Assembly (NCBI GenBank): GCA_028872955.1 | Contig: JAGWNX010000001.1 | Location: 1 to 64,000, forward strand | DNA: 64,000 bases | From: Acidobacteriota bacterium | Lineage (GTDB): Bacteria > Acidobacteriota > Terriglobia > Terriglobales > Acidobacteriaceae | Direction of reading: 5' to 3' | Part shown: piece after piece, positions 1 to 64,000 of the stretch | Position numbering within the stretch: position 1 is the stretch's first letter | How the letters are laid out: each line of letters opens with the position of its first letter | Position numbers and translations under genes: made by a program | Notes under the pieces: generated by a model | Seen by the model: only the letters and a program-made list of their open reading frames with translations | Database searches by the model: none | What the model was told of the DNA's origin: nothing

Positions 1-2
1 GT

Positions 3-2729
3 CGTCCCAAAGGAGTGCAGATTCCGCACGGTGCCGTTGTCAATCTCCTGCTTGCGATGCAACGACTCCTGCAAACGGGCCACGGGGACGTCTTCCCCGC
101 ACTGGCCTCGTACGCCTTTGACATGTGCATTCCGGAGCTTTACCTGGCACTGGTCAGTGGCGGCACTACGTTGATCGCTCCACAGAACATGGCTGCCAAT
201 GGTGAAGAACTTGCCGAACTGCTCCTCCGCAAACGCGCTACGGTGGTGCATGCAACGCCTACCACGTGGCAGCTGCTGCTGCAGGCTGGCTTCAGCGGAG
301 CAGGTCTCAAGCGAGCGATTGGTGCAGAGCCCCTGCCTCTGGATCTCTGCACGCGACTCCTGCAGGCAGACCCCTCGCTCTATAACTTCTATGGACCAAC
401 CGAGACCACGGTGTGGTCTGCAGTGCATCACTTCACCCATCCTGGTGAGCCCGTTGTGCTGGGCAAGCCCCTGGCCAACACGCAGATCTACATTCTGGAT
501 GCGCACCTGCAGCCGCTGCCCATTGGGGTGCGCGGCGAGATCTACATCGGTGGCGATGGCGTCGCGCACGGCTATCTCAACCGACCCGAGCTAAGCGCCG
601 AACGCTTTCTTCCTGATCCGTTCAACCAACTGTCCGACCGGAGGATCTACCGCACCGGAGATCTAGGACGCTTCCTGGCTGACGGCAGCATCGAGTTTCT
701 GGGTCGCTCAGACTTCCAGATCAAGTTGCGTGGTTATCGCATCGAGCTCACCGAGATTGAAAATGTGATGAGCACCGAGCCGAACGTCCTGGAGTGCGCC
801 GTCGCACTCGCATCGCTTAGCGAGCATGACAAGCGACTGGTTGGCTACGTCGTCTATCGTCAACCCGCAGGCGATGCCCTGGAACAGGTCAAGCAGTGGG
901 CGCGTGAGCGTGTGCCGGAGTACATGGTGCCAACGGTTTGGGTAGAGTTGGAGCGGTTACCCCGCTCGCCCAACGGAAAGGTCAACCGAAACGCCCTTCC
1001 ACAGCCAGTAGTCGTGGCGACCGAACCGGGCTCAGCAGCCGCCATGCAGACGGAGATGGAGCAGCTCGTCGCCGACGTCTGGATCGAGGTGCTGCGTCTG
1101 CCATCCGTCCAACGCGACGACGACTTCTTTGCCCTGGGCGGACACTCGCTGCTGGCAACGCAAGTAGTCTCGCGACTGCGGGAGCGGCTCGACGTCAGCT
1201 TCCCGCTGCGATTGCTCTTTGAGTCGCCCGTGCTGCACGAGCTTGCGCAGCAGTTGCAGGGCCTGGCCGGACAGCCCGCACAGACCGGCATTGAACGTGC
1301 CGATCGCACTCGCCCCATCCCGCTCTCGTTTGCCCAACAAAGGCTGTGGTTCATGGACCAACTTGAACCCGAGAATCCGCTCTACAACGTTGCCTACGCC
1401 GCACGTTTGTATGGGCCGCTGCGGCTCGATCTGGTGGAGCGCAGTCTGCAGGAGATCGTGAAGCGGCACGAGTCACTGCGAACCACCTTCAGCGCGCATA
1501 ACGATGAACCCGTGCAGCAGATTCATCCCAGCATCGAGCTTCCGTTTCAGGTGACGGATCTCACGATGCTCCCGGAGGAAGATCGTTTAGAGCAGGCTCG
1601 TGCACTGGCACGTGCTGCGGTCCGCACACCGTTTCAACTCAGCCGAGGGCCGCTCATCCGCGTTCACCTGTTCCATCTGGCTGAGGAGGAGAATGCTCTC
1701 GTCATCAATACCCATCACATCATCAGTGATCGCTGGTCACTGGGTGTCCTCAGCAGAGAGCTCGTGGCGCTCTACACGGCAATGGAAGAGGGGTTGCCCT
1801 CGCCACTTCCAGAGCTGACCATCCAGTACGCCGACTTCAGCGTCTGGCAGCGGGAACGACTGAGTGGGGCCATGCTGGAGTCTGAGCTTGCCTACTGGCG
1901 GCATGCGCTCGCTGGAGCTCCCTTCCAGCTTCGCCTACCCTATGACTTCGCCCGTCAACAGAACGACGCAAGCTGGGGTGTCTTCTATCGCGATGAACTG
2001 GCGCACGACCTGGCACCGCAGCTTCGCACACTGAGCCGCGACAACGGCGCAACCTTCTACATGACGTTGCTGGCGGCATTCTATGTGTTGCTTGGCGCGG
2101 CTTCCAATCAGGACGAGATGTTGGTTGGCACGGACCTGGCTAATCGGACTGAGGTTGCGCTGGAGTCCTTGATCGGATTCTTCGTCAACCTGCTCCCGAT
2201 GCGAGCACGCCTGCAACCAGAGCAGACATTCACACAATTCCTTGCGCAGGTGCGAGCGACTGCGATCGATGCCTTTGCCCACCAGGAGATGCCCTTTGAC
2301 CGCCTGGTTGAGGAGTTGCAACCGGAGCGGAGTAGCGGGCAACATCCCCTGGTGCAGGTCCTGTTCGTGATGCAGAACACACCCGACATTCACATCGACT
2401 TTGGTTCAATCCGCATGGGCCCCCTCGGAGTAACCAGTTCCTCGCGGTTCGATCTGGTGCTCTTCCTCAACAATCCGGATGGCGAGCCGAATGCGACCTG
2501 GCTCTACAATCCCAGCCTCTTCAAGCAATCCACGATTGAGAAGCTGGCCCGCACGTATCAGCAGATCCTTCGCGCCATCTGTGAGCAGCCCGAGGCCACA
2601 ATTCGCAACTTGCTCTCGCACGCAGGCCGTGTCGCCGCGGAAGGTCGTGCCGACGAACTGAAGGACTATCAAAGCGCAGGTATCCGCAAGCTGAAAGAGA
2701 TGCGCCGCAAAGCTACGCCCGCCTCGTAA
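3..2729 (+). CDS. Non-ribosomal peptide synthetase, 5'-truncated (A-PCP-C)
   Basis: This is the C-terminal part of an NRPS. The window opens inside the adenylation domain: the frame is open to the left edge and begins within core motif A3 (RPKGV). The GTG at 15 is therefore an internal codon, and numbering here counts from it. Domains in order are the rest of the A domain (about 1-335; YGPTETT near 124, NGKVNRNALP near 325), a carrier domain (about 345-415; GGHSL with phosphopantetheine Ser378) and a condensation domain (about 430-860) with motif HHIISDRW (His567, His568, Asp572; the usual Gly after Asp is Arg). A charged tail with RKLKEMRRKA follows. There is no thioesterase. The specificity code read by eye is D-M-P-H-A-G-F-V-W-K, which I cannot assign to an amino acid. 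The next NRPS starts 29 bases downstream, so the two are almost certainly co-transcribed and the terminal C domain should feed the A-PCP of that protein. Confidence 0.95.
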   Translation, partial: RPKGVQIPHGAVVNLLLAMQRLLQTGHGDVFPALASYAFDMCIPELYLALVSGGTTLIAPQNMAANGEELAELLLRKRATVVHATPTTWQLLLQAGFSGAGLKRAIGAEPLPLDLCTRLLQADPSLYNFYGPTETTVWSAVHHFTHPGEPVVLGKPLANTQIYILDAHLQPLPIGVRGEIYIGGDGVAHGYLNRPELSAERFLPDPFNQLSDRRIYRTGDLGRFLADGSIEFLGRSDFQIKLRGYRIELTEIENVMSTEPNVLECAVALASLSEHDKRLVGYVVYRQPAGDALEQVKQWARERVPEYMVPTVWVELERLPRSPNGKVNRNALPQPVVVATEPGSAAAMQTEMEQLVADVWIEVLRLPSVQRDDDFFALGGHSLLATQVVSRLRERLDVSFPLRLLFESPVLHELAQQLQGLAGQPAQTGIERADRTRPIPLSFAQQRLWFMDQLEPENPLYNVAYAARLYGPLRLDLVERSLQEIVKRHESLRTTFSAHNDEPVQQIHPSIELPFQVTDLTMLPEEDRLEQARALARAAVRTPFQLSRGPLIRVHLFHLAEEENALVINTHHIISDRWSLGVLSRELVALYTAMEEGLPSPLPELTIQYADFSVWQRERLSGAMLESELAYWRHALAGAPFQLRLPYDFARQQNDASWGVFYRDELAHDLAPQLRTLSRDNGATFYMTLLAAFYVLLGAASNQDEMLVGTDLANRTEVALESLIGFFVNLLPMRARLQPEQTFTQFLAQVRATAIDAFAHQEMPFDRLVEELQPERSSGQHPLVQVLFVMQNTPDIHIDFGSIRMGPLGVTSSSRFDLVLFLNNPDGEPNATWLYNPSLFKQSTIEKLARTYQQILRAICEQPEATIRNLLSHAGRVAAEGRADELKDYQSAGIRKLKEMRRKATPAS

Positions 2730-2758
2730 GGCTGGCAAACGAATGGGAGCAAACGAGA

Positions 2759-5700
2759 ATGACTGAATCTACCGCAGTGTTTCATCTGGCAGCAGCGCAA
2801 GAGGCCATCTGGCTGCAGCAACGCGAGCCCTGGCTGCTGACTCAGATTGCGATTCGCATCGATGGCGCACTGAACAAGCCGAGACTGGTGAGCGCCTTGA
2901 ATCACTGCGTCGCAACGCATGAGATTCTCCGCACCGCCTACGTTCGCCAGCCGGGCATTGCGGTGCCCTTTCAGAGCATCCTTCCAGCGTGTGCGCCGCT
3001 GGTGGTGGAGCGAGAGACGACCATGCCGCTGCAGGACCTGCTCCAGCAGGAACAGGAGCTCGCTGCCAGCACGCTCGACCTGCAGGCAGGCCCACTGCTG
3101 CGCGTAGCCATCGTCACCACAGCGGCGGATCCCCACACGCTGGTGATTACGACGCCCTCCCTCACCTCAGATACCACGGGGCTCACGCTGCTGGTCTCTG
3201 CCGTCGCGCGGCAGTACAGCAACCACGCAACGGATGCGGAGGAAGAGATTCTGCAGTATGCCGACATCGCGCAGTGGCAAAAGGACATGCTGGCTGAAGA
3301 AGAGGCAGCTCCCTGCCGCGACTTCTGGACGCAGTACTATCGGCGCTTAGAGACCGCCTCCGACTTCAAGTTGCCGCTGCAGCGCAGGCAAGCCTCTTCG
3401 CAACAACACCGTCTACAACTCCCGGTGTCTCTTCCAGCTGAGGTTCAACATGGCCTGAGCTCGCTTGCCGCGCTTTGCAATACATCGATCGCCACGGTGA
3501 GCACAGCACTTTGGGGCCTCACCCTTCTACGCCTCGGCGGCGGCACCGAGATGCTGGTAGGCTGCCTTAGCAACGGGCGTCATCTCGAAGAGCTGCAGGA
3601 TGCTTTTGGCCGTCTTGATCGCATGCTGCCACTTCAGCTCTCTTACGTCCCTTCAGAGCCCACGACGGAGTTTTTGCGTCACACGGCGGCGCTGCGGCAG
3701 GACCTGGAACAGTGGCAGGATGGATTTCTCTGGACAGACTTTGTTGCTTCCAGCAAAACGCAGTCAGACGGGCTACAAACCAGCGTGGCATGGAACACGC
3801 TACCCACATCCCCTGCCTTCGGCGACTCGCCTGGAACCTTCCTGGCCGCAGAGTCACACACGGACATGCTGCCGCTGCAGCTTTGTGCGACACAGGCAGG
3901 AGCGAACCTCTCGCTGTCCATCAACTTTGACTCAGCGTTCTGGAGCAACGTGGCTGCAGAGCAGATTGCCGCCAGCTTTGGCTCCGTCCTCGCCGCCGCG
4001 TGCAGCAACCCCCAGTGCGCCGTGGGCCACCTGCCACTCCTTACCGAGTCACAGACGATGGCAGTCCTCGCCGCCGGGAAAGGTCCTCAGACCCCGCCGC
4101 AGGACCACTGCATCCACGCCCTGTTTGAACATCAGGCAGAGACTCATCCAGATCGCACTGCGGTACGCTGTGAAGACGTAAGTTACACCTACGCAGAGTT
4201 GAATCGCTATGCCAACCGCATTGCTCATCGCCTGCGTGCGCTCGGTGTTGGCCCTGGCAAAGGAGTTGGCATCGCGATTGATCGCTCTGCCGATCTGATC
4301 GCGGCGCTTCTCGGCGTGCTGAAGGCAGGCGGCATGTACATCCCACTCGGGGTTGACGTGCCCAGGGCGCGCCTGGAGCAGCAACTTCATCAGGTCGAGG
4401 TGTTGCTACTGGAGGAGCGCCTGCGAGCTGCCATGCCCGCACTCCCGCACACACTGGCGATTGACAGCGAGGCATGGGATGCCGCGCCAGACCACAATCC
4501 AGTTCCGCTCGCGCAGCCAGAGGATCTGGCGTACGTGCTCTACACCTCTGGCTCCACCGGCACACCCAAGGGAGTAGCCGTTCGTCATCGCAATCTCGTC
4601 AACTACAGTACGTTCATCGTCGAGAAGCTTGCGCTCGCCAGCCATGCGGATGGGCTGCAATTTGCCACGGTCTCTACCATCACGGCCGACCTTGGGAATA
4701 CGTGTCTCTTTCCGTCCCTCATCTCGGGCAGCTGCCTGCATGTCCTTACCTACGACCGCACCACCGATGCTGCTCTGTATGCGGAGTACGTTCGACGCTA
4801 TCCAATCGACGTCTTGAAGATTGTGCCTTCTCACCTGCGGGCCCTGCTGCAGGCAGACGAAGCTCAAGCCGTTCTGCCACGTCGGTTTCTTATCCTGGGC
4901 GGCGAAGCGCTGCATTGGGAGCTGCTCCACGAGATTCAGGCCCTGCACGGCAGCTGTACTGTTCTGAATCACTACGGTCCTACAGAGACAACCGTCGGCT
5001 CGCTGGCCTGCATTGTCGATGACGTCCGTCACCATGAGCAGGACACAGCGACAGTGCCCATCGGCTTTGCCATCGCCAACACTCAGCTGTATGTGCTGGA
5101 CGCACAGCGTCAGCTGGTGCCAAATGGTGTCAGCGGCGAACTATACGTCGGCGGCGCCGGTGTTACGGCAGGCTATTGGAACGATGCGTCACGCACGGCC
5201 GAGCGTTTCGTGCCGGATCCCTTCTGCCCCGGAGCAACCCTGTACCGCACGGGCGATCTGGTTCGTCGTCTGTCCGACGGCGCGATCGAGTTTCTCGGGA
5301 GGTCTGATGACCAGCTGAAGATTCGCGGCTTCCGCGTAGAGCCGGGCGAAGTAGAAGCCTCGCTCAACGCCCACGAAGGGGTGCAACAGGCTATTGTTGT
5401 GGCGCGCGAAGACCGAAGCGGCGAGAAGCAACTGGTTGCCTACGTCGTACTGCAGCGCGACAGCAAAGCGAATGCAGACACGCTGCGCAGCTACCTGCAG
5501 GAGCGGCTGCCAGCGCACATGGTGCCTTCCGCGATTGTGCTGTTGCCCCGCATGCCGCTCAATGCAAACGGCAAGGTAGATCGCAAAGCTCTGCCTGCAC
5601 CGGAGCACACACCTGCACGCGCCCTGGTGCCACCATCCAGCGCCACAGAGGTGGCCATTCATGCGATCTGGGCAGAGGTGCTGCGTCGCGAGCGAGTAAG

Positions 5701-7324
5701 CGTACTGGATAACTTCTTCGACCTTGGCGGTCACTCGCTCATGGCAACGCAGGTCATCTCGCGCATGCGCCGCGCGCTGCAGGTCGACCTGCCACTGCGT
5801 CTGATATTTGAAGAGCCAACCATTCGTGCCATTGCCTTGGTTGCCGATCGGCATAAGTCACCAACGACGGAGTTGCCGCCCCTTGTAGCCGTGGAGCGCA
5901 CCGGCCCGCTGCCACTCTCGTTCGCACAGCAGCGCCTTTGGCTGATGGATCAGATGGAGCCGAACAATCCGCTCTACAACATCCCGCGCCGTGTGCGGAT
6001 GCGCGGTGCACTGGACATTGCGGCGCTCCAGTATGCGCTCGACACTATCGCGGCGCGGCACGAGGCATTACGCACCCGCTTTGTCGCCGTGCAAGGCGAA
6101 GCTGTACAGGTGATTGACGCACCGACTTCCCTGACGATCAGCATCGATGACCTGAGCGCCGCTGCCGACGCCTTGCAGGAAGCGCGATCCATTGCAACAG
6201 CAGAGGCGGTCGTTCCCTTCTCGCTTGCGGAAGGCCCCTTGTTACGCGCCAGACTGCTGCGCCTGGCGAGTGACGACCACATCTTCCTGCTGACCATGCA
6301 CCACATCGTGAGCGACGCCTGGTCGGCCGGTGTCTTTCTGCAGGAGCTTAGTGAGCTGTACGACGCGAAACGCAGCGGCCGCAACACGGAGCTGCCGGAG
6401 TTGTCGATCCAATATGCGGATTACGCAGCCTGGCAACGCAAGGTGCTGGATGGGGAACGCCTCACGCAGCAGCTTCGTTACTGGCAGGATCAACTCCGCG
6501 GCGCACCGGCGCTGTTGAACCTGCCCGGGGATCGACCTCGCCCAGCCCAGCAGACGTATCGTGGTGGACACGAAACAATCGTCTTCCCGGGCGAAGTCGC
6601 CTCGGCACTTCGCACACTCGCGCTCGAGACTGGCACCACTCTCTTCATGACCATGCTGGCCGGCTTCCAGCTCATGCTCTCGCGCTACTCCAATCAGGAG
6701 CAGGTCGTTGTCGGCACTGACCTGGCCAACCGCACCACCACTGAGACCGAGCGGCTGATTGGCTTCTTCATCAACCTGCTGGCACTTCGTCTTGATCTGA
6801 GCGGGAACCCGACGTATCGCGAACTGCTGGATCGCACGCGCGAGGCCGCGCTGGGTGCCTACGCACATCAGGAGATGCCCTTCGAAAAGCTGGTTGAAGT
6901 GCTGCAACCAGAGCGCAGCCTGAGCCACCATCCATTGGTGCAGGTGCTCTTCGTCATGCAAAACCTGCCGCGCGTGCGTCGCGAGCTGAGCGGACTTACC
7001 CTGGAGCCGTTCGAACTGCCGATCACGCGTTCGAAGTTTGATCTGGCCGTCTTCGTAACCGATGGCGAGCAGGACCTGACCTGCCACTGGCTCTACAGCA
7101 CAGACCTCTTCGACGCTGCAACTATTCATCAGTTTGCGCGCAGCTTTCAGGCGCTGCTGCGCAATGCCGTGGCCCAGCCGGAGGCACGCATTCACACCAT
7201 CGAAATGATGACGACTGAGGAGAAGCAGCAGGCAGAGGAAGAGAAGAAGCGGAAGAAGCAGTCGCAGCTATCCAGACTGAAGAACGTTGCGCCAGTACCA
7301 GTCGCCGCTCCGCCGCAGGAGTAA
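2759..7324 (+). CDS. Non-ribosomal peptide synthetase (interface-like C*-A-PCP-C), predicted Asp
   Basis: A 1521-residue NRPS. An N-terminal condensation-superfamily domain (about 1-420) has Pro133-Ser134...Asp138 where HHxxxDG is expected, so the catalytic His is absent. It is followed by an adenylation domain (about 440-960; A3 TSGSTGTPKG near 597, A5 NHYGPTETT), a carrier domain (Ser993 in GGHSL) and a normal C domain (His1181, His1182, Asp1186). Aligning the A domain by eye gives the code D-L-T-K-I-G-H-V-G-K, almost the classical aspartate code (DLTKVGHIGK), so Asp is the likely substrate. A condensation-like domain without the active His just before an Asp-activating A domain fits the 'interface' domains of beta-hydroxy-Asp siderophore synthetases, which dock an Fe(II)/2-oxoglutarate hydroxylase; no such hydroxylase lies in this window. 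The protein ends in a Lys/Glu-rich tail (about 1487-1521) containing SRLKN. It has no thioesterase, and its stop lies 4 bases from the stop of the convergent Wzt gene. Confidence 0.95.
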   Translation: MTESTAVFHLAAAQEAIWLQQREPWLLTQIAIRIDGALNKPRLVSALNHCVATHEILRTAYVRQPGIAVPFQSILPACAPLVVERETTMPLQDLLQQEQELAASTLDLQAGPLLRVAIVTTAADPHTLVITTPSLTSDTTGLTLLVSAVARQYSNHATDAEEEILQYADIAQWQKDMLAEEEAAPCRDFWTQYYRRLETASDFKLPLQRRQASSQQHRLQLPVSLPAEVQHGLSSLAALCNTSIATVSTALWGLTLLRLGGGTEMLVGCLSNGRHLEELQDAFGRLDRMLPLQLSYVPSEPTTEFLRHTAALRQDLEQWQDGFLWTDFVASSKTQSDGLQTSVAWNTLPTSPAFGDSPGTFLAAESHTDMLPLQLCATQAGANLSLSINFDSAFWSNVAAEQIAASFGSVLAAACSNPQCAVGHLPLLTESQTMAVLAAGKGPQTPPQDHCIHALFEHQAETHPDRTAVRCEDVSYTYAELNRYANRIAHRLRALGVGPGKGVGIAIDRSADLIAALLGVLKAGGMYIPLGVDVPRARLEQQLHQVEVLLLEERLRAAMPALPHTLAIDSEAWDAAPDHNPVPLAQPEDLAYVLYTSGSTGTPKGVAVRHRNLVNYSTFIVEKLALASHADGLQFATVSTITADLGNTCLFPSLISGSCLHVLTYDRTTDAALYAEYVRRYPIDVLKIVPSHLRALLQADEAQAVLPRRFLILGGEALHWELLHEIQALHGSCTVLNHYGPTETTVGSLACIVDDVRHHEQDTATVPIGFAIANTQLYVLDAQRQLVPNGVSGELYVGGAGVTAGYWNDASRTAERFVPDPFCPGATLYRTGDLVRRLSDGAIEFLGRSDDQLKIRGFRVEPGEVEASLNAHEGVQQAIVVAREDRSGEKQLVAYVVLQRDSKANADTLRSYLQERLPAHMVPSAIVLLPRMPLNANGKVDRKALPAPEHTPARALVPPSSATEVAIHAIWAEVLRRERVSVLDNFFDLGGHSLMATQVISRMRRALQVDLPLRLIFEEPTIRAIALVADRHKSPTTELPPLVAVERTGPLPLSFAQQRLWLMDQMEPNNPLYNIPRRVRMRGALDIAALQYALDTIAARHEALRTRFVAVQGEAVQVIDAPTSLTISIDDLSAAADALQEARSIATAEAVVPFSLAEGPLLRARLLRLASDDHIFLLTMHHIVSDAWSAGVFLQELSELYDAKRSGRNTELPELSIQYADYAAWQRKVLDGERLTQQLRYWQDQLRGAPALLNLPGDRPRPAQQTYRGGHETIVFPGEVASALRTLALETGTTLFMTMLAGFQLMLSRYSNQEQVVVGTDLANRTTTETERLIGFFINLLALRLDLSGNPTYRELLDRTREAALGAYAHQEMPFEKLVEVLQPERSLSHHPLVQVLFVMQNLPRVRRELSGLTLEPFELPITRSKFDLAVFVTDGEQDLTCHWLYSTDLFDAATIHQFARSFQALLRNAVAQPEARIHTIEMMTTEEKQQAEEEKKRKKQSQLSRLKNVAPVPVAAPPQE

Positions 7325-7328
7325 GCAG

Positions 7329-8603
7329 CTAGTCGGTACTAAGTGTCCAGTGGTGGGGCAGCACCAACGCCCCATTCCACGGCACCTTTCCTGTGCCGTA
7401 GTAGTCTGACTCGATCACGCTCACGCGCATGGCCTCTTCAATGGAGTCGGCCTTCGCATTGCTGATGTCGAGCCACAAAAACGTGGTGTACTCCCCGGGC
7501 ACCAGCGTAAAACTGGGAATGGTGCAGGTAAACACCAGCGCCCCGGAGTGCTGGTCGCTGTCGCGCTCCGGCTCAAAGCAGCTGTGCGCGGTAAAGATGC
7601 GCTGGCCAAAGAGATTATTGAAGCCAATGCCGATGTTGAAGCTGTCCGTCGGCCGGGGCAACTCAAAGTGGATGCGAATCTTGAGTGCCGCGCCGATGGT
7701 CAGTCCCTCCGTCAGCGGACGATCCCCATCCGTGTACAGCTCAGCGCGCTTCAGCAGCTTGCCCAGGGGCGATTTGCGATGCTGTGTTTCCTCAAACTCA
7801 ACGACATTCTCATTCGTCCCACTGCCCGCCGACGCCGAAGAGAGATAGTACTGCACGGCCTCCTTGGCGCTGCCGTCGAAGACCTTGGTCCCCTTCTTCA
7901 ACACCAGACCCCGGCTGCACAGGTTCTCTACCGCTGCCATGTTGTGCGATACGAAAAGTACGGTGCGGCCACTATGGCTCACCTCGCTCATCTTGCCCAG
8001 ACACTTCTTCTGGAAGGCCATATCGCCCACGGCCAACACCTCATCCACAATGAGGATCTCGGGGTTCAGATGTGCTGCCACCGCGAAGGCAAGCCGAACA
8101 TACATGCCGCTGGAGTAGCGCTTCACCGGCGTATCCAGAAACTGCTCCACCTCGGCGAAGGCGACGATCTCGTCAAACCGCGCAGCAATCTCCGCCTTGC
8201 GCATGCCCAGCGTTGCACCGTTCAGAAAGATGTTCTCGCGTCCGGTCAGCTCAGGATGAAACCCTGTACCAACCTCCAACAGGCTGGCGATGCGTCCGCG
8301 TACATGGATGGTGCCGCGTGTGGGATTGGTGATGCGGGCCAGCACTTTCAGCAAGGTACTCTTACCTGCGCCATTGCCACCCACCACGCCCACCACTTCG
8401 CCTTCAGCGATGTCGAAGCTCACGTCATTCAACGCCCAGAACTCATGAACTTGGGCACGAGCCGCCGAGGCTGAGCCGTCCAGCATGCGCATGGGGGCGC
8501 GTAGCTTGCGCGAGATCAGCTCACGCAGCGTCTCGGAGTGATACTGCTGACGACCGATCAGATACTGCTTGGAGAGATTTCTGACTTCAATTATCGATGC
8601 CAT
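7329..8603 (-). CDS. wzt: Polysaccharide ABC exporter ATPase, Wzt/TagH type, with C-terminal glycan-binding domain
   Basis: ATPase subunit of an ABC-2 exporter that moves undecaprenyl-linked O-antigen or exopolysaccharide across the inner membrane. Walker A GGNGAGKST is at residues 75-83, the signature YSSGM near 163, Walker B ILIVDEV near 185 and the switch region FVSHN near 218. The N-terminal 240 residues form the nucleotide-binding domain. Residues about 270-424 match in position and length the beta-sandwich of Wzt proteins that recognises the glycan terminus and couples export to chain-end modification; this assignment rests on length and architecture. The start is the ATG one base after the permease stop, so the two subunits are translationally linked. 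The gene is last in the minus-strand glycan group and converges on the NRPS gene. Confidence 0.93.
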   Translation of the reverse strand: MASIIEVRNLSKQYLIGRQQYHSETLRELISRKLRAPMRMLDGSASAARAQVHEFWALNDVSFDIAEGEVVGVVGGNGAGKSTLLKVLARITNPTRGTIHVRGRIASLLEVGTGFHPELTGRENIFLNGATLGMRKAEIAARFDEIVAFAEVEQFLDTPVKRYSSGMYVRLAFAVAAHLNPEILIVDEVLAVGDMAFQKKCLGKMSEVSHSGRTVLFVSHNMAAVENLCSRGLVLKKGTKVFDGSAKEAVQYYLSSASAGSGTNENVVEFEETQHRKSPLGKLLKRAELYTDGDRPLTEGLTIGAALKIRIHFELPRPTDSFNIGIGFNNLFGQRIFTAHSCFEPERDSDQHSGALVFTCTIPSFTLVPGEYTTFLWLDISNAKADSIEEAMRVSVIESDYYGTGKVPWNGALVLPHHWTLSTD

Positions 8604-8604
8604 A

Positions 8605-9429
8605 TCAGATCACATCCGCAAACACGCTCTCCATCCGTCGGAAGAGCAGCAGGCCAACAAAGAACAGAACACAGCTGACACCAAGCGAGAGGCCCATCAA
8701 AGACCACGACGCAGGGCTGCCCAGCAACGCGTGACGAAAACCAACCACGACACCAGCCATCGGATTCAGCCCGATCAGCACCTGCCAGCGCGCCGGAATA
8801 TAGTGAATTGGGTAGATGACCGGCGTGGCGAAGATCCCCATCTGAAGCAGAAACGGGACCGCATACTTCACATCGCGAAAGCTGACGTTGACCGCCGACA
8901 AGATCAGGCCGGCGCCGGCTGAGGCCATCAGCGCGCCCAGGATGAAGATCGGCAGTTCGAGCACGTTCCAGGTCAACGGCCAGTGATAGTAGAGCATCAG
9001 CACGCCCAGCAGCAGCAGGCTCAACAGCATGTCCATCAGGAAGGCGCCGATGGCACCCAGCGGGATGAAGAACCTCGGGAAGTAGACCTTCGACACCAGC
9101 TGCTGGTTGCTGATCAGGCTGTTGCTCGATTGCGAGACTGAGGTGGAGAAGAAGTTCCAGGCCGCGACCCCGGCGAAGGCAAACAGCGGGTAGGGCGCGC
9201 CATCACTGTTCATGCCCGCAAGGCGGTGGAAGATGAAGGTAAACACGAGCATGGCGATGAGCGGCTGTAGCAGTGCCCACAGGCCGCCCAGCAGCGTCTG
9301 ACGGTACCGGATCTTAATATCGCGCCAAACCAGGAAGACAAGCAGTTCGCGGTACAGCAGCACTTCGTTGAAGTCGATGGGCTGCCAACCCTTGCGGGGC
9401 TGAATCGTCAGTTCAAAGTGAGACTTCAT
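8605..9429 (-). CDS. wzm: Polysaccharide ABC exporter permease, Wzm/TagG type
   Basis: A 274-residue ABC-2 type permease with about six membrane segments and the conserved early motif VFLVWRDIKIRYRQTLLGGLW, typical of Wzm/TagG/RfbA, including the DIKxRY element before the first helix. It pairs with the adjacent Wzt ATPase to export a lipid-linked polysaccharide. The N-terminus (MKSHFELTIQPRKGW) is the usual cytoplasmic lead of the family. A 127-base gap separates it from the upstream CAP-domain gene. In that gap I see an AT-rich CATAAT about 66 bases before the start but no convincing -35, so a local promoter is possible but unproven. Confidence 0.93.
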   Translation of the reverse strand: MKSHFELTIQPRKGWQPIDFNEVLLYRELLVFLVWRDIKIRYRQTLLGGLWALLQPLIAMLVFTFIFHRLAGMNSDGAPYPLFAFAGVAAWNFFSTSVSQSSNSLISNQQLVSKVYFPRFFIPLGAIGAFLMDMLLSLLLLGVLMLYYHWPLTWNVLELPIFILGALMASAGAGLILSAVNVSFRDVKYAVPFLLQMGIFATPVIYPIHYIPARWQVLIGLNPMAGVVVGFRHALLGSPASWSLMGLSLGVSCVLFFVGLLLFRRMESVFADVI

Positions 9430-9556
9430 GGGCTCTCTGGATCCTGCGGCAATCGACGCCTTGCCTCAGCAGGGCTCCCACTTATTATGCTTGGATTGGA
9501 GCGGAAATAGCGAAGCACTTCAGGGGAACGACCGTACCCCCTTGGTGGTAGTGCTG

Positions 9557-10402
9557 TTAGGGGTAGAGCAGCACCGCGATGGTATATGCCGTGAACGAAC
9601 CGGTATCGGTTGCGGGGCACGCGCCAATCGCGGCCTCGCGATACTTGCCCGTATCCAGGCGGTGCTTCAGCTCGGCTGGAATCACATCGAGACTCGACGA
9701 GGTGTAGCGCATAATGAACCACGGCTTGCGACTGCCTGCATGTCCTGTGGGCATGGCACAGGTCTTGCGCGCATCTTCCACAACTGGGCCACCATCGTTG
9801 TCGACTCGAATGCCACTCTGTTGCACCAGGGAGGCTACGGCAGTCTCCTGCGCGTCGATACTCAGTGTCTCCACCGTCGTCGCAAAGTCCTCGACCGCGT
9901 AGACGTCACCATCCCGCACCACCACCGCGATACCAATCGCCGTTACGGTCGGGTTCAGCAGATTCTCGCGATGACCATCGGAGTTCATCCACAGGTCGTG
10001 GATCAGCACCGGATCATCCGCCAGAGCCACGTTCTCGGCGATCTGGGAGAAGTGCAGACCAGCATCCGCCCCGCGTGTCTCCAGGTCTGGCTCGCCCTCA
10101 AACTGATGCGAGATGTTGCCATGGTCTGCCATCTGGCCCGCGTGGAAGGCAGCGGCGCGAGCCAGCACAGGATCCCAGCGCAACTCACTCAGTCCGCGCT
10201 GCTGGCGCTCCAGGTTTGCAGCCATCATCAAATATTGTTCGCCAATGGATGGGGTCGCAAAGGCATCGATCGCTGCGGTCTCTCGCTGCGGCGTCAGTGG
10301 CTGCTCAGCAGCCAGCAGACGTGTACACCCTGCACCCAGCAGCAGAGCAAGCACCAGGGCCGATTGTAAGACTGTGCGAGACAGTGGGTTGACTTGCCGC
10401 AT
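9557..10402 (-). CDS. Secreted CAP/SCP-domain lipoprotein
   Basis: About 281 residues. I chose the ATG at 10402 because it gives a clean lipoprotein signal (short basic start, hydrophobic core, LLGAGC lipobox); the open frame upstream of it has shadow-like composition. The CAP core runs from about residue 50 to 175: MAANLERQQRGLSELRWD (family pattern N..R...GL..L.WD), then ARAAAFHAGQMA with the first conserved His, NISH, the Glu in IAENVA, and SDGHRENLL with the second His. These are the CAP tetrad positions, so the fold is confident. A non-CAP extension of about 100 residues follows. CAP proteins act outside the membrane, but their bacterial biochemistry is poorly defined. The gene lies between fcl and wzm on the same strand, so a role in envelope glycan assembly is possible but only inferred. 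Confidence 0.85.
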   Translation of the reverse strand: MRQVNPLSRTVLQSALVLALLLGAGCTRLLAAEQPLTPQRETAAIDAFATPSIGEQYLMMAANLERQQRGLSELRWDPVLARAAAFHAGQMADHGNISHQFEGEPDLETRGADAGLHFSQIAENVALADDPVLIHDLWMNSDGHRENLLNPTVTAIGIAVVVRDGDVYAVEDFATTVETLSIDAQETAVASLVQQSGIRVDNDGGPVVEDARKTCAMPTGHAGSRKPWFIMRYTSSSLDVIPAELKHRLDTGKYREAAIGACPATDTGSFTAYTIAVLLYP

Positions 10403-10535
10403 AGAGAATCTGACCCCGGTAACAGCAGACAGCGGGTTCCGGTCGCTGCCGTGTATGCCGAGTCTAGTGACGGGGTCGGTGCGGGAGAATACAACTTTCA
10501 GGGAGCATGGTGCGCATTGACGAACGGCTGCGGCA

Positions 10536-11513
10536 CTACAGGCGGTCGCGCACTGCCTGCCACGTACGCTGGATTCCCTGCTCCAGCGATGTGGTGTGGT
10601 GCCAGCCCAGCCCATGCAGACGCGAGACATCCATCAGCTTGCGCGGCGTTCCATCCGGCTTCGTGGTGTCGAAGTGATGTTCGCCACGGTAGCCCAGCAC
10701 GCGCGCCACAATCTCCGCCAGTTCGCGTATCGTCACATCCTCACCGGTTCCAATGTTGATCAGCGGCGGCTCGGATGCGGTCAGAAGACTGCCGTAAGCG
10801 TCTTCCTGTAGATTCATCAGAAACACGCAGGCCTCAGCCAGATCGTCCGAGTACAGAAACTCGCGGCGCGGCGTGCCTGTTCCCCAAACCGTCAGCGAGT
10901 CTGCCCCGGAACGTATCGCCTCGGCCGTCTTGCGCATCAGCGCCGGCAACACGTGCGAGGTGTTCAGATCAAAGTTGTCGTTGGGCCCATACAGATTGGT
11001 GGGCATGGCTGCCAGGTAGCGCGTGCCGTACTGCCGGTTATAAGCCCAGCACATCTCAATGCCGGCGATCTTGGCTAGCGCATAGGGCCGGTTGGTCGGC
11101 TCCAGCGGCCCGGTAAGCAGGCACGACTCCGGCATGGGCTGCGGGGCAAGCTTGGGATAGATGCAGGACGAGCCGAGGAACAGCAGTCTGCGCACACCAT
11201 GGCGATGTGCGGCCTCAATCACATTGGTCTGCAGCACCAGGTTGTCCCGGATAAACTCCGCCGGGTACGTGTTGTTGGCCAGAATGCCGCCCACCTTGGC
11301 CGCCGCCAGAAAGACAAACTCCGGCCTCTCCGCAGCGAACCAGGCATCCAAGGCAGCAGCGTCCAACAGGTCGAGCTGCTGGCGCGATTGCGTGAGCACC
11401 TGGGTATAGCCCAGCGACTCCAGATGTCGATGAATGGCAGAGCCCACCAGGCCGCGATGTCCGGCCACAAAGATGCGAGCACTGTGCGGCATGAATGCTG
11501 AAGCAGGTGCCAT
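10536..11513 (-). CDS. fcl: GDP-L-fucose synthase
   Basis: Converts GDP-4-keto-6-deoxy-D-mannose to GDP-L-fucose by NADPH-dependent epimerisation and reduction. This is a 325-residue short-chain dehydrogenase/reductase with the Rossmann motif GHRGLVG near residue 18, the family signature AAKVGGILANN, GSSCIYP carrying the catalytic Ser, and the YALAK catalytic Tyr/Lys pair. The start at 11513 lies 2 bases after the gmd stop, so the two enzymes of the pathway are made in sequence. An in-frame ATG seven codons later (MPHSARIFVAG) gives a start closer to the E. coli protein and cannot be excluded. Confidence 0.95.
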   Translation of the reverse strand: MAPASAFMPHSARIFVAGHRGLVGSAIHRHLESLGYTQVLTQSRQQLDLLDAAALDAWFAAERPEFVFLAAAKVGGILANNTYPAEFIRDNLVLQTNVIEAAHRHGVRRLLFLGSSCIYPKLAPQPMPESCLLTGPLEPTNRPYALAKIAGIEMCWAYNRQYGTRYLAAMPTNLYGPNDNFDLNTSHVLPALMRKTAEAIRSGADSLTVWGTGTPRREFLYSDDLAEACVFLMNLQEDAYGSLLTASEPPLINIGTGEDVTIRELAEIVARVLGYRGEHHFDTTKPDGTPRKLMDVSRLHGLGWHHTTSLEQGIQRTWQAVRDRL

Positions 11514-11515
11514 CG

Positions 11516-12607
11516 CTAACTCTCGCGCACGTTGTAGGCGTCAAAGCCGTGGTTGCGTACCAGGGCGTCCCGCTCTGCAGCCTTCAGGTCCGCCTCCACC
11601 ATCTCCCGCACCAGTTCGTCAAACGAAGTGCGTGGCGTCCAGCCCAGTTCGCGCTGCGCCTTGCCGGGGTCGCCCAGCAGCGTCTCCACCTCGGTGGGGC
11701 GAAAGTACCGCGGGTCGACGGCAACAATCACATTTCCCTTCTCGTCCAGTGCCTTCTCGTCCACGCCGCTGCCCTGCCAGGTCAGTCTCATCCCCAGCAG
11801 ATCTGCCGAGCGCTGAATGAACTCGCGCACGGTGTACTGCTGTCCCGTGGCAATCACGTAGTCCTGCGGCTGCTGCTGCTGCAGCATCAACCACTGCATC
11901 TCCACATAGTCGCGCGCGTGGCCCCAGTCGCGCTTTGCACTCAGGTTGCCCATGTACAGGCGATCCTGCAGGCCGGTCTTGATGCGAGCCAGCCCACGGG
12001 TAATCTTGCGCGTCACGAAGGTCTCACCGCGGAGCGGAGATTCATGATTGAACAGAATGCCGTTGCACGCGTAGATCCCATACGCCTCACGATAGTTCAC
12101 ACAGATCCAGTAGGCGTAGAGCTTGGCGACAGCATAGGGCGAACGCGGATAAAAGGGCGTCGTCTCGCGCTGCGGCACCTCCTGCACCAGGCCATACAGT
12201 TCGCTGGTCGATGCCTGGTAGAACCGTGTCTTCTTCTCCAGCCCGAGGATGCGAATCGCCTCCAGCAGACGCAGCGGACCAATCGCGTCAGCCTCAGCCG
12301 TATACTCCGGCTGCTCAAACGAGACCTGCACGTGCGACTGTGCACCCAGGTTATAAATCTCGTCTGGCTGCACCTGCTGCACAATGCGAATCAGCGACGA
12401 GCTGTCGGTCAGGTCGCCATAGTGCAGAAAGAAGTGAGGCGAGGGGTTGTGCGGGTCCTCGTAGATATGGTCGATGCGTGCCGTGTTGAAGAGCGAGGAG
12501 CGGCGCTTGATGCCGTGCACCTCATAGCCTCGGTTGAGCAGAAACTCGGCCAGGTACGCTCCATCCTGACCCGTCACGCCGGTGATAAGGGCTTTCTTCA
12601 AAACCAT
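11516..12607 (-). CDS. gmd: GDP-mannose 4,6-dehydratase
   Basis: First enzyme of GDP-L-fucose (and GDP-rhamnose/perosamine) synthesis; it makes GDP-4-keto-6-deoxymannose. The protein of about 363 residues starts at ATG 12607 ([10 protein letters not shown]). It carries the NAD(P) motif [15 protein letters not shown], the conserved [16 protein letters not shown], the active-site stretch STSELYG (catalytic Thr replaced by Ser) and the YAVAK Tyr/Lys pair. Upstream in-frame codons read through low-complexity non-family sequence and are not used. It sits between a glycosyltransferase gene (37 bases upstream) and fcl (2 bases downstream), forming a GDP-fucose and glycan-assembly operon. Confidence 0.96.
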
Positions 12608-12644
12608 GCACTCCTTGCATCCTGAGGATGCGGTTAGTCCGATA

Positions 12645-13970
12645 TTACTCGACCGCACCAGCCCCTGGGCAGCGCAGCTCATACAACTCTCGTTCCAGCG
12701 CCTCCAACACCTGTTGCCGGCCCAGGTGCTGCACCGCGTACGTTCGCGCCGCTGCTCCAAGCTGGTGACGCAGCTCCGCGTCTGCCGCCAGGCGCGCCGC
12801 TGCCGCAGCCAGGGCCTCTGGCTCCTCGGCAGGCACCACCAGCCCGCAGGCCGCGTGCGGCATCAGCCCCTGGCCAGAGATCACCTGCGCCACCTGCGTG
12901 CCCGCATCCGCCGTCGCAAGTACCGGACGCCCGCTCGACAACATGCCGGTCAGCTTCGAGGGCATCACCAGGTCCGCTGCGCCTGCACGTTGCGGCAGCA
13001 GATGCACATCCGCAGCATTCAACAGATCGTTCAACCGCTCCAGTGGCTGCAGGGGCAGCAGCGTCACGTTGGGCCGATCCGCCAGCAGCGCCTCCAGTTG
13101 CGGTCGGAACGCGCCATCGCCGCAGAAGAGAAAGTGAACGCGCGCGTCGGCAAACGCTCCTCCCGGGGCAAAGGCTGCCGTCAGCGGATCAAACAGCTCC
13201 AGCCCCTGCTTGGCACCCATATTGCCGGAGTAGAGAAACAGCAGCTTCTGCTGCAGTCCCAGCTCTTCGCGAACGCTGTTGGGCACCGAGTGCGCTTGCG
13301 GCACAATCGCGTCAACATCTACCCAATTCGGAAAGAAGACGGTCTTCTCTGCGGGGATGTCCTTGCTTTGCAGCCGCTCCAGCATCCGCGTGGAGATGGT
13401 GGAGACACGATCAAAGGCCTGCGTAAAGGCTGACTCCAACCGCAACGCCAGCCGGTGCGTGTTGCCACCCGGCGGCAGCAGCCCCAGGTCAAAGGCCGCA
13501 TCCACCTCGAAGTCCTGTACATGCAGCCAGGCAGCCGCGCCGGTGGCGCGCGCCACCAGCAGCGTTGCCGGTGCGCTGAAGAACGTTGGCTCCACGGTAA
13601 ACACCACATCGGCCTGCCAGAACAGATGACGCACCGCCACAGGCAGGCTGCCCAGCAGGAATGAGGCCAGGTGCAGCACACGCTTCAGGCCATTGGGCTG
13701 GGCCGGAACATACAACGGGCAGCGATACACAATCGGCTGGCGCGGCGTACGGCCGCCACGGTTCTCGGTCCGATAGTACGAGCCGCGATAGTCCTCGCGG
13801 ATGGACCATGCCGGGTAATACGGCGGTGCCGTGATCACGCGCACCTCATGCCCGCGCTCCGCCAGCCAGGCGGCCATCTCGCCGGTGTACTTGCCGATGC
13901 CGGTCAGCTCCGGAGCGTAGTTGATGCCGTAGATGAGTACCCGCAGCGGCGAGCCCAGTTCACGTGCCAT
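12645..13970 (-). CDS. GT4 glycosyltransferase, WcaI-like
   Basis: About 441 residues, starting at ATG 13970 ([21 protein letters not shown]). The N-terminal half holds the motif [20 protein letters not shown] and the APPYYPAW loop typical of the colanic-acid WcaI group of GT4 enzymes. The C-terminal half has the GT-B nucleotide-sugar site ([14 protein letters not shown] and a later acidic region before [13 protein letters not shown]). The expected role is transfer of a sugar, plausibly fucose given the next two genes, onto a lipid-linked oligosaccharide at the inner membrane; donor and acceptor cannot be read from sequence. It is first in the minus-strand run and is transcribed divergently from an ABC permease gene. 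Confidence 0.9.
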
Positions 13971-14066
13971 GCTGCCTGGATTGTACCGTTCGCGTGAGCC
14001 TCTGCCACGGCGGCTGCAGCGGCTGGAACTTGCCTCGATACCATGCCTTACCCGTATGCTGAAGAC

Positions 14067-14921
14067 ATGCATGCGACCACACCCATGCGATGGCTGCGCC
14101 AGCCGCTGGCCCTGCTGGGCACCGGACTGCTGCTCCTGTTTGTTTTGTGCGCGGCGTTTGCTCCCTGGCTCGCGCCGCACAGCCCGGTGCAGCTCGACCT
14201 GACGGCAAGGCTTGCCAGCCCCAACGCCGCACACTGGTTTGGCACGGATGAGCTTGGCCGCGACATCCTTTCGCGCGCGCTCTACGGAGCACGCATCTCG
14301 CTCTCGGTCGCTGTCGGTGCCGTCGCACTTTCGCTGGCCCTCGGCGTGGTGGCCGGGTGCCTGGCCGGTTACTACGGTGGATGGCTGGATACGGTCTTGA
14401 ACGTCTACGTCTCCAACGCCTTTCTGGCGCTGCCTGGCATCCTGCTGGCCATCGCCTTTGTTGCCTTTCTCGGCCCGGGCCTGGGCAACCTGATTCTGGC
14501 GCTGGCAATCTCCGGCTGGGTCGGCTACGCGCGCCTGGTGCGGGCGCAGGTCATGTCCGTCCGCGAGCGGGAGTTTGTCGAGGCCGCTCGGGCGCTGGGT
14601 GCAAGTGATCTGCGCGTGCTGCTGCGGCATATTCTGCCGAATATCCTGCAGCCGCTCATCGTTCAGGCAGCCGTGGGCATGGCAGGTGCCGTTATGGCTG
14701 AGGCCACACTCAGCTTTCTGGGGCTCGGCGTGCCACCTCCTGCGGCAAGCTGGGGATCCATGCTCAATGAAGCCCGCGCCCACATTCTGGACGCTCCCCA
14801 CATGGTCGTCTTCCCTGCCATCGCCGTCATGCTCTGCGTGCTCTCGTTCAACTTTCTGGGTGACGCACTGCGCGACGGACTCGACCCCCACAGCCAGATG
14901 CGCAGCGAGGCCACCCGCTAA
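14067..14921 (+). CDS. Oligopeptide/dipeptide-type ABC transporter permease (DppC-like)
   Basis: Inner-membrane permease of the peptide/nickel ABC importer family. A long first helix (LALLGTGLLLLFVLCAAFAP) is followed by the family motif HWFGTDELGRDILSR, several further helices and the ATPase-coupling EAA loop (EAARALGASDLRVLLRHILPN), ending with ASWGSMLNEAR, typical of DppC/OppC. A start at 14067 has a GAAGA just upstream; an in-frame ATG at 14043 would add eight residues. A TATGCT at 14055-14060 with TTGCCT at 14030-14035 (19-base spacer) could be a promoter producing a nearly leaderless message; this is weak. The stop overlaps the next start (TAATG). The matching DppB-like permease is on the opposite strand 1.2 kb away, and no solute-binding protein or ATPase is nearby. 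Confidence 0.9.
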   Translation: MHATTPMRWLRQPLALLGTGLLLLFVLCAAFAPWLAPHSPVQLDLTARLASPNAAHWFGTDELGRDILSRALYGARISLSVAVGAVALSLALGVVAGCLAGYYGGWLDTVLNVYVSNAFLALPGILLAIAFVAFLGPGLGNLILALAISGWVGYARLVRAQVMSVREREFVEAARALGASDLRVLLRHILPNILQPLIVQAAVGMAGAVMAEATLSFLGLGVPPPAASWGSMLNEARAHILDAPHMVVFPAIAVMLCVLSFNFLGDALRDGLDPHSQMRSEATR

Positions 14922-15382
14922 TGCGCCTCGGGGTCATAAGCGATACGCACGGACTGCTGCGGCCTGAGGCACTCGCCGCGCTGCGTGGCGTCGATCACCT
15001 TCTGCACGCGGGCGATGTCGGCGACCCCGAGATCCTCTACACGCTCGCCACCCTGGCGCCCGTCACCGCCGTCCGCGGCAACATCGACGTCGCAGGCCCC
15101 TGCGCCAACCTGCCCGCGACCGAGATGATCGAGCTCGATGGTCACACCGTGTACATGCTGCACATACGAGAGGAGCTGGATCTGCTGCCAGAAGCGGCCG
15201 GCGTGCAGCTGCTGGTGTACGGTCACTCGCATCGCCCTGCCCTTGAGAGCCGCAATGGCGTGCTCTACCTGAACCCCGGCAGTGCCGGGCCACGGCGGTT
15301 TCAACTCCCCGTCACGGTGGCTCTGGTCGACCTTACGGCAGACGGTATCCGCGCACGCATCGTTCCCCTGCTCACACCCTAG
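14921..15382 (+). CDS. YfcE/MJ0936-family metallophosphoesterase
   Basis: A 153-residue calcineurin-like phosphodiesterase of the small YfcE type. All metal-binding motifs are present: SDTHG near residue 7, HAGDVGD near 29, GNID near 52, and YGHSHRP with LNPGSAGPRR near the end. Such proteins cleave phosphodiesters in vitro with Mn2+; the physiological substrate is usually unknown. Its ATG overlaps the stop of the ABC permease gene, so it is co-transcribed with that gene, though no functional link is evident. Confidence 0.93.
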   Translation: MRLGVISDTHGLLRPEALAALRGVDHLLHAGDVGDPEILYTLATLAPVTAVRGNIDVAGPCANLPATEMIELDGHTVYMLHIREELDLLPEAAGVQLLVYGHSHRPALESRNGVLYLNPGSAGPRRFQLPVTVALVDLTADGIRARIVPLLTP

Positions 15383-15391
15383 TGCTCAGGC

Positions 15392-16006
15392 TCAGCGAGG
15401 ATCAAGCTGCACCGTGTCAAGTATCTCTTCCAGCCGCTGCCGCACCTTCTCCAGCTGGCTGGCACTCATCTCCGGCGTGCCACTCACATCGCCACCGCAG
15501 AAGTTGTTGATCACCAGGTCAAACCGGTAGCAGGCGTTCCCGTGCATGGCTGTGTACACGTCATCGCGCGACTCAATACAGATGCCGCCATGCTCGTCGT
15601 AGCCACGCGTAAACACCACGCCGGCGACGCTGCGCGTCGTCGTCGGGTGCGATCCCATTGCAGAGGCCTGCCTGGCGCACCCATCGGCATCCAAACGCGG
15701 CACCACGCTGGCGTAGAAGAAGGCACCGCCAAAGTTCGTCTGCGGAAACGGGTTGTAGTTGATGCTGGCTACCGCGCGCAGCTGCGCGGTGCGGGGTGCG
15801 GAGCGGGCGTCAAGCGCGAAGGTACTCACCTCGCCGTCACGCCGGGCAAGGGTCCACCCCTGCGGCAAGTGGAAGCGTATGCCCGTCCGACCATCACGAA
15901 CGTCGCGCGCAGGCGGGCCAGTCACAGCTCCAGAACCGGTCTGGGCCTGTAGCCCACACGCGGAGAGCACCAAGAACGCAAGCGGAAGAGCACCCGGGAA
16001 TCGCAT
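15392..16006 (-). CDS. Secreted protein of unknown function
   Basis: About 204 residues from ATG 16006. The N-terminus MRFPGALPLAFLVLSACG is a signal peptide with a possible lipobox (VLSACG). The rest is soluble: GIRFHLPQGWTLARRDGE resembles the start of PsbP-like or DUF1795-type domains ('...F..P.GW....'), and there are several cysteines (GCARQ, GICIES, ACYRFD, NFCGGD) that could form disulfides outside the membrane. It ends with an amphipathic helix (SQLEKVRQRLEEILDTVQ). I do not recognise a named family. It converges on the phosphodiesterase gene (9-base gap) and lies downstream of, and on the same strand as, the DppB-like permease. Confidence 0.75.
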   Translation of the reverse strand: MRFPGALPLAFLVLSACGLQAQTGSGAVTGPPARDVRDGRTGIRFHLPQGWTLARRDGEVSTFALDARSAPRTAQLRAVASINYNPFPQTNFGGAFFYASVVPRLDADGCARQASAMGSHPTTTRSVAGVVFTRGYDEHGGICIESRDDVYTAMHGNACYRFDLVINNFCGGDVSGTPEMSASQLEKVRQRLEEILDTVQLDPR

Positions 16007-16108
16007 CGTTACTGCACTAGTGTATGACCTTCGCCGCACCAGCGTCGGCGCACACCGTTGACCACTCAGGCGCTCCCCGCGCAACCAGCACACCAGCCGC
16101 CAGAGCAC

Positions 16109-17047
16109 TTAGAGCCGCATCCGAGGATTGGCAAAGGTATACGCCACATCCGTCAGCAGATTCACCGCAACGTACGTCAGCCCGACCGTCAGAATGCAGC
16201 CCTGCACCAGCGCATAGTCGCGATTCGCAATCGCGGCCAGAGTCAGCCGCCCGATCCCCGGCCAACTGAAGATCGTCTCCGTCACAATGGCCCCGGCCAG
16301 CAGGCTGCCAAACTGCAGCCCAACCACCGTCAGCACGGGAATCAAGGCGTTGCGCAGCGCGTGCCGCAGCAGCACGCGCAGTGGCGAGAGTCCCTTGGCC
16401 TGCGCCGTGCGGATGTAGTCCTGCCCGAGCTCCTCGAGCATAGCCGTTCGCACCATGCGCGTAAGAATCGCTGCCAGGCCCAGGCCCAGAGTCACGGCCG
16501 GCAGCACCAGGTGACTCAGGAACTCCGCCGCTCTGCCACTGCCCGCACCCGCGACTGGCAGCCAACCCAGACCAATGGAGAACGCCAGAATCAGCATGGG
16601 CCCAAGCGCAAAGTTCGGAAGCGAGAGCCCCACCAGCGAGAGCACACTCAGCACCCGGTCTGGCCAGCGATCCCGATACAGCGCCGAGCACACCCCTGCC
16701 GGCAACGACACCCCCACCCCCACCAGCAGCGCCACCAGCGTAAGCGCCACCGTAAACGGATACCGTTGCGCGATCAGGTGCGCGACCGAGTCATGCAGGC
16801 GCAGCGACTGTCCCAGGTCCGCATGCAGCAGCCCCATGCAGTAGTGGGCGTACTGCTGGCCCAGCGGTGCGTCCAGCCCCATCTGGTGGCGCAACTGGGC
16901 CACATCACTCGCCGTGGCGCCCTCGCCCAGCATCTGCACCACGGGGTCGCCCGGCACCAGGTGGATGAGCAGAAACACGACCGTCACCACCACCCACAGC
17001 ACGGGCAGCGTAACGGCGACGCAACGCAACGGCCGAGCCAGGCTCAC
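16109..17047 (-). CDS. Oligopeptide/dipeptide-type ABC transporter permease (DppB-like)
   Basis: A 312-residue permease with the DppB hallmarks: first helix followed by HLVPGDPVVQMLGEGA, then GLDAPLGQQYAHY, SLRLHDSVAHLI, and the EAA coupling loop (YIRTAQAKGLSPLRVLLRHALRN). The C-terminal ETIFSWPGIGRL is diagnostic of DppB/OppB. Its ATG overlaps the stop of the upstream CNNM-type gene by 4 bases (ATGA), so it is translated from that transcript. Its natural partner, a DppC-like permease, lies on the other strand at 14067-14921. The binding protein and ATPases are not in this window. Confidence 0.92.
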   Translation of the reverse strand: MSLARPLRCVAVTLPVLWVVVTVVFLLIHLVPGDPVVQMLGEGATASDVAQLRHQMGLDAPLGQQYAHYCMGLLHADLGQSLRLHDSVAHLIAQRYPFTVALTLVALLVGVGVSLPAGVCSALYRDRWPDRVLSVLSLVGLSLPNFALGPMLILAFSIGLGWLPVAGAGSGRAAEFLSHLVLPAVTLGLGLAAILTRMVRTAMLEELGQDYIRTAQAKGLSPLRVLLRHALRNALIPVLTVVGLQFGSLLAGAIVTETIFSWPGIGRLTLAAIANRDYALVQGCILTVGLTYVAVNLLTDVAYTFANPRMRL

Positions 17048-18474
17048 GAGCGCACATCCTTCGGCCTGGCCGCATCCGCCTCACCGGTGGAGTCATCCTC
17101 CACGGCCTCCGCAGCAATACCCGCGATCGCCAGCGGCTCTATCCGCACGCGACTGATGCGGTGCCCCGTCATCTCGGCCACCGTGTAGCGGCGCCCTTCG
17201 TAGTCGACATACTCGTTCACGCGGGGAATGTGCCCCAGATGCAGCAGCAGAAAGCCAGCCAGTGTCTCCACACCGGTATCGCGCGGAAACACCCACTGCA
17301 TCTGGTTGGTCAGGTCGCGCAGGCTGGCGCTGCCATCCAGCTGCAGCACGCCCGCCGTGTTGTACGGGGTCGATCGGCTGGCGATGTCGAACTCGTCCTC
17401 CAGCTCTCCCACAATCTGTTCCAGCGCATCCTCTGCCGTCACAATTCCCACCGTCGAGCCAAACTCATCCACCACCACCGCGATCTGGCGGCGTCGCTCC
17501 TGGAACTCCTGCAGCAGCTCCACGGCCAGCTTCGTCTCCGGCACCACAATCACCTCGCGCATCACCTGCCGCAGCAACAGGCCCGAGGCGCGCCCGCCGC
17601 CCAGCGTAAGCGCCACGCTGCGAAAGTGCATCAGCCGCGAGATATCCTTGGAGTACACCACGCCAATGATGTTCTCTGCACCGCCTGCAGGGTCATATAC
17701 CGGGACGCGCGAATGCTGCTCCTCCACAATGCGAGCGCTTGCCTGCTCGATGGGCATATCCGCCGGAAGCGAGAAGATACGGCCGCGTGGCGTCATAATC
17801 TCGCGCACCAGCACGTGATTCAGCTCGATCGCGCGGTGAATCATCTCCTCCTGAAACGGCGGCAACAGCCCCATCCTGCGCGTCGCCGTCGCAATCAGCT
17901 TCAGCTCTTCCGGGGAGTGAACGGCGCCTTCCCCGCGGAGCGGCGCGCGGAACAGCCGCAGCACAAACGTCGCGGAGAGATTCATCACCCGGACGGCCGG
18001 TCGCGTGATGCGGATGAAGACATCCATCGGACCTGCGACCGCCAGCGCGATGCGCTCTGCCCGCTGCAGTGCCAGAGACTTGGGTACCAGTTCGCCCAGC
18101 AGCACTTCAAAGTAGGTAATCAGCGCGAAGGCCACCACGATCGCCGCAGAGTGCGCGTACAGCAGCGCGTGCTCCGAAGGCTGCGCGAACACCACCTGCT
18201 GCAGACGCAACAACATATCGGCAATGGCGGGCTCACCAATCCAGCCCAGCGCCAGGCTGGCCAGCGTCACGCCAAACTGGACCGCGGGTAGAAACTCATC
18301 AATATTGCGCTTGAGCTTCAACACCGTGCTGGCCCCGGGCCTGCCCAGCGCAATCAACTGCTGGATGCGCGTCTCGCGCACACTCACCAGAGCAAACTCC
18401 GCAGCGACGAAGAAGCTGTTGGCCAGGATGAAGAAGGCCACCACGATCGCATGAAAGAGCATCCACTCCAGCAT
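17044..18474 (-). CDS. CNNM/CorC (hemolysin-family) membrane protein with CBS domains
   Basis: A 476-residue protein of the YtfL/CorB group. An N-terminal DUF21 (CNNM) membrane domain of about 200 residues (ANSFFVAAEFALVSVRETRI, GVTLASLALGWIGEPA, GELVPKSLALQ) is followed by a tandem CBS pair (REIMTPRGRIFSLPADMPIE ... IAVVVDEFGSTVGIVTAEDAL) and a C-terminal CorC_HlyC domain (GVETLAGFLLLHLGHIP). The family is linked to Mg2+/Co2+ export or resistance. The old name hemolysin is not supported by function. It is followed with a 4-base overlap by a DppB-like permease gene. Confidence 0.92.
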   Translation of the reverse strand: MLEWMLFHAIVVAFFILANSFFVAAEFALVSVRETRIQQLIALGRPGASTVLKLKRNIDEFLPAVQFGVTLASLALGWIGEPAIADMLLRLQQVVFAQPSEHALLYAHSAAIVVAFALITYFEVLLGELVPKSLALQRAERIALAVAGPMDVFIRITRPAVRVMNLSATFVLRLFRAPLRGEGAVHSPEELKLIATATRRMGLLPPFQEEMIHRAIELNHVLVREIMTPRGRIFSLPADMPIEQASARIVEEQHSRVPVYDPAGGAENIIGVVYSKDISRLMHFRSVALTLGGGRASGLLLRQVMREVIVVPETKLAVELLQEFQERRRQIAVVVDEFGSTVGIVTAEDALEQIVGELEDEFDIASRSTPYNTAGVLQLDGSASLRDLTNQMQWVFPRDTGVETLAGFLLLHLGHIPRVNEYVDYEGRRYTVAEMTGHRISRVRIEPLAIAGIAAEAVEDDSTGEADAARPKDVRS

Positions 18475-18537
18475 CTACGCAGTGTAGAGCACGCCAGCAG
18501 CAGTGGGAATGACAGCAGTGCTTCCACCACAAAACAA

Positions 18538-18563
18538 ACGGCCCGGGCACAATGCCGGGCCGT
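18538..18563 (-). terminator. Rho-independent terminator after trxA
   Basis: A perfect 9-bp stem (ACGGCCCGG / CCGGGCCGT) with an 8-base loop, followed on the minus strand by TTGTTTTG. It lies 26-51 bases beyond the thioredoxin stop and 64 bases before the CNNM gene start on the same strand, so it ends the trxA transcript. Confidence 0.8.
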
Positions 18564-18588
18564 CTGAACCTGCTCGCAACTCGTGTGC

Positions 18589-18921
18589 TTAAGCGATTAC
18601 CTTCTGCACCGTGCGATCAATCGTCTCCTTTGGCACGTAGCCGACGATCTGGTCGGCAACCTTGCCATCCTTGAACAGCAGCAAAGCCGGAATACCGCGA
18701 ATCCCGTAGCGCATCGGGGTAGAGGTGTTGGAGTCTACGTCCATCTTCATCACCTTCAACTTGCCCTGGTAGGACGTTGCGACCTCGTCCACCACCGGTG
18801 CCAGGGCGCGGCACGGACCGCACCAGGCGGCCCAGAAGTCAACGAGCACGGGTTGGTTCGACTGCAGTACTTCCTTCTCGAACGACGCATCGTTCACATC
18901 GGTAACAAACTGTCCTGCCAT
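18589..18921 (-). CDS. trxA: Thioredoxin
   Basis: Cytoplasmic disulfide reductase of 110 residues, the standard thioredoxin length. The active site WCGPC sits in VDFWAAWCGPCRALAP near residues 30-37. The cis-proline loop is GIRGIPALLLF and the helix TIDRTVQKVIA closes the fold. It appears monocistronic, with a terminator just downstream and a 304-base intergenic region upstream. An ATAATA (TATTAT on the minus strand) at 18985-18990 could be its -10, but no good -35 is visible. Confidence 0.97.
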   Translation of the reverse strand: MAGQFVTDVNDASFEKEVLQSNQPVLVDFWAAWCGPCRALAPVVDEVATSYQGKLKVMKMDVDSNTSTPMRYGIRGIPALLLFKDGKVADQIVGYVPKETIDRTVQKVIA

Positions 18922-19225
18922 GAAAAGAGTCCTCCAGACGCTCTGCTCTCACCCGAATCATGGATGCAGGGCCGTCTTTCCAACATAATAGATGCATCGG
19001 TTGTGGAGTAGATTCAACGCGCCACAATCAGCTTAAAAGGCAAACGCCCGGACCCCTAGAGATAGGGGTCAACGGGCGGCGAAGCAGCCCTCCCCAGAAC
19101 TGCTCACACTCGATACAGTACGCAGCAGAAAGATATCCGTAAAGATATCTTAGGTAATACGCTGGATTGTTACCTGGTTGTCAAGTTGGATAGCTAAACT
19201 CTTTAGCTTCTTAGCTTAGGCTCGT
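18922..19225. other. 304-base intergenic region rich in inverted repeats
   Basis: No gene is visible. The trxA-proximal half holds the trxA leader. The middle holds the strong hairpin annotated at 19045-19078. The thrB-proximal half (about 19126-19220) is much more AT-rich than the surroundings and packs three short symmetric elements: AGATATC repeated at 19131 and 19143, AGGTAA/TTACCT at 19152-19157/19170-19175, and AGCTAAA-CTC-TTTAGCT at 19192-19208. Confidence 0.6.
19045..19078 (-). terminator. Large stem-loop, probable terminator of thrC-thrB
   Basis: CGCCCG-GACCCCTA-gaga-TAGGGGTC-aa-CGGGCG forms a 14-bp stem with one AA bulge and a GAGA tetraloop. On the minus strand it is followed by TTTGCCTTTT. 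Its position about 150 bases past the thrB stop and its T-rich tail fit an intrinsic terminator. The tetraloop and symmetry would also allow it to act as an RNA-stability element. Confidence 0.65.
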
Positions 19226-20131
19226 TCAGCCCGCAAACTGTGCTGCCGCACCGTTCGTCAGTCGGGTAGCCAACACCTCAATCCCGTCTTCGCCAGCCGC
19301 CGCATGCACCCGAGCCGTCACATCCTGCAGCTCAGCTGTGGAAGAGCACACCAGCAGAACCGAGGGCCCTGCACCACTTAGCGCCACACCGAGAACCGGG
19401 CCCTGCCCCGCCAACGGCAGCAGCCTGGGTAGCAGTGGACAGGCCTGCGCCCGGAACGGCTGGTGCATCCGGTCGCCCATGGCGGTCGCCAGCAGGTCGG
19501 CGCGGCCCAGGGCAAAGGCCGCCACCAGTAGCGCGGTGTTCTGCACATTGGTTACGGCATCCGCGCGGGAGTAGACATCCGGCAGCAGAGCACGGGCCTT
19601 CTCCGTGGCCAGGCTGGCCGAGGGCAGCGCAAGCATCAGGCTCCACGGCAGGTGTTGCCCGCATGTTGCTGTTTTCACAACACCTTCCTGCATGGCAGAG
19701 GCCGTCATCCCGCCCAGCCAGCAGGCAGCGACGTTATCCGGATGGCCTTCGCGCCGGCAGGCCTCCTCCAGAATCTGCTGAGCGCTCCAGCCCAACGCGC
19801 CGAAGTGGTTGGCCAGGGTAACCCCAGCCAGCAGAGCGGCGGCGCTCGACCCGCAGCCCATACCCAGCGGAATCTGGTTGTCGAGGGTCAGGTGCAACGC
19901 GGGTGCAGGGCGGCCCGCAGCGGCCAGCACACCACGGTACGTCTCCAGAATCAGGTTGTTCTCCAGCCGGGCGCACAGCTCGGCGTTACGACCCGTCGCA
20001 TCAATCCGATAGGCGGCAGACTCAACTGCGTCGACCGTCAGGTAGAGCGCCATCGCCAGCCCCAGGGCATCAAACCCCGGCCCCAGATTGGCAGAGGTCG
20101 CCGGCAGGCGGATATGGAACGGCTGACTCAT
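19226..20131 (-). CDS. thrB: Homoserine kinase
   Basis: GHMP-family kinase that phosphorylates L-homoserine in threonine synthesis; about 301 residues. It starts at ATG 20131 (MSQPFHIRLPATSANLGPG), where PATSANLGPGFD is the family N-terminal motif. The phosphate-binding loop IPLGMGCGSSAAALLAG is near residue 90, HPDNVAAC near 135, and the third motif ALSGAGPSVL near 255. Its start overlaps the thrC stop as ATGA, so it is translationally coupled to threonine synthase and catalyses the step just before it. Confidence 0.96.
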   Translation of the reverse strand: MSQPFHIRLPATSANLGPGFDALGLAMALYLTVDAVESAAYRIDATGRNAELCARLENNLILETYRGVLAAAGRPAPALHLTLDNQIPLGMGCGSSAAALLAGVTLANHFGALGWSAQQILEEACRREGHPDNVAACWLGGMTASAMQEGVVKTATCGQHLPWSLMLALPSASLATEKARALLPDVYSRADAVTNVQNTALLVAAFALGRADLLATAMGDRMHQPFRAQACPLLPRLLPLAGQGPVLGVALSGAGPSVLLVCSSTAELQDVTARVHAAAGEDGIEVLATRLTNGAAAQFAG

Positions 20132-21534
20132 ACCGGCAGAACCGAACCCTGCATGTGCATCTGAGTCTCCAGCGTGCGCAGTACCACGTCGGAGTCTGGC
20201 TCCAGCACGATGGGCGGCTTGCACAGTACGGCATGCTGGGCGCGTTCCTGCGCCGTTGCCTGCGCGCTCTCCGCCTCGGTCAGCAGCTCACCACGGTGAT
20301 AGTCGATGGTGTACTGGGAGTCCTTGAGCGTGTGGCCAGTCAGCAACAGCACCACGCGCTCTTCCCGCTGTACCTTGCCCTGCGCTACCAGCTTCTTGAG
20401 CCCGGCAAAGGTCACCGCCGAGGCCGGCTCGCAGCCAATTCCCTCGGCACCGATCTCCGCCTTCGCCAGAGCAATCTCCTGCTCGGTCACCTGCTCGCAC
20501 CATCCGCCGGTCTGGCGCAGCGCCCGCAGCGCCTTCTGCCAGGAGGCCGGGTTGCCGATGCGGATTGCCGTGGCGCGGGTGTTGGCCTTTACCGGAATCA
20601 GCTCCGTGCCGCCGTTTTCCTCCAGCGAGCGATACAGCGGGTTTGCACCCTCCGCCTGGATGATGCTGATCTTCGGCACCCGGGGGATGAAGCCCAGGTA
20701 ATACATCTCCATAAAGCCCTTGCCTAGTGCAGAGCCGTTGGCCAGGTTGCCGCCTGGAACCAGAATGTGCTCCGGCACCTGCCACTCCAGTTGCTCCAGA
20801 ATCTCCAGCACCGGGGTCTTCTGGCCCTCCAGCCGGTAGGGGTTCACGGAGTTCAGCAGGAAGATCGGGAAGCGGGTGACCAGATCGGTGAGAATGCGGA
20901 CGCAGCCGTCAAAGTCTGTTTTGAGCTGAATAGTGATGGCGCCATAGTCCATGGACTGCGAGAGCTTGCCCCAGGCGATCTTGCCCTCGGGGATAAAGAC
21001 GATGCTACGCAGCCCGCCGCGCGCTGCATAGGCAGCCATGGCGGCCGAGGTGTTGCCGGTGGAGGCGCAGGCCACCCACTCGAAGCCCCGGTCGGCCGCG
21101 ACGGAGAGCGCCGCAGTCATGCCGGTGTCTTTGAATGAGCCGGTCGGGTTCATTCCCTGGTGCTTGGCCAGCAGCCAGTCGATGCCCACCAGCTTGGCGC
21201 ACTTCGGCATCTCATACAGCGGCGTGTTGCCCTCGCGCAGAGTCACCACAGAGGAGTCTGGCACGATGGGCAGCAGTTCGCGGAACCGCCATACACCGCT
21301 CTGATCAATCGGGAGCGTCGAGGTCTTTCGCTCCTGCCAGAGGTAGCGCAGCGCGGCAGGATTCGGCACGTTGCCCGTTGGTGACGCGGCATCAGCCACG
21401 TCGGCCGCCGACCACGGATAGATCACGTCGTACAGGCCGTTGCAATGCGGGCAGCGGAAGATACTATTAACCGCACGGCCAGCGATCACGTCGCCGCATA
21501 CCGTACACCGGAGTTGATGTGTCTCAAAGCTCAT
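20128..21534 (-). CDS. thrC: Threonine synthase
   Basis: PLP enzyme that converts O-phosphohomoserine to threonine; 468 residues. The N-terminus has a two-cysteine-pair zinc-ribbon-like element (CTVCGD ... CPHCNG, residues 9-32). The PLP lysine is in NPTGSFKDTGM and the phosphate-binding loop is ASTGNTSAAMAAYA. The long C-terminal part fits the larger bacterial/plant-like ThrC class. It is first in the thrC-thrB operon. Its ATG at 21534 lies inside the first codons of the divergently read modA, so the promoter must overlap modA coding sequence. Confidence 0.95.
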   Translation of the reverse strand: MSFETHQLRCTVCGDVIAGRAVNSIFRCPHCNGLYDVIYPWSAADVADAASPTGNVPNPAALRYLWQERKTSTLPIDQSGVWRFRELLPIVPDSSVVTLREGNTPLYEMPKCAKLVGIDWLLAKHQGMNPTGSFKDTGMTAALSVAADRGFEWVACASTGNTSAAMAAYAARGGLRSIVFIPEGKIAWGKLSQSMDYGAITIQLKTDFDGCVRILTDLVTRFPIFLLNSVNPYRLEGQKTPVLEILEQLEWQVPEHILVPGGNLANGSALGKGFMEMYYLGFIPRVPKISIIQAEGANPLYRSLEENGGTELIPVKANTRATAIRIGNPASWQKALRALRQTGGWCEQVTEQEIALAKAEIGAEGIGCEPASAVTFAGLKKLVAQGKVQREERVVLLLTGHTLKDSQYTIDYHRGELLTEAESAQATAQERAQHAVLCKPPIVLEPDSDVVLRTLETQMHMQGSVLPV

Positions 21535-22340
21535 GCTTCTCTCTAGCCTACCGTAAAGCGCTTGGCTTCCCCAAGTTCGCCCGGGGATTCCTGATGGTGT
21601 TCACCGGCCTGATGCTGGCACTGCCCGTCCGTGCGCAACAGGCCACGGCTCCGCCCCTGCGCGTCGCCGCAGCCGCTGACCTGCAGACCGTGCTGCCGAC
21701 CCTGCTGCAGGAGTACCGCAGGCGGACCGGGGTGCAGGTGCTGGTGAGCTACGGTTCCTCCGGCACCCTGGCTGCCCAGTTGTTGAATGGCGCGCCGCAG
21801 GACCTCTTTCTGGGGGCGGATGCGCAATATCCCGCCAAGGTCGTGGCCGCAGGGCTGACCACGGAGTCTGAGCCCGTGCCCTACGCGCGCGGCACGCTGG
21901 TCTTGTGGGCGCGGCAGGACTCCCCACTGCAACCGATCTCTTTGCAGACGCTAAGCTCTGGCCGGGTGCAGTCGCTGGCTATGGCAGACCCCGGCCACGC
22001 TCCGTATGGACGCGCAGCCCAGGCGGCGCTCGAGCACCTTGGTCTGCTGACGACGCTGCAGCCGCACCTGGTAGTGGCAGAGAACATCGCCCAGGCCGGG
22101 CAGTTTGCCGAGTCTGGCAACGCTCAGGCGGGCCTGCTCTCCCTCACGCTGGCGCAGTCGCCGCGGTTTCGCCAGCTGGGCAGTTACGTGGTGATGCCGC
22201 GAGTCTACCCAGAGATCCTTCAGTGCGGCGTAGTGTTACGCGCCGGTCAAACCGCAGCGGCCCAGGCCTTTCTGGACTGGTTGCGCCTGCCCGCAACCCA
22301 GGCGGAGCTTCCGGCGCTGGGCCTGGCACCTGCCCGTTAA
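21519..22340 (+). CDS. modA: Molybdate ABC transporter, periplasmic binding protein
   Basis: Periplasmic receptor for molybdate/tungstate. After a signal peptide ending near LPVRAQQ come LRVAAAADLQTVLPTLLQEY and VLVSYGSSGTLAAQLLNGAPQDLFLGAD, the ModA ligand-binding motifs. Next are AMADPGHAPYGRAAQAAL and IAQAGQFAESGNAQAGLLSL, which also contact the anion. I kept GTG 21519 because a GGAG precedes it by five bases and it supplies the basic residues of the signal peptide. ATG 21594 would give a shorter, less basic signal. The GTG start overlaps the divergent thrC start by 16 bases. Confidence 0.93.
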   Translation: MSQSSCFSLAYRKALGFPKFARGFLMVFTGLMLALPVRAQQATAPPLRVAAAADLQTVLPTLLQEYRRRTGVQVLVSYGSSGTLAAQLLNGAPQDLFLGADAQYPAKVVAAGLTTESEPVPYARGTLVLWARQDSPLQPISLQTLSSGRVQSLAMADPGHAPYGRAAQAALEHLGLLTTLQPHLVVAENIAQAGQFAESGNAQAGLLSLTLAQSPRFRQLGSYVVMPRVYPEILQCGVVLRAGQTAAAQAFLDWLRLPATQAELPALGLAPAR

Positions 22341-22433
22341 CCCGGCTCAAACCCCAGCAAGATGCCTCTGCCTGCCCTAAGCCGGCGCAGGTGCAGCTAG
22401 ACTGAATCGGAGACTGGCCAGGCCGGCCACAGG

Positions 22434-23126
22434 ATGGAGACTCCAATGGACAGCGAAGCCCTTTGGCTGACAGTTCGGCTGGCACTGGCGACGACCGCCG
22501 TGCTGCTGGCCGTGGCCGTCCCGCTGGCCTGGTGGATCGCCGGCCGCCGCAGCGCGGGCCGCGCCGTAGTGCAGGCCGTGGTAGGCCTGCCGCTGGTGCT
22601 GCCGCCTACGGTGCTGGGCTACTACCTGCTGGTGCTGCTGGGGCCAGCCACGGCTCCCGGACGCGCCCTCATCCGGCTCACGGGACATCCGCTCGCCTTT
22701 CACTTCTCCGGGCTGCTGGTCGGCTCCATCCTGTATAGCCTGCCCTTTGCGGTGCAACCGCTGGTGGCGGGCATCAGCGCGGTGGAGGCAGGCTATCTGG
22801 AAGCCGCAGCCATGCTGGGCGCACGCCCCACTCAGATCTTTCGCAGCGTGGTGCTGCCCATGGTGCGCGGCTCGCTGCTTACCTCTGCCGTGCTGGCGTT
22901 TACCCACACCGTCGGCGAGTTCGGTGTAGTGCTCATGCTGGGCGGCAATATTCCTGGAGCAACCCGCACACTCTCCATCGCACTGTACGACCAGGTGCAG
23001 GAGCTGAACTACGCAGCAGCCAACCGGACCGCAGGTGTGCTGCTGGCCATCTCCTTTGCCGCGCTGCTGGGTGTCTACCTTACGCCGAGGCTGTTGCGCA
23101 CCGGCGAAGGAGGGCTGCTTGACTGA
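22434..23126 (+). CDS. modB: Molybdate ABC transporter permease
   Basis: Inner-membrane permease of 230 residues with about five helices. Motifs are PLVLPPTVLGYYLLVLLG and the coupling loop EAAAMLGARPTQIFRSVVLPM, followed by FTHTVGEFGVVLMLGGNIPG, diagnostic of ModB. It lies 93 bases after modA. Its last codons overlap the modC start by 8 bases, so permease and ATPase are translationally coupled. ATG 22446 is an alternative start four codons in. Confidence 0.95.
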   Translation: METPMDSEALWLTVRLALATTAVLLAVAVPLAWWIAGRRSAGRAVVQAVVGLPLVLPPTVLGYYLLVLLGPATAPGRALIRLTGHPLAFHFSGLLVGSILYSLPFAVQPLVAGISAVEAGYLEAAAMLGARPTQIFRSVVLPMVRGSLLTSAVLAFTHTVGEFGVVLMLGGNIPGATRTLSIALYDQVQELNYAAANRTAGVLLAISFAALLGVYLTPRLLRTGEGGLLD

Positions 23127-23919
23127 GGCCGGCACACCGTTGCTTGAAGTCGCCCTGCGGCAGCATCTCGGTGCCCGGCGCATCGACGTGCGCTTTGCGC
23201 TCCGGCAGCCCTGGACGATCTTGTTCGGGCCGTCGGGCTCCGGCAAGACGACCGTCCTGCGCGCGATCGCCGGAGTGCTGCGCCCGGAGTCAGGACGCAT
23301 TGTGAGCCGCACCGGGCAGCCCGCCATCGAGCGCACCTTGCTGGACACCGCCGGCGGTGTCTGCCTGCCACCCCATCTGCGTCCCCTGCGCGGCGCGGCC
23401 CAGACGCCATGGCTCTTCCCGGGACGCACCGTGGCCGAAAATGTTCGGTATGGCATGGGCTGGCGCTCGCACCCGGCGGACGAGGCCGAGCTGTGCCAGG
23501 ACGTGCTGCGCCTCTTCCGGCTCTCCACCCTGGCCACACGTCGGCCGCAGGAGTTGAGTGGTGGCGAGCGCCAGCGAACCTCCGTGGCCCGTGCCGTAGC
23601 CGCAGCCGTAAGCTACGACGGTCCGGAGCGCGCGCTGCTGCTGCTGGACGAGCCCTTCAACGGTCTGGATGGCGTGCTGCGCGATGAACTGGCCCTGGAA
23701 CTCCGCGCCTGGCTGGCAGGCTGGAAGGTGCCCGTTCTCTCTGTCTCGCACGATGTGGTGGAGTGCTACCGGCTGGAGGCGGAGGTGATTCGAATGGCCG
23801 AGGGCGAAGTGCTTGACCAGGGACCGGCCGCCTCCGTGCTGGCCCGTGAGCGCGAACGCATTCTGGCCCGGCTGGAGGCCGCAGAGCTGGATGCCGGGGA
23901 CGACGACGAGCTGAACTGA
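23119..23919 (+). CDS. modC: Molybdate ABC transporter ATPase, short form
   Basis: ATPase of the molybdate importer, about 266 residues. I place the start at TTG 23119: it follows GGAGG by five bases, and the family-like sequence (LLEVALRQHLGARRIDVRF) begins only after it; the open frame upstream is modB read out of phase. Walker A is GPSGSGKTT, the signature LSGGERQR, Walker B LLLLDEPF and the switch SVSHD. Typical ModC proteins are about 350 residues with a C-terminal Mop/TOBE molybdate-sensing domain. Here the protein ends soon after the ABC core, so that regulatory domain is missing. It is last in modABC and convergent with murB. Confidence 0.92.
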   Translation: MTEAGTPLLEVALRQHLGARRIDVRFALRQPWTILFGPSGSGKTTVLRAIAGVLRPESGRIVSRTGQPAIERTLLDTAGGVCLPPHLRPLRGAAQTPWLFPGRTVAENVRYGMGWRSHPADEAELCQDVLRLFRLSTLATRRPQELSGGERQRTSVARAVAAAVSYDGPERALLLLDEPFNGLDGVLRDELALELRAWLAGWKVPVLSVSHDVVECYRLEAEVIRMAEGEVLDQGPAASVLARERERILARLEAAELDAGDDDELN

Positions 23920-23969
23920 CGGGAGCGAACAGGCATCCTCCTTCCCGGCCAGCATCGGCCCTTCGAGCG

Positions 23970-25049
23970 TCAAAAGCCTACGGCGACCGGCTCCTGCTCC
24001 AGTTGGATTCCAAAGCGGTGCAGCACTGTGGCACAGATCATCTGGCGCAGGGCAACCACCTCCTGCGCAGTGGCACCGCCACGGTTGATGAGCGCAAGCG
24101 TATGGCGCGAAGAGATTCCTGCGTTGTGCAACGAGTAGCCCTTGTGGAAGCCTGCACGCTCCAGCAGCCAGGCGGCCGGCAGCTTGACCGCTCCCGCACC
24201 GGCGGGCCAGTGGGGCACATCGTCTTCCGCCAGTCCCAGCCCGGCGGCCACGGCATGCAGCGTCGCCACAGGCACCACAGGATTCTTGAAGAACGACCCC
24301 GCGCTGCGGCAGTCCGCTTCGCCCGGCACCAGCAGCATGCCTTTGGCGTGGCGTATCTCGCGCACAGCGTGGTACACCTCCAGCGGAGTGGGCGAGCTGC
24401 CCATGGCGACCTGTGCGGCAAAGTGGCGTGCCAGGTCCGCATAGCGCAGCGATGGCCGGGCAGCAGGGTCAAAGCGGAAGGTCACCTGCGTCACCACGTA
24501 GCGACCTTGTTGTGTCGTGTTGAAGATGCTGCGACGGTAACTGAAGCCGCACGCCGAGGTCGGCAGCGTCACCGTCTCCAGCGTCGCCGTATCCAGCGCG
24601 TGTACCGCCAGAATGGTCTCGGCCACCTCCTGCCCGTATGCCCCCACATTCTGCACAGGCGTACCGCCCACGGTGCCCGGAATTCCAGCCAGACACTCGA
24701 CCCCGCTCAACCCATGCTGGCAGACTGCGAGCACCAGATCGTCCCACAGGACTCCGGCATCGACCGTGGTCTCGACCGCACCGCCCACAGCGTGCAGACG
24801 AATGGGCGAGCACATGGCCATGTGCAGCACCAGCCCGGCAAACCCGCTGTCGCTCACCAGCAGATTGCTGCCGCCACCCAGCACCAGCACCGGCACCCCC
24901 TGCGAGCGCGCCCACACCAGCGCCGGTGCCAGCTGCGCCGCATCGGTCACCGAGAGGAAGTACCGCGCCGGCCCGCCTATGCCAAAGGTCGTATACGGTG
25001 CCAGTGGAACATCCTGCTGGATGTGGAGTTGCGGGCTGGAGTCAGGCAT
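23970..25049 (-). CDS. murB: UDP-N-acetylenolpyruvoylglucosamine reductase
   Basis: FAD/NADPH enzyme that makes UDP-MurNAc for peptidoglycan; about 359 residues. APYTTFGIGGPARYF and VLGGGSNLLVSDSGFAGLVL are FAD-binding motifs. GVECLAGIPGTVGGTPVQNVGAYGQE is the family signature; the catalytic Ser is in SAGSFFKNP, and YRRSIFN belongs to the E. coli-like (type I) loop. I use ATG 25049; a GTG one codon earlier is also possible. It is convergent with modC and divergent from the bacilliredoxin gene. Confidence 0.95.
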   Translation of the reverse strand: MPDSSPQLHIQQDVPLAPYTTFGIGGPARYFLSVTDAAQLAPALVWARSQGVPVLVLGGGSNLLVSDSGFAGLVLHMAMCSPIRLHAVGGAVETTVDAGVLWDDLVLAVCQHGLSGVECLAGIPGTVGGTPVQNVGAYGQEVAETILAVHALDTATLETVTLPTSACGFSYRRSIFNTTQQGRYVVTQVTFRFDPAARPSLRYADLARHFAAQVAMGSSPTPLEVYHAVREIRHAKGMLLVPGEADCRSAGSFFKNPVVPVATLHAVAAGLGLAEDDVPHWPAGAGAVKLPAAWLLERAGFHKGYSLHNAGISSRHTLALINRGGATAQEVVALRQMICATVLHRFGIQLEQEPVAVGF

Positions 25050-25172
25050 CACGGCTTGATGCTACAACACGGCAGGGCGCAGCCGCCGGGTCGTCCTGCT
25101 GGCGCAGGAGCCCGAAGTATCCGTACAATTACGTGAGGCGTGGCTTTCACCCGCGACCGAGGAGAGACGACA

Positions 25173-25598
25173 ATGTACCCAGAGATTATGGTGATTCCTA
25201 TGCGCGAGGAGCTGACGCGCGCTGGCCTGAAGGAAGCACGTACCGCAGAGGAAGTCGACGAGGCGCTGGCCCAGCCTGGCACAACCATGGTGGTTGTCAA
25301 CTCCATCTGTGGCTGTGCGGCTGGCAAGATGCGCCCCGGCGTGCGACTGGCGATGCAGCACTCGGCCAAGCCGGACCACGCGGTTACGGTCTTCGCCGGC
25401 CAGGACCGCGAAGCAACCGAGCGCGCACGCAGCTACTTTGCCGGACATCCACCCACCTCGCCCGCGATCGCCATTCTGCGCGACGGGCAGCTGGTGTACC
25501 TGATGCAGCGCTCGGCCATCGAGACATCGACCGCACCGGCGATCGCCTCAGAGCTGGCACGTGCTTTTGACACGTACTGCGCTCCGGCAACGGCCTAA
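25173..25598 (+). CDS. BrxA/BrxB-family bacilliredoxin
   Basis: About 141 residues of the YphP/YqiW (UPF0403) family. It starts at ATG 25173 (MYPEIMVIPMREELT), the conserved N-terminus, with GAGGAGAGA upstream as ribosome site. The redox motif is CGC in NSICGCAAGKMRP, as in bacilliredoxins that remove bacillithiol or other thiols from S-thiolated proteins. PPTSPAIAILRDGQLVYLMQR matches the thioredoxin-like cis-Pro region. Whether this organism makes bacillithiol cannot be judged from the window. Confidence 0.93.
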   Translation: MYPEIMVIPMREELTRAGLKEARTAEEVDEALAQPGTTMVVVNSICGCAAGKMRPGVRLAMQHSAKPDHAVTVFAGQDREATERARSYFAGHPPTSPAIAILRDGQLVYLMQRSAIETSTAPAIASELARAFDTYCAPATA

Positions 25599-25749
25599 TC
25601 CGCAGCGGCAATCACTCCACTCAGCCAGACATGCCCGGAGTCTCCCCCACCCAAGCCTCTTCCACAAGGCTCGGTGGCGGTGGCTCCGGGCTTTGTTGCG
25701 CACAGGCCCGGGAACTCAACTCCGGCGTCGGGTTGCCGATGTAGAGGGT

Positions 25750-26697
25750 ATGGCAGCGCACCTCCAGAGCTTCTCGCCGGCAGATCGCAGGCAATCACAT
25801 CTCGCCCCCAGCCCGGAAGCTGCCCCCAACGGAGAGGCCTCGTGGCTTGGTGGCAACAGTGCTGCCATCACCGGGCTACAGACGCAGCTTGCGCGGCTGG
25901 CCCCGCATGTTCGCTGCCTGCTGGTGCGGGGTGAGAGCGGCAGCGGCAAAGATCGCGTGGTCCGCGAGCTGCAGCGCCTGCGCAACGCCACGGCGCCCGT
26001 GGTATGCGTCGCTCCCGGCACGGCGGCCTCCCTGCCCGGCACCTGGCAGCAGGCCCACGCAGGCACCCTGTATCTTGACCACATCGATGCGTACTCTGCC
26101 GAGGAGCAGCAGGCTGTGCTGCAGTGGCTGCACCTGCGCGAGCCCGCAAGCGACCGCCCCGTGCAGCAGGAGACGCTCTGGGTCGCCTCCACCCGTGCGG
26201 ACCTGCGTGCCATGGTGCACTCCGGCCGCTTTCGCGAAGACCTGTTCCAGCGCATTGCCGCCGTCAGCGTGGCCGTGCCGCCGCTGCGCGATCGCCTGGA
26301 CGACCTGCCGGAGCTGTGCGACGCGCTGCTGGCCGAGCTGCAACCTGCCGGGCAGCGTGCTCCCAGCGTTCCTCTGAGCGCCGCAACCTTGCGCCTGCTG
26401 CGCCAGTACCACTGGCCCGGCAATGTTCGCGAGCTGCGCCTGCTGCTCGGCCAATGCGCCATCGAGTCCGGCCAGTTGGACGAAGCTCGCTTACGCGCGG
26501 CACTCGCCGGCCGGCCGTCGCAACCCACTGCCGACTTCGCACCAGCCATCGATCGTCTCGATACCGTGATTGCAACCCACGTGCGTCGAGCGGTGGAGCT
26601 GTGCGCGGGCAACAAGATGCGCGCGGCGGAGTTGCTGGGCATCAGCCGCTCCACGCTCTACCGCATGCTCGACACCCGCCCGGCCACCAGCAGCTGA
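25750..26697 (+). CDS. Degenerate NtrC-like AAA+/Fis regulator lacking GAFTGA
   Basis: About 315 residues from ATG 25750 (MAAHLQSFSPADRR); the open frame upstream has no family features. An AAA+ domain shows Walker A GESGSGKD at 61-68. Where sigma-54 activators have about 40 residues including GAFTGA, this protein runs directly to TLYLDHID, whose Walker B is D110-H111 instead of D-E. Later motifs are normal: FREDLFQRIAAVSVAVPPLRDR and WPGNVREL (near 222). A C-terminal Fis-type helix-turn-helix follows (AAELLGISRSTLYRML). Without the loop that contacts sigma-54, and with an altered Walker B, it is unlikely to be a standard activator. It may be an ATP-binding DNA-bound regulator or a remnant. 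A 7-bp stem at 25685-25711 lies in the 151-base gap upstream. Confidence 0.85.
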   Translation: MAAHLQSFSPADRRQSHLAPSPEAAPNGEASWLGGNSAAITGLQTQLARLAPHVRCLLVRGESGSGKDRVVRELQRLRNATAPVVCVAPGTAASLPGTWQQAHAGTLYLDHIDAYSAEEQQAVLQWLHLREPASDRPVQQETLWVASTRADLRAMVHSGRFREDLFQRIAAVSVAVPPLRDRLDDLPELCDALLAELQPAGQRAPSVPLSAATLRLLRQYHWPGNVRELRLLLGQCAIESGQLDEARLRAALAGRPSQPTADFAPAIDRLDTVIATHVRRAVELCAGNKMRAAELLGISRSTLYRMLDTRPATSS

Positions 26698-26770
26698 CCT
26701 ACGGCAGGCGCGTACACTGGACTCCTGGGCTGGCCACGACCGCCGCCCCACACCAGGAGCAGACCACGCC

Positions 26771-28624
26771 ATGAAGCTGGGCAACCAAACTCTCTCTGCG
26801 GCAGGCATGGCCGCAGCACTCGTACTGGCGGCCTGCACCCCCTGCGGCCTGGCTGCGACCCAGACCGTCAGCGACCCGCTGGCCAGCGCCGTACAGAGCG
26901 CACCGCAGGCGACACCGCAAACGGTTGAGGAACGCAGCCGGATGCTCGCCGCGCTGCTGCACGAGATATGGGAAGACCAGCTCAAACACAATCCCGAGTA
27001 CGCCTCCCAGCTGGGTGATACACGCTACAACGACCAGCTCTCGGACTACTCCGTCGCTGCCGTCAATGCGTCGCTGGCGCGGGGTGCCGAGTTCATCCAG
27101 CGACTGAGCGAGATCGACCCCACCGGGCTGAGCCGTCAGGAGCAGATCTCGCGCGACCTGATGCTGCGCTCACTCATTGACGATCAGGAGGGCGCACGCT
27201 TCAAGGAGTGGCAGATGCCCGTCACCCAGTACGCGGGTCTACAGGTCGACCTGCCCCTGCTGGTCCGCCAGTTGAGCTTCCACTCCGCCAAGGACTTCGA
27301 CGACTACATCGCGCGTCTGAAGAAGATTCCTACGGCGTTCTCGCAGGTGCGCGAGAACATGGAGCTGGGCATGGACGAAGGTCGCGTGCCCCCTGCGTAC
27401 CTGATGGACAAGGTTATCGCCCAGGCGCAGAGTGTGGCGGATGCCAAGGCCAGCGAGACGCCCTTCGCCGAGCCGCTGCAGCATCTGCCAGCCAGTCTGA
27501 CCGCCGACGAGCGCACCCGCATCCACGACGCCGTGCTCGATGCCATCGCCAACAGCGTGCAGCCCGCCTTCCGACACTTTGCCACGTTTGTGAAGGTGCA
27601 GTACCAGCCACGCTGCCGCAAAGACCCAGGCATCTGGGCCATTCCAGATGGCGACGCCTACTACGCCTTTCGCATTCGGCAAAGCACCACCACCAACCGC
27701 AGCGCAGACGAGATTCATCAGATCGGACTGGACGAAGTGAAGCGCGACGAGGTAGAGATGCTGACTCTGGTGCATCGCCTCGGCTTTGCAGACCTTGCCA
27801 GCTTCCGTGCCGCCATGGCCACCAACCCCCGGCTCCATGCCACCAGCAGCCAACAGCTGATCGCTCTGTACCAGGGGTATGAGGACCAGATGCGCCTGAA
27901 GCTGCCGCAACTCTTCGGCCATCTGCCGCGTGCTCCCCTGCAGGTGGTGGAGATGCCGGCAGCCCTCGGCTCATCGCAGCCACCGGCCTTCTACGAAGAG
28001 GGCACCACCGACGGCAGCCGACCGGGCCGCGTCTCCGTCAACACAGTGGACTTTGAGAAACGGCTGCTGGACAACGCAGAGGCCGTTGCCTATCACGAAG
28101 GCCTGCCCGGCCATCACCTGCAGTTTGCCACGGAGCAGGAGCTGCAGGGACTGCCCGAGTTCCGCACCCACGCCTACTACACCGCCTACACTGAGGGTTG
28201 GGGGCTCTATAGCGAGCGCCTGGGCAAGGAGGTCGGCTTCTACACCGATCCCTACAGCGACTTTGGCCGGTTGGATGCCGACATGTGGCGGGCCGTGCGG
28301 CTGGTCGTGGATACCGGAGTCCACAGCAAGCGCTGGACTCGCCAGCAGATGGTGGACTACTTCCACGCACATACCGCGTTGGATGAATCTACCGTGCAGA
28401 GCGAAGTGGATCGGTACATCGCCTGGCCGGCGCAGGCGCTCGGCTACAAGCTCGGCCAACTCAAGCTGCTCGAGCTGCGCCAGCGTGCTGCCACCGCGCT
28501 GGGCGCTAAGTTTGACCTGCGCGCCTTCCACGACGTCGTTCTGGACTCCGGAGCTCTGCCGTTGGACGTGCTCGAAGAGCAGGTCAACCAATGGATCGCT
28601 CAGCAAAACTCCGCCACCCACTAG
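26771..28624 (+). CDS. DUF885-family lipoprotein, probable metallopeptidase
   Basis: About 617 residues from ATG 26771. The signal is lipoprotein-like (AALVLAAC, Cys near residue 20). The mature protein is a DUF885 domain: an N-terminal helical region (LLHEIWEDQLKHNPEYASQLGD), PAYLMDKVIAQAQS, and near the C-terminus the zinc-like motif AYHEGLPGHHLQ followed by YTEGWGLYSERLGKE. The HEGxPGHH and EGWGLYSE pair defines the family and is metallopeptidase-like. It is thought to act on peptides outside the cytoplasm, but substrates are not established. It stands 73 bases after the AAA+/Fis gene and 36 before proC. Confidence 0.9.
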   Translation: MKLGNQTLSAAGMAAALVLAACTPCGLAATQTVSDPLASAVQSAPQATPQTVEERSRMLAALLHEIWEDQLKHNPEYASQLGDTRYNDQLSDYSVAAVNASLARGAEFIQRLSEIDPTGLSRQEQISRDLMLRSLIDDQEGARFKEWQMPVTQYAGLQVDLPLLVRQLSFHSAKDFDDYIARLKKIPTAFSQVRENMELGMDEGRVPPAYLMDKVIAQAQSVADAKASETPFAEPLQHLPASLTADERTRIHDAVLDAIANSVQPAFRHFATFVKVQYQPRCRKDPGIWAIPDGDAYYAFRIRQSTTTNRSADEIHQIGLDEVKRDEVEMLTLVHRLGFADLASFRAAMATNPRLHATSSQQLIALYQGYEDQMRLKLPQLFGHLPRAPLQVVEMPAALGSSQPPAFYEEGTTDGSRPGRVSVNTVDFEKRLLDNAEAVAYHEGLPGHHLQFATEQELQGLPEFRTHAYYTAYTEGWGLYSERLGKEVGFYTDPYSDFGRLDADMWRAVRLVVDTGVHSKRWTRQQMVDYFHAHTALDESTVQSEVDRYIAWPAQALGYKLGQLKLLELRQRAATALGAKFDLRAFHDVVLDSGALPLDVLEEQVNQWIAQQNSATH

Positions 28625-28660
28625 CTTTGTCTGCACCACGATTCTGGTAGCCTTTAAGGC

Positions 28661-29521
28661 ATGAGTGAAGAGACGATCGTCATTCCTGTCACGGAGCCCT
28701 CGGCCGCTATGCCCGGCCTGAAGGTCGCCATCATTGGCGCCGGTAAGATGGGCGGCATCCTGTTGCAGGCATTCCTGAAGAACAACCTGGTGGGCCCGGA
28801 GCAGATCTTTGCCACCGTCCAGCATGCGGACCGCGCCCTGGCGCTCTCCGTGCAGTTCGGCGTCGAGGTCACAACCGACAACCTCGCGGCAGCCGAGCAG
28901 GCCGACGTCATCCTGCTGGGCGTCAAGCCCATCCAGGTGCCGGATCTGATGGCGCAGATTCGCCCGGCACTGAATCCCGATAAAGTCATCGTCTCCATCG
29001 CGGCCTCGGTCAAGACGCGCAGTATTGAGGACGCCGCAGGCTGCGATCTTGCCGTCATCCGCGCCATGCCCAACACCCCGGCGATGATCGCCGCCGGCGT
29101 TACGGCGCTGTGCGGTGGCCGCTTCGTCACCACGCAGCAGATGGCTATCGCGCAACGCATCTTCCAGACCGTCGGCCGCACCGTCGTAGTCGATGAGAAG
29201 CACATGGATGCCGTCACTGGCCTCTCAGGCTCCGGCCCGGCGTTTCTATACATCATTATTGAGGCGCTGGCTGAGGCGGGCGTCAACGTCGGCCTGCCGC
29301 GCGACATCGCCACCTTGTTGGCAGCGCAGACCACGCTGGGCTCGGCACGCATGGTGCTGGAGACCGGCTATCACCCGGCGCTGCTGAAGGACGCCGTCAC
29401 CACACCGGCAGGCTGCACCGTCGATGGCATCCTGGAGCTGGAAGAGGGTGGTCTCCGCGTCACCCTCATCAAAGCTGTCAAGCGTGCCACCATCCGCGCG
29501 CGCGAACTGGCGGACGGCTAG
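28661..29521 (+). CDS. proC: Pyrroline-5-carboxylate reductase
   Basis: Last step of proline synthesis, reducing P5C with NAD(P)H; 286 residues. After about 20 extra N-terminal residues comes the Rossmann motif VAIIGAGKMGGILL. Next are VILLGVKPIQVPDLM, RAMPNTPAMIAAGVTAL and the family signature GLSGSGPAFLYIIIEALAEAG, then TPAGCTVDGILELE. It is preceded closely by the DUF885 gene and followed by the haem A synthase gene on the same strand. Confidence 0.97.
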   Translation: MSEETIVIPVTEPSAAMPGLKVAIIGAGKMGGILLQAFLKNNLVGPEQIFATVQHADRALALSVQFGVEVTTDNLAAAEQADVILLGVKPIQVPDLMAQIRPALNPDKVIVSIAASVKTRSIEDAAGCDLAVIRAMPNTPAMIAAGVTALCGGRFVTTQQMAIAQRIFQTVGRTVVVDEKHMDAVTGLSGSGPAFLYIIIEALAEAGVNVGLPRDIATLLAAQTTLGSARMVLETGYHPALLKDAVTTPAGCTVDGILELEEGGLRVTLIKAVKRATIRARELADG

Positions 29522-29581
29522 TCCGCCGCATTCACACCGCAGCGCCACCCCGGTGTGGCGCAAACGAGTTGGGAGCTATCT

Positions 29582-30535
29582 GTGAGCACCACCGTCGCAA
29601 CAAAGTCGAGCCCCGTGCGCAGCACCAGTACCGCGCTGGCCTGGTTTGCCTGGGCGACGCTTGGCTTCATGATCCTGGTCGTGCTGTGGGGCGCGGTGGT
29701 GCGTGCCACCGGCTCCGGTGCCGGCTGTGGCGACAACTGGCCGCTGTGCAACGGAGATTTTGTCCCCCACCATCCGCGCCTGGCAACCATCATCGAGTTC
29801 ACCCACCGCTCCATGACCGGCATCTGCACAGCGATGGTGCTGGCCCTTGCTGCCTGGACCTTTGCCACCACCACGCCACGCCATCGCGCCCGCCGCGCCG
29901 TGGTCTGGTCCATGGTGCTGCTGGTCACGGAGGCTCTGCTGGGGGCGCTGCTGGTGCTGCGCGGCTATGTGGAGAAGAACGCTTCGCTGGCTCGTGTGGC
30001 GGCACAGGTGGTGCACTTCACCAACACCTTCATGCTGCTGGCCGCGCTTAGCCTGACGGCCTGGTTCCTGAGCCGGCGCAACCCGGGCGTCAGGCCCGAC
30101 AGTGCCAGGCCCTGCAGTGCCGGGGCCCGCCGCGCCGTGCTGCTGGCAGCCGCAGCCACCGTCGTGATGGGGGCGACCGGCTCCCTGGCCGCGCTGGCAG
30201 ACACCATCTTCCCCTCGGCCTCCCTGGCCGAAGCCCTGGCCCGCGACTTTGCCGCCAGCTCGCCCATGCTCATCCGCATGCGCTGGATCCATCCCGCAGC
30301 GGCGCTGCTGGGCGTGGCCAGTGTCCTGTACCTGGTTGCGGAGGTGCGCAGCCGCATGAGCCTGGCTGTGGCCGGCTTTCTGCTGCTGCAACTGCTCATC
30401 GGCCTGGGCGACCTGCTGAGCCTGGCTTCCACCACCATGCAGGTGCTGCACCTGCTGGGGGCAGATCTCTTCTGGGTGGCGCTGGTCGGGCTCGCGGGCG
30501 AGATCCTGTGGCCTGATACCCTCGCAAGCGCCTGA
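29582..30535 (+). CDS. ctaA: Haem A synthase (COX15/CtaA)
   Basis: Membrane enzyme that oxidises the C8 methyl of haem O to give haem A for cytochrome oxidase; about 317 residues with eight predicted helices. Motifs are WGAVVRATGSGAGCGDNWPLCNG (with the conserved cysteine pair), EFTHRSMTG with a haem-ligand His, VVHFTNTFMLL with a second, and RMRWIHPAAALLG and QVLHLLGAD later. I prefer GTG 29582 because TTGGGAG precedes it at a proper distance; GTG 29555 is in frame upstream. No other oxidase genes are nearby. Confidence 0.92.
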   Translation: MSTTVATKSSPVRSTSTALAWFAWATLGFMILVVLWGAVVRATGSGAGCGDNWPLCNGDFVPHHPRLATIIEFTHRSMTGICTAMVLALAAWTFATTTPRHRARRAVVWSMVLLVTEALLGALLVLRGYVEKNASLARVAAQVVHFTNTFMLLAALSLTAWFLSRRNPGVRPDSARPCSAGARRAVLLAAAATVVMGATGSLAALADTIFPSASLAEALARDFAASSPMLIRMRWIHPAAALLGVASVLYLVAEVRSRMSLAVAGFLLLQLLIGLGDLLSLASTTMQVLHLLGADLFWVALVGLAGEILWPDTLASA

Positions 30536-30627
30536 CCTTCCCGCCTCGCGGGCAGCGCCCCGCTTCGCCGCGCCAATGCTGCCCTTCCCCGCTGCAACGG
30601 CCCCCCTCAAACCCAACGCACCTACTA

Positions 30628-30635
30628 AAGCGCTT
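30628..30635. promoter_or_regulatory. Candidate LacI-family operator (AAGCGCTT)
   Basis: Perfect palindrome AAGCGCTT, matching the LacI-family core AANCGNTT, in the 263-base gap before the SSS symporter gene, about 165 bases upstream of its start. Confidence 0.35.
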
Positions 30636-30740
30636 AATCGTCGATTTTTAAGCAGCGTATGCTGGCTGGTTTGCGATATAGTTGCACCGGCCACAGCAGC
30701 ACACTTCTGCGGGGCTCGACGAGAGCCCGGGCTGCGGTCA

Positions 30741-30782
30741 AAACGTTGTGGTATGAATGTAAGAGAAAGGGCGTAAACGTTT
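30741..30782. promoter_or_regulatory. Pair of candidate LacI-family operators
   Basis: Two copies of AAACGTT lie at 30741-30747 and 30775-30781. The second is the perfect palindrome AAACGTTT, again of the AANCGNTT type. Their CG centres are 35 bases apart, and the second ends 16 bases before the TTG start of the symporter. A repressor bound here would cover the ribosome site and the likely transcription start. The regulator itself is not in the window. Confidence 0.45.
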
Positions 30783-30798
30783 TCTGGAGACAGACCGT

Positions 30799-32550
30799 TT
30801 GCGGGTCATCCGAACTATGCAGTTTTCCCCTCTGCTGCTGCTCTTCGCCGGGAAGCAACTCACCACCCTGTCGGGCGTCGACATCCTGATCCTGGTGCTC
30901 TACTTCGCCCTGGTGGTCTTTATCGGCTTCTACGCCAAGGGCAAAGCCAACACCAGCGAAGACTTCTTCCTGGCAGGACGCGAGATGACCGCGTGGATCG
31001 CCGGCCTCAGCTTCGTCTCCGCCAACCTGGGTTCCCTGGAACTGATGGGCTGGGCAGGATCGGCCTACCAGTACGGCATCCTGGCCGCGCACTGGTACTG
31101 GATCGGCGCAATCCCGGCAATGCTCTTCCTGGGCATTGTGATGATGCCCTTCTACTACATCTCCAAGACGCACTCCGTACCCGGCTATCTGCATCTGCGC
31201 TTTGGCAACGGCGCACGGGCCGTCTCGGCCATCTCCTTCGGCCTCATGACCATCCTGATGAGTGGCGTCAACATGTACGCCATGGCCGTCGTCATGCAGA
31301 CCATTCTGGGCTGGAATATCACCTTCAGCATCTGGGTAGGCGCCGGTACCGTGGCTCTCTACGTCATGCTGGGTGGCCTGCGTTCGGCCATCATCAATGA
31401 GGTGCTGCAGTTTGTCCTCATCTGGGCGGGCGCCGCGATGATCCCCATCCTCGGCCTGATCGAGGCCGGCAGCTGGAGCAATCTCAAGAAGCAGATCGCC
31501 ATCAACGTTGGCAATGGCGACTACACCCACATGTGGCGCACGCTCGGCCACTTCAGCTCCAACCCCATGGGCGTCCACTGGACCGGCATCGTCTTCGGCC
31601 TCGGCTTCGTCATCAGCTTCGGCTACTGGACCACAGACTTCCTGGTGGTGCAGCGCGTGCTGAGCGCGAACAACCTGCGCGCAGCCAAGCTGGCTCCCAT
31701 CATTGGTGCGGCCTTCAAGATGGCGGTGCCACTCATCGTCATTGTGCCCGGACTGCTGGCGCTGGCGGTGCTGAAGAATCCTGACGGCAGCGTGATGCAC
31801 CTGGTGGCCAGCAACATCGCCAAAGGCAACCCCGGCATGCACACGTACGACGAGGTGCTGCCGCTCATGCTCATCCGCTACTGCGGGCCCGGCCTGCTGG
31901 GCATGGGCATCACGGCACTGGTCGCCGGCTTTATGAGCGGAATGGCGGGCAACGTCAGCGCCTTCTCCACCGTATGGACCTATGACATCTACGGCGCCTA
32001 TCTGAACAAGAAGGCCAGCGACTCGCACTACGTCGCCATGGGCCGCTGGTCTACCGTCATCGGCATGCTCATCTCCATCATGACGGCCTACCTGGTGATG
32101 AACGCCAACAGCATCATGGACTACGTGCAGGCGCTGTTCAGCTTCTTCGTTGCGCCGCTGTTCGGCACCGTGATCCTGGGCATGCTGTGGAAGCGCGCGA
32201 CCAAGGCGGGCGGCTTCTGGGGTCTGCTGGCTGGCACGGCGTCCTCCATCGGCATGTTTGTGTGGGTGCAGACTACGCCCTCGGCTCTGCGCTACATCGC
32301 CATGAGCCCCGATGCCAAGCCGATGGCCGAGAACCTGTATCGCGCGCTGTGGAGCTGGCTGATCTGCGTCATCGTCACCGTAGCGGTCAGTCTGGTCACC
32401 CGGGCGACACCGGAGGCGGAGCTGGCCAACCTTGTCTACGGCGTAACGCCGCTGCCCGATGATGGCTCGAAGACGCTGTGGGAGAAGCCACTCTTCTGGG
32501 CTGTTGTGGTCATCACCGTCTTCTTCATCCTGAACCTCATCTTCTTCTAA
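30799..32550 (+). CDS. Sodium:solute symporter (SSS family), probably sugar
   Basis: About 583 residues with 13-14 helices. The family core is clear: LYFALVVFIGFYAKGK, SEDFFLAGREMTAWIAGLSF, SANLGSLELMGWAGSAYQYG, and GGLRSAIINEVLQFVLIW. The sodium-site region GLGFVISFGYWTTDFLVVQR and VAGFMSGMAGNVSAFSTVWT follow. The subgroup resembles SGLT/myo-inositol-type carriers. TTG 30799 is preceded by GGAGA at eight bases; ATG 30817 is the alternative. The isomerase gene downstream suggests a monosaccharide substrate, possibly fucose or a related deoxysugar; this is inferred from context. It is the first gene of a three-gene operon. Confidence 0.92.
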   Translation: MRVIRTMQFSPLLLLFAGKQLTTLSGVDILILVLYFALVVFIGFYAKGKANTSEDFFLAGREMTAWIAGLSFVSANLGSLELMGWAGSAYQYGILAAHWYWIGAIPAMLFLGIVMMPFYYISKTHSVPGYLHLRFGNGARAVSAISFGLMTILMSGVNMYAMAVVMQTILGWNITFSIWVGAGTVALYVMLGGLRSAIINEVLQFVLIWAGAAMIPILGLIEAGSWSNLKKQIAINVGNGDYTHMWRTLGHFSSNPMGVHWTGIVFGLGFVISFGYWTTDFLVVQRVLSANNLRAAKLAPIIGAAFKMAVPLIVIVPGLLALAVLKNPDGSVMHLVASNIAKGNPGMHTYDEVLPLMLIRYCGPGLLGMGITALVAGFMSGMAGNVSAFSTVWTYDIYGAYLNKKASDSHYVAMGRWSTVIGMLISIMTAYLVMNANSIMDYVQALFSFFVAPLFGTVILGMLWKRATKAGGFWGLLAGTASSIGMFVWVQTTPSALRYIAMSPDAKPMAENLYRALWSWLICVIVTVAVSLVTRATPEAELANLVYGVTPLPDDGSKTLWEKPLFWAVVVITVFFILNLIFF

Positions 32551-32580
32551 ACGAGGCCGCGAACCTCAGGAGTAATAACG

Positions 32581-32790
32581 ATGTCTGACAATAGAGAGAT
32601 CTCAATCTGGTTCTTCTGCGGCATTCTGATGTTGGCCTACGGAGCCGTGCTCGTGCTGACCGGCCTCTTCGAGCTGCACAACCCGCCCCCCACGGTGCTG
32701 GCGGAGCTGCACCCAACCTTGTGGTGGGGCGTGCTGTTGTCGGTGCTCGGCGGCTTCTACACCATTCGCTTCCGCCCCGGCAAGGCGTAG
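32581..32790 (+). CDS. Small two-helix membrane protein
   Basis: 69 residues: a short polar start (MSDNREIS), helix 1 (WFFCGILMLAYGAVLVLTGLFEL), a Pro-rich loop (HNPPPTVLAELHP) and helix 2 (WWGVLLSVLGGFYTIRF), ending in basic residues. It sits 30 bases after the symporter with an AGGAG ribosome site, so it is surely co-translated. I do not know a named family. Its position between transporter and isomerase suggests an accessory subunit or a co-regulated membrane factor. Confidence 0.8.
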   Translation: MSDNREISIWFFCGILMLAYGAVLVLTGLFELHNPPPTVLAELHPTLWWGVLLSVLGGFYTIRFRPGKA

Positions 32791-32894
32791 CGCAGGGGCC
32801 TAGAGTTTCGCTATCCAAAGTGACGGGAGCTGTTCGTCCCGGCATCAACCAAAGCTACTGATCGTAAAGAGCCCGAACGGGCGTATGGAGTGTT

Positions 32895-34307
32895 ATGGCA
32901 AAGCAGATGACAATGGGCGTACTTGTAGGCAACCGCGGCTTCTTCCCCAGCCACCTGGCAACCAGTGGCCGGCTGGAGATGATCGCCGCGCTGGAGGCGG
33001 CAGGCATCAAGCCCATCGTCCTCTCGCCCGAACAGACCGCGCACGGTGCCGTGGAGACCTACGACGACGCAAAGAAGTGTGCCGCACTGTTCAAGGCGCA
33101 CGAGCACGAGATCGACGGCATCATCATCACGCTGCCAAACTTCGGTGAGGAGCGTGGCCTGGCAGATGCGCTGCGCCTGGCCAACCTGAAGGTGCCGGTG
33201 CTCATCCAGGCAACGCCAGATCACTCCAGCAAGATGTCCATCGCCTACCGCCGCGACAGCTTCTGCGGCAAGATGTCGATCTGCAACAACCTGAAGCAGT
33301 ATGGCATTCCCTACTCGCTCACGCAGCTGCATACGGAGGCTCCGGACTCGGCCGAGTTCAAGGCTGACCTCAGCTGGTTCTCGGCGGTCTGCCGCATCGT
33401 TCGCGGGCTCAAGAACGCCCGCTTCGGCGCCATCGGCGCACGCCCCACAGCCTTCAACACCGTGCGCTACTCCGAGAAGCTGCTGGAGAAGAGCGGCATT
33501 ACCGTGGAGACGCTGGACCTGAGCGAGGTGATGGGCCGCATCACCCGCATGAAGGATAACGACGACGCAGCCCAGGCCAAGATGGAGGCCATCAAGAAGT
33601 ACATCCCCGTTGGCGATACCCCCGATGCCGCCCTGCTGAAGATGGCCAAGCTCGGTGCCGTGATCGACCAGTGGATGGCCGCCAGTGCGCTGGACGTGAG
33701 CGCCGTGCAGTGCTGGACCTCCATTGAGGAGTTTCTGGGCATTGTGCCGTGCACGGTGATGAGCATGATGAGTGAGAACCTCATCCCCTCGGCCTGCGAG
33801 GTGGACATTCTGGGCACGCTCAGCATGTATGCCCTGACCCTGGCCAGCGAGACGCCCAGCGCCCTGCTGGACTGGAACAACAACTACGGCGAGAACCCGG
33901 ACAAGGCCGTCTGCTTCCACTGCAGCAACCTGCCCAAGCACTTCTTCAACGAAGGCGTGAAGATGGACTACCAGCTCATCATCGCCGGCACGGTGGGCAA
34001 GGAGAACACGCACGGCACGCTGGATGGGCGCGTCAAGGCCGGTCCCATGAGCTTTGCACGCTTCTCGACGGACGACTTCACCGGCCAGATCGCAGGCTAC
34101 GTCGGCGAGGGAACCTTTACCAACGATCCGCTGACCACCTTCGGCGGAGCCGGTGTCGTCGAGATTCCCAAGATGCAGGAGCTGCTTCGCTACATCTGCG
34201 AGAACGGCTTTGAGCACCACGTCGCCGCAAACTTCTCCAACACTGCCGCGCCGGTCTATGAGGCAGCCACCAAGTACCTGGGCTGGAAGATGCACTGGCA
34301 CAAGTAG
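32895..34307 (+). CDS. L-fucose/L-arabinose isomerase-family protein
   Basis: A 470-residue member of the FucI/AraA fold: N-terminal Rossmann-like domains (MGVLVGNRGFFPSHLATSGR, IDGIIITLPNFGEERGLADA) and a C-terminal beta-rich part. Candidate metal and substrate positions are in WTSIEEFLGIVPC, SACEVDILGTLSMYAL, CFHCSNLPKHFF and the C-terminal GFEHHVA, which follow the Glu/Asp/His arrangement of these Mn2+ isomerases. It is shorter than E. coli FucI (about 590) and belongs to a shorter relative often annotated simply as fucose isomerase, so the exact sugar is open. It follows the symporter and small membrane gene and ends at a clear terminator. Confidence 0.85.
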   Translation: MAKQMTMGVLVGNRGFFPSHLATSGRLEMIAALEAAGIKPIVLSPEQTAHGAVETYDDAKKCAALFKAHEHEIDGIIITLPNFGEERGLADALRLANLKVPVLIQATPDHSSKMSIAYRRDSFCGKMSICNNLKQYGIPYSLTQLHTEAPDSAEFKADLSWFSAVCRIVRGLKNARFGAIGARPTAFNTVRYSEKLLEKSGITVETLDLSEVMGRITRMKDNDDAAQAKMEAIKKYIPVGDTPDAALLKMAKLGAVIDQWMAASALDVSAVQCWTSIEEFLGIVPCTVMSMMSENLIPSACEVDILGTLSMYALTLASETPSALLDWNNNYGENPDKAVCFHCSNLPKHFFNEGVKMDYQLIIAGTVGKENTHGTLDGRVKAGPMSFARFSTDDFTGQIAGYVGEGTFTNDPLTTFGGAGVVEIPKMQELLRYICENGFEHHVAANFSNTAAPVYEAATKYLGWKMHWHK

Positions 34308-34331
34308 CCCCGACGACTCGACCGGTACGAC

Positions 34332-34367
34332 AACGAGCAACTCCGCCAGGGGTTGCTCGTTCTCTTT
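34332..34367 (+). terminator. Rho-independent terminator of the symporter-isomerase operon
   Basis: A perfect 10-bp stem (AACGAGCAAC / GTTGCTCGTT) with a 10-base loop, followed by CTCTTT, lies 24 bases after the isomerase stop and before the ppk promoter region. Confidence 0.8.
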
Positions 34368-34430
34368 CCGGGGCACAATCCGTACACTGTTATCGGATAT
34401 TTACATCGGTTGCGTAGGTTGGAGAGGCGT

Positions 34431-36581
34431 ATGCCTACACGGAAATCGACCAAAGCACGCCACGCGGCAGCTACGGCTGAGGCGCCGGATGCCTCGCTCT
34501 TCTTCAATCGCGACGACTCCTGGATTCGCTTCAATCAGCGCGTGCTGGAAGAGGCACAGGACACCACCAATCCCCTGCTGGAACGGGTCAAGTTCCTTGC
34601 CATCACCGCCAGCAATCTGGATGAGTTTGTTGAGATCCGCGTCGCCGCGTTTCTGCAGCGCATTGAGGATGGCTACGACGAGGCCAAGCCCACCGACGAA
34701 GGCGGCCTCCGCCCGCAGGAGCGGCTGGACCAGCTCACCGAACGGCTGCACGCCTTCGTTGAGGACCAGTACCGCTGCTGGAACGATCAGATCATTCCCG
34801 CGCTGGAGCAACAGAACATCCGCCTGCTGCGCTGGACCCAGCTGAGCGCCGAGGCCCGGGCACACGCGCAGCGCATCTTTGACACCGAGGTGGACCCGCT
34901 GCTGACGCCGGTCACCATCGACCCCTCGCATCCGTTCCCGCGCGTCCTCAACAAAGCACTGTGCATTGCGCTTTTGCTCAAGTCGAAGCGGAAGGCTGCT
35001 GGCAGCTCCGTGCTGGGCGTGGTCACCGTGCCGCGTGCTCTGCCCCGCTTGATTCCGCTCCCCTCGCCTGCCGGGCGGTACGAGTTCATCTCGCTGCATG
35101 AGTTGATTGAGGCTCAGGCCGAGCACATGTTCCGCGGCTACGCCATCCTGTCGCAATCAGCCTTCCGCGTTACGCGCAACAGCAATCTCTACCTGCAGGA
35201 GGAAGAGTCGCGCAGCCTGCTGGAGAGTGTGCGTGAAGAGCTGCACAACCGCCGCAAGGGCGATGTAGTCAGGCTGGAGATTGAGAGCTCGGCCGCACCT
35301 GAGGTGATCGAGCGGCTGCGCGAAAACTTTGAGCTGGCACCGGCCCAGGTCTTCCTCACGCAGGGACCGGTGAACCTCTCGCGGCTCATGCACCTCTACT
35401 CTGAGATTCCGCTGCCTGCCCTCAAGTTCCCGCCCTTCACCCCGCGAGAGTACCGCATCAGCAAGGGCTCGGCGTCTATCTTTGACGAGCTGCGCCAGCG
35501 CGACATCCTGCTCCACCACCCGTTTGACTCCTACAAGCTGGTCGAGGAGTTCGTCGAGGCCGGTGCTGGCGACCCTGCCGTCATCAGCATGAAGCAGACC
35601 CTGTACCGCACCAGTAAGGACTCGCCCATCTTCCGCGCACTGACCCACGCCGGACAGAGCAAAGAGGTGACGGTCGTGGTGGAGCTGATGGCGCGCTTCG
35701 ACGAGGACTCCAACATCCGCTGGGCGCGGGAGCTGGAGGACGCCGGGGTTGGAGTCTTCCACGGCATCTTTGGCTACAAGACCCACTGCAAGCTCTCGCT
35801 GCTGGTGCGGCGAGATGCCGATGGCATGATGCGACGCTACGCGCACCTGGGAACCGGCAACTACAACCCCGTCACCGCGCGCTTCTATACCGACATCAGC
35901 CTGCTCACGGCGCGCCCGGAGATCACCGAGATGGTGCACCGCGTCTTCCACTACCTGACTGCGGAGACCGAGGCCGACACCTATGCGCCGCTGCTGGTAG
36001 CGCCGCTCACGCTGTGGGACGGCATCGTCACCCTGATTGAGCGCGAGACCGCAAACGCCCGCGCTGGGCGCCCGGCTGGCATCGTCGCCAAGATGAACGG
36101 CCTGCTCGATCGCCGTGTGGTGGAGGCACTCTACGCGGCCTCCCAGGCAGGCGTGGAGATTGATCTGATCGTGCGTGGCATGTGCTCGCTCCGCCCCGGA
36201 GTCAAGGGGCTCAGCGACCGCATCCGCGTGCGCAGCATCGTCGGCCGGTTTCTGGAGCACAGCCGCATCTTCCACTTCGTCCACGGCGGCCAGCCGGTCA
36301 CGCTGTGCGGTAGTGCAGACTGGATGCCGCGGAACCTCGTCGAACGCTGCGAGGTGGTGTTCCCCGTCGAAGACCCCGTGCTGGCGGCTCGCCTGCGCGA
36401 CGAGGTGCTGGCGGCTTACCTGGCAGACAATGTGAAAGCGCGCCTGCTGCAGCCCGATGGCAGCTACATCAAGGCAACTCCCGGTGCGCATGCCCCCTTC
36501 GACGCACAACAGTCGCTCATGCGCCTGGCCGAGGGCCACACCATCGCGATCCCTGCCCGCAGCGCATCGCACGCAGAGTAG
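34431..36581 (+). CDS. ppk1: Polyphosphate kinase 1
   Basis: Reversibly polymerises the gamma-phosphate of ATP into polyphosphate; about 716 residues, the normal PPK1 length. The start is ATG 34431 after GGAGAGG. The N-terminal domain has FFNRDDSWIRFNQRVLEEA and FLAITASNLDEFVEIRVA. The head region includes DPSHPFPRVLNKALCIALLL. The catalytic His is in RRYAHLGTGNYNPVTARFY, with the second conserved His in SRIFHFVHGG. ISMKQTLYRTSKDSPI and VELMARFDEDSNI are ATP-binding motifs. A GTAGGTTGGAGAGG leader follows the terminator of the previous operon. Confidence 0.97.
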   Translation: MPTRKSTKARHAAATAEAPDASLFFNRDDSWIRFNQRVLEEAQDTTNPLLERVKFLAITASNLDEFVEIRVAAFLQRIEDGYDEAKPTDEGGLRPQERLDQLTERLHAFVEDQYRCWNDQIIPALEQQNIRLLRWTQLSAEARAHAQRIFDTEVDPLLTPVTIDPSHPFPRVLNKALCIALLLKSKRKAAGSSVLGVVTVPRALPRLIPLPSPAGRYEFISLHELIEAQAEHMFRGYAILSQSAFRVTRNSNLYLQEEESRSLLESVREELHNRRKGDVVRLEIESSAAPEVIERLRENFELAPAQVFLTQGPVNLSRLMHLYSEIPLPALKFPPFTPREYRISKGSASIFDELRQRDILLHHPFDSYKLVEEFVEAGAGDPAVISMKQTLYRTSKDSPIFRALTHAGQSKEVTVVVELMARFDEDSNIRWARELEDAGVGVFHGIFGYKTHCKLSLLVRRDADGMMRRYAHLGTGNYNPVTARFYTDISLLTARPEITEMVHRVFHYLTAETEADTYAPLLVAPLTLWDGIVTLIERETANARAGRPAGIVAKMNGLLDRRVVEALYAASQAGVEIDLIVRGMCSLRPGVKGLSDRIRVRSIVGRFLEHSRIFHFVHGGQPVTLCGSADWMPRNLVERCEVVFPVEDPVLAARLRDEVLAAYLADNVKARLLQPDGSYIKATPGAHAPFDAQQSLMRLAEGHTIAIPARSASHAE

Positions 36582-36613
36582 CGCTCCGCAACAACCAACC
36601 CGCCAACGCAGAA

Positions 36614-36637
36614 CAGCCGTGGAGTTCTCCACGGCTG
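36614..36637. terminator. Bidirectional terminator between ppk1 and S53 peptidase gene
   Basis: A near-perfect palindrome (CAGCCGTGGAG-tt-CTCCACGGCTG) with an 11-bp stem lies between two convergent genes, 32 bases from one stop and 21 from the other. Confidence 0.7.
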
Positions 36638-36658
36638 CTCTGTCCTTGCGACCTGCGC

Positions 36659-39600
36659 TTACTGGATGGTGTAGTTGATCGTCGTGCTGTGCGAGATGTT
36701 GCCCGACGTTGCCGTCACCGTCAACACATACGTGCCAGTCGCTGCCGCCACATTGGTCGAAGTGGTGGTCGTCGTGGTCGTGCCGCCTCCGGAGTTCGAA
36801 CTCGACGAGCAGCCCACTGCGCTGATCGCCGCGACCGACAGCAGCACCGCAACCAGCGCACCCAGGCGACGGCGTCGCGGCAGCACCAGGCACAACAGGC
36901 CTGAGAGCACCACACCGCCACCCGCAGGCGCGTACCATGGCATCTCCACACCGGACGGGCGCAGCGCACCGTGCAACACCGGCTGCGTGCTTGTGCTGTT
37001 GGAGTTCTGGTAGGGATACAGCGTCAGCACCGTGGTGCCCGCAGTTGTGCCGGTGATGGTCACCGGCGACGCCGAGAAGCTGTATCCGATGGGCGCACCA
37101 TTGCTCACAACGCCGGGCAGGAAGCCCTGCACGGTAAACGTCACGCTGCCAGTGAACCCGTTGGCCGGGGTGATGGTGATGGGAATCGTGCCCGAGGGCC
37201 CGCCGTAGCTCGAACTCGCCGCAGAGCTGCACGGAGAGACAGCGAAGTCCTTTGCCGTGCCGGAGATAAAGTCAATGTTGGTCGGCACCACATTACCGCC
37301 GCTGGTCGGCAAAGTCACGCTGCCCAGTTGACCGGAGGAAGGTGCGAAGTTGGTATCGCCAGAGTAGATCGCGCCAATCTTGTGGACGCCGCTCAGTCCG
37401 CTCACGTCCAGCGCATAGGTCAGGGGGCCGTTGGCAGGCAGGGGCTGCGGTGCTACGCCGGTCATCACCTTGCCATCTACGGTGAATTGTATGGTTCCCG
37501 TCGGCGTCAGGTTGCTGTTCACCGCACTCGTCACGCCGCTTGCATAGGAGCTGGTCGTGCCGTTCCCCACGCTCACCGTTACATTCAACGTGCCCTGCAC
37601 ACCGCTCACCAGGTTCTCCATAAGCGTAGTGCCGCTGCCGTAGATAGCCATCGTGCATGCGCCGGTGTTGGTGGTGGAGAGATAGGTGTAGGTGCTGGCC
37701 TTGGAGGGCGTCGCGCCGTTGCTCGTCGTCTGCACCGTCGCCCAGTTATTGGCAGCGTTGGCAATGTTCATGCTGCCCCAGCCCGTAGCCAGGTCATAGC
37801 CAGCGTTGGCGCTGTAGCCAATGGAGCCGCCAGTAGCTGTCGTACAGTCTACGGTGCCGAGGACGCAGGGGCTGTTGTTATTGCCGGAGCTCACGTCGTT
37901 GTATACAGCCAGGCTGCTGTTTGCAGCCAGCGCGTACAGCGCCGGGTTGATGTTGCCCAGGCGCGAACCAAGCTTCTGCTCGATCAGGGCCAGTGCACCG
38001 GCAAACGCAGGCGTGGCAAATGAGGTGCCACCCGCGGCATCCAGGTAACCGCTCCCGTTACGGTAACCCGAGGTACAGAAACCCGCCGAGCAGTAGAGAT
38101 ACGGATCGTGCACGGCGGCCGACGCAAACGAGACATCCGGCACGTCGCGCGCACTGTCGGCAGGCACACCTACGCCGGTCTGCCAGGCAGGCTTGGCAAA
38201 GAATGCACTGGCCCCACCCGTGCCTGCGGAGAGCAGGTTGGTGCTGCTGGACTCGTTCCACGGCAGCTCGGGGATGTAACCGGTGGCTGAGCCGCCGTTG
38301 CTGGTCGTGCCGCTGCCGTTCGAGTTCCAGTAGTTCGTCGTGCCCGTGGTGGAGCCGTCATTGAACATGGTGCCACCCACTGCCGTCACATACGGCGACG
38401 TCGCCGGGTACCCGACGCTCAGCCCCAGCACCGCCGGGAAGTTTGAGTTGTCGCCGTCACAGGTGGTCGCGCCGGAGTCGCCGGAGGAGTTGACCACCGT
38501 CTGCCCCTGCGCGTTGGCCTGCTCAAACAGTTGATTGAAGGCCGCCATGCTGGCCGGGCCAAAGTCGGCCTCGCAGGCACCGTAGCTGATCGAGACAATC
38601 GGCGCCGTGTTGTTGTCAATCGCGTAGGTCAGCGAGTAGTTGAAGAGATCGCTGGAGTAGACAAAGGCGATGGGTGCCGCAGGCGCAATGGCACCGGCCC
38701 ACTCCAGGTCCAGGTCAGACTCCGCCAGGTCGCCCGACGAAGGGAAACAAGTGCTTGGTGCATTGGCACTCAGGCAGGCCGTCGTGGGGTAGCCCGGATC
38801 AGCGCAGCCTAGAGCCGTGGTTGTCGAGGAGCAACCCAGCACCAGCGTGGGCGTAATCGACGTATTGAGCCCGGACGCGCTGCGGAACGCCGTGATGTCC
38901 GTGAGATTCACATGAACCTGACCGACCACCGCAATGGCGTAGGTCGAGCCCGTCGCCGCCGCCGTGCCGCTGCCGTTGATTCCAGCGCTCAGCAGCGGCG
39001 TGACGTTGTAGATGGTGTTCCAGTCGCCCGGAGCAAGGTAGTGGTTGCCGCTCGTCGTCGAGGTAAAGTTCGGCGTGACGGAGCTGCGGCGCAGGCGCGG
39101 CTGCGGCTTGAAGTCGTCCAGCCCGGTCACCGCAGTCACCACACCGGCGATGGCGGCGGGCAACTGCACGTTGGCCGTGTTGGCAAAGTGCGTCACGCCA
39201 TCCACCGTAACGCGATGCATGTTGGTACCGAAGGCGCGATCGATCTGCGCGACCGTGCCGTTCACCCGCAACCAGGTGCGGCTGCGAGCCACCTCCGTAA
39301 CGACGAGGCCCTGGGAGGAGAGCCACGACTTCACCTGGCTCAGGTCGCTGCTGCTCAAACCGAAGCGCGCGCCAAACTCCTCGGGAGTCAGCCACTGGTG
39401 GTACTGGGGAGAGGCAGGATTCTGCAGGTTGTCCAGTAACTGGGCCAGGTCTGCCTGCTGTGTCGCGCTCAGGCTGAAGCGCAGCGTCACGCCGGAGAGC
39501 TGCTGGCCAACCGGCAGAGCCCCCAGGTCCTGCGCATGGGCCAGACGAGCCGGCACCGTGTTGGGCAAAGACGCGCGATGCGCGTCGTCGACAGCGGCGA

Positions 39601-39688
39601 TGCGATTGGGAAGGACGGCCCAGGCCTGAACCAGGGAGGTTGCACTCAGGATGACTCCGGCAAGAACAGCGGTAAAGCGACGACGCAT
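36659..39688 (-). CDS. Secreted S53 (sedolisin/kumamolisin-like) peptidase with Ig-like repeats
   Basis: 1009 residues. The signal peptide (MRRRFTAVLAGVILSATS...) is followed by a pro-kumamolisin activation domain (about 45-190: LTPEEFGARFGLSSSDL, VNGTVAQIDRAFGTNMH). The S53 catalytic domain (about 215-590) has all four key residues: Glu323 and Asp327 in ESDLD, the oxyanion Asp404 in SSGDSG and the nucleophile Ser556 in GGTSFATP. This should be an acid-active serine-carboxyl peptidase. Ig-like repeats (TPTGTIQFTVDG, HKIGAIYSGDTNF) follow. The tail has helix-RRRR-helix-GC (SAVGC), a Ser/Thr/Gly linker and a short beta module ending INYTIQ. The 226-base gap upstream contains a repeated hairpin motif. 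A second, inactive paralogue lies directly upstream on the same strand. Confidence 0.93.
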   Translation of the reverse strand: MRRRFTAVLAGVILSATSLVQAWAVLPNRIAAVDDAHRASLPNTVPARLAHAQDLGALPVGQQLSGVTLRFSLSATQQADLAQLLDNLQNPASPQYHQWLTPEEFGARFGLSSSDLSQVKSWLSSQGLVVTEVARSRTWLRVNGTVAQIDRAFGTNMHRVTVDGVTHFANTANVQLPAAIAGVVTAVTGLDDFKPQPRLRRSSVTPNFTSTTSGNHYLAPGDWNTIYNVTPLLSAGINGSGTAAATGSTYAIAVVGQVHVNLTDITAFRSASGLNTSITPTLVLGCSSTTTALGCADPGYPTTACLSANAPSTCFPSSGDLAESDLDLEWAGAIAPAAPIAFVYSSDLFNYSLTYAIDNNTAPIVSISYGACEADFGPASMAAFNQLFEQANAQGQTVVNSSGDSGATTCDGDNSNFPAVLGLSVGYPATSPYVTAVGGTMFNDGSTTGTTNYWNSNGSGTTSNGGSATGYIPELPWNESSSTNLLSAGTGGASAFFAKPAWQTGVGVPADSARDVPDVSFASAAVHDPYLYCSAGFCTSGYRNGSGYLDAAGGTSFATPAFAGALALIEQKLGSRLGNINPALYALAANSSLAVYNDVSSGNNNSPCVLGTVDCTTATGGSIGYSANAGYDLATGWGSMNIANAANNWATVQTTSNGATPSKASTYTYLSTTNTGACTMAIYGSGTTLMENLVSGVQGTLNVTVSVGNGTTSSYASGVTSAVNSNLTPTGTIQFTVDGKVMTGVAPQPLPANGPLTYALDVSGLSGVHKIGAIYSGDTNFAPSSGQLGSVTLPTSGGNVVPTNIDFISGTAKDFAVSPCSSAASSSYGGPSGTIPITITPANGFTGSVTFTVQGFLPGVVSNGAPIGYSFSASPVTITGTTAGTTVLTLYPYQNSNSTSTQPVLHGALRPSGVEMPWYAPAGGGVVLSGLLCLVLPRRRRLGALVAVLLSVAAISAVGCSSSSNSGGGTTTTTTTSTNVAAATGTYVLTVTATSGNISHSTTINYTIQ

Positions 39689-39708
39689 GCAGAAACCCTC
39701 AGTAGAAA

Positions 39709-39782
39709 GGCTACCAGCCAGACAGTGCAGACGCGCCCGGAAGCACCTCCCGTACCTCAGGAGTTAGGGCTACCCCAGCCAG
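39709..39782 (-). repeat. Repeated mini-hairpins in the leader of the S53 gene
   Basis: On the minus strand CTGGCTGGGGTAGCC (39768-39782) and CTGGCTGGTAGCC (39709-39721) are near-identical. Each can fold as GGCT/AGCC, and they lie 61 bases apart in the 226-base leader (39689-39914). I could not match them to a known riboswitch. Confidence 0.4.
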
Positions 39783-39914
39783 GGGGGTGGTCATCCTAAG
39801 AAGTTAAGACACGACTGCATCTCTATAGACAGAGTATTTGGGAAAAGGTTGCAGCTACGACGCAGGTTCTTTTGTGCGACGGAAATCCACGGCACGGCGC
39901 AAGCGGCAGACCAA

Positions 39915-42900
39915 CTACTGTACGGTTACCTGGTACTGATAGGTGTGCCGAACCGTATTGGTTCCGTCGCTGCCTGCCGCCACAATGGTGAAGCTCTGCG
40001 TTCCAGAGGGCGTTCCGGGGTCCGTCACGGTACCCGTGGATCCACCGGAGCCAGGGGTGGAGTTGAGCGTGCCGCCCAGCCCGCAACCACTGATCGGCAG
40101 CAACGCCACGGCCAGGCACATGGCCAGCAGCACGGGCAGCCTGCGCCTGCGCATGGGCAGCAGCAGGCAGAGGAGCGCAGCCAGCGCTGGTCCGCCCAGC
40201 GCGCGCCACGGCGAGTGACTCTGCGCACTCTGGGTTCCTCGTTTGAGCGCGCTGACCACTGGTGCCGTGGTTGTAATCGTCATGGTCGTACTGCCGCTGC
40301 CGTTGACCGTCACAGGACTGAACGAGCAGGTAGCCTCGGAGCTGGGCGGTGGAGTGCACCCGAAGCTCACACTGCCGGTAAACCCACCCACCAGCCCGAC
40401 CAGCATCACCACCTGGCCGTTCTGCCCCGCCTTCAGGGTCAGCGTCTGGGGCACCATGGTCAGGGTAAAGTCGGTAATCGTCTCGGCCACAGTAGAGGAG
40501 ATGGCTGCCGCAAAGTAGCCATCGCCGGAGTACATGGCGTACACACTGTGCGAGCCATCCAGCAGGCCTGTCGTCGTCAACTTGGCAATGCCCGCTGCGG
40601 GCCCGTTGGAGACCAGGGGCGAGGTGCCCAGCAGCACCACGCTGCCGTTGAAGGTGTCATAGAACGACACCGTTCCCGTCGGCCCCACCGCGTTGGAGAC
40701 CGTGGTGTAAACCGACGCCGTGAACACCACATTGACGCCAGAGAGTGTCGTGCTGGTGTTGGTGGTCAGCGTCAAGCTGGAAGGCAACAGCGTCGGCGTA
40801 ACCACCACCGCCGCAGAGGTGCTGGTGTTCCAGTCCACATCCCCGGTGTAGATGGCAATAATGTTCTGCGAGACATTGCCCGGCAGCGTCGCCACATACG
40901 ACGCCTGGTTGGAGCCAACCGCAGCAGTACCAAGCAGCTTGCCATTGGAGTAGAACGTCACATTGCCGGTAAAGCTGTAGGGGCCCACACCATTGCCGTT
41001 GTTGGCGATCGTCGCCGTCAGCGTCACCGGAGAGCCCGCCTGCGGAGCGGTCGGCGTGGCCGAGACGCTGGTGAGCGTATTGCCCTTGGTCGTGGTGAAG
41101 TTCACCAGCGCGGGCGTCTGGCACTGGTAGTTGGTCGTGCTGGCGCAGGTCACCTGGACCTGGTAGCTGCTGGCGCTGGGTGGCGGCGCAGAGACAGCAA
41201 TATTCGTCGTCGCCGTGTTTCCGCCCGGATTGGGGCTGAGCGTGCCGTTGTAGGTCGCTCCCGCAATCCCCTGGATGGATGCGGTAACCACGCCGGTCGG
41301 CGAGGCGTTGGCATTGGGCAAGGAGACCGTCGCGGTCACCGTTGCCGTGCTGCCATACGGAACATTCGTGGTCGGCGAGATGGTGGCCGTGATCGTCGCG
41401 GAGACAGAACTGACCGTCACCACCACGTTGCTGTTGCTGGAGCTGGAGCTGCCGGCGTAGTTAGAGTCTCCGCTGTACGTCGCCACCAGGTTATAGGTAC
41501 CGACGTTCAAAGCCGTTGACGAGGTAAAGGTGGCAGTGCCGCCGCTCAGGGTTGCCGTACCCAGCACGCCTTGGGTGGCAGAGCTGAAGGTCACCGTGCC
41601 GGTTGGACTGGCCGTGCCGGTCGAGCTTGGCTGAATCGTCGCGGTCAGCGTGAACGCCTGCCCGTAGTTAACGGCGTAGCTGCTGGAGTTCAGCGAGGTC
41701 GTCGTGGAGATCAGGCTGGTGGCTCGCGGAAAACTCTTGATGAGCAACGGCAGGCTGACCGTTCCCAGGCCCGTAGACGACTCCCACGTGCCGGGCGCCG
41801 CGTTGTCCGGCTGCGTGTACAGGCCGGGCGTCGTCGCCAACTGGTAGAGGCGCGCGTTTACGTTGCCGATGCGCCCGCTCGCGTTTTGTTGAATCTGCGC
41901 GATCGCCTGGCTGAAGGCCGACATCGAACTTACCGTCAGGTCAGGCTCGTAGCGGTTGCCGTCGGCCGGAAGTCCAACCGCAACCTGCCACACAGGACGG
42001 GCAGCAATCGCGGTGAAGTTCTGGGTCCCGGGTGACACCGTGACCGAGGTGACCTCTGGCAGGCTGGCCGGAAAGCTGCCCGTGCTGCAGCCGCTGGTGG
42101 CCAGCACAGAGATGCCCTGGGCATTCGCCTGGCGAAAGAGAGTCTCATAGGCCGCAATCTCGGCCTGGGTCAGATCCGTGGAGCAGGCGCTGGTCGTAAA
42201 GCTCAGCGTCGCGGCAGTATTGGCATCCACACTATTGGCCGCTGCAGAGAACGCATCACTCCCGCTCAGTGTGGAGGTGCTGCCGGCCAGGGTGCTGGCC
42301 ACAATCTGTGCCGTCACGGGCGAGGGCAGGTTATCCAGGCCGGTGATGCTGGCGACGTACGGCGCCATCAGCTGGGGCAGGCTGGGTTTGGTTGCTGCGC
42401 CAAAGTGCAGTACACCGGCGATCTGATACTGATGCAGCGAGACGGCGAACGCCTGCTGTATCTGTCCGGCCGTACCACTCAGTGTCAGTCGCGTCTTACC
42501 GGCCGAGACCGCCGCCACCGCCAGCCCCTGTGCCTGAGCCCAGGCGGTAAGCGCGGCAATCTGCGCGTCCGTCGCTCCGTAGCTGGCGGCAAACTCCTGA
42601 GGAGTCAGCCATTTGTGATAGTTCGACGAGGTCGCGTCTGTCTGATCGGTCAGCAGCTGGTCCAGCGCCGCCACGCGGTCCGCAGGCAGTGCCAGGTGCA
42701 AGGTAACCGCCATGGGCTGCGAGAGCGGCAGCTGCCCCGCATCCACCGGTGTCGCTCCGGTTGTGACCGGAGCGTAGGGCGAAACAATGCGGCTGTGAAT
42801 GGGGATGCGTTGGGCCTGCAGGCTGGAGTGGTCCGCCAGCAGCAGTGCGGGCAGCAGGGCTTGCGCACAGGCGCGAACCAGAATCGTACGTACTCTGCTG

Positions 42901-42920
42901 AACACCGTAGGCGTCACCAT
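39915..42920 (-). CDS. Secreted S53-family pseudopeptidase with Ig-like repeats
   Basis: 1001 residues, paralogous to the neighbour. The pro-domain is intact (about 60-200: LTPQEFAASYGATDAQIAA, SGTAGQIQQAFAVSLHQY). The catalytic region is cut to roughly 150 residues: the segment with ExxxD is absent, the oxyanion Asp is Cys278 (TSGCSTG), and the GTSxATP box is deleted, leaving VSSMSAFSQAIAQIQQ next to the conserved GRIGNVNARLYQLA. It therefore cannot be a peptidase. At least three Ig-like repeats follow (ASPTGTVTFSSA, GPYSFTGNVTFYSNG, VGPTGTVSFYDT), then the same tail as the neighbour: hydrophobic helix, MRRRR, second helix, SGCG, Gly/Ser/Thr linker, beta module ending QYQVTVQ. It may be an inhibitor, chaperone or adhesin. 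The reading frame is fully open, so I call it a gene rather than a pseudogene. Confidence 0.9.
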   Translation of the reverse strand: MVTPTVFSRVRTILVRACAQALLPALLLADHSSLQAQRIPIHSRIVSPYAPVTTGATPVDAGQLPLSQPMAVTLHLALPADRVAALDQLLTDQTDATSSNYHKWLTPQEFAASYGATDAQIAALTAWAQAQGLAVAAVSAGKTRLTLSGTAGQIQQAFAVSLHQYQIAGVLHFGAATKPSLPQLMAPYVASITGLDNLPSPVTAQIVASTLAGSTSTLSGSDAFSAAANSVDANTAATLSFTTSACSTDLTQAEIAAYETLFRQANAQGISVLATSGCSTGSFPASLPEVTSVTVSPGTQNFTAIAARPVWQVAVGLPADGNRYEPDLTVSSMSAFSQAIAQIQQNASGRIGNVNARLYQLATTPGLYTQPDNAAPGTWESSTGLGTVSLPLLIKSFPRATSLISTTTSLNSSSYAVNYGQAFTLTATIQPSSTGTASPTGTVTFSSATQGVLGTATLSGGTATFTSSTALNVGTYNLVATYSGDSNYAGSSSSSNSNVVVTVSSVSATITATISPTTNVPYGSTATVTATVSLPNANASPTGVVTASIQGIAGATYNGTLSPNPGGNTATTNIAVSAPPPSASSYQVQVTCASTTNYQCQTPALVNFTTTKGNTLTSVSATPTAPQAGSPVTLTATIANNGNGVGPYSFTGNVTFYSNGKLLGTAAVGSNQASYVATLPGNVSQNIIAIYTGDVDWNTSTSAAVVVTPTLLPSSLTLTTNTSTTLSGVNVVFTASVYTTVSNAVGPTGTVSFYDTFNGSVVLLGTSPLVSNGPAAGIAKLTTTGLLDGSHSVYAMYSGDGYFAAAISSTVAETITDFTLTMVPQTLTLKAGQNGQVVMLVGLVGGFTGSVSFGCTPPPSSEATCSFSPVTVNGSGSTTMTITTTAPVVSALKRGTQSAQSHSPWRALGGPALAALLCLLLPMRRRRLPVLLAMCLAVALLPISGCGLGGTLNSTPGSGGSTGTVTDPGTPSGTQSFTIVAAGSDGTNTVRHTYQYQVTVQ

Positions 42921-42925
42921 ATCGT

Positions 42926-42946
42926 CCCTCTGATGCTTTCAGAGGG
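42926..42946 (-). promoter_or_regulatory. Hairpin masking the ribosome site of the S53-like gene
   Basis: On the minus strand CCCTCTGA-AAGCA-TCAGAGGG ends five bases before the ATG. The only ribosome-binding-like sequence (GAGGG) forms the 3' arm of the stem. The 8-bp stem should limit translation unless it is opened. Confidence 0.55.
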
Positions 42947-43033
42947 GCATGCAAAAGGCAATGCCTAGCCCGTGCCAAAGAAGGTGCTTAAGATGATGCT
43001 TTTGTGGGATGTAGCCCGCTGCAGGGGGGGACG

Positions 43034-44863
43034 CTAGAGCGCGTACCGCCCCACCCGCAGCAGGTGTGCGGCAATCTGCCGCCGCAGCCCGATGGTATCG
43101 ACCGGCTCGTGCTTGGCCAGTCGACGCAGGATGGTGAACTGCGTGCGCAGCGCATCGCCCTCGGCCGAGGCGGCCAGCACGGCACGAACCGCCAGCTCAA
43201 TCCGCTCCATCCCCTGCTCCGCATACAGACGCGCCATCGCGACGGCTACGGGCTCACCGCCTGCCCGGCCCGGCGTGCGCGACAGGATCTTCTCGGCCCG
43301 GAGCACGGCAGACTCCAGCGCATAGACCTCCTGGATGCAATCGGCAAGCGCGCCCATAATCTCCTGCTGGTCGGCCAGCTGCTGCATGTACCGCTGGCTG
43401 GCGACTCCGGCTGCAAACAGGGTCAGCTTCCTGGCCTGCGCCAGCACGTTCCGCGCCCCGGCCAGCGGACTCTCGGTCTCATCCGCCGGCGCCGAGGGCC
43501 CGGCCATCACCTCGTCCATCAGCGCTTTGATCGCCGGCATCAGGGCCAGCTTGCCCGACATGGCAGACTTCAGCAGCCAGCCGGTAATGATCAGCCGGTT
43601 GATCTCATTGGTGCCCTCAAAGATGCGATTGATGCGCGCGTCCCGATACGCCCGCTCGGCCGGATACTCCTCCACGTAGCCGTACCCGCCATAGATCTGC
43701 ACGCCTTCGTCCACCACGTAGTCCAGTGCCTCGCTGCACCAGACCTTGCAGATCGAGCATTCGACGGCATAGTCCTCAATCGCCCGCTGAATCGCCGCAG
43801 TGTCGTGCTTGTCCACACCGGCCAGCGCCGCATCCATCATGCCGACCGTCCGGTAACACAGCGCCTCCCCGGCAAAGATGCGGGTCGCTGCGTTGGCCAG
43901 CTTCTCCTGGATCAGACCAAACTCGGCGATCGACTTGCCAAAGGCCTTGCGCTCCCTGGCATAACCAAGGCTATGGCCGAGCGACAGACGCGCCGCGCCG
44001 ATGGCCGCAATGCCCAGCTTGAAGCGGCCGACGTTCAGGATATTGAACGCGATGTGGTGCCCCTTGCCCACCTCGCCCAGCAGGTTTGCCGCCGGAATCT
44101 TGCAGTCGGCCAGAATGAGGGGACAGGTGGAGCTGCCGCGAATGCCCAGCTTGTGCTCCTCCTTGCCAACGGTAAAGCCCGGCGTGCCGCGCTCCACCAG
44201 AAACGCGGTCAGGCGCTCCTTGCCGGCGTCTTTGCCCTCCTTGACCGCGCACCGCGCAAAGATGGTGTACAGGTCGGCGAAGCCGCCGTTGGAGATCCAC
44301 ATCTTCTCGCCGTTCAGCGTATAGGTCGAGCCATCCTCTGAGAGCACGGCACGGGTGCGCGCGTTCAGTGCGTCGGAGCCGGAGGTAGACTCCGACAGCG
44401 CGTAGGCCCCCACCCAGGTGCCATCGGCAAGCTTCGGCAGGTACTTCTGCTTCTGCTCCTCCGTGCCGTACCAGACGATGGGCAGGGTGCCGATGCCGGT
44501 GTGTGCGGAGAATGCCACCGAGAAGCTGCCTTGTTTGGCGATGTTATCGGCAATGATCGCCGAGATGATCTTGCCCATCTCCAGGCCGCCATACTCCTCT
44601 GGAATGTCCACGGCGGTCAGGCCCAGTTCGGCTGCTTCCTTGATGAGCCGACGCGTCACGGAGAAGTCCTTGGCTTCAATCGCGTCGGAGGCCGGCAGCA
44701 CCTCATTGGTCGCAAAGTCAGAGGCCGTCTGCGCGATCTGCCGGTGCTCCTCAGTAAAGTCCTCTGGGAAGAAACAGTCCGCGGGAGCAGCCTCAGCGAT
44801 CAGAAACGAGCCACCCGGCGTGACCGGTCGCTCGACGGGGGAGGATGTTGTTGCGGTTGCCAT
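43034..44863 (-). CDS. fadE: Acyl-CoA dehydrogenase
   Basis: First step of fatty-acid beta-oxidation (FAD-dependent formation of trans-2-enoyl-CoA). About 609 residues from ATG 44863, which has GAGG upstream; an in-frame ATG at 44899 would add twelve residues. Motifs are AYALSESTSGSDA and EKMWISNGGFAD (FAD/substrate loops), ERKAFGKSIAEF, and VQIYGGYGYVEEYPAERAYRDARI followed by IFEGTNEINR with the catalytic-base Glu. A long C-terminal helical extension makes it VLCAD/FadE(YusJ)-like. It is the third gene of the fadN-fadA-fadE operon. Confidence 0.95.
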   Translation of the reverse strand: MATATTSSPVERPVTPGGSFLIAEAAPADCFFPEDFTEEHRQIAQTASDFATNEVLPASDAIEAKDFSVTRRLIKEAAELGLTAVDIPEEYGGLEMGKIISAIIADNIAKQGSFSVAFSAHTGIGTLPIVWYGTEEQKQKYLPKLADGTWVGAYALSESTSGSDALNARTRAVLSEDGSTYTLNGEKMWISNGGFADLYTIFARCAVKEGKDAGKERLTAFLVERGTPGFTVGKEEHKLGIRGSSTCPLILADCKIPAANLLGEVGKGHHIAFNILNVGRFKLGIAAIGAARLSLGHSLGYARERKAFGKSIAEFGLIQEKLANAATRIFAGEALCYRTVGMMDAALAGVDKHDTAAIQRAIEDYAVECSICKVWCSEALDYVVDEGVQIYGGYGYVEEYPAERAYRDARINRIFEGTNEINRLIITGWLLKSAMSGKLALMPAIKALMDEVMAGPSAPADETESPLAGARNVLAQARKLTLFAAGVASQRYMQQLADQQEIMGALADCIQEVYALESAVLRAEKILSRTPGRAGGEPVAVAMARLYAEQGMERIELAVRAVLAASAEGDALRTQFTILRRLAKHEPVDTIGLRRQIAAHLLRVGRYAL

Positions 44864-44919
44864 CGGATTACCTCGCGTATTGCCTGCGTCTGGTTGCACT
44901 CACCCCGGCCAGGTCCGGG

Positions 44920-46107
44920 TTATTCGATCGCTTCAAAGATGCCCGCAGCGCCCATGCCACCGCCGACACACATGGTCACCATGCCGTACTTTGCTCTGCG
45001 CCGCGGCATCTCGCGTAGCAGCGTCGCTGTCAGCTTGGCCCCGGTACAGCCCAGCGGGTGCCCCAGCGCAATGGCCCCGCCGTTCACGTTCACCCGGGCT
45101 GGGTCCAGCCCAAGCACCTGCATCACCGCCAGCGACTGCGCGGCAAACGCTTCGTTCAACTCGATGACGCCGATCTCCTCCAGCGTCAGCCCGGCCAGCT
45201 TCAGTACCTTCGGAATCGCAAAGACCGGCCCGATGCCCATCTCTTCCGGGTCGCAGCCGGCCGTGGCAAAGGCCACAAACCGTGCCAGCGGCCGTATCCC
45301 CAGGGCCTGCGCCCGCGCTGCAGACATCACCACCACCGCAGCCGCGCCATCCGAGGTCTGCGACGAGTTCCCGGCGGTCACCAGCCCCTTGGCGTGGAAG
45401 ACCGGCTTGAGCCGGGCCAGGGCCTCCAGCGACGTATCGGCCCGCGGCCCCTCATCGTGGCGGAACACCATCTCGCTGCGCTCGGACCGCAACCGCGAGC
45501 CCTTCTGCACCACGCTTGAGTTTGTTACCGTCACCGGCACAATCTCGTCGTCAAACCGGCCCTCGGCGATCGCCGCCAGCGCCTTCTGGTGCGAGCCCAG
45601 CGAGAACGCGTCCATCGCCTCGCGGGTAATGCCATAGTGCTTCGCCACACGCTCCGCCGTCAGCCCCATGGAGAGATAGCTGCCCGGATAGTGTTCCATC
45701 AGCCAGGGATTCACCGAGATCTTGTTGCCGCCAAACGGCACGCAAGACATCGACTCCGTTCCACCGGCCACGATCACCTCTGCCCCGCCGCCGCGAATCC
45801 GCTCCGCCGCCAGCGCAATGCTCTGCAGGCCAGACGCGCAGTAACGGTTGATGGTCATGGCCGAGACCGTGACCGGCAGCCCGGCACGGAAGCTGGCCAC
45901 CCGGGCAACGTTCATGCCCTGCTCCGCCTCCGGCATGGCGCAACCCAGAATCACGTCGTCTATCTCGGCAGGCGAGAGCTGCGGCACACGTGCCAATGCT
46001 CCCTGCATGGCAACCGCGGCCAGATCGTCAGGCCGTGTGGTGCGCAGCGTGCCCCGCGGCGATTTGCCAATCGGCGTCCTGACCGCAGAAACAATCACCG
46101 CTTCCAT
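44920..46107 (-). CDS. fadA: Acetyl-CoA acyltransferase (3-ketoacyl-CoA thiolase)
   Basis: Last step of beta-oxidation; about 395 residues. The start at ATG 46107 (MEAVIVSAVRTPIG) has GGGAGGGTGAGC before it; a GTG two codons upstream is weaker. Catalytic Cys is in INRYCASGLQSIALA, catalytic His in GGAIALGHPLGCTGAK (which also includes a conserved Gly-rich turn), and the second Cys in MVTMCVGGGMGAAGIFE. ELNEAFAAQSLAV is the thiolase NEAF motif. It lies 42 bases after fadN and 56 before fadE. Confidence 0.97.
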   Translation of the reverse strand: MEAVIVSAVRTPIGKSPRGTLRTTRPDDLAAVAMQGALARVPQLSPAEIDDVILGCAMPEAEQGMNVARVASFRAGLPVTVSAMTINRYCASGLQSIALAAERIRGGGAEVIVAGGTESMSCVPFGGNKISVNPWLMEHYPGSYLSMGLTAERVAKHYGITREAMDAFSLGSHQKALAAIAEGRFDDEIVPVTVTNSSVVQKGSRLRSERSEMVFRHDEGPRADTSLEALARLKPVFHAKGLVTAGNSSQTSDGAAAVVVMSAARAQALGIRPLARFVAFATAGCDPEEMGIGPVFAIPKVLKLAGLTLEEIGVIELNEAFAAQSLAVMQVLGLDPARVNVNGGAIALGHPLGCTGAKLTATLLREMPRRRAKYGMVTMCVGGGMGAAGIFEAIE

Positions 46108-46149
46108 GCTCACCCTCCCCTGCCCTCTGCCAGCCTGCTCTCAGCCGCG

Positions 46150-48615
46150 CTAGTTGCGCAGCGGTTTGCCGGTCTTCAACGTAAACGCGATGCGCTCCTG
46201 CGTCTTCTTCTCGCCACACAGCGAGAGAAACGCCTCCCGCTCCAGATCCAGCAGATACTGTTCGCTCACCAGCGTGCCTGCCGCGACGTTGCCACCCGCC
46301 AGCACGGTCGCGGCCCAGTTCGCAACCTTCATGTCGTGGTCAGAGATGTACTCCGCCTCGCGCATCGTCCACACTGCCAGCTTCAACGTGGCCAGTACAG
46401 ACTCGCCCGGTGCGGGCAGGTCCGTCCTCGGCATCGGCGCGCTGTATCCTGCCGCCACCAGTTGGCGTGCCCGCGCTACAGCGTCGCACAGCAGTCGACT
46501 GCGGTTCATCGTCACCTGGTCTGCTTCGCGCAGATAGTTCATGGAGCGTGCCTCCGCGGCGCTGGTGGAGACGGTCGCCTTGGCGATCAGCTCAAAGTGC
46601 TTCTTGACCGCCTCAAAGATCTCCACGCCCTCGCCGCGCGCATCCGGGCGAATGGATGTGCCAGCCTCCAGCGCGCGTAACAGCATCTCTTTGGTGCCAC
46701 CACCGCCGGGAATCAGACCCACCCCAGCCTCCACCAGCCCCATGTAGAGTTCGGCGTGCGGCTGTCGCGCCGCCGCGTGCAGTGCAATCTCCACACCACC
46801 GCCCAGGCACATGCCGTAGGGTGCCACCACCACCGGGCGCGGACAGAACTTGATGGCTTGCGTCATGCCCTGAAAGGCACGCACCGCCAGCTCCACCTCG
46901 TCCCACTCCTCCTCCTGCACGGTCAGCAGCAGTTGCATCAGGTTGGCGCCGACAGAGAAGTTCGCCGAGTCGCCGGAGAGGACGAAGGCCTCAAAGTCTG
47001 CCACTGCCTGACTGCCGGGACGCAGCGTCTGGGTAATCAAACGCACAATATCGTCCCCCAGTGCGTTCATCTTGGAGTGCAGCTCAAGGCCGGCCACGCC
47101 GTCACCCAGGTCGATCAGCGATGCGCCCGGGTTTCGAGCAACCACACCGTTCGCCTTCTTCCGAATCGCAAACGAGCTGACGCCCGCCGGCACCTGCACC
47201 GGCTGCATCGTGCCGGAGACAGCATCGAAGAATCGCCGCCCGCTGGGCACGGCGGCATCATCCTGGTACCAGCTCTCGCCGTGCGCCAGCAGCCGCTCCA
47301 CATTGGGCGAGATCGCCTGGCCCTGCGCGCGCATCGCGTCTGTCACTGCGCGCACCCCGGCGGCGTCGAAGAGTTCAAACGGCCCCAGCTCCCAGTTGAA
47401 GCCCGTGCGCAGCGCCGTGTCGATCGCAAAGACGTCAGCGGCGATGGCGTTCGGCTGCGGTGGCAGCCGGTTGGCCGCGTAGGTAAACAGCTCCGTCAGA
47501 AACGGCCGGTAAAAGGCTGCGGCCTTGTCGCTACGCGGATCGCCCTGCAACAGCTGCGCCACGCGCGCACCGGCGGAGTCCACCGGCTTCACCATCTCCA
47601 GCGTGGCAAACTTCGGCCGGGACGCCGCCTTGTACTCCAGCGTGTGCCAGTCCAGCACCAGGCGCACCTCGCGCCCCTGCTCGTCGCGGCCACCCTTCTT
47701 GTAGAAGCCCTGCTGCGTCTTATCGCCCAGCCACCGGTTGGTCAGCATCGTGCGCACAAACTCCGGCAGCGCCACATCCGCACGCTCGTCGCCGAGGGCT
47801 GCTGCCTGGCGGCTGAAGTTCTCCGCCACGTGCGCCAGAATATCGATGCCGACCATATCGCCCAGCCGAAAGGTGCCGGTGCGCGGCCAGCCAATCGCCG
47901 TGCCGGTCAGCACATCCACCTCTTCGATGCTGAGCCCCTGCTGCATCATCAGCCGAATAGCGTTCAGCATGGCGAAGGTGCCCACCCGGTTGGCAATGAA
48001 GTTTGGGGTGTCGTTCGCCATCACAATCGACTTGCCGAGCCGCTCATCGCAGAACGCCGAGACCAGTGCCATCGCCTGCCGGTCGCTCTCCGACGTGGCG
48101 ATTACCTCCAGCAGCCGCATATAGCGTGGTGGATTGAAGAAGTGCGTCCCGAAGAAGCGTCGCCGCACCCCCGGTGCCAGGCACTCCGCGATCTGCTGGA
48201 TGGGCAGGCCGCTGGTATTGGTGGTCAGGATCGCTGCGTCCCCAAGCTGCTGCTGCACGCGCGTGAGCAGTGCGTGCTTGATGGCCAGATCTTCGGCCAC
48301 GGCCTCGATCACCCAGTCGCAATCGGCCAGCAGCGGCAGATGGTCGTCAAAGTTGCCAGGCGTAATTCGCTGCAGTGCCTCAGGCGCGTAGGTGGCTGCG
48401 GGCTTGGCCTTGCGCAGGTTCTCCAGCGCCGCCACCGCAAAGCGGCTGCGATCCTTGCTCCCGGCGTCGGTGGCGGTGCCGGGCGGTGCCATATCCAGCA
48501 GCACCACGGGCAGGCCGGCGTTGGCCAGGTGCGCTGCAATGCGCGAGCCCATGGTGCCAGCCCCAAGCACGGCGGCCTTGCGGATCTGCCTCGGGAGCGA
48601 AGACTCAGACGACAT
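46150..48615 (-). CDS. fadN: 3-hydroxyacyl-CoA dehydrogenase / enoyl-CoA hydratase fusion
   Basis: Bifunctional beta-oxidation enzyme of 821 residues with the dehydrogenase first and the hydratase last, as in Bacillus FadN (YusL) and opposite to E. coli FadB. The N-terminal NAD site is AAVLGAGTMGSRIAAHLA. TNTSGLPIQQIAE and GTHFFNPPRYMRLLEVI carry the dehydrogenase catalytic His. TPNFIANRVGTFAM and TGTAIGWPRTGTFRLGDMVG belong to the C-terminal dimer domains. The hydratase part (about 490-760) includes YGMCLGGGVEIALHA and GVGLIPGGGGTKEM. It leads the operon fadN-fadA-fadE, the same gene order as in Bacillus. Confidence 0.95.
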   Translation of the reverse strand: MSSESSLPRQIRKAAVLGAGTMGSRIAAHLANAGLPVVLLDMAPPGTATDAGSKDRSRFAVAALENLRKAKPAATYAPEALQRITPGNFDDHLPLLADCDWVIEAVAEDLAIKHALLTRVQQQLGDAAILTTNTSGLPIQQIAECLAPGVRRRFFGTHFFNPPRYMRLLEVIATSESDRQAMALVSAFCDERLGKSIVMANDTPNFIANRVGTFAMLNAIRLMMQQGLSIEEVDVLTGTAIGWPRTGTFRLGDMVGIDILAHVAENFSRQAAALGDERADVALPEFVRTMLTNRWLGDKTQQGFYKKGGRDEQGREVRLVLDWHTLEYKAASRPKFATLEMVKPVDSAGARVAQLLQGDPRSDKAAAFYRPFLTELFTYAANRLPPQPNAIAADVFAIDTALRTGFNWELGPFELFDAAGVRAVTDAMRAQGQAISPNVERLLAHGESWYQDDAAVPSGRRFFDAVSGTMQPVQVPAGVSSFAIRKKANGVVARNPGASLIDLGDGVAGLELHSKMNALGDDIVRLITQTLRPGSQAVADFEAFVLSGDSANFSVGANLMQLLLTVQEEEWDEVELAVRAFQGMTQAIKFCPRPVVVAPYGMCLGGGVEIALHAAARQPHAELYMGLVEAGVGLIPGGGGTKEMLLRALEAGTSIRPDARGEGVEIFEAVKKHFELIAKATVSTSAAEARSMNYLREADQVTMNRSRLLCDAVARARQLVAAGYSAPMPRTDLPAPGESVLATLKLAVWTMREAEYISDHDMKVANWAATVLAGGNVAAGTLVSEQYLLDLEREAFLSLCGEKKTQERIAFTLKTGKPLRN

Positions 48616-48653
48616 GACAGCGGCTCCGGTGGAGCGAATTGGCTAACGCGGTG

Positions 48654-48683
48654 AGCATAGTGAATACTGATTCATCGCGTCAA
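48654..48683 (-). promoter_or_regulatory. fadN promoter with operator palindrome in the spacer
   Basis: On the minus strand TTGACG (48678-48683), an 18-base spacer and TATGCT (48654-48659) form a strong sigma-70-like promoter about 40 bases before the fadN start. The spacer contains the inverted repeat TGAAT-CAGT-ATTCA (48661-48674). This resembles the TGAAT...ATTCA symmetry of Bacillus FadR boxes, so an acyl-CoA-responsive TetR-type repressor is a reasonable guess. Confidence 0.7.
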
Positions 48684-48774
48684 GGCTCCTCGCATCCAGC
48701 TTCTCTGCCGTCTGATTCGTCACGTCCGCATCGAGATGCCCCGGCGCAGCCGCCCATGCTACCGTGGTGACACT

Positions 48775-49419
48775 GTGGCGACATATTTAGAGCAATCGCT
48801 AGCCAAGCTGAAGGAGTTCGAGGGCTGTATCCCCTGGATGTACCTGGATACCGTGGGCAAGGTAACCGTAGGCGTTGGCCTGATGCTGCCTGACGCCGAT
48901 GCCGCTCAGGCGCTGCCGTTTCACGCGGGCGACTCCCCTGCAGGCGCGCAGCAGATCGCACAGGAGTTTGCCCGCGTAGCCGCCATGCCCCCCGGCAAAG
49001 CCGCGTCAGCCTATCGCGTAAGCAACTCGCTCCTGCTGCCGCAGCCGGCCATTGACCAGCATCTGAGCACGGTACTGCAGCACTTTGAGGCGGAGCTGAA
49101 GACCCGCCTGCCGCAGTACGACCACTTTCCTGACCCGGTGAAGCTGGCGCTGCTGGATATGGCCTACAACCTGGGCCCGGCCGGACTGTTGCACGGCTTC
49201 CCGCACCTGATCGCCGCCGTCGAGCAGGGTGCCTGGGCACAGGCCGCCGCAGACTGCCTGCGCCACGGCCCCAGTGCCGCCCGCAACGCCTGGACGCGGC
49301 AACAGTTTCTGCTGGCCGCCGGTATCGCTCTGCAGGCCGAGGCAGAGAGCCTGCTGGCCCGCCTGGGGCGCTGGCTTCGGCAGGCGTGGCAGTCCCTCTT
49401 TTTCCGCCGCGCCTCCTAG
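48775..49419 (+). CDS. GH24-like (phage-type) lysozyme
   Basis: About 214 residues. I place the start at GTG 48775 (VATYLEQSLAKLKEFEGC); an in-frame ATG at 48736 adds thirteen unlikely residues. KEFEGCIPWMYLDTVGKVTVGVGLML matches the GH24 core: catalytic Glu in EFEG, then YLDTVG.xTVGVG. The later ALLDMAYNLGPAGLLHGFPHL and ARNAWTRQQFLLA fit the C-terminal helices. A peptidoglycan-cleaving role is likely. No signal peptide and no phage genes are nearby. The C-terminus ends in a Trp/Phe/Arg-rich amphipathic helix (RWLRQAWQSLFFRR) that could act on membranes. It is divergent from fadN. Confidence 0.8.
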   Translation: MATYLEQSLAKLKEFEGCIPWMYLDTVGKVTVGVGLMLPDADAAQALPFHAGDSPAGAQQIAQEFARVAAMPPGKAASAYRVSNSLLLPQPAIDQHLSTVLQHFEAELKTRLPQYDHFPDPVKLALLDMAYNLGPAGLLHGFPHLIAAVEQGAWAQAAADCLRHGPSAARNAWTRQQFLLAAGIALQAEAESLLARLGRWLRQAWQSLFFRRAS

Positions 49420-49545
49420 TCGCATGCGGCGTTCCGTCGTCTAACCGCTTATGCTGCTCAGCATGGGTTGTGTCGTCCGCAATGCTGGCTGCAACCGTCG
49501 CCGGTCACATCCGGTATTGTTAAGGCTCTGCGTGGAGGTACTTCG

Positions 49546-51078
49546 TTGCGATTGAACTCTGTTCTGCCCTGTCTGCTGGGCTTGGTGCTGGTGGCACACA
49601 CGGCCAGCGGCCAGGACCTGGCCAGCTTTGAGAGGCGCACCACGGTCAAAAAGCTGCCCAACGGCCTGACCCTGATCGTGTGCGAGCGCCACGAGGCTCC
49701 GGTCTTCAGCTTCTACACGCTCGTCGATGCCGGATCTGCCGACGACCCCGAAGGTGCCAGCGGCCTGGCTCACATGTTTGAGCACATCGCCTTCAAGGGC
49801 TCCACCGAGATCGGCACCACAGACTACGCGGCAGAGAAGGTGGCCCTGGCCAAGGTCGAGACCGCCTATGCCGCCTATGACGCCGAGTTTCGCAAGGCGG
49901 TGGGCAAGGACCCCGCGCGGCTGGCCGAGCTGAAGAAGCAGTTTGACGCCGCCGTCGCCGAGGCACAGAAGTACGTCATCCCCAACCAGTTCTCTGAGAT
50001 CGCCGAGCAGAATGGTGCCATCGATCTGAACGCCTCCACGGCCGAGGACTCCACCCAGTACTTCTGGAGCATGCCCTCCAACCGGCTGGAGCTGTGGGCC
50101 TACCTGGAGAGCCAGCGCATCGCGCACCCCGTCCCGCGTGAGTTCTACAAAGAGCGCGACGTCGTGCAGGAGGAGCGCCGCATGCGCATCGACTCCTCCC
50201 CGATCGGTCGCATGGTGGAGCAGTTCCTCGCCACCGCCTACGTGGCCCACCCCTATGGCCGCAGCGGCGTAGGTTGGGAGAGCGAGATCAGCCAGGTGAC
50301 CGCCACCGAGGCGGAGGCCTTTCACAAGAAGTACTATGTGCCTTCCAACATGGTCATCGCTGTGGTTGGCGACGTAACACCCGGCGAGGCCATGCCGATT
50401 CTGGAGAAGTACTTCGCCCCCATCCCCGCCGGGCCGAAGCCTGAGCCGATGACCACGGTGGAGCCGCGCCAGTTTGCCGAGAAGTCGGTCGTCATCCGCG
50501 AGGCCACGCAGCCCTTTTACCTGGAGGGCTACCACCGTCCGGACTATCGCGATCCTGACGACTCGGTCTACGACGCCATCACGGATATCTTCTCCAACGG
50601 TCGCACGGCGCGCCTGTATCGCAGCCTGGTCCGCGACCAGCAGATCGCCGCAGAGGCGGAGGGCTTCAGCGGCTTTCCTGGCGTCAAATATCCCGGCCTC
50701 TTCGCCTTCTACGCCGTTCCCTTACCCGGCCACACCCCGGAGGAGATGCGCACCGCAATCCAGAAAGAGCTGGAGCGCATGAAGACCGAGGACGTGACCG
50801 ACGAAGAGCTGGCCCGCTACAAGACCCGCGCCAAGGCGGACCTGCTGCGTGGCCTGGCCGATAACGCAGGCCTGGCTCATCAACTGGCCGAGTACCAGAC
50901 TCGCTTTGGCGACTGGCGCGAGCTCTTCAACCAACTGCAGAAGGTAGATGCCGTGACCAAGGCCGACATTCGACGCGTTGCCAACAAGACCTTCATCGCC
51001 AGCAACCGCACCTCGGCCCGCATCGAGTTCCAGGCCCCGGCCAAAAGAGCTGTCGCCAGCAAAGGAGGTGCGGAATGA
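49546..51078 (+). CDS. M16-family zinc peptidase (catalytic partner)
   Basis: About 510 residues. The start is placed at TTG 49546, eight bases after GGAGG, giving a signal peptide (LRLNSVLPCLLGLVLVAHTASG). The inverted zinc motif HxxEH is HMFEH in GLAHMFEHIAFKGS near residue 75. The later conserved Glu lies in VVQEERRMRIDSSP. The second half (YYVPSNMVIAVVGDVTPGEA, RLYRSLVRDQQIA) is the M16_C domain. An insert rich in Glu/Lys/Ala follows the zinc motif. It is secreted and likely forms a heterodimer with the next product, whose gene starts in a 4-base overlap. Confidence 0.93.
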   Translation: MRLNSVLPCLLGLVLVAHTASGQDLASFERRTTVKKLPNGLTLIVCERHEAPVFSFYTLVDAGSADDPEGASGLAHMFEHIAFKGSTEIGTTDYAAEKVALAKVETAYAAYDAEFRKAVGKDPARLAELKKQFDAAVAEAQKYVIPNQFSEIAEQNGAIDLNASTAEDSTQYFWSMPSNRLELWAYLESQRIAHPVPREFYKERDVVQEERRMRIDSSPIGRMVEQFLATAYVAHPYGRSGVGWESEISQVTATEAEAFHKKYYVPSNMVIAVVGDVTPGEAMPILEKYFAPIPAGPKPEPMTTVEPRQFAEKSVVIREATQPFYLEGYHRPDYRDPDDSVYDAITDIFSNGRTARLYRSLVRDQQIAAEAEGFSGFPGVKYPGLFAFYAVPLPGHTPEEMRTAIQKELERMKTEDVTDEELARYKTRAKADLLRGLADNAGLAHQLAEYQTRFGDWRELFNQLQKVDAVTKADIRRVANKTFIASNRTSARIEFQAPAKRAVASKGGAE

Positions 51079-52553
51079 GCCGTAGCCTGACCCACGCCAC
51101 ACTCGCCCTGGCCGCCACGCTGGTGCTGCTGCCCTGCGCCCTGGCCCAAAACGCAGCTCCGGCCGCGGCGCACAAGCCCGCCGAACCCTGGAAGAAGATC
51201 CCCATTCCGCCGCTGCACGCCTTCAAACCGCAACAACCCAAGCGCATCGAGCTGGCAAATGGCGTCGTAGTCTTTCTGCTGGAGGACCACGAGCTGCCCT
51301 TCATCAGCGGGCGGATTCTGATTCGTGGTGGCCGTCGCGATGAGCCCGCCGCCAAGACCGGCCTGGTAAGCATGTACGGCGATACCTGGCGCACCAGCGG
51401 CTCCGCCACCATCGACGGCGACAAGCTGGACGACCTGCTGGAGGCCAAGGCCGCCAGCATTGAAACCAGCGGCAGCGTCGCCACCACATCGCTGAACTGG
51501 AACAGCCTCAAGGGCGACTTTGACTCTGTCTTTGGCCAGGCGATGGATCTGCTGCTGCATCCGGCCTTCAAGGACGAAAAGCTGCAGCTGGCGCGACAGC
51601 AGATGGAGACCGGCATCGCACGCCGCAACGATGACGCCGGCGAGATTGCTCAGCGCGAGGCCACCCAGGTGGCCTACGGCAAAGACAGCCCCTACGCGCG
51701 GCAGCCGGAGTACGCCACAGTCGAGGCCGTAACGCTGGACGACCTGAACGCCTGGCACCAGCGCACCGTCGTGGGCAGCAACCTCATCGTTGCCGTCAGC
51801 GGCGACTTTGACAGCGCCACCATGGAGGCCACGCTGCGCAAGGCCTTTGAAGCGCTGCCCCGCGGCGAAGAGCTGCACAGCACGCAACCAGCCTTCCCCG
51901 GCCCCACGCCGGGCGTCTACTTCGTCAACAAGACCGACGTCAACCAGTCCAACATCTTTATCGTGGGCCTGGGTACAGAGCGCAGCAACCCGGACTACTA
52001 CGCGCTCAGCGTGATGAACGAGATCTTCGCCGGCGGCTTCGGCTCGCGCATCGTGCAGGATGTCCGTACCAGGCTCGGCCTGGCGTATGAGGTAGGAGGC
52101 AGCTTTACCGCCGCCTACGACCACCCGGGCCTCTTCTACACCGTAGCCGGGACCAAGAGCGCCAGCACTGTGGCGGCCATCCAGGCCATGTTCGACGAGA
52201 TCGGCAAGCTGAAGACCGTGCCGCCCACCGCCGACGAACTGCAGAAGGCGAAGAACGACGTACTCAACTCCTTCATCTTCCACTACGACTCGCCCGACAA
52301 GACGCTGAACGAGCAGGTCACGCTCGCCTTCTACGGTTATCCGTCCGACATGCTGGAGAAGTATCGCGCCGGCATCGAGGCCGTCACCGCCGCCGACGTG
52401 GCCCGCGTGGCCAACAAGTACATCGACCCCGCCAAACTGGCCACCGTCATCGTAGGCAACGGCGACGAACTGGGCACCACCCTCACCAAACTCGGCACCG
52501 TCACCAACGTCGATATCACGATCCCACCACCACCGCCGGGCAAAGGCAACTAG
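51075..52553 (+). CDS. M16-family protein, non-catalytic partner
   Basis: 492 residues with signal peptide (MSRSLTHATLALAATLVLLPCALAQ). The fold matches the upstream gene, but the zinc motif is lost: where HxxEH should be the sequence reads GLVSMYGDTWRTSG. The C-terminal part is preserved (FGSRIVQDVRTRLGLAYEVGGSF), with the Arg/Tyr pair typical of the non-catalytic halves of M16B heterodimers. It overlaps the catalytic partner by 4 bases. It ends with a Pro/Gly-rich tail (IPPPPPGKGN). Confidence 0.93.
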   Translation: MSRSLTHATLALAATLVLLPCALAQNAAPAAAHKPAEPWKKIPIPPLHAFKPQQPKRIELANGVVVFLLEDHELPFISGRILIRGGRRDEPAAKTGLVSMYGDTWRTSGSATIDGDKLDDLLEAKAASIETSGSVATTSLNWNSLKGDFDSVFGQAMDLLLHPAFKDEKLQLARQQMETGIARRNDDAGEIAQREATQVAYGKDSPYARQPEYATVEAVTLDDLNAWHQRTVVGSNLIVAVSGDFDSATMEATLRKAFEALPRGEELHSTQPAFPGPTPGVYFVNKTDVNQSNIFIVGLGTERSNPDYYALSVMNEIFAGGFGSRIVQDVRTRLGLAYEVGGSFTAAYDHPGLFYTVAGTKSASTVAAIQAMFDEIGKLKTVPPTADELQKAKNDVLNSFIFHYDSPDKTLNEQVTLAFYGYPSDMLEKYRAGIEAVTAADVARVANKYIDPAKLATVIVGNGDELGTTLTKLGTVTNVDITIPPPPPGKGN

Positions 52554-52643
52554 CGCACGCACTTCTCCCTCACGCACCCGCACCCCGTCTCCTCCACCAA
52601 CGTGGCAGGCGGCGGGGTGTGGATGCGTGAGAAGATAAGCACC

Positions 52644-54071
52644 ATGGAGCACTCCGGATACGCCATCGCCATTATGGCTGCGGGCAAGGGCACGCGGCTG
52701 AAGAGCAAGAGACCCAAGGTACTGCACGAGATTGGCGGGCAGGCGCTGCTGCGCCACGTCATCGCCGCCGCAAAGCACGTCGTCGAGCCCGGCCACATCT
52801 ACTGCATCGTGGGCCACGAGGCCGACCGCGTGAAGGCCGCCGTTGCCCCCACCGGCGTGAAGTTTGTGATGCAGGAGGAGCAGCGCGGCACCGGCCACGC
52901 CCTGCAGATGGTGAAGGCTTACTTTGCCGTCTCCGGCGATCCCCTGCCGAAGAATCTGCTGGTGCTCTCCGGCGACGTGCCGCTCATCCGGCCGGAGACC
53001 ATCAAAGAGATCTGCTCGGTCCACCAGGCCGAGCAGGCCGCCATGACCATCCTGACCGCGGTGCCCGCCAACCCGACCGGCTACGGCCGCGTGATGCGCA
53101 AGGCCGCAGGCTCTGCCGAGGTGACGGCGATTGTGGAGCAGAAGTCGCTGGCCCCGCACCAGCTCGACACGCCGGAGATCAACAGCGGCATCTACTGCTT
53201 TGACACGCAGGAGCTCTTCGCGCGGCTCGACCAGCTCTCCACCAACAACGCGCACGGGGAGTACTACCTGACCGACGTGGCCGCCATGATGGTGGCCGAC
53301 GGGCTGCGCGTGGTGGCCGTGCAGGCCCAGAGCGTGGACGAGGTGCTGGGCGCCAACACCATCGCCGAGATGATGCACCTGGACGCGGCCATGCGGCTGG
53401 CCACCGCGCGCCGCCTGATGGCGCAGGGCGTCACCATCTTCCGGCCGGAGACCTGTGTCATCGACGCGCAGGTCGAGGTCGGCTCGGACACCGTGATTGA
53501 GCCCTATGTCCAGCTGCTGGGCGCCACGAAGATCGGTTCGGAGTCGCGCGTTCGCTCGTACGCCGTCATTCAGGACTCCGTACTCGGCGACGGCGTCACC
53601 GTGCGCAACGGCTGCATACTAGACCGTGCCGAAGTGGCCAGTGGCGCAGTGCTGGGGCCATACGCGCATCTGCGTCCCGAGTCGCGCATCGGCGAGAACG
53701 CGCACATCGGCAACTTTGTGGAGACCAAGAAGGTGACGGTAGGCAAGGGCTCCAAGGCCAACCACCTGAACTATCTGGGCGATGCCGTCATCGGCGCGGG
53801 CGTCAACATCGGCGCGGGTGCCATCACCTGCAACTACGACGGCGTGCTGAAGCACCAGACCACCATCGGAGACCGCGTCTTTATCGGTTCCAACGCAACC
53901 CTTATTGCTCCGGTAGCAGTCGCCGACGGCGGCTATGTAGCCGCGGCCAGCTGCATTACCGACGATGTGCCGGCCGACGCGCTGGCCATCGGCCGTGGCC
54001 GCCAGGTGGTAAAGCCGGGCTGGGCCAGCCGCAAGCGCGCCGAACTGGAAGCCATCAAGAAGGGCTGCTAA
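52644..54071 (+). CDS. glmU: Bifunctional GlmU: GlcNAc-1-P uridylyltransferase / GlcN-1-P acetyltransferase
   Basis: Makes UDP-GlcNAc for peptidoglycan and LPS; about 475 residues from ATG 52644. The N-terminal pyrophosphorylase has IMAAGKGTRLKSKRPKVLH, QEEQRGTGHALQM, LVLSGDVPLIRPET and EINSGIYCF. The C-terminal left-handed beta-helix has many hexapeptide repeats and the acetyltransferase site (ENAHIGNFVETKKVTVG, HLNYLGDAVIGAGVNIGAG, TCNYDG). ATG 52623 and GTG 52602 are in frame upstream but encode non-family residues. Confidence 0.97.
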   Translation: MEHSGYAIAIMAAGKGTRLKSKRPKVLHEIGGQALLRHVIAAAKHVVEPGHIYCIVGHEADRVKAAVAPTGVKFVMQEEQRGTGHALQMVKAYFAVSGDPLPKNLLVLSGDVPLIRPETIKEICSVHQAEQAAMTILTAVPANPTGYGRVMRKAAGSAEVTAIVEQKSLAPHQLDTPEINSGIYCFDTQELFARLDQLSTNNAHGEYYLTDVAAMMVADGLRVVAVQAQSVDEVLGANTIAEMMHLDAAMRLATARRLMAQGVTIFRPETCVIDAQVEVGSDTVIEPYVQLLGATKIGSESRVRSYAVIQDSVLGDGVTVRNGCILDRAEVASGAVLGPYAHLRPESRIGENAHIGNFVETKKVTVGKGSKANHLNYLGDAVIGAGVNIGAGAITCNYDGVLKHQTTIGDRVFIGSNATLIAPVAVADGGYVAAASCITDDVPADALAIGRGRQVVKPGWASRKRAELEAIKKGC

Positions 54072-54163
54072 CCCGCCCCTGGGTCCTCTCCTTCCTCTGT
54101 TGTTTGGCAGGCTTTCGCCGATAAGGCATGAAGCAGCGCACCCTTGCGCCGCGGAGCCCTGTC

Positions 54164-55282
54164 ATGCCGAACGCGCGCATCCTGGTCGTCGATGACGATA
54201 AGGCCGTACACGACATCCTGGCCGCACAACTGCAGCTCGACGGCTACCAGGTTGACGTGGCAAACGACGTGGAGTCTGCCCTGGAGGCACTCACGCAGGG
54301 CCAGGTCTTTGATCTGGTGCTCTGCGATATCATCATGCCTGGGACAGACGGGCTGAGCCTGCTGCGACGCATCTACGCCGAGCATGGCTGCACCCCCGTG
54401 GTCATGGTGACAGCCGTGCAGGACGTGAACGTCGCCGCAGAGGCCTTCCGCGCCGGTGCCATCGATCTGCTGCTCAAGCCATTCACGCGCAGTCAGCTGC
54501 AACTGACCATTCTGCGCGGCCTGGAGCATCGTCGCCTGTCGCTGCAAAGCGTCGCCTACCGGCAGAACCTGGAAGAGATGGTTGCCAGCCGCACGCAGCG
54601 CCTGCGCGAAACCATGCAGGAGCTGGAGCGAAGCTACGACATTACCCTGGAGGCGATGGCCGTTGCGCTGGACATGCGCGACGAGGAGACCGAGGGGCAC
54701 TCCAAGCGCGTGACCGCCTACACCATCCAGCTGGGGCGCGAACTCGGACTGAACAGCACACAACTGCGCACCATCGCCCGCGGCGCCTTTCTGCACGACA
54801 TCGGCAAGATCGCCATTCCCGACGCCATCCTGCTGAAGCCCGGCCGCTTGAACGAAGAAGAGATGGCCGTCATGCGTCAGCACTGCGAGCGTGGCTTCCA
54901 GATCGTATCCAAAATCGAGTTCCTACAGGAGGCACGCGATATCGTGCTCTCCCACCACGAGCGCTTCGATGGCAAGGGCTATCCACGCGGCCTCAGCGGC
55001 CAGAGCATTCCTCTCGGCGCGCGCCTCTTTGCCATTGCCGACACAATGGATGCGATGACCTCCGACCGCCCCTATCGCAAAGGCACGAGCTTTGAAGCAG
55101 CACGCGATGAGATTCTGAAGTGCTCAGGCGGCCAGTTTGATCCCGCCCTGGTCGACCTCTTCCTCCAGATTCCGCTTTCGCTCTGGCAGGAGATCCGTAA
55201 CGAGATCGCGACCCTGGCTCCGGACGAACTCTCCCTGAAGCTGTGCCGGCCAGAGGTTGCATCTCCGCTGCGAAGTTCCTAA
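54164..55282 (+). CDS. Response regulator with HD-GYP (c-di-GMP phosphodiesterase) output
   Basis: About 372 residues from ATG 54164, which has GGAG at a good distance; ATG 54128 adds twelve residues. An N-terminal receiver domain has the acid pair in VVDDDK, the phospho-acceptor Asp in LVLCDIIMPG, Thr in VMVTAVQ and Lys in LLKPF. A coiled linker (about 120-160, RTQRLRETMQELERS) leads to an HD-GYP domain with HDIGK and HHERFDGKGYP. The residues for a c-di-GMP-hydrolysing HD-GYP are present. No sensor kinase is adjacent. Confidence 0.95.
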   Translation: MPNARILVVDDDKAVHDILAAQLQLDGYQVDVANDVESALEALTQGQVFDLVLCDIIMPGTDGLSLLRRIYAEHGCTPVVMVTAVQDVNVAAEAFRAGAIDLLLKPFTRSQLQLTILRGLEHRRLSLQSVAYRQNLEEMVASRTQRLRETMQELERSYDITLEAMAVALDMRDEETEGHSKRVTAYTIQLGRELGLNSTQLRTIARGAFLHDIGKIAIPDAILLKPGRLNEEEMAVMRQHCERGFQIVSKIEFLQEARDIVLSHHERFDGKGYPRGLSGQSIPLGARLFAIADTMDAMTSDRPYRKGTSFEAARDEILKCSGGQFDPALVDLFLQIPLSLWQEIRNEIATLAPDELSLKLCRPEVASPLRSS

Positions 55283-55308
55283 GATCATCCGCAGACGAGG
55301 TCTTCCCG

Positions 55309-55587
55309 ATGACTCTGCCCGATGCGGAACTGACAGCAGCGCTGGCGACCCTGCCCCACTGGAGTCTGCGCGATGGCATGCTGGTGCGCGAGTGGAGGTT
55401 TGCCGACTTCACTCAGGCGATGCACTTCGTCCATCAGGTGGCGGCGCTCGCCGAGGCGGCCAATCACCATCCGGATATCGACATCCGCTACGCCCGCGTC
55501 CGGCTGGCCCTGGTCTCCCACGACTCTGGCGGCATCACCCGGCGCGATATCGACCTTGCCGCCCAGTTGGACACGCTCGCGCTCTAG
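55309..55587 (+). CDS. phhB: 4a-hydroxytetrahydrobiopterin dehydratase (PhhB/PCD)
   Basis: Regenerates the pterin cofactor of aromatic hydroxylases; about 92 residues, the standard size. ATG 55309 follows GAGG. The family motif is EAANHHPDIDIRYARVRLAL with the active-site HHP...Y, and the C-terminal SHDSGGITRRDIDLA. The gene begins 26 bases after the HD-GYP stop. No phenylalanine hydroxylase is in the window. Confidence 0.93.
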   Translation: MTLPDAELTAALATLPHWSLRDGMLVREWRFADFTQAMHFVHQVAALAEAANHHPDIDIRYARVRLALVSHDSGGITRRDIDLAAQLDTLAL

Positions 55588-55617
55588 AGTCCGGCCCGGC
55601 ACGAGCAGTCGCAACAC

Positions 55618-56052
55618 TTACCTGCTGCCCCTCTCCCTCTGCCCCGCAGCAACCACCCCGCCGCACGTTACCAGGTAGACCGCTGCCCGCACCGCAAGCA
55701 TCCGCACCAGGCCGGCCGGGTGTGCGGAGGCAGCGTCGGCCTCCCCTGCCAGAAACGTTGCGACAGCAAGATCAATGACCAGGCCCAGCGCTGCCGCCTG
55801 TGCTAAAGCGGTCATCTTTGTGGAAAAGCTCTGCCGCCTACGCCACACATTGGGGCCGAAGGTCACCCGCAGCCCACCCAATACAAAAATCCATACCACC
55901 ACAAACAGCCCCATTTGCAAGCCAAGATCGCCTGCCAGCCCCGCATACAACGGCCCGCCCGGAGCTCTTTGCCAGCCCCACCAACCAGCAATCGATGCCG
56001 CAAGATCTCCTAGAAGTACAGCTATACCAGCAAGATACCGCTCATCAAGCAT
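55618..56052 (-). CDS. Membrane protein of unknown function
   Basis: 144 residues, starting at ATG 56052 after a strong ribosome site (GGGGAGGGAAGG). It has about four hydrophobic stretches (YLAGIAVLLGDLAASIAGWW, MGLFVVVWIFVLGGLRV, ALAQAAALGLVIDLAVATFL, RAAVYLVTCGGVVA). The loop FGPNVWRRRQSFSTK is basic and so cytoplasmic. I do not recognise a family. It is convergent with phhB. Confidence 0.7.
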   Translation of the reverse strand: MLDERYLAGIAVLLGDLAASIAGWWGWQRAPGGPLYAGLAGDLGLQMGLFVVVWIFVLGGLRVTFGPNVWRRRQSFSTKMTALAQAAALGLVIDLAVATFLAGEADAASAHPAGLVRMLAVRAAVYLVTCGGVVAAGQRERGSR

Positions 56053-56374
56053 CGCCTTCCCTCCCCGCCGCCGTCTGAGACCACACCAGCGTTGCGCTGA
56101 CCAGCATCTTCCAAAATATGGAATCCTGCAAATTTTCTTTACACATTACAGAATTTTTAAGTTGCAATCCGCTGGACCCGTGCTATCTTCATTTCAGTGG
56201 TTGAGCAATGGCTCCCACGCAGATTCTCAGCCGACGAAACACCTGGCTGACACAAGTTGCGTCACTGGCCTCCCGGCACATGCAGATTCTGTATGTGCCG
56301 TCTTTTTTTTGCTCTGTACACGGCCATGGCAGAAGCACCTCCCTCCACTGCCGCCTCGTATTATGATGTTGGAC
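56053..56374. other. 322-base intergenic region
   Basis: Lies between the divergent membrane-protein gene and the PCYC-motif gene. It contains an AT-rich block (about 56115-56165) and the promoter annotated at 56162-56189. I see no other gene. Confidence 0.6.
56162..56189 (+). promoter_or_regulatory. Probable sigma-70 promoter for the PCYC-motif gene
   Basis: TTGCAA (56162-56167), a 16-base spacer and TATCTT (56184-56189) lie just downstream of an AT-rich stretch and about 185 bases before the coding start, implying a long leader. Confidence 0.45.
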
Positions 56375-56812
56375 ATGAAGCGGCTCATCGGATGTGTGGT
56401 TCTCGGTCTCGTTACAGTGGCAGCGTCGGCACAGTGGTCCAATCCCTCAGACGACATCCCGGCCTACATGCGCAAGGCTCCGGTCAAGGATATGCATCCA
56501 CTGCTGAGCGGCAACCAGCTGACCGGCGAGTACTTCAGCCACGACTACCAGGTGACGGCGTACAAGATGGCCGCCAAGGTATCGTCCGTGCTGTACCAGC
56601 AGCCCTGCTACTGCCGTTGCGACCGTGCGCTGGGCCACCAGAGCCTGCACAGCTGCTTTGAGGGCACGCACGGCGCGGCCTGCTCCACCTGCATGCGCGA
56701 GGGAGTCTACGCCTACCAGCAGACCAAGCTCGGTCGCACGCCTGCCCAGATCCGCGCTGGCATTGAGCGCGGCGAGTGGCAGATGGTCGATCTCGAAGCT
56801 GCAACCATGTAA
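56375..56812 (+). CDS. Secreted PCYC-motif protein
   Basis: About 145 residues. The signal peptide is MKRLIGCVVLGLVTVAASAQ; in-frame ATGs at 56363 and 56366 are alternatives. The core is QQPCYCRCDRALGHQSLHSC followed by HGAACSTCMRE: eight Cys/His in a compact block. It resembles the PCYCGC-motif family known in Firmicutes, with Arg in place of Gly. The arrangement suggests binding of metal or an iron-sulfur or haem-like cofactor outside the cytoplasm; this is inference, as the family has no proven function. The C-terminal helix (TPAQIRAGIERGEW) is conserved-looking. Confidence 0.8.
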   Translation: MKRLIGCVVLGLVTVAASAQWSNPSDDIPAYMRKAPVKDMHPLLSGNQLTGEYFSHDYQVTAYKMAAKVSSVLYQQPCYCRCDRALGHQSLHSCFEGTHGAACSTCMREGVYAYQQTKLGRTPAQIRAGIERGEWQMVDLEAATM

Positions 56813-56847
56813 CAGCCACCCGTCTGCTGACCCACTGCAGACGCAGC

Positions 56848-57738
56848 TTAGTGCTCTCGATAGACAGGCACGGCGCGGCCCGCAGCCGACAGGTAGCGCG
56901 TAACCGGAGCATCGGGCAGTGCCTTCAAGCCACTCACCACGCTGGCTGCGTTCAGCTCTGCCCCGGCGCGCGTGGTATGGGTATGGGGGTCAGCAAACAG
57001 CGTCTCCACCATGGCCGGGCCCATGGCGTCGTAGCGCCGGGCGATGATCTCGTTCAGGTCGAGGAAGTCGGCATGCAGGGACTCTGCCACCTGCCGGGCC
57101 CACCCGCCGTAGTCACCTGCGTTGCGCGCAATGCGGCCGTCTTTCCAGATCTTGCGCGGAATCGGTGAGCAGACCACCGGCACTGCTCCCTTGGCGCGCG
57201 TCTCCAGCACATACTGGCGCAGGTACCAGCCGTAGGTGTGCACAATCTCGTGACGCTTGAGGATCGGGTTGTCGATCTCCCGCGTCTCCTCGCCGATGCC
57301 GGGCAGCGAGCCGCGCGCCCGCGAGGTGTCGTCCAGCGGGCCGGAGTCGTTGTGCCCGAACTGAATCAGGACGATGTCGCCCGCCTTCATCCGCTGCAAC
57401 GTATCGGCCCAGTGCCCTTCGGTGATGTAGGTGCGGCTGCTGCGCCCGCCGATGGCCCGATTGACGACGTTCACCCGGGCGGGATCAAAGAACGCCACCA
57501 GAGGCTCTCCCCAGCCCCACTGCCCGCCTGCGCCATCGCCCCGGCCGTTGCGCACGGTGGAGTCGCCCACCAGAAAGATGGTCGGCAGCTTCGGGTCCGC
57601 CGGCTCCGGCATGCCCAGCCGGGCATGCGCCTGCGGGTCGGTTGGCGACCCCTTCTCCACATAGGATGCCTGCGCGCCGGCCAGCTTGCCCAGCAGCACC
57701 ATTAGAACCAGGAGGTACGTCCATCGCAACGTCTTCAT
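56848..57738 (-). CDS. SGNH/GDSL esterase, rhamnogalacturonan acetylesterase-like
   Basis: About 296 residues from ATG 57738, with signal peptide (MKTLRWTYLLVLMVLLGKLAGA). SGNH blocks: nucleophile Ser in IFLVGDSTVRNG, Gly in AIGGRSSRTY, Asn in QFGHNDSGP, and the catalytic Asp/His pair in FADPHTHTTRAGAE. This pattern is that of the RGAE group that removes acetyl groups from pectin or xylan. It is convergent with the PCYC gene and divergent from the EamA gene. Confidence 0.92.
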   Translation of the reverse strand: MKTLRWTYLLVLMVLLGKLAGAQASYVEKGSPTDPQAHARLGMPEPADPKLPTIFLVGDSTVRNGRGDGAGGQWGWGEPLVAFFDPARVNVVNRAIGGRSSRTYITEGHWADTLQRMKAGDIVLIQFGHNDSGPLDDTSRARGSLPGIGEETREIDNPILKRHEIVHTYGWYLRQYVLETRAKGAVPVVCSPIPRKIWKDGRIARNAGDYGGWARQVAESLHADFLDLNEIIARRYDAMGPAMVETLFADPHTHTTRAGAELNAASVVSGLKALPDAPVTRYLSAAGRAVPVYREH

Positions 57739-57808
57739 CTCTCTCAGGTCTACCGGCAACGGCACCATTCGTCAACCGCAGCGCTTTGTTCCCGTATGCT
57801 CTAGAGCT

Positions 57809-58231
57809 ATGAGCTGGATCGTCTGGGCGCTACTCTCCGCCTTCTTCGCTGCCGCCACGGCCCTGCTGGCCAAGGTGGGGGTGCAAGGCATTGACTCCAA
57901 CCTGGCCACGGCCGTGCGCACCAGCGTCATCTTCGTCTTTACGTGGGGCATCGCGCTGGCGCTGGAGAAGCACCACGGACTGGCCGGGATAGGCCGCCGC
58001 AGCTGGGTCTTTCTGATTCTCTCCGGCGCATGCACTGGCCTCTCCTGGCTGTGCTACTTTCGCGCGCTGCAACTGGGCCCGGCGTCGAGCGTCGCGCCCA
58101 TCGACAAGCTCAGCGTTGTGCTGGTGGTGGCTGGCGCATGGGTGTTCCTGGGCGAGCCGTTGAGCACAGGCAAGCTGGCTGGCGCCTCGCTCATCACCGC
58201 CGGGGCCATCGTGCTGGCGCTCGCCTCCTGA
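57809..58231 (+). CDS. EamA-domain membrane protein, single-repeat
   Basis: About 140 residues from ATG 57809. It has four to five helices in one EamA unit: MSWIVWALLSAFFAAATALL, DSNLATAVRTSVIFVFTWGI, GLSWLCYFRALQLGPASSVAPIDKLSVVLV and a final helix AGASLITAGAIVLALA. Full DMT transporters have two such units; this half-size form (COG2510-like) would need to dimerise. The substrate is unknown. It reads toward ssrA. Confidence 0.9.
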   Translation: MSWIVWALLSAFFAAATALLAKVGVQGIDSNLATAVRTSVIFVFTWGIALALEKHHGLAGIGRRSWVFLILSGACTGLSWLCYFRALQLGPASSVAPIDKLSVVLVVAGAWVFLGEPLSTGKLAGASLITAGAIVLALAS

Positions 58232-58255
58232 GCAGCAGCGCTGGCCGTCACCAGC

Positions 58256-58261
58256 TATAAT
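58256..58261 (+). promoter_or_regulatory. Probable -10 element of ssrA
   Basis: A perfect TATAAT lies about 54 bases before the mature tmRNA 5' end. No good -35 is seen 16-18 bases upstream. The intervening sequence would be a processed 5' leader. Confidence 0.55.
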
Positions 58262-58314
58262 CAAGGCAGTTCTTTGAGTGCCAATGCAAGGTTGGTGCCA
58301 GTTTCCACAAGAGT

Positions 58315-58668
58315 GGGGGCGTCACGGCTTCGACGGGATTGCGTGTGGCAGAGAGGCATGCCGGGGTGGGTACACCCGTAATCGCGCCCAAAACCATAAG
58401 TGCCGAACCTCAATTCGCGCTTGCTGCTTAATTAACTAAGTAGCCGATTGCTTCCGCTTCGCCTACGGGCGGATACCAATCGTCGCACAGTAGGCTGGTC
58501 TGCGTTGTTCCGCCTGGACGACAAGGACGAGACCGATCAGGCTGGTGGCCGGAACATCTTCGCCCGTTCCAAGTTCCGGCTACGAGACAAACGTGAACCG
58601 GGAAAAGCATGAATGCTCTCTGTTGTTCGTTTTTTCGGACGCGGGTTCGACTCCCGCCGCCTCCACCA
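58315..58668 (+). ncRNA. ssrA: Transfer-messenger RNA (tmRNA)
   Basis: Rescues stalled ribosomes by trans-translation. The 5' end GGGGGCG pairs with the 3' CGCCTCC ahead of an encoded CCA (58666-58668), forming the tRNA-like acceptor stem with one G-U pair. The T arm reads CGGGTTCGACTCCCG. The conserved 5' block GTCACGGCTTCGACGGGATT follows the acceptor strand. The tag frame at 58402-58431 encodes AEPQFALAA then TAA, with the usual C-terminal ALAA degron. Pseudoknot regions lie between tag and 3' domain. Total length is 354 nt, one-piece type. Confidence 0.97.
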
Positions 58669-58710
58669 ACTCCTTCCTTCCCGCCGGCCTATTGCGAACT
58701 CGCCGGGCCC

Positions 58711-61590
58711 TCAGTATTCATAATCCAGTGAGAACTGCACCTTGCGGGCGTCGCCTGCCGCCATGGGTGTGGCAAAGCCTGGCTGGGCTGTGGCTCCGCC
58801 TCCGAACGTCGGGTTCAACGCTGTGACATTGCGATGGTTGGGCAGGTTGAAGGACTCGGCCACGATGTCCAGATGGCCGCCGCGCAGGGCCACCATCTTG
58901 AGCACACGCAGCTCCGCCTCCACCTGCAGCGGAGCCACCAACGCGTTGCGACCGTAGCCGATGGGCCGCGCCGCAAACGGGTAGATATGCTCGCGATTGC
59001 TGTCCGTGCCCGTCAGCGGGTTGGCGCGGAAGCCCGGGGCCAGATGCAGAATGGGGGCAAACTCGAACCCGTAGAGCGCCTTCATCAGGCGGCCGGGGTT
59101 GGCGTTCTTTGCCGCATCAGCGGGGTCGCCAAGGTCTGGCCCAAGCAGCCACAACCCGCTCAGGGTAAGGCGATGGCGCTGGTCCTGCAGCGAGGGTGCC
59201 CGCTCGCCACCCAGCGCGTACGGGTTCTGCGGCTGTTCACGATCGTAGGAGGCGTCGTCGATCGTCTTCGAGTAGGTGTAGCCGACCATGAGTTGCAAAT
59301 CGTCCTGAAACTGGCGATTCCACGTGATGGTCGCGCCATGGTAGGTAGAGCCAGCGCTGGTGGCAAACTGCTGCACCGCGTCGTAGTTGCTTTGCACGCG
59401 CATCGGCGAGAAGACCAGCGTGCCCAGCTGCTGGGCCGTTGGCGACGAGACGCCCAGCGCTGCGGCGTTGGCCTGGCTCAGGATCCGCGGGGCAGTCAGA
59501 TTGACATTGGTGGTGCGTCCCATGTGTACGCCACGCACAAACTGGTACTCCGCTGTCAGGGTGCTCTGCCAGGGCAGCGCCTGCTCCACGCTGAGCGAGG
59601 CCACGGCGCTGTAGGGGTTGGGCAGCGAGGGCTGCACACTCCAGATGCTGGGTGCAACCAACGGCAACGGCGCGGCAGGCACCTGCCCGGACTGGAAGAC
59701 CGTGGCCGCTGCGCTGTCCTCAACCGTCTGGGTCAGCGCGTGGGTTCCGTCCTGCTGCAGCACCCGCTGCAGAGTGGCGAGCTGGAAGCGGTCATAGAAG
59801 GTGCCGAACCCGGTGCGAATCACCGTCGACTTCCGCAGAGTCCATGCCAGGCCCAGACGAGGGCTGAGCTGGAGGGCGTGCTGCGGCAGCGAAGCAGGCA
59901 GGCGGTTTGCGTCGTACCGAACCCCCGCGTCGAGCGTCAGCGTGGGCGAGATGGTCCAGTGGTCCTGCACATAGCCCGCCAGCCGAAGCTCCGCGAAGTG
60001 GGTGTCGAAGTCGCCGAAGCTCTGCGTGTACAGATCAGGCGTGCCTCTCTGCAACGCTGCCAGGCCGGCGAAGACGAAGAGACCGCTGGCGGCATCGGGA
60101 ACGTGCGCGCGCAGGGCTACATGGTCCGCGCGGATGCCGAACTGCAGCAGATGCGCGCCTGCCTGCCGGGTCGCGTGGTCCGCCAGCTCGACGTGCGTCT
60201 CGAACCGGCGATCGTTGCCCGCGTAGGGCGTACCCAGGCTGGCGACGCCGGCAATCTGGATACCCGGGCCAGCACCAGCCGCCGTACGCTCCACGACACG
60301 CCGTTGCGCCAGCTCAAAGCTGAGCGTGTTCAGCAGCCGGGTAGAGAGCGTGGAGGCCAGCGAGGCATTCAGGCTGTTGTCGTCCACAAACGTTGAGCCC
60401 CGCGACGAGCGATCGGTCAGCTCCTCTGTGCCGAAGGCGTCGTTGACGTTTCTGCTGTTGGTGAACGCGTACCGCGCCATCAGTTGCTGCCTTGCTGTCA
60501 GCGCGTGGTCGATCCTCGTCGAGATCTCCGTCTCCTGATCCGTCGTTGGGAAGTAGCCCGCCTGCAGGCTCACGGGATCCGCAGGCTGAAAGCGGCGGAC
60601 CGCTGCGCCGATGCTGCTGAGCAGCGCAGCGTCCAGAGCGTTCGTCTCCTCGCCGTGCGCGATCTCCTGTTCGGCGGCGGCGAAGTAGAAGGTCTTGTCG
60701 CGGCGCAGGGGCCCGCCCTGCGACAGCCCCAGACGCACGCGCGACTCCTGTGGCCTGCGGGTCTCCACACCCAGCGGCGGCGTTGCATTCAGCGCGCCAT
60801 TCTGCACAAACGTAAACGCATCGCCATGGATGCGATCAACCCCCTGGCGTGTCTGCACGTCAATCGCGCCGCCTGCACCACCGCCGGACTGTGCCGCAAA
60901 GCCGTGGTTAACGATCTGGAAGTCGCTGATGGCCTCGGGCGAGAGCTGCGTTCTGCTGCTGCCCGTGTACTCCTCGTTGTCGTTCACGTCATCCAGGTAG
61001 ACAGCATTACTGCCCGGCCGCAGACCTCCGAAGCTGAAGCTGCCGCCACTCTGCGCCAGGCTCCCCTGCAGCAGCGCCGGGTTGGCTGCAGCCACCTGCG
61101 GAGCAAGCGCAACAAAGCTGAGATAGTTGCGGCTCGGGATGGGCAGCTCCTCCACGCGATCGCGATCAATATTCACGACCGAAGAGGTCTGCGAGGTATC
61201 CAGCGTCTCCGGAGCCGCTACCACTTCAACACGCTGTTGAACATCGGCAAGCTGAAGCTGCAGTTGCAGGCGACTTACACGTCCTACCGCCACCACCACC
61301 TGCGACGGCGGCGCCGCAGCAAAGCCCGATGCCTCAACCTGCACGGCGTACTCGCCGCTGGCGAGCGGCGCGAAGTTGAAGCTGCCATCCGCTCCACTCA
61401 CCTGTTCGCGTGGCTCCAGGTCTGGCGCGCGCAGCGTGACGTGGGCACCAGCGACGGCGATGTGATCTGGTCCAACGACGGTTCCCTGCACCGAACCCGC
61501 GTTGCCGGACTGGGCAACAAGCGGCGACGCACCACCCAGCCACACGGCCAGGCACAGCGCGCATCCGCGCGCAATCAAGTTGAACGACAT
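58711..61590 (-). CDS. TonB-dependent receptor, Oar-like with carboxypeptidase-regulatory-like domain
   Basis: About 959 residues from ATG 61590, which has GGAG six bases upstream. A signal peptide (MSFNLIARGCALCLAVWLGG...) leads to a carboxypeptidase-regulatory-like beta domain (about 30-110: GSVQGTVVGPDHIAVAGAHV, ADGSFNFAPLASGEYAVQVE). A plug domain follows (about 125-240: VEELPIPSRNYLSFVALAP, YLDDVNDNEEYTG, FAAQSGGGAGGAIDVQTRQG) and then the outer-membrane barrel, which ends with aromatic residues (FSLDYEY). Such receptors are typical of acidobacteria and Bacteroidetes-like oligosaccharide or peptide uptake; the ligand cannot be inferred. No clear TonB box is visible. Confidence 0.93.
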   Translation of the reverse strand: MSFNLIARGCALCLAVWLGGASPLVAQSGNAGSVQGTVVGPDHIAVAGAHVTLRAPDLEPREQVSGADGSFNFAPLASGEYAVQVEASGFAAAPPSQVVVAVGRVSRLQLQLQLADVQQRVEVVAAPETLDTSQTSSVVNIDRDRVEELPIPSRNYLSFVALAPQVAAANPALLQGSLAQSGGSFSFGGLRPGSNAVYLDDVNDNEEYTGSSRTQLSPEAISDFQIVNHGFAAQSGGGAGGAIDVQTRQGVDRIHGDAFTFVQNGALNATPPLGVETRRPQESRVRLGLSQGGPLRRDKTFYFAAAEQEIAHGEETNALDAALLSSIGAAVRRFQPADPVSLQAGYFPTTDQETEISTRIDHALTARQQLMARYAFTNSRNVNDAFGTEELTDRSSRGSTFVDDNSLNASLASTLSTRLLNTLSFELAQRRVVERTAAGAGPGIQIAGVASLGTPYAGNDRRFETHVELADHATRQAGAHLLQFGIRADHVALRAHVPDAASGLFVFAGLAALQRGTPDLYTQSFGDFDTHFAELRLAGYVQDHWTISPTLTLDAGVRYDANRLPASLPQHALQLSPRLGLAWTLRKSTVIRTGFGTFYDRFQLATLQRVLQQDGTHALTQTVEDSAAATVFQSGQVPAAPLPLVAPSIWSVQPSLPNPYSAVASLSVEQALPWQSTLTAEYQFVRGVHMGRTTNVNLTAPRILSQANAAALGVSSPTAQQLGTLVFSPMRVQSNYDAVQQFATSAGSTYHGATITWNRQFQDDLQLMVGYTYSKTIDDASYDREQPQNPYALGGERAPSLQDQRHRLTLSGLWLLGPDLGDPADAAKNANPGRLMKALYGFEFAPILHLAPGFRANPLTGTDSNREHIYPFAARPIGYGRNALVAPLQVEAELRVLKMVALRGGHLDIVAESFNLPNHRNVTALNPTFGGGATAQPGFATPMAAGDARKVQFSLDYEY

Positions 61591-61687
61591 GGAATCTCCA
61601 GCAAAGAGGGCTAGACCACCGGCAACAGCCGGCAGCGTGCAGCGACGTCGGTGCGCGGGGCACCCGGACGAGGTTCTTTGCCTACGA

Positions 61688-61993
61688 TCAGGTTCGTAGC
61701 GGCAGGGACAGCGCGCGAGAGATGCCAAGATGCGCACGCGCCTCTGGCAGCAGCCACACAGGCTGTGGGCTGCACCGTACTGCGACGCGCTGGCCCATCT
61801 GTTCCATCACGCGACGGGCAATGACCGCCACCGTCAACAGAACTAAAGCGACGAACAGCACGATGAGAAAGAGCGGAAACTCCGAGTCGCTCGCCAGTCC
61901 CGGCGGGTCCCACCGGTCAAAGCACTCCAGCAGCGGCATCACCAGCGCCATGGTGGCCAGCAGCAGGGTAACGAGCGTGAGCAACCGCTTCAT
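61688..61993 (-). CDS. Small membrane protein of unknown function
   Basis: 101 residues with two hydrophobic segments (LLTLVTLLLATMALVMPLL and FPLFLIVLFVALVLLTVAVIARRV), an acidic loop between them and a basic C-terminal tail. No convincing ribosome site precedes ATG 61993. It lies 97 bases upstream of the TonB receptor gene on the same strand. No family is recognised. Confidence 0.55.
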   Translation of the reverse strand: MKRLLTLVTLLLATMALVMPLLECFDRWDPPGLASDSEFPLFLIVLFVALVLLTVAVIARRVMEQMGQRVAVRCSPQPVWLLPEARAHLGISRALSLPLRT

Positions 61994-62106
61994 ACGCTGA
62001 GTGTACTGTGGGCGGCGTGCCCGTGCCGCTCTTTCTGCGCAACCGGCAGAGTGCTCCCGCTATGCGGACCGCCGGGCCGAATGCAGACAACGGCGACGGA
62101 CGACCG

Positions 62107-63255
62107 CTAAGGACGCATCGGTGCCGTCATGAGCGAGAGAAACAGCTGCACGAACCGCTCGCGATCAAAGTCCCAGACCACGTTGGCCACCCGGGCATCG
62201 GGCGGCGGCACTGGCTTCTGCCGTTTGGCCTCGTGGCTGTCCGGCCAGGGTGATCCACCATAGCCCTGCGGCACCTCATCCCAGTACCAGGACGCGCCAT
62301 AGCTCATGCCCTGCATGGTATCCACATCGACGTAGTAACGGCGCATTGCGGTGATCAGGCCGGGGTCAATCAGGTAGGCGGCCATCAGCTCATCTGGCAT
62401 ACGAAACCACTCGACCGGCTGGTGCGCCCGATAGGGCTTCATCACCAGCTCTTCGTAGAGCATCGCCTCCGCCTTGTTTTGCCCATGAGCAATGGCTTCG
62501 GCCATGGCCGGCGTCTTGTGCACCTTCTCGGCAACGTCGACCGTGACCAGCGTCAGCTTGGGCCACGCAGCGTGCAACACAATCTGCGCAGCCTCAGGGT
62601 CGTAGACCACGTTCACCGTCTTGGGCTGCATGCCAGGACTGGTGCCCATGAACACCACTTCCTGCACCAGCGGCACAATGCCGGGGTCGAGCTTGATTGC
62701 GAGCGCCACATTGGTGAGCGCGCCACCGCAGTACAGCGTCACCTGGTGGGGATAGCGCCGCACCTGATCGATGATGAACTGCGCGGCAGAGCCCGGTGCA
62801 GCCTGCTGCCTGGCAAAGCCTCCGTACGGCGGCTTCACGTCATCCGGCTCAGGACTGTACTCGGCGTATGCACCCAGGAAGGGATCGGTACGCGTGCCAC
62901 CGTACAGCCGGGTAAGCCGTACCGGCGTGTAGCGCGATTGCACCAGCGGAAACTCTGCCCCCATGTGAACAGGAATCTCGGGCCGGCCAATATCCTCCAG
63001 CAGCTTCAGCACGTCGGCCGTCTCCTGCTTCAGCCAGCCGTTGCCCGTCACCACGGTGACTCCCAGCACCTGGATCTTCGGTGACTGCAACAACATCACC
63101 AGGGGGTCTTCATTGTCGCCGATGATGCCGTCCGTGTCCTGGTCATAGATGACCTTGCGCGGCTCGGGCTCCGGTTGCGCCGCGGCCATGCCCCGCACGC
63201 CGCCGATGCCAGCCAACACCCATACCATTGCGACAACCGCGGGACGCAGCCTCAT
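62107..63255 (-). CDS. Secreted nucleoside-hydrolase-like protein
   Basis: 382 residues with a signal peptide (AVVAMVWVLAGIGGVRGMAA). The fold matches the inosine/uridine nucleoside hydrolase family: VIYDQDTDGIIGDNEDPLVMLL near residue 35, VLGVTVVTGNGW, VTLYCGGALTNVALAI, and VVYDPEAAQIVLHAAWPKLTLV with MGTSPGM before it. The usual DTDPGxDD calcium motif is here DQDTDGIIGDNED, with two extra residues before the last acids, so substrate or metal geometry may differ. The export signal suggests nucleoside scavenging outside the cytoplasm, or a different glycoside as substrate. Confidence 0.88.
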   Translation of the reverse strand: MRLRPAVVAMVWVLAGIGGVRGMAAAQPEPEPRKVIYDQDTDGIIGDNEDPLVMLLQSPKIQVLGVTVVTGNGWLKQETADVLKLLEDIGRPEIPVHMGAEFPLVQSRYTPVRLTRLYGGTRTDPFLGAYAEYSPEPDDVKPPYGGFARQQAAPGSAAQFIIDQVRRYPHQVTLYCGGALTNVALAIKLDPGIVPLVQEVVFMGTSPGMQPKTVNVVYDPEAAQIVLHAAWPKLTLVTVDVAEKVHKTPAMAEAIAHGQNKAEAMLYEELVMKPYRAHQPVEWFRMPDELMAAYLIDPGLITAMRRYYVDVDTMQGMSYGASWYWDEVPQGYGGSPWPDSHEAKRQKPVPPPDARVANVVWDFDRERFVQLFLSLMTAPMRP

Positions 63256-63341
63256 GGATAGAACCCCTCCGTGCGTTGCTCAGTTCCCTTATCGTATCGC
63301 TATCGTCCGTTGACACAAGCAGGCAACGGCAGACACAGAGA

Positions 63342-63386
63342 GGCCGCAGCAAACCAGAGGCTCATCGCCTCTCGTTCGCTGCGGCC
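63342..63386. terminator. Nested stem-loop after the glycosidase gene
   Basis: An outer perfect 9-bp stem GGCCGCAGC / GCTGCGGCC encloses an inner 5-bp hairpin GAGGC-tcatc-GCCTC. It lies 26 bases beyond the glycosidase stop on the minus strand. No T-run follows, so a strict intrinsic terminator is uncertain. Confidence 0.5.
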
Positions 63387-63411
63387 CGGCTTCTCTGCGT
63401 CGCCCTCTCTG

Positions 63412-64000
63412 TTACTTGGTGCCTACCGACTGCACCGTAACCGGCCCCACCAGCCCGGACGCCTGCAGCCTGGAGTTGGCCCGGTATGGCTTGACTGTTG
63501 TGAAGGTGTACTTGGTCGTAGCATCCGGTTGCTGGTCGCCGATCAGGCGATTCACCCACGAGTTCGTCACCTGCACCTCCAGTTGATTGCTGCCAGCGTG
63601 AATCGCCTCGGTCACATCCACCCGATACGGCGCGTGCCACACGATGCCGAGCGACTTGCCGTTCAGCTTCACCTCGGCCATATGCTGCACGTCACCCAGG
63701 TCAAGCCAGATGTGCTTGCCTGCGTGCAGCCAGGCGGCATCGGCATCGATCGTCTTCGTATAGGTTGCCGTGCCAGAGAAGTAGCGGATCCCCGTGTCCT
63801 GGCTGGTCGACAGATCGATCAGCTGGGGCAGCGTTGCGCTCATCGGCGCGCCGCGGCCCTGCTGGAAGGCAACCTGCCATGGCCCATCCAGCGTCGCCAG
63901 CCTGGACTCCACCTCTGCCGGCAGCGTGCGGCTGGTCCGCGTGGTTGGCTTGCGGAAGACCACAAAGACCGTCCCCCACGGCTCCAGCTTCAGCGGCACG
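63412..64000 (-). CDS. C-terminal part of a glycoside hydrolase (GH106-like)
   Basis: The last 196 residues of a gene that continues past the right edge; the leftmost visible residues (PLKLEPWGTVFVVFRK) are internal, and the GTG at 63999 is not a start. The sequence carries a galactose-binding-like beta-sandwich: GIRYFSGTATYTKTID, WLDLGDVQHMAEVKLNGKSL, GIVWHAPYRVDVTEAI, NQLEVQVTNSWVNRLIGD, and ends with LQASGLVGPVTVQSV. These motifs are typical of the C-terminus of GH106 alpha-L-rhamnosidases and related GH2-like enzymes. Activity cannot be set because the catalytic part is outside the window. Confidence 0.8.
   Translation of the reverse strand, partial: VPLKLEPWGTVFVVFRKPTTRTSRTLPAEVESRLATLDGPWQVAFQQGRGAPMSATLPQLIDLSTSQDTGIRYFSGTATYTKTIDADAAWLHAGKHIWLDLGDVQHMAEVKLNGKSLGIVWHAPYRVDVTEAIHAGSNQLEVQVTNSWVNRLIGDQQPDATTKYTFTTVKPYRANSRLQASGLVGPVTVQSVGTK

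Follow-up and report, generated by a model that had tools for sequence, protein, structure and literature searches.

The second of two NRPS genes at the start of this contig opens with a domain that phylogeny, architecture and the code of the neighbouring adenylation (A) domain support as an interface (I) domain, an inactive member of the condensation superfamily. Judging from sequence, we consider it quite probable that this domain works with a TauD-family hydroxylase acting in trans, and that one such enzyme serves three aspartate modules. The design is a known one in an unusual form: none of the three I modules has the hydroxylase fused to it or encoded directly upstream.

The first domain of the second synthetase

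The window, the 64,000 nucleotides that we analysed, is the start of contig C91 in the draft genome of a soil acidobacterium (3.48 Mb in 207 contigs). It opens inside an NRPS gene, so that the A domain of protein 1 is interrupted at its A3 motif by the contig end. Pfam finds a partial AMP-binding domain, PP-binding and Condensation in protein 1, and two Condensation domains, AMP-binding and PP-binding in protein 2 (Table 1). The two genes are co-directional with 29 bp between them. NCBIfam gave only generic NRPS matches for both proteins, and no NRPS gene lies 3' of the last condensation (C) domain of protein 2 on the plus strand of C91. Directly after the NRPS genes, positions 7329-12760 of the minus strand hold a Wzt-like ABC exporter pair and two sugar-nucleotide epimerase/GDP-mannose dehydratase genes, which look like a polysaccharide locus rather than siderophore export. 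Elsewhere in the window (36659-42920, minus strand), two neighbouring proteins of about 1000 residues have pro-kumamolisin activation domains, one of them with bacterial Ig-like repeats.

Table 1. Features of the NRPS cluster in the window (contig C91) and on contig C139.
Feature	Position	Strand	Basis or remark
NRPS protein 1, (A, code DMPHAGFVW)-T-C	C91 3..2729	+	ORF and Pfam; 5' end cut by contig end
C domain, C-terminal in protein 1, HHIISDR	C91 1311..2639	+	C half of split module
Protein 1 C-terminal tail, IRKLKEMRRKATPAS	C91 2682..2726	+	matches basic tail/linker motif of proteins preceding hydroxylases/interface domains
NRPS protein 2, I-A(Asp)-T-C	C91 2759..7324	+	ORF and Pfam
I domain, inactive, condensation superfamily, starts protein 2	C91 2774..4078	+	motif, HMM, tree, AlphaFold2
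PSLTSDT replacing HHxxxDG, I domain of protein 2	C91 3155..3175	+	motif reading
A domain of protein 2, code DLTKIGHVGK, predicted Asp	C91 4085..5368	+
Thiolation (carrier) domain, protein 2	C91 5624..5863	+
C domain, C-terminal in protein 2, HHIVSDA	C91 5903..7246	+
Protein 2 C-terminal tail, ..QLSRLKNVAPVPVAAPPQE	C91 7247..7321	+	resembles fused C-to-hydroxylase linkers by eye; fails strict motif
NRPS cut at contig left end inside C domain	C139 (L023) 1-6927 and 7038-10238, shared with FkbH proteins	-
FkbH-family (HAD-IIIC) protein with carrier domain, and separate FkbH C-terminal-like protein	C139 (L023) 7038-10238 and 1-6927, shared with NRPS
I-A(Asp)-T protein	C139 13457-10266	-
Free-standing C domain	C139 13633-15042
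I-A(Asp)-T protein	C139 15184-18387	+
TauD-family hydroxylase, stand-alone	C139 18630-19667		PF02668
C-A-T-C-A.. NRPS, very probably continuing into C91	C139 right end, 3' of TauD	+

The first-pass annotation had read PSLTSDT in place of HHxxxDG at the start of protein 2, the code DLTKIGHVGK in the A domain that follows, and a functional-looking C domain closing protein 1. Our own readings agree. The C3 motif is TT-PSLTSDT-TG, with both His residues gone, the Asp retained and the Gly replaced by Thr; the code is DLTKIGHVG(K); and the C domain ending protein 1 retains both His residues, as does the one ending protein 2. The Asp of PSLTSDT is invariant across 27 interface domains (alignment A3).

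An I-domain HMM gave the three I domains of this genome (G000) scores of 427-448 bits, its training alignment containing these three, and 294 HH-type C domains reached 275 bits at most. In a maximum-likelihood tree with reference I domains chosen by architecture and not with the published HMM, 50 I domains lay on one side of a branch with an SH-aLRT support of 100. That group consists of the three paralogues of this genome and 47 others, including CcsI and CcsL of cyanochelin B and domains from Pseudomonas, Variovorax and cyanochelin clusters. The AlphaFold2 model of the domain (pLDDT 91) has the C-domain fold, with a TM score of about 0.8 to C domains. A sequence search of the PDB returned no entry named interface domain, and its top matches were the condensation domains of Txo1/Txo2 and PvdL.

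Because the tree places the domain in one group with 49 further domains of this type, among them the two of the cyanochelin B cluster, we assign it as an I domain, as the first-pass annotation had proposed. It belongs to the condensation superfamily (PF00668), has lost HHxxxDG, lies directly 5' of an Asp A domain, shares a clade with I domains of known pathways and, given the contig join that we infer below, has a matching Fe(II)/2-oxoglutarate (2OG) beta-hydroxylase in its cluster. An ordinary LCL/DCL or epimerisation domain is ruled out by the motif, the HMM scores and the tree. Chance decay of a single C domain is likewise rejected, because three paralogues and 47 others form one group. None of the outcomes that the first-pass annotation had named as fatal to its reading (clustering with ordinary C domains, a non-Asp code, no hydroxylase nearby) was found.

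The hydroxylase and its contig

All PF00668 matches of the genome lie on C91 and C139. The latter contig is 24,679 bp long, and its plus strand leaves an A domain unfinished at the right end. The sequence there matches PF00501 positions 1-108, while the start of C91 matches positions 176-384; frame and orientation fit a single A domain broken in its most conserved part by an assembly gap of about 100-200 bp. C139 thus very probably adjoins C91 directly. A related genome (G014) was considered as proof of the contig order and set aside: its contig stops 1.4 kb upstream of the hydroxylase and shows no I domain.

Two further features of C139 deserve description. Its free-standing C domain, directly 5' of an I-A-T protein, reads PHLAFEG for HHxxxDG, with the first His and the Asp changed and the second His retained. 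In the NRPS at the left end, the first C domain leads into what looks by eye like degenerate FkbH sequence and then into a T domain, where an A domain would be expected. Together with the FkbH proteins, this stretch possibly points to a glyceryl-type unit among the building blocks of this cluster.

The upstream hydroxylase that the first-pass annotation had suggested looking for turned up on C139 as a TauD-family gene, the sole PF02668 match in a genome rated 100% complete. It is a stand-alone ORF of 346 aa, with no fusion to an NRPS C-terminus. By alignment, it is 51-53% identical to two Leptolyngbya enzymes, which are cyanobacterial NRPS-fused Asp hydroxylases. A tblastn search of a plasmid collection gave as its closest matches the hydroxylase domains that end cyanobacterial NRPS, with 53% identity to the one in the cyanochelin B cluster. 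The HxE...H motif and the Arg are retained (H120, E122, H314 and R323, all invariant in alignment A1); we take the invariant Arg to bind 2OG. In a tree of 130 relatives, the enzyme is nested with a support of 99 in a clade of 92 rows, 75 of them fused enzymes, and groups there with other stand-alone Terriglobia enzymes. The nearest sequenced relatives that bear this hydroxylase are Terriglobia/Acidobacteriaceae, e.g., Granulicella sp. JANXYX.

Because the C139 enzyme is stand-alone, we regard it as a relative of the NRPS-fused (IbetaH) Asp hydroxylase clade rather than as a fused IbetaH itself. Another hydroxylase could be missing from the assembly, since C139 breaks off within a C domain at its left end. 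Fused enzymes give a 3S product according to a rule quoted in PMC12628792, which would lead one to expect L-threo-beta-OH-Asp from this enzyme, itself not fused.

Related loci and the assignment of one enzyme to three modules

We annotated 111 loci, mostly retrieved via their TauD, from Cyanobacteriota, Pseudomonadota, Nitrospirota, Acidobacteriota, Chloroflexota, Gemmatimonadota, Myxococcota, Actinomycetota and Verrucomicrobiota. Their recurrent unit is [..C-TauD][I-A(Asp)-T..] or [..C][TauD][I-A-T]. An Asp-type code follows 86 of 96 readable HH-less C domains and 14 of 133 HH-bearing ones (sequences not independent), so the pairing of HH loss with an Asp code exceeds chance. I domains start a protein in essentially all of these loci. 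The split of a C-I-A-T module between two polypeptides, which had been pointed out in the first-pass annotation, is therefore real but not peculiar to this cluster: the C/I border is where interface-domain modules are usually divided.

Upstream of 90 I domains, we found 65 NRPS ending in TauD, 18 TauD genes alone, 3 contig edges or no same-strand NRPS, and 4 other arrangements; this adjacency is inflated because the loci were mostly selected by their TauD. The four placement exceptions comprise two of the three I domains in this genome, one on another Terriglobia contig (L047) and one on a Klebsiella plasmid. Transcribed divergently, this genome's third I module is not preceded by a TauD. The plasmid locus (L034, positions 1-20326 of CP067531.1, the clinical conjugative plasmid pC696_1 of Klebsiella pneumoniae) encodes an NRPS with an interface-like domain reading PAASLDYVS, an A domain with an Asp code, and a TauD that lies 3' of the I-A-T gene.

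In a scan selected by I domain across 396 members of the phylum, every complete code was DLTKxG(H/E)VG; four candidates per genome were scored, so the counts are lower bounds. Some I-type domains there precede DLTKxGEVG, an Asn-like code, which weighs against the model proposed below. One such domain (L153, G110:C118) lies before a DLTKIGEVG A domain at the start of an open frame of 6220 residues, and this junction suggests beta-hydroxy-Asn variants in Acidobacteriota.

In the mechanism that we propose, the I domain of protein 2 would keep the condensation fold without condensation activity and would hold an Fe(II)/2OG aspartyl beta-hydroxylase beside the Asp loaded on the carrier of the same module. 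Peptide bond formation there would fall to the C domain that ends protein 1, acting in trans. The hydroxylase would be the stand-alone C139 enzyme, placed about 8 kb upstream by the proposed contig join, and it would probably serve three I-A(Asp)-T modules: that of protein 2 and those of the plus- and minus-strand proteins on C139. A C139 C domain would pair with an I-A-T protein there, the C domain of protein 1 with protein 2 and, by elimination, the last C domain of protein 2 with the minus-strand I-A-T protein. The product would be a peptide with up to three L-threo-beta-hydroxyaspartates. We observed three I modules and one TauD directly; the action of that one enzyme on all three is what we infer.

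Nearly all other loci provide the I module with its own hydroxylase, fused or directly upstream, and this counts against our model. It fits better with the C139 hydroxylase acting on one or two I modules only, the C91 module being vestigial or using an enzyme from a missing contig. That reading is favoured by the lack of a TauD before the I domains of C91 and of the C139 minus strand, and by the truncation of the cluster at the left end of C139. We nonetheless think it somewhat unlikely, given that the genome, rated as complete, has a single TauD and that L047 likewise carries C and I-A-T without an adjacent TauD, its lone stand-alone TauD lying 3 kb downstream. That the degenerate C domain merely caps or docks the protein N-terminus, with no role in hydroxylation and the Asp left unmodified, is very improbable: the domain does always open its protein and face one that ends in a C domain, the window has no fused or adjacent hydroxylase, and the C-terminal tails suggest docking, but in several phyla this family of domains goes together with TauD enzymes and with codes of the Asp/Asn/His type, and the sole TauD of this genome belongs to the same family as NRPS-fused Asp hydroxylases.

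The tails of interest are ..IRKLKEMRRKATPAS and ..LSRLKNVAPVPVAAPPQE. Fused C-to-TauD linkers read ..KFKxIKPKAVSL.., the N-termini of stand-alone hydroxylases ..LGxIxRKAVxL.., and the tails of C-ended proteins before a stand-alone hydroxylase ..QKLKxIKRKAxS. A strict regular expression, written after we had inspected the tails and therefore post hoc, found the motif in 20 of 24 C-ended proteins before TauD, with about 7 expected after shuffling (p about 3e-8, relatedness ignored), and in 1 of 25 E-ended proteins. We found no description of the motif in the papers searched. It may serve in docking, recognised by the I domain or by the hydroxylase, or it may be a remnant of an ancestral fusion. 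A bolder version, which we consider unlikely, would make the I domain of these Terriglobia a docking hub for a short basic motif (~KLKxIKRKAVS) carried both by the tail after the preceding C domain and by the N-terminus of the free hydroxylase, with a mobile hydroxylase visiting three split modules and a tris-(beta-hydroxyaspartate) peptide filling six iron sites.

The cluster probably extends interface-domain beta-hydroxylation to Terriglobia with hydroxylase and synthetase uncoupled, so that what interface domains recognise can be tested in a system free of covalent fusion. The motif common to tails and linkers is a concrete candidate for such recognition and could help to predict protein order in split clusters.

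The product and known systems

From the codes, the peptide should hold up to three beta-OH-Asp residues together with the residues of two DMPHxGFVW modules and one DLFNNALTY module; we read the last code as Ala-like. The beta-OH-Asp peptide that the first-pass annotation had predicted is thus supported, and its further suggestion of a metallophore stays unproven. Iron chelation through beta-OH-Asp is plausible but unsupported, and we would put it a little short of an even chance. Siderophores account for many of the characterised peptides made by hydroxylase/interface systems (cyanochelins, variochelins; PMC12628792, PMC10999976), and six coordination sites could be occupied by three beta-OH-Asp residues. 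However, no siderophore receptor, FhuF, exporter or other siderophore/metallophore transport gene lies next to the cluster in the C91 flank, the left flank being outside the assembly; the genome has no TIGR01783 match over the cut-off; and non-siderophore beta-OH-Asp lipopeptides exist, e.g., turnercyclamycin (PMC12971057). The window does encode a TonB-dependent outer membrane protein (OMP_b-brl_4; 58711-61737, minus strand), 51 kb from the NRPS genes and not among the TIGR01783 matches. Three beta-OH-Asp residues, if truly present, would make the peptide a candidate for a new kind of acidobacterial chelator.

Interface domains of siderophore NRPS were reportedly the subject of work by Reitz et al. 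in PNAS in 2019. Like them, the domain described here lacks HHxxxDG, stands directly before an Asp A domain and has an Fe(II)/2OG Asp beta-hydroxylase in its cluster. Unlike in those systems, the hydroxylase is not fused to the preceding protein or directly upstream, and there is one for three I modules. Such domains are also treated in PMC12971057 and PMC12230676.

The NMR structure of cyanochelin B places beta-OH-Asp at exactly two modules (PMC12628792). CcsI (L025:3337-) and CcsL (L036:11829-) both open with an I domain and both carry DLTKIGHVG, and these I-A-T proteins correspond to the two beta-OH-Asp residues. The cyanochelin B cluster (Leptolyngbya sp. NIES-3755 plasmid 2, AP017310.1) thus resembles ours in its splits between C and I-A(Asp)-T and in its codes. 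It differs in having a hydroxylase for each of its two I modules (one enzyme fused, the other a lone gene directly upstream) and adjacent iron uptake genes, and in making a PKS/NRPS lipopeptide.

The X-domain of glycopeptide antibiotic NRPS recruits oxygenases (P450s) to the carrier-bound substrate. It too is an inactive condensation fold (PDB 4tx2, 4tx3, 6m7l; our model has a TM score of 0.78 to 4tx2), but its partners are P450s, unlike those of the I domain, and the parallel is functional only. In the CysH/CysJ system of cystobactamid, the hydroxylase likewise acts in trans, there on Asn of a free-standing NRPS module, but that system, unlike this one, uses an AMDH domain and the shuttle protein CysB (PMC7966384).
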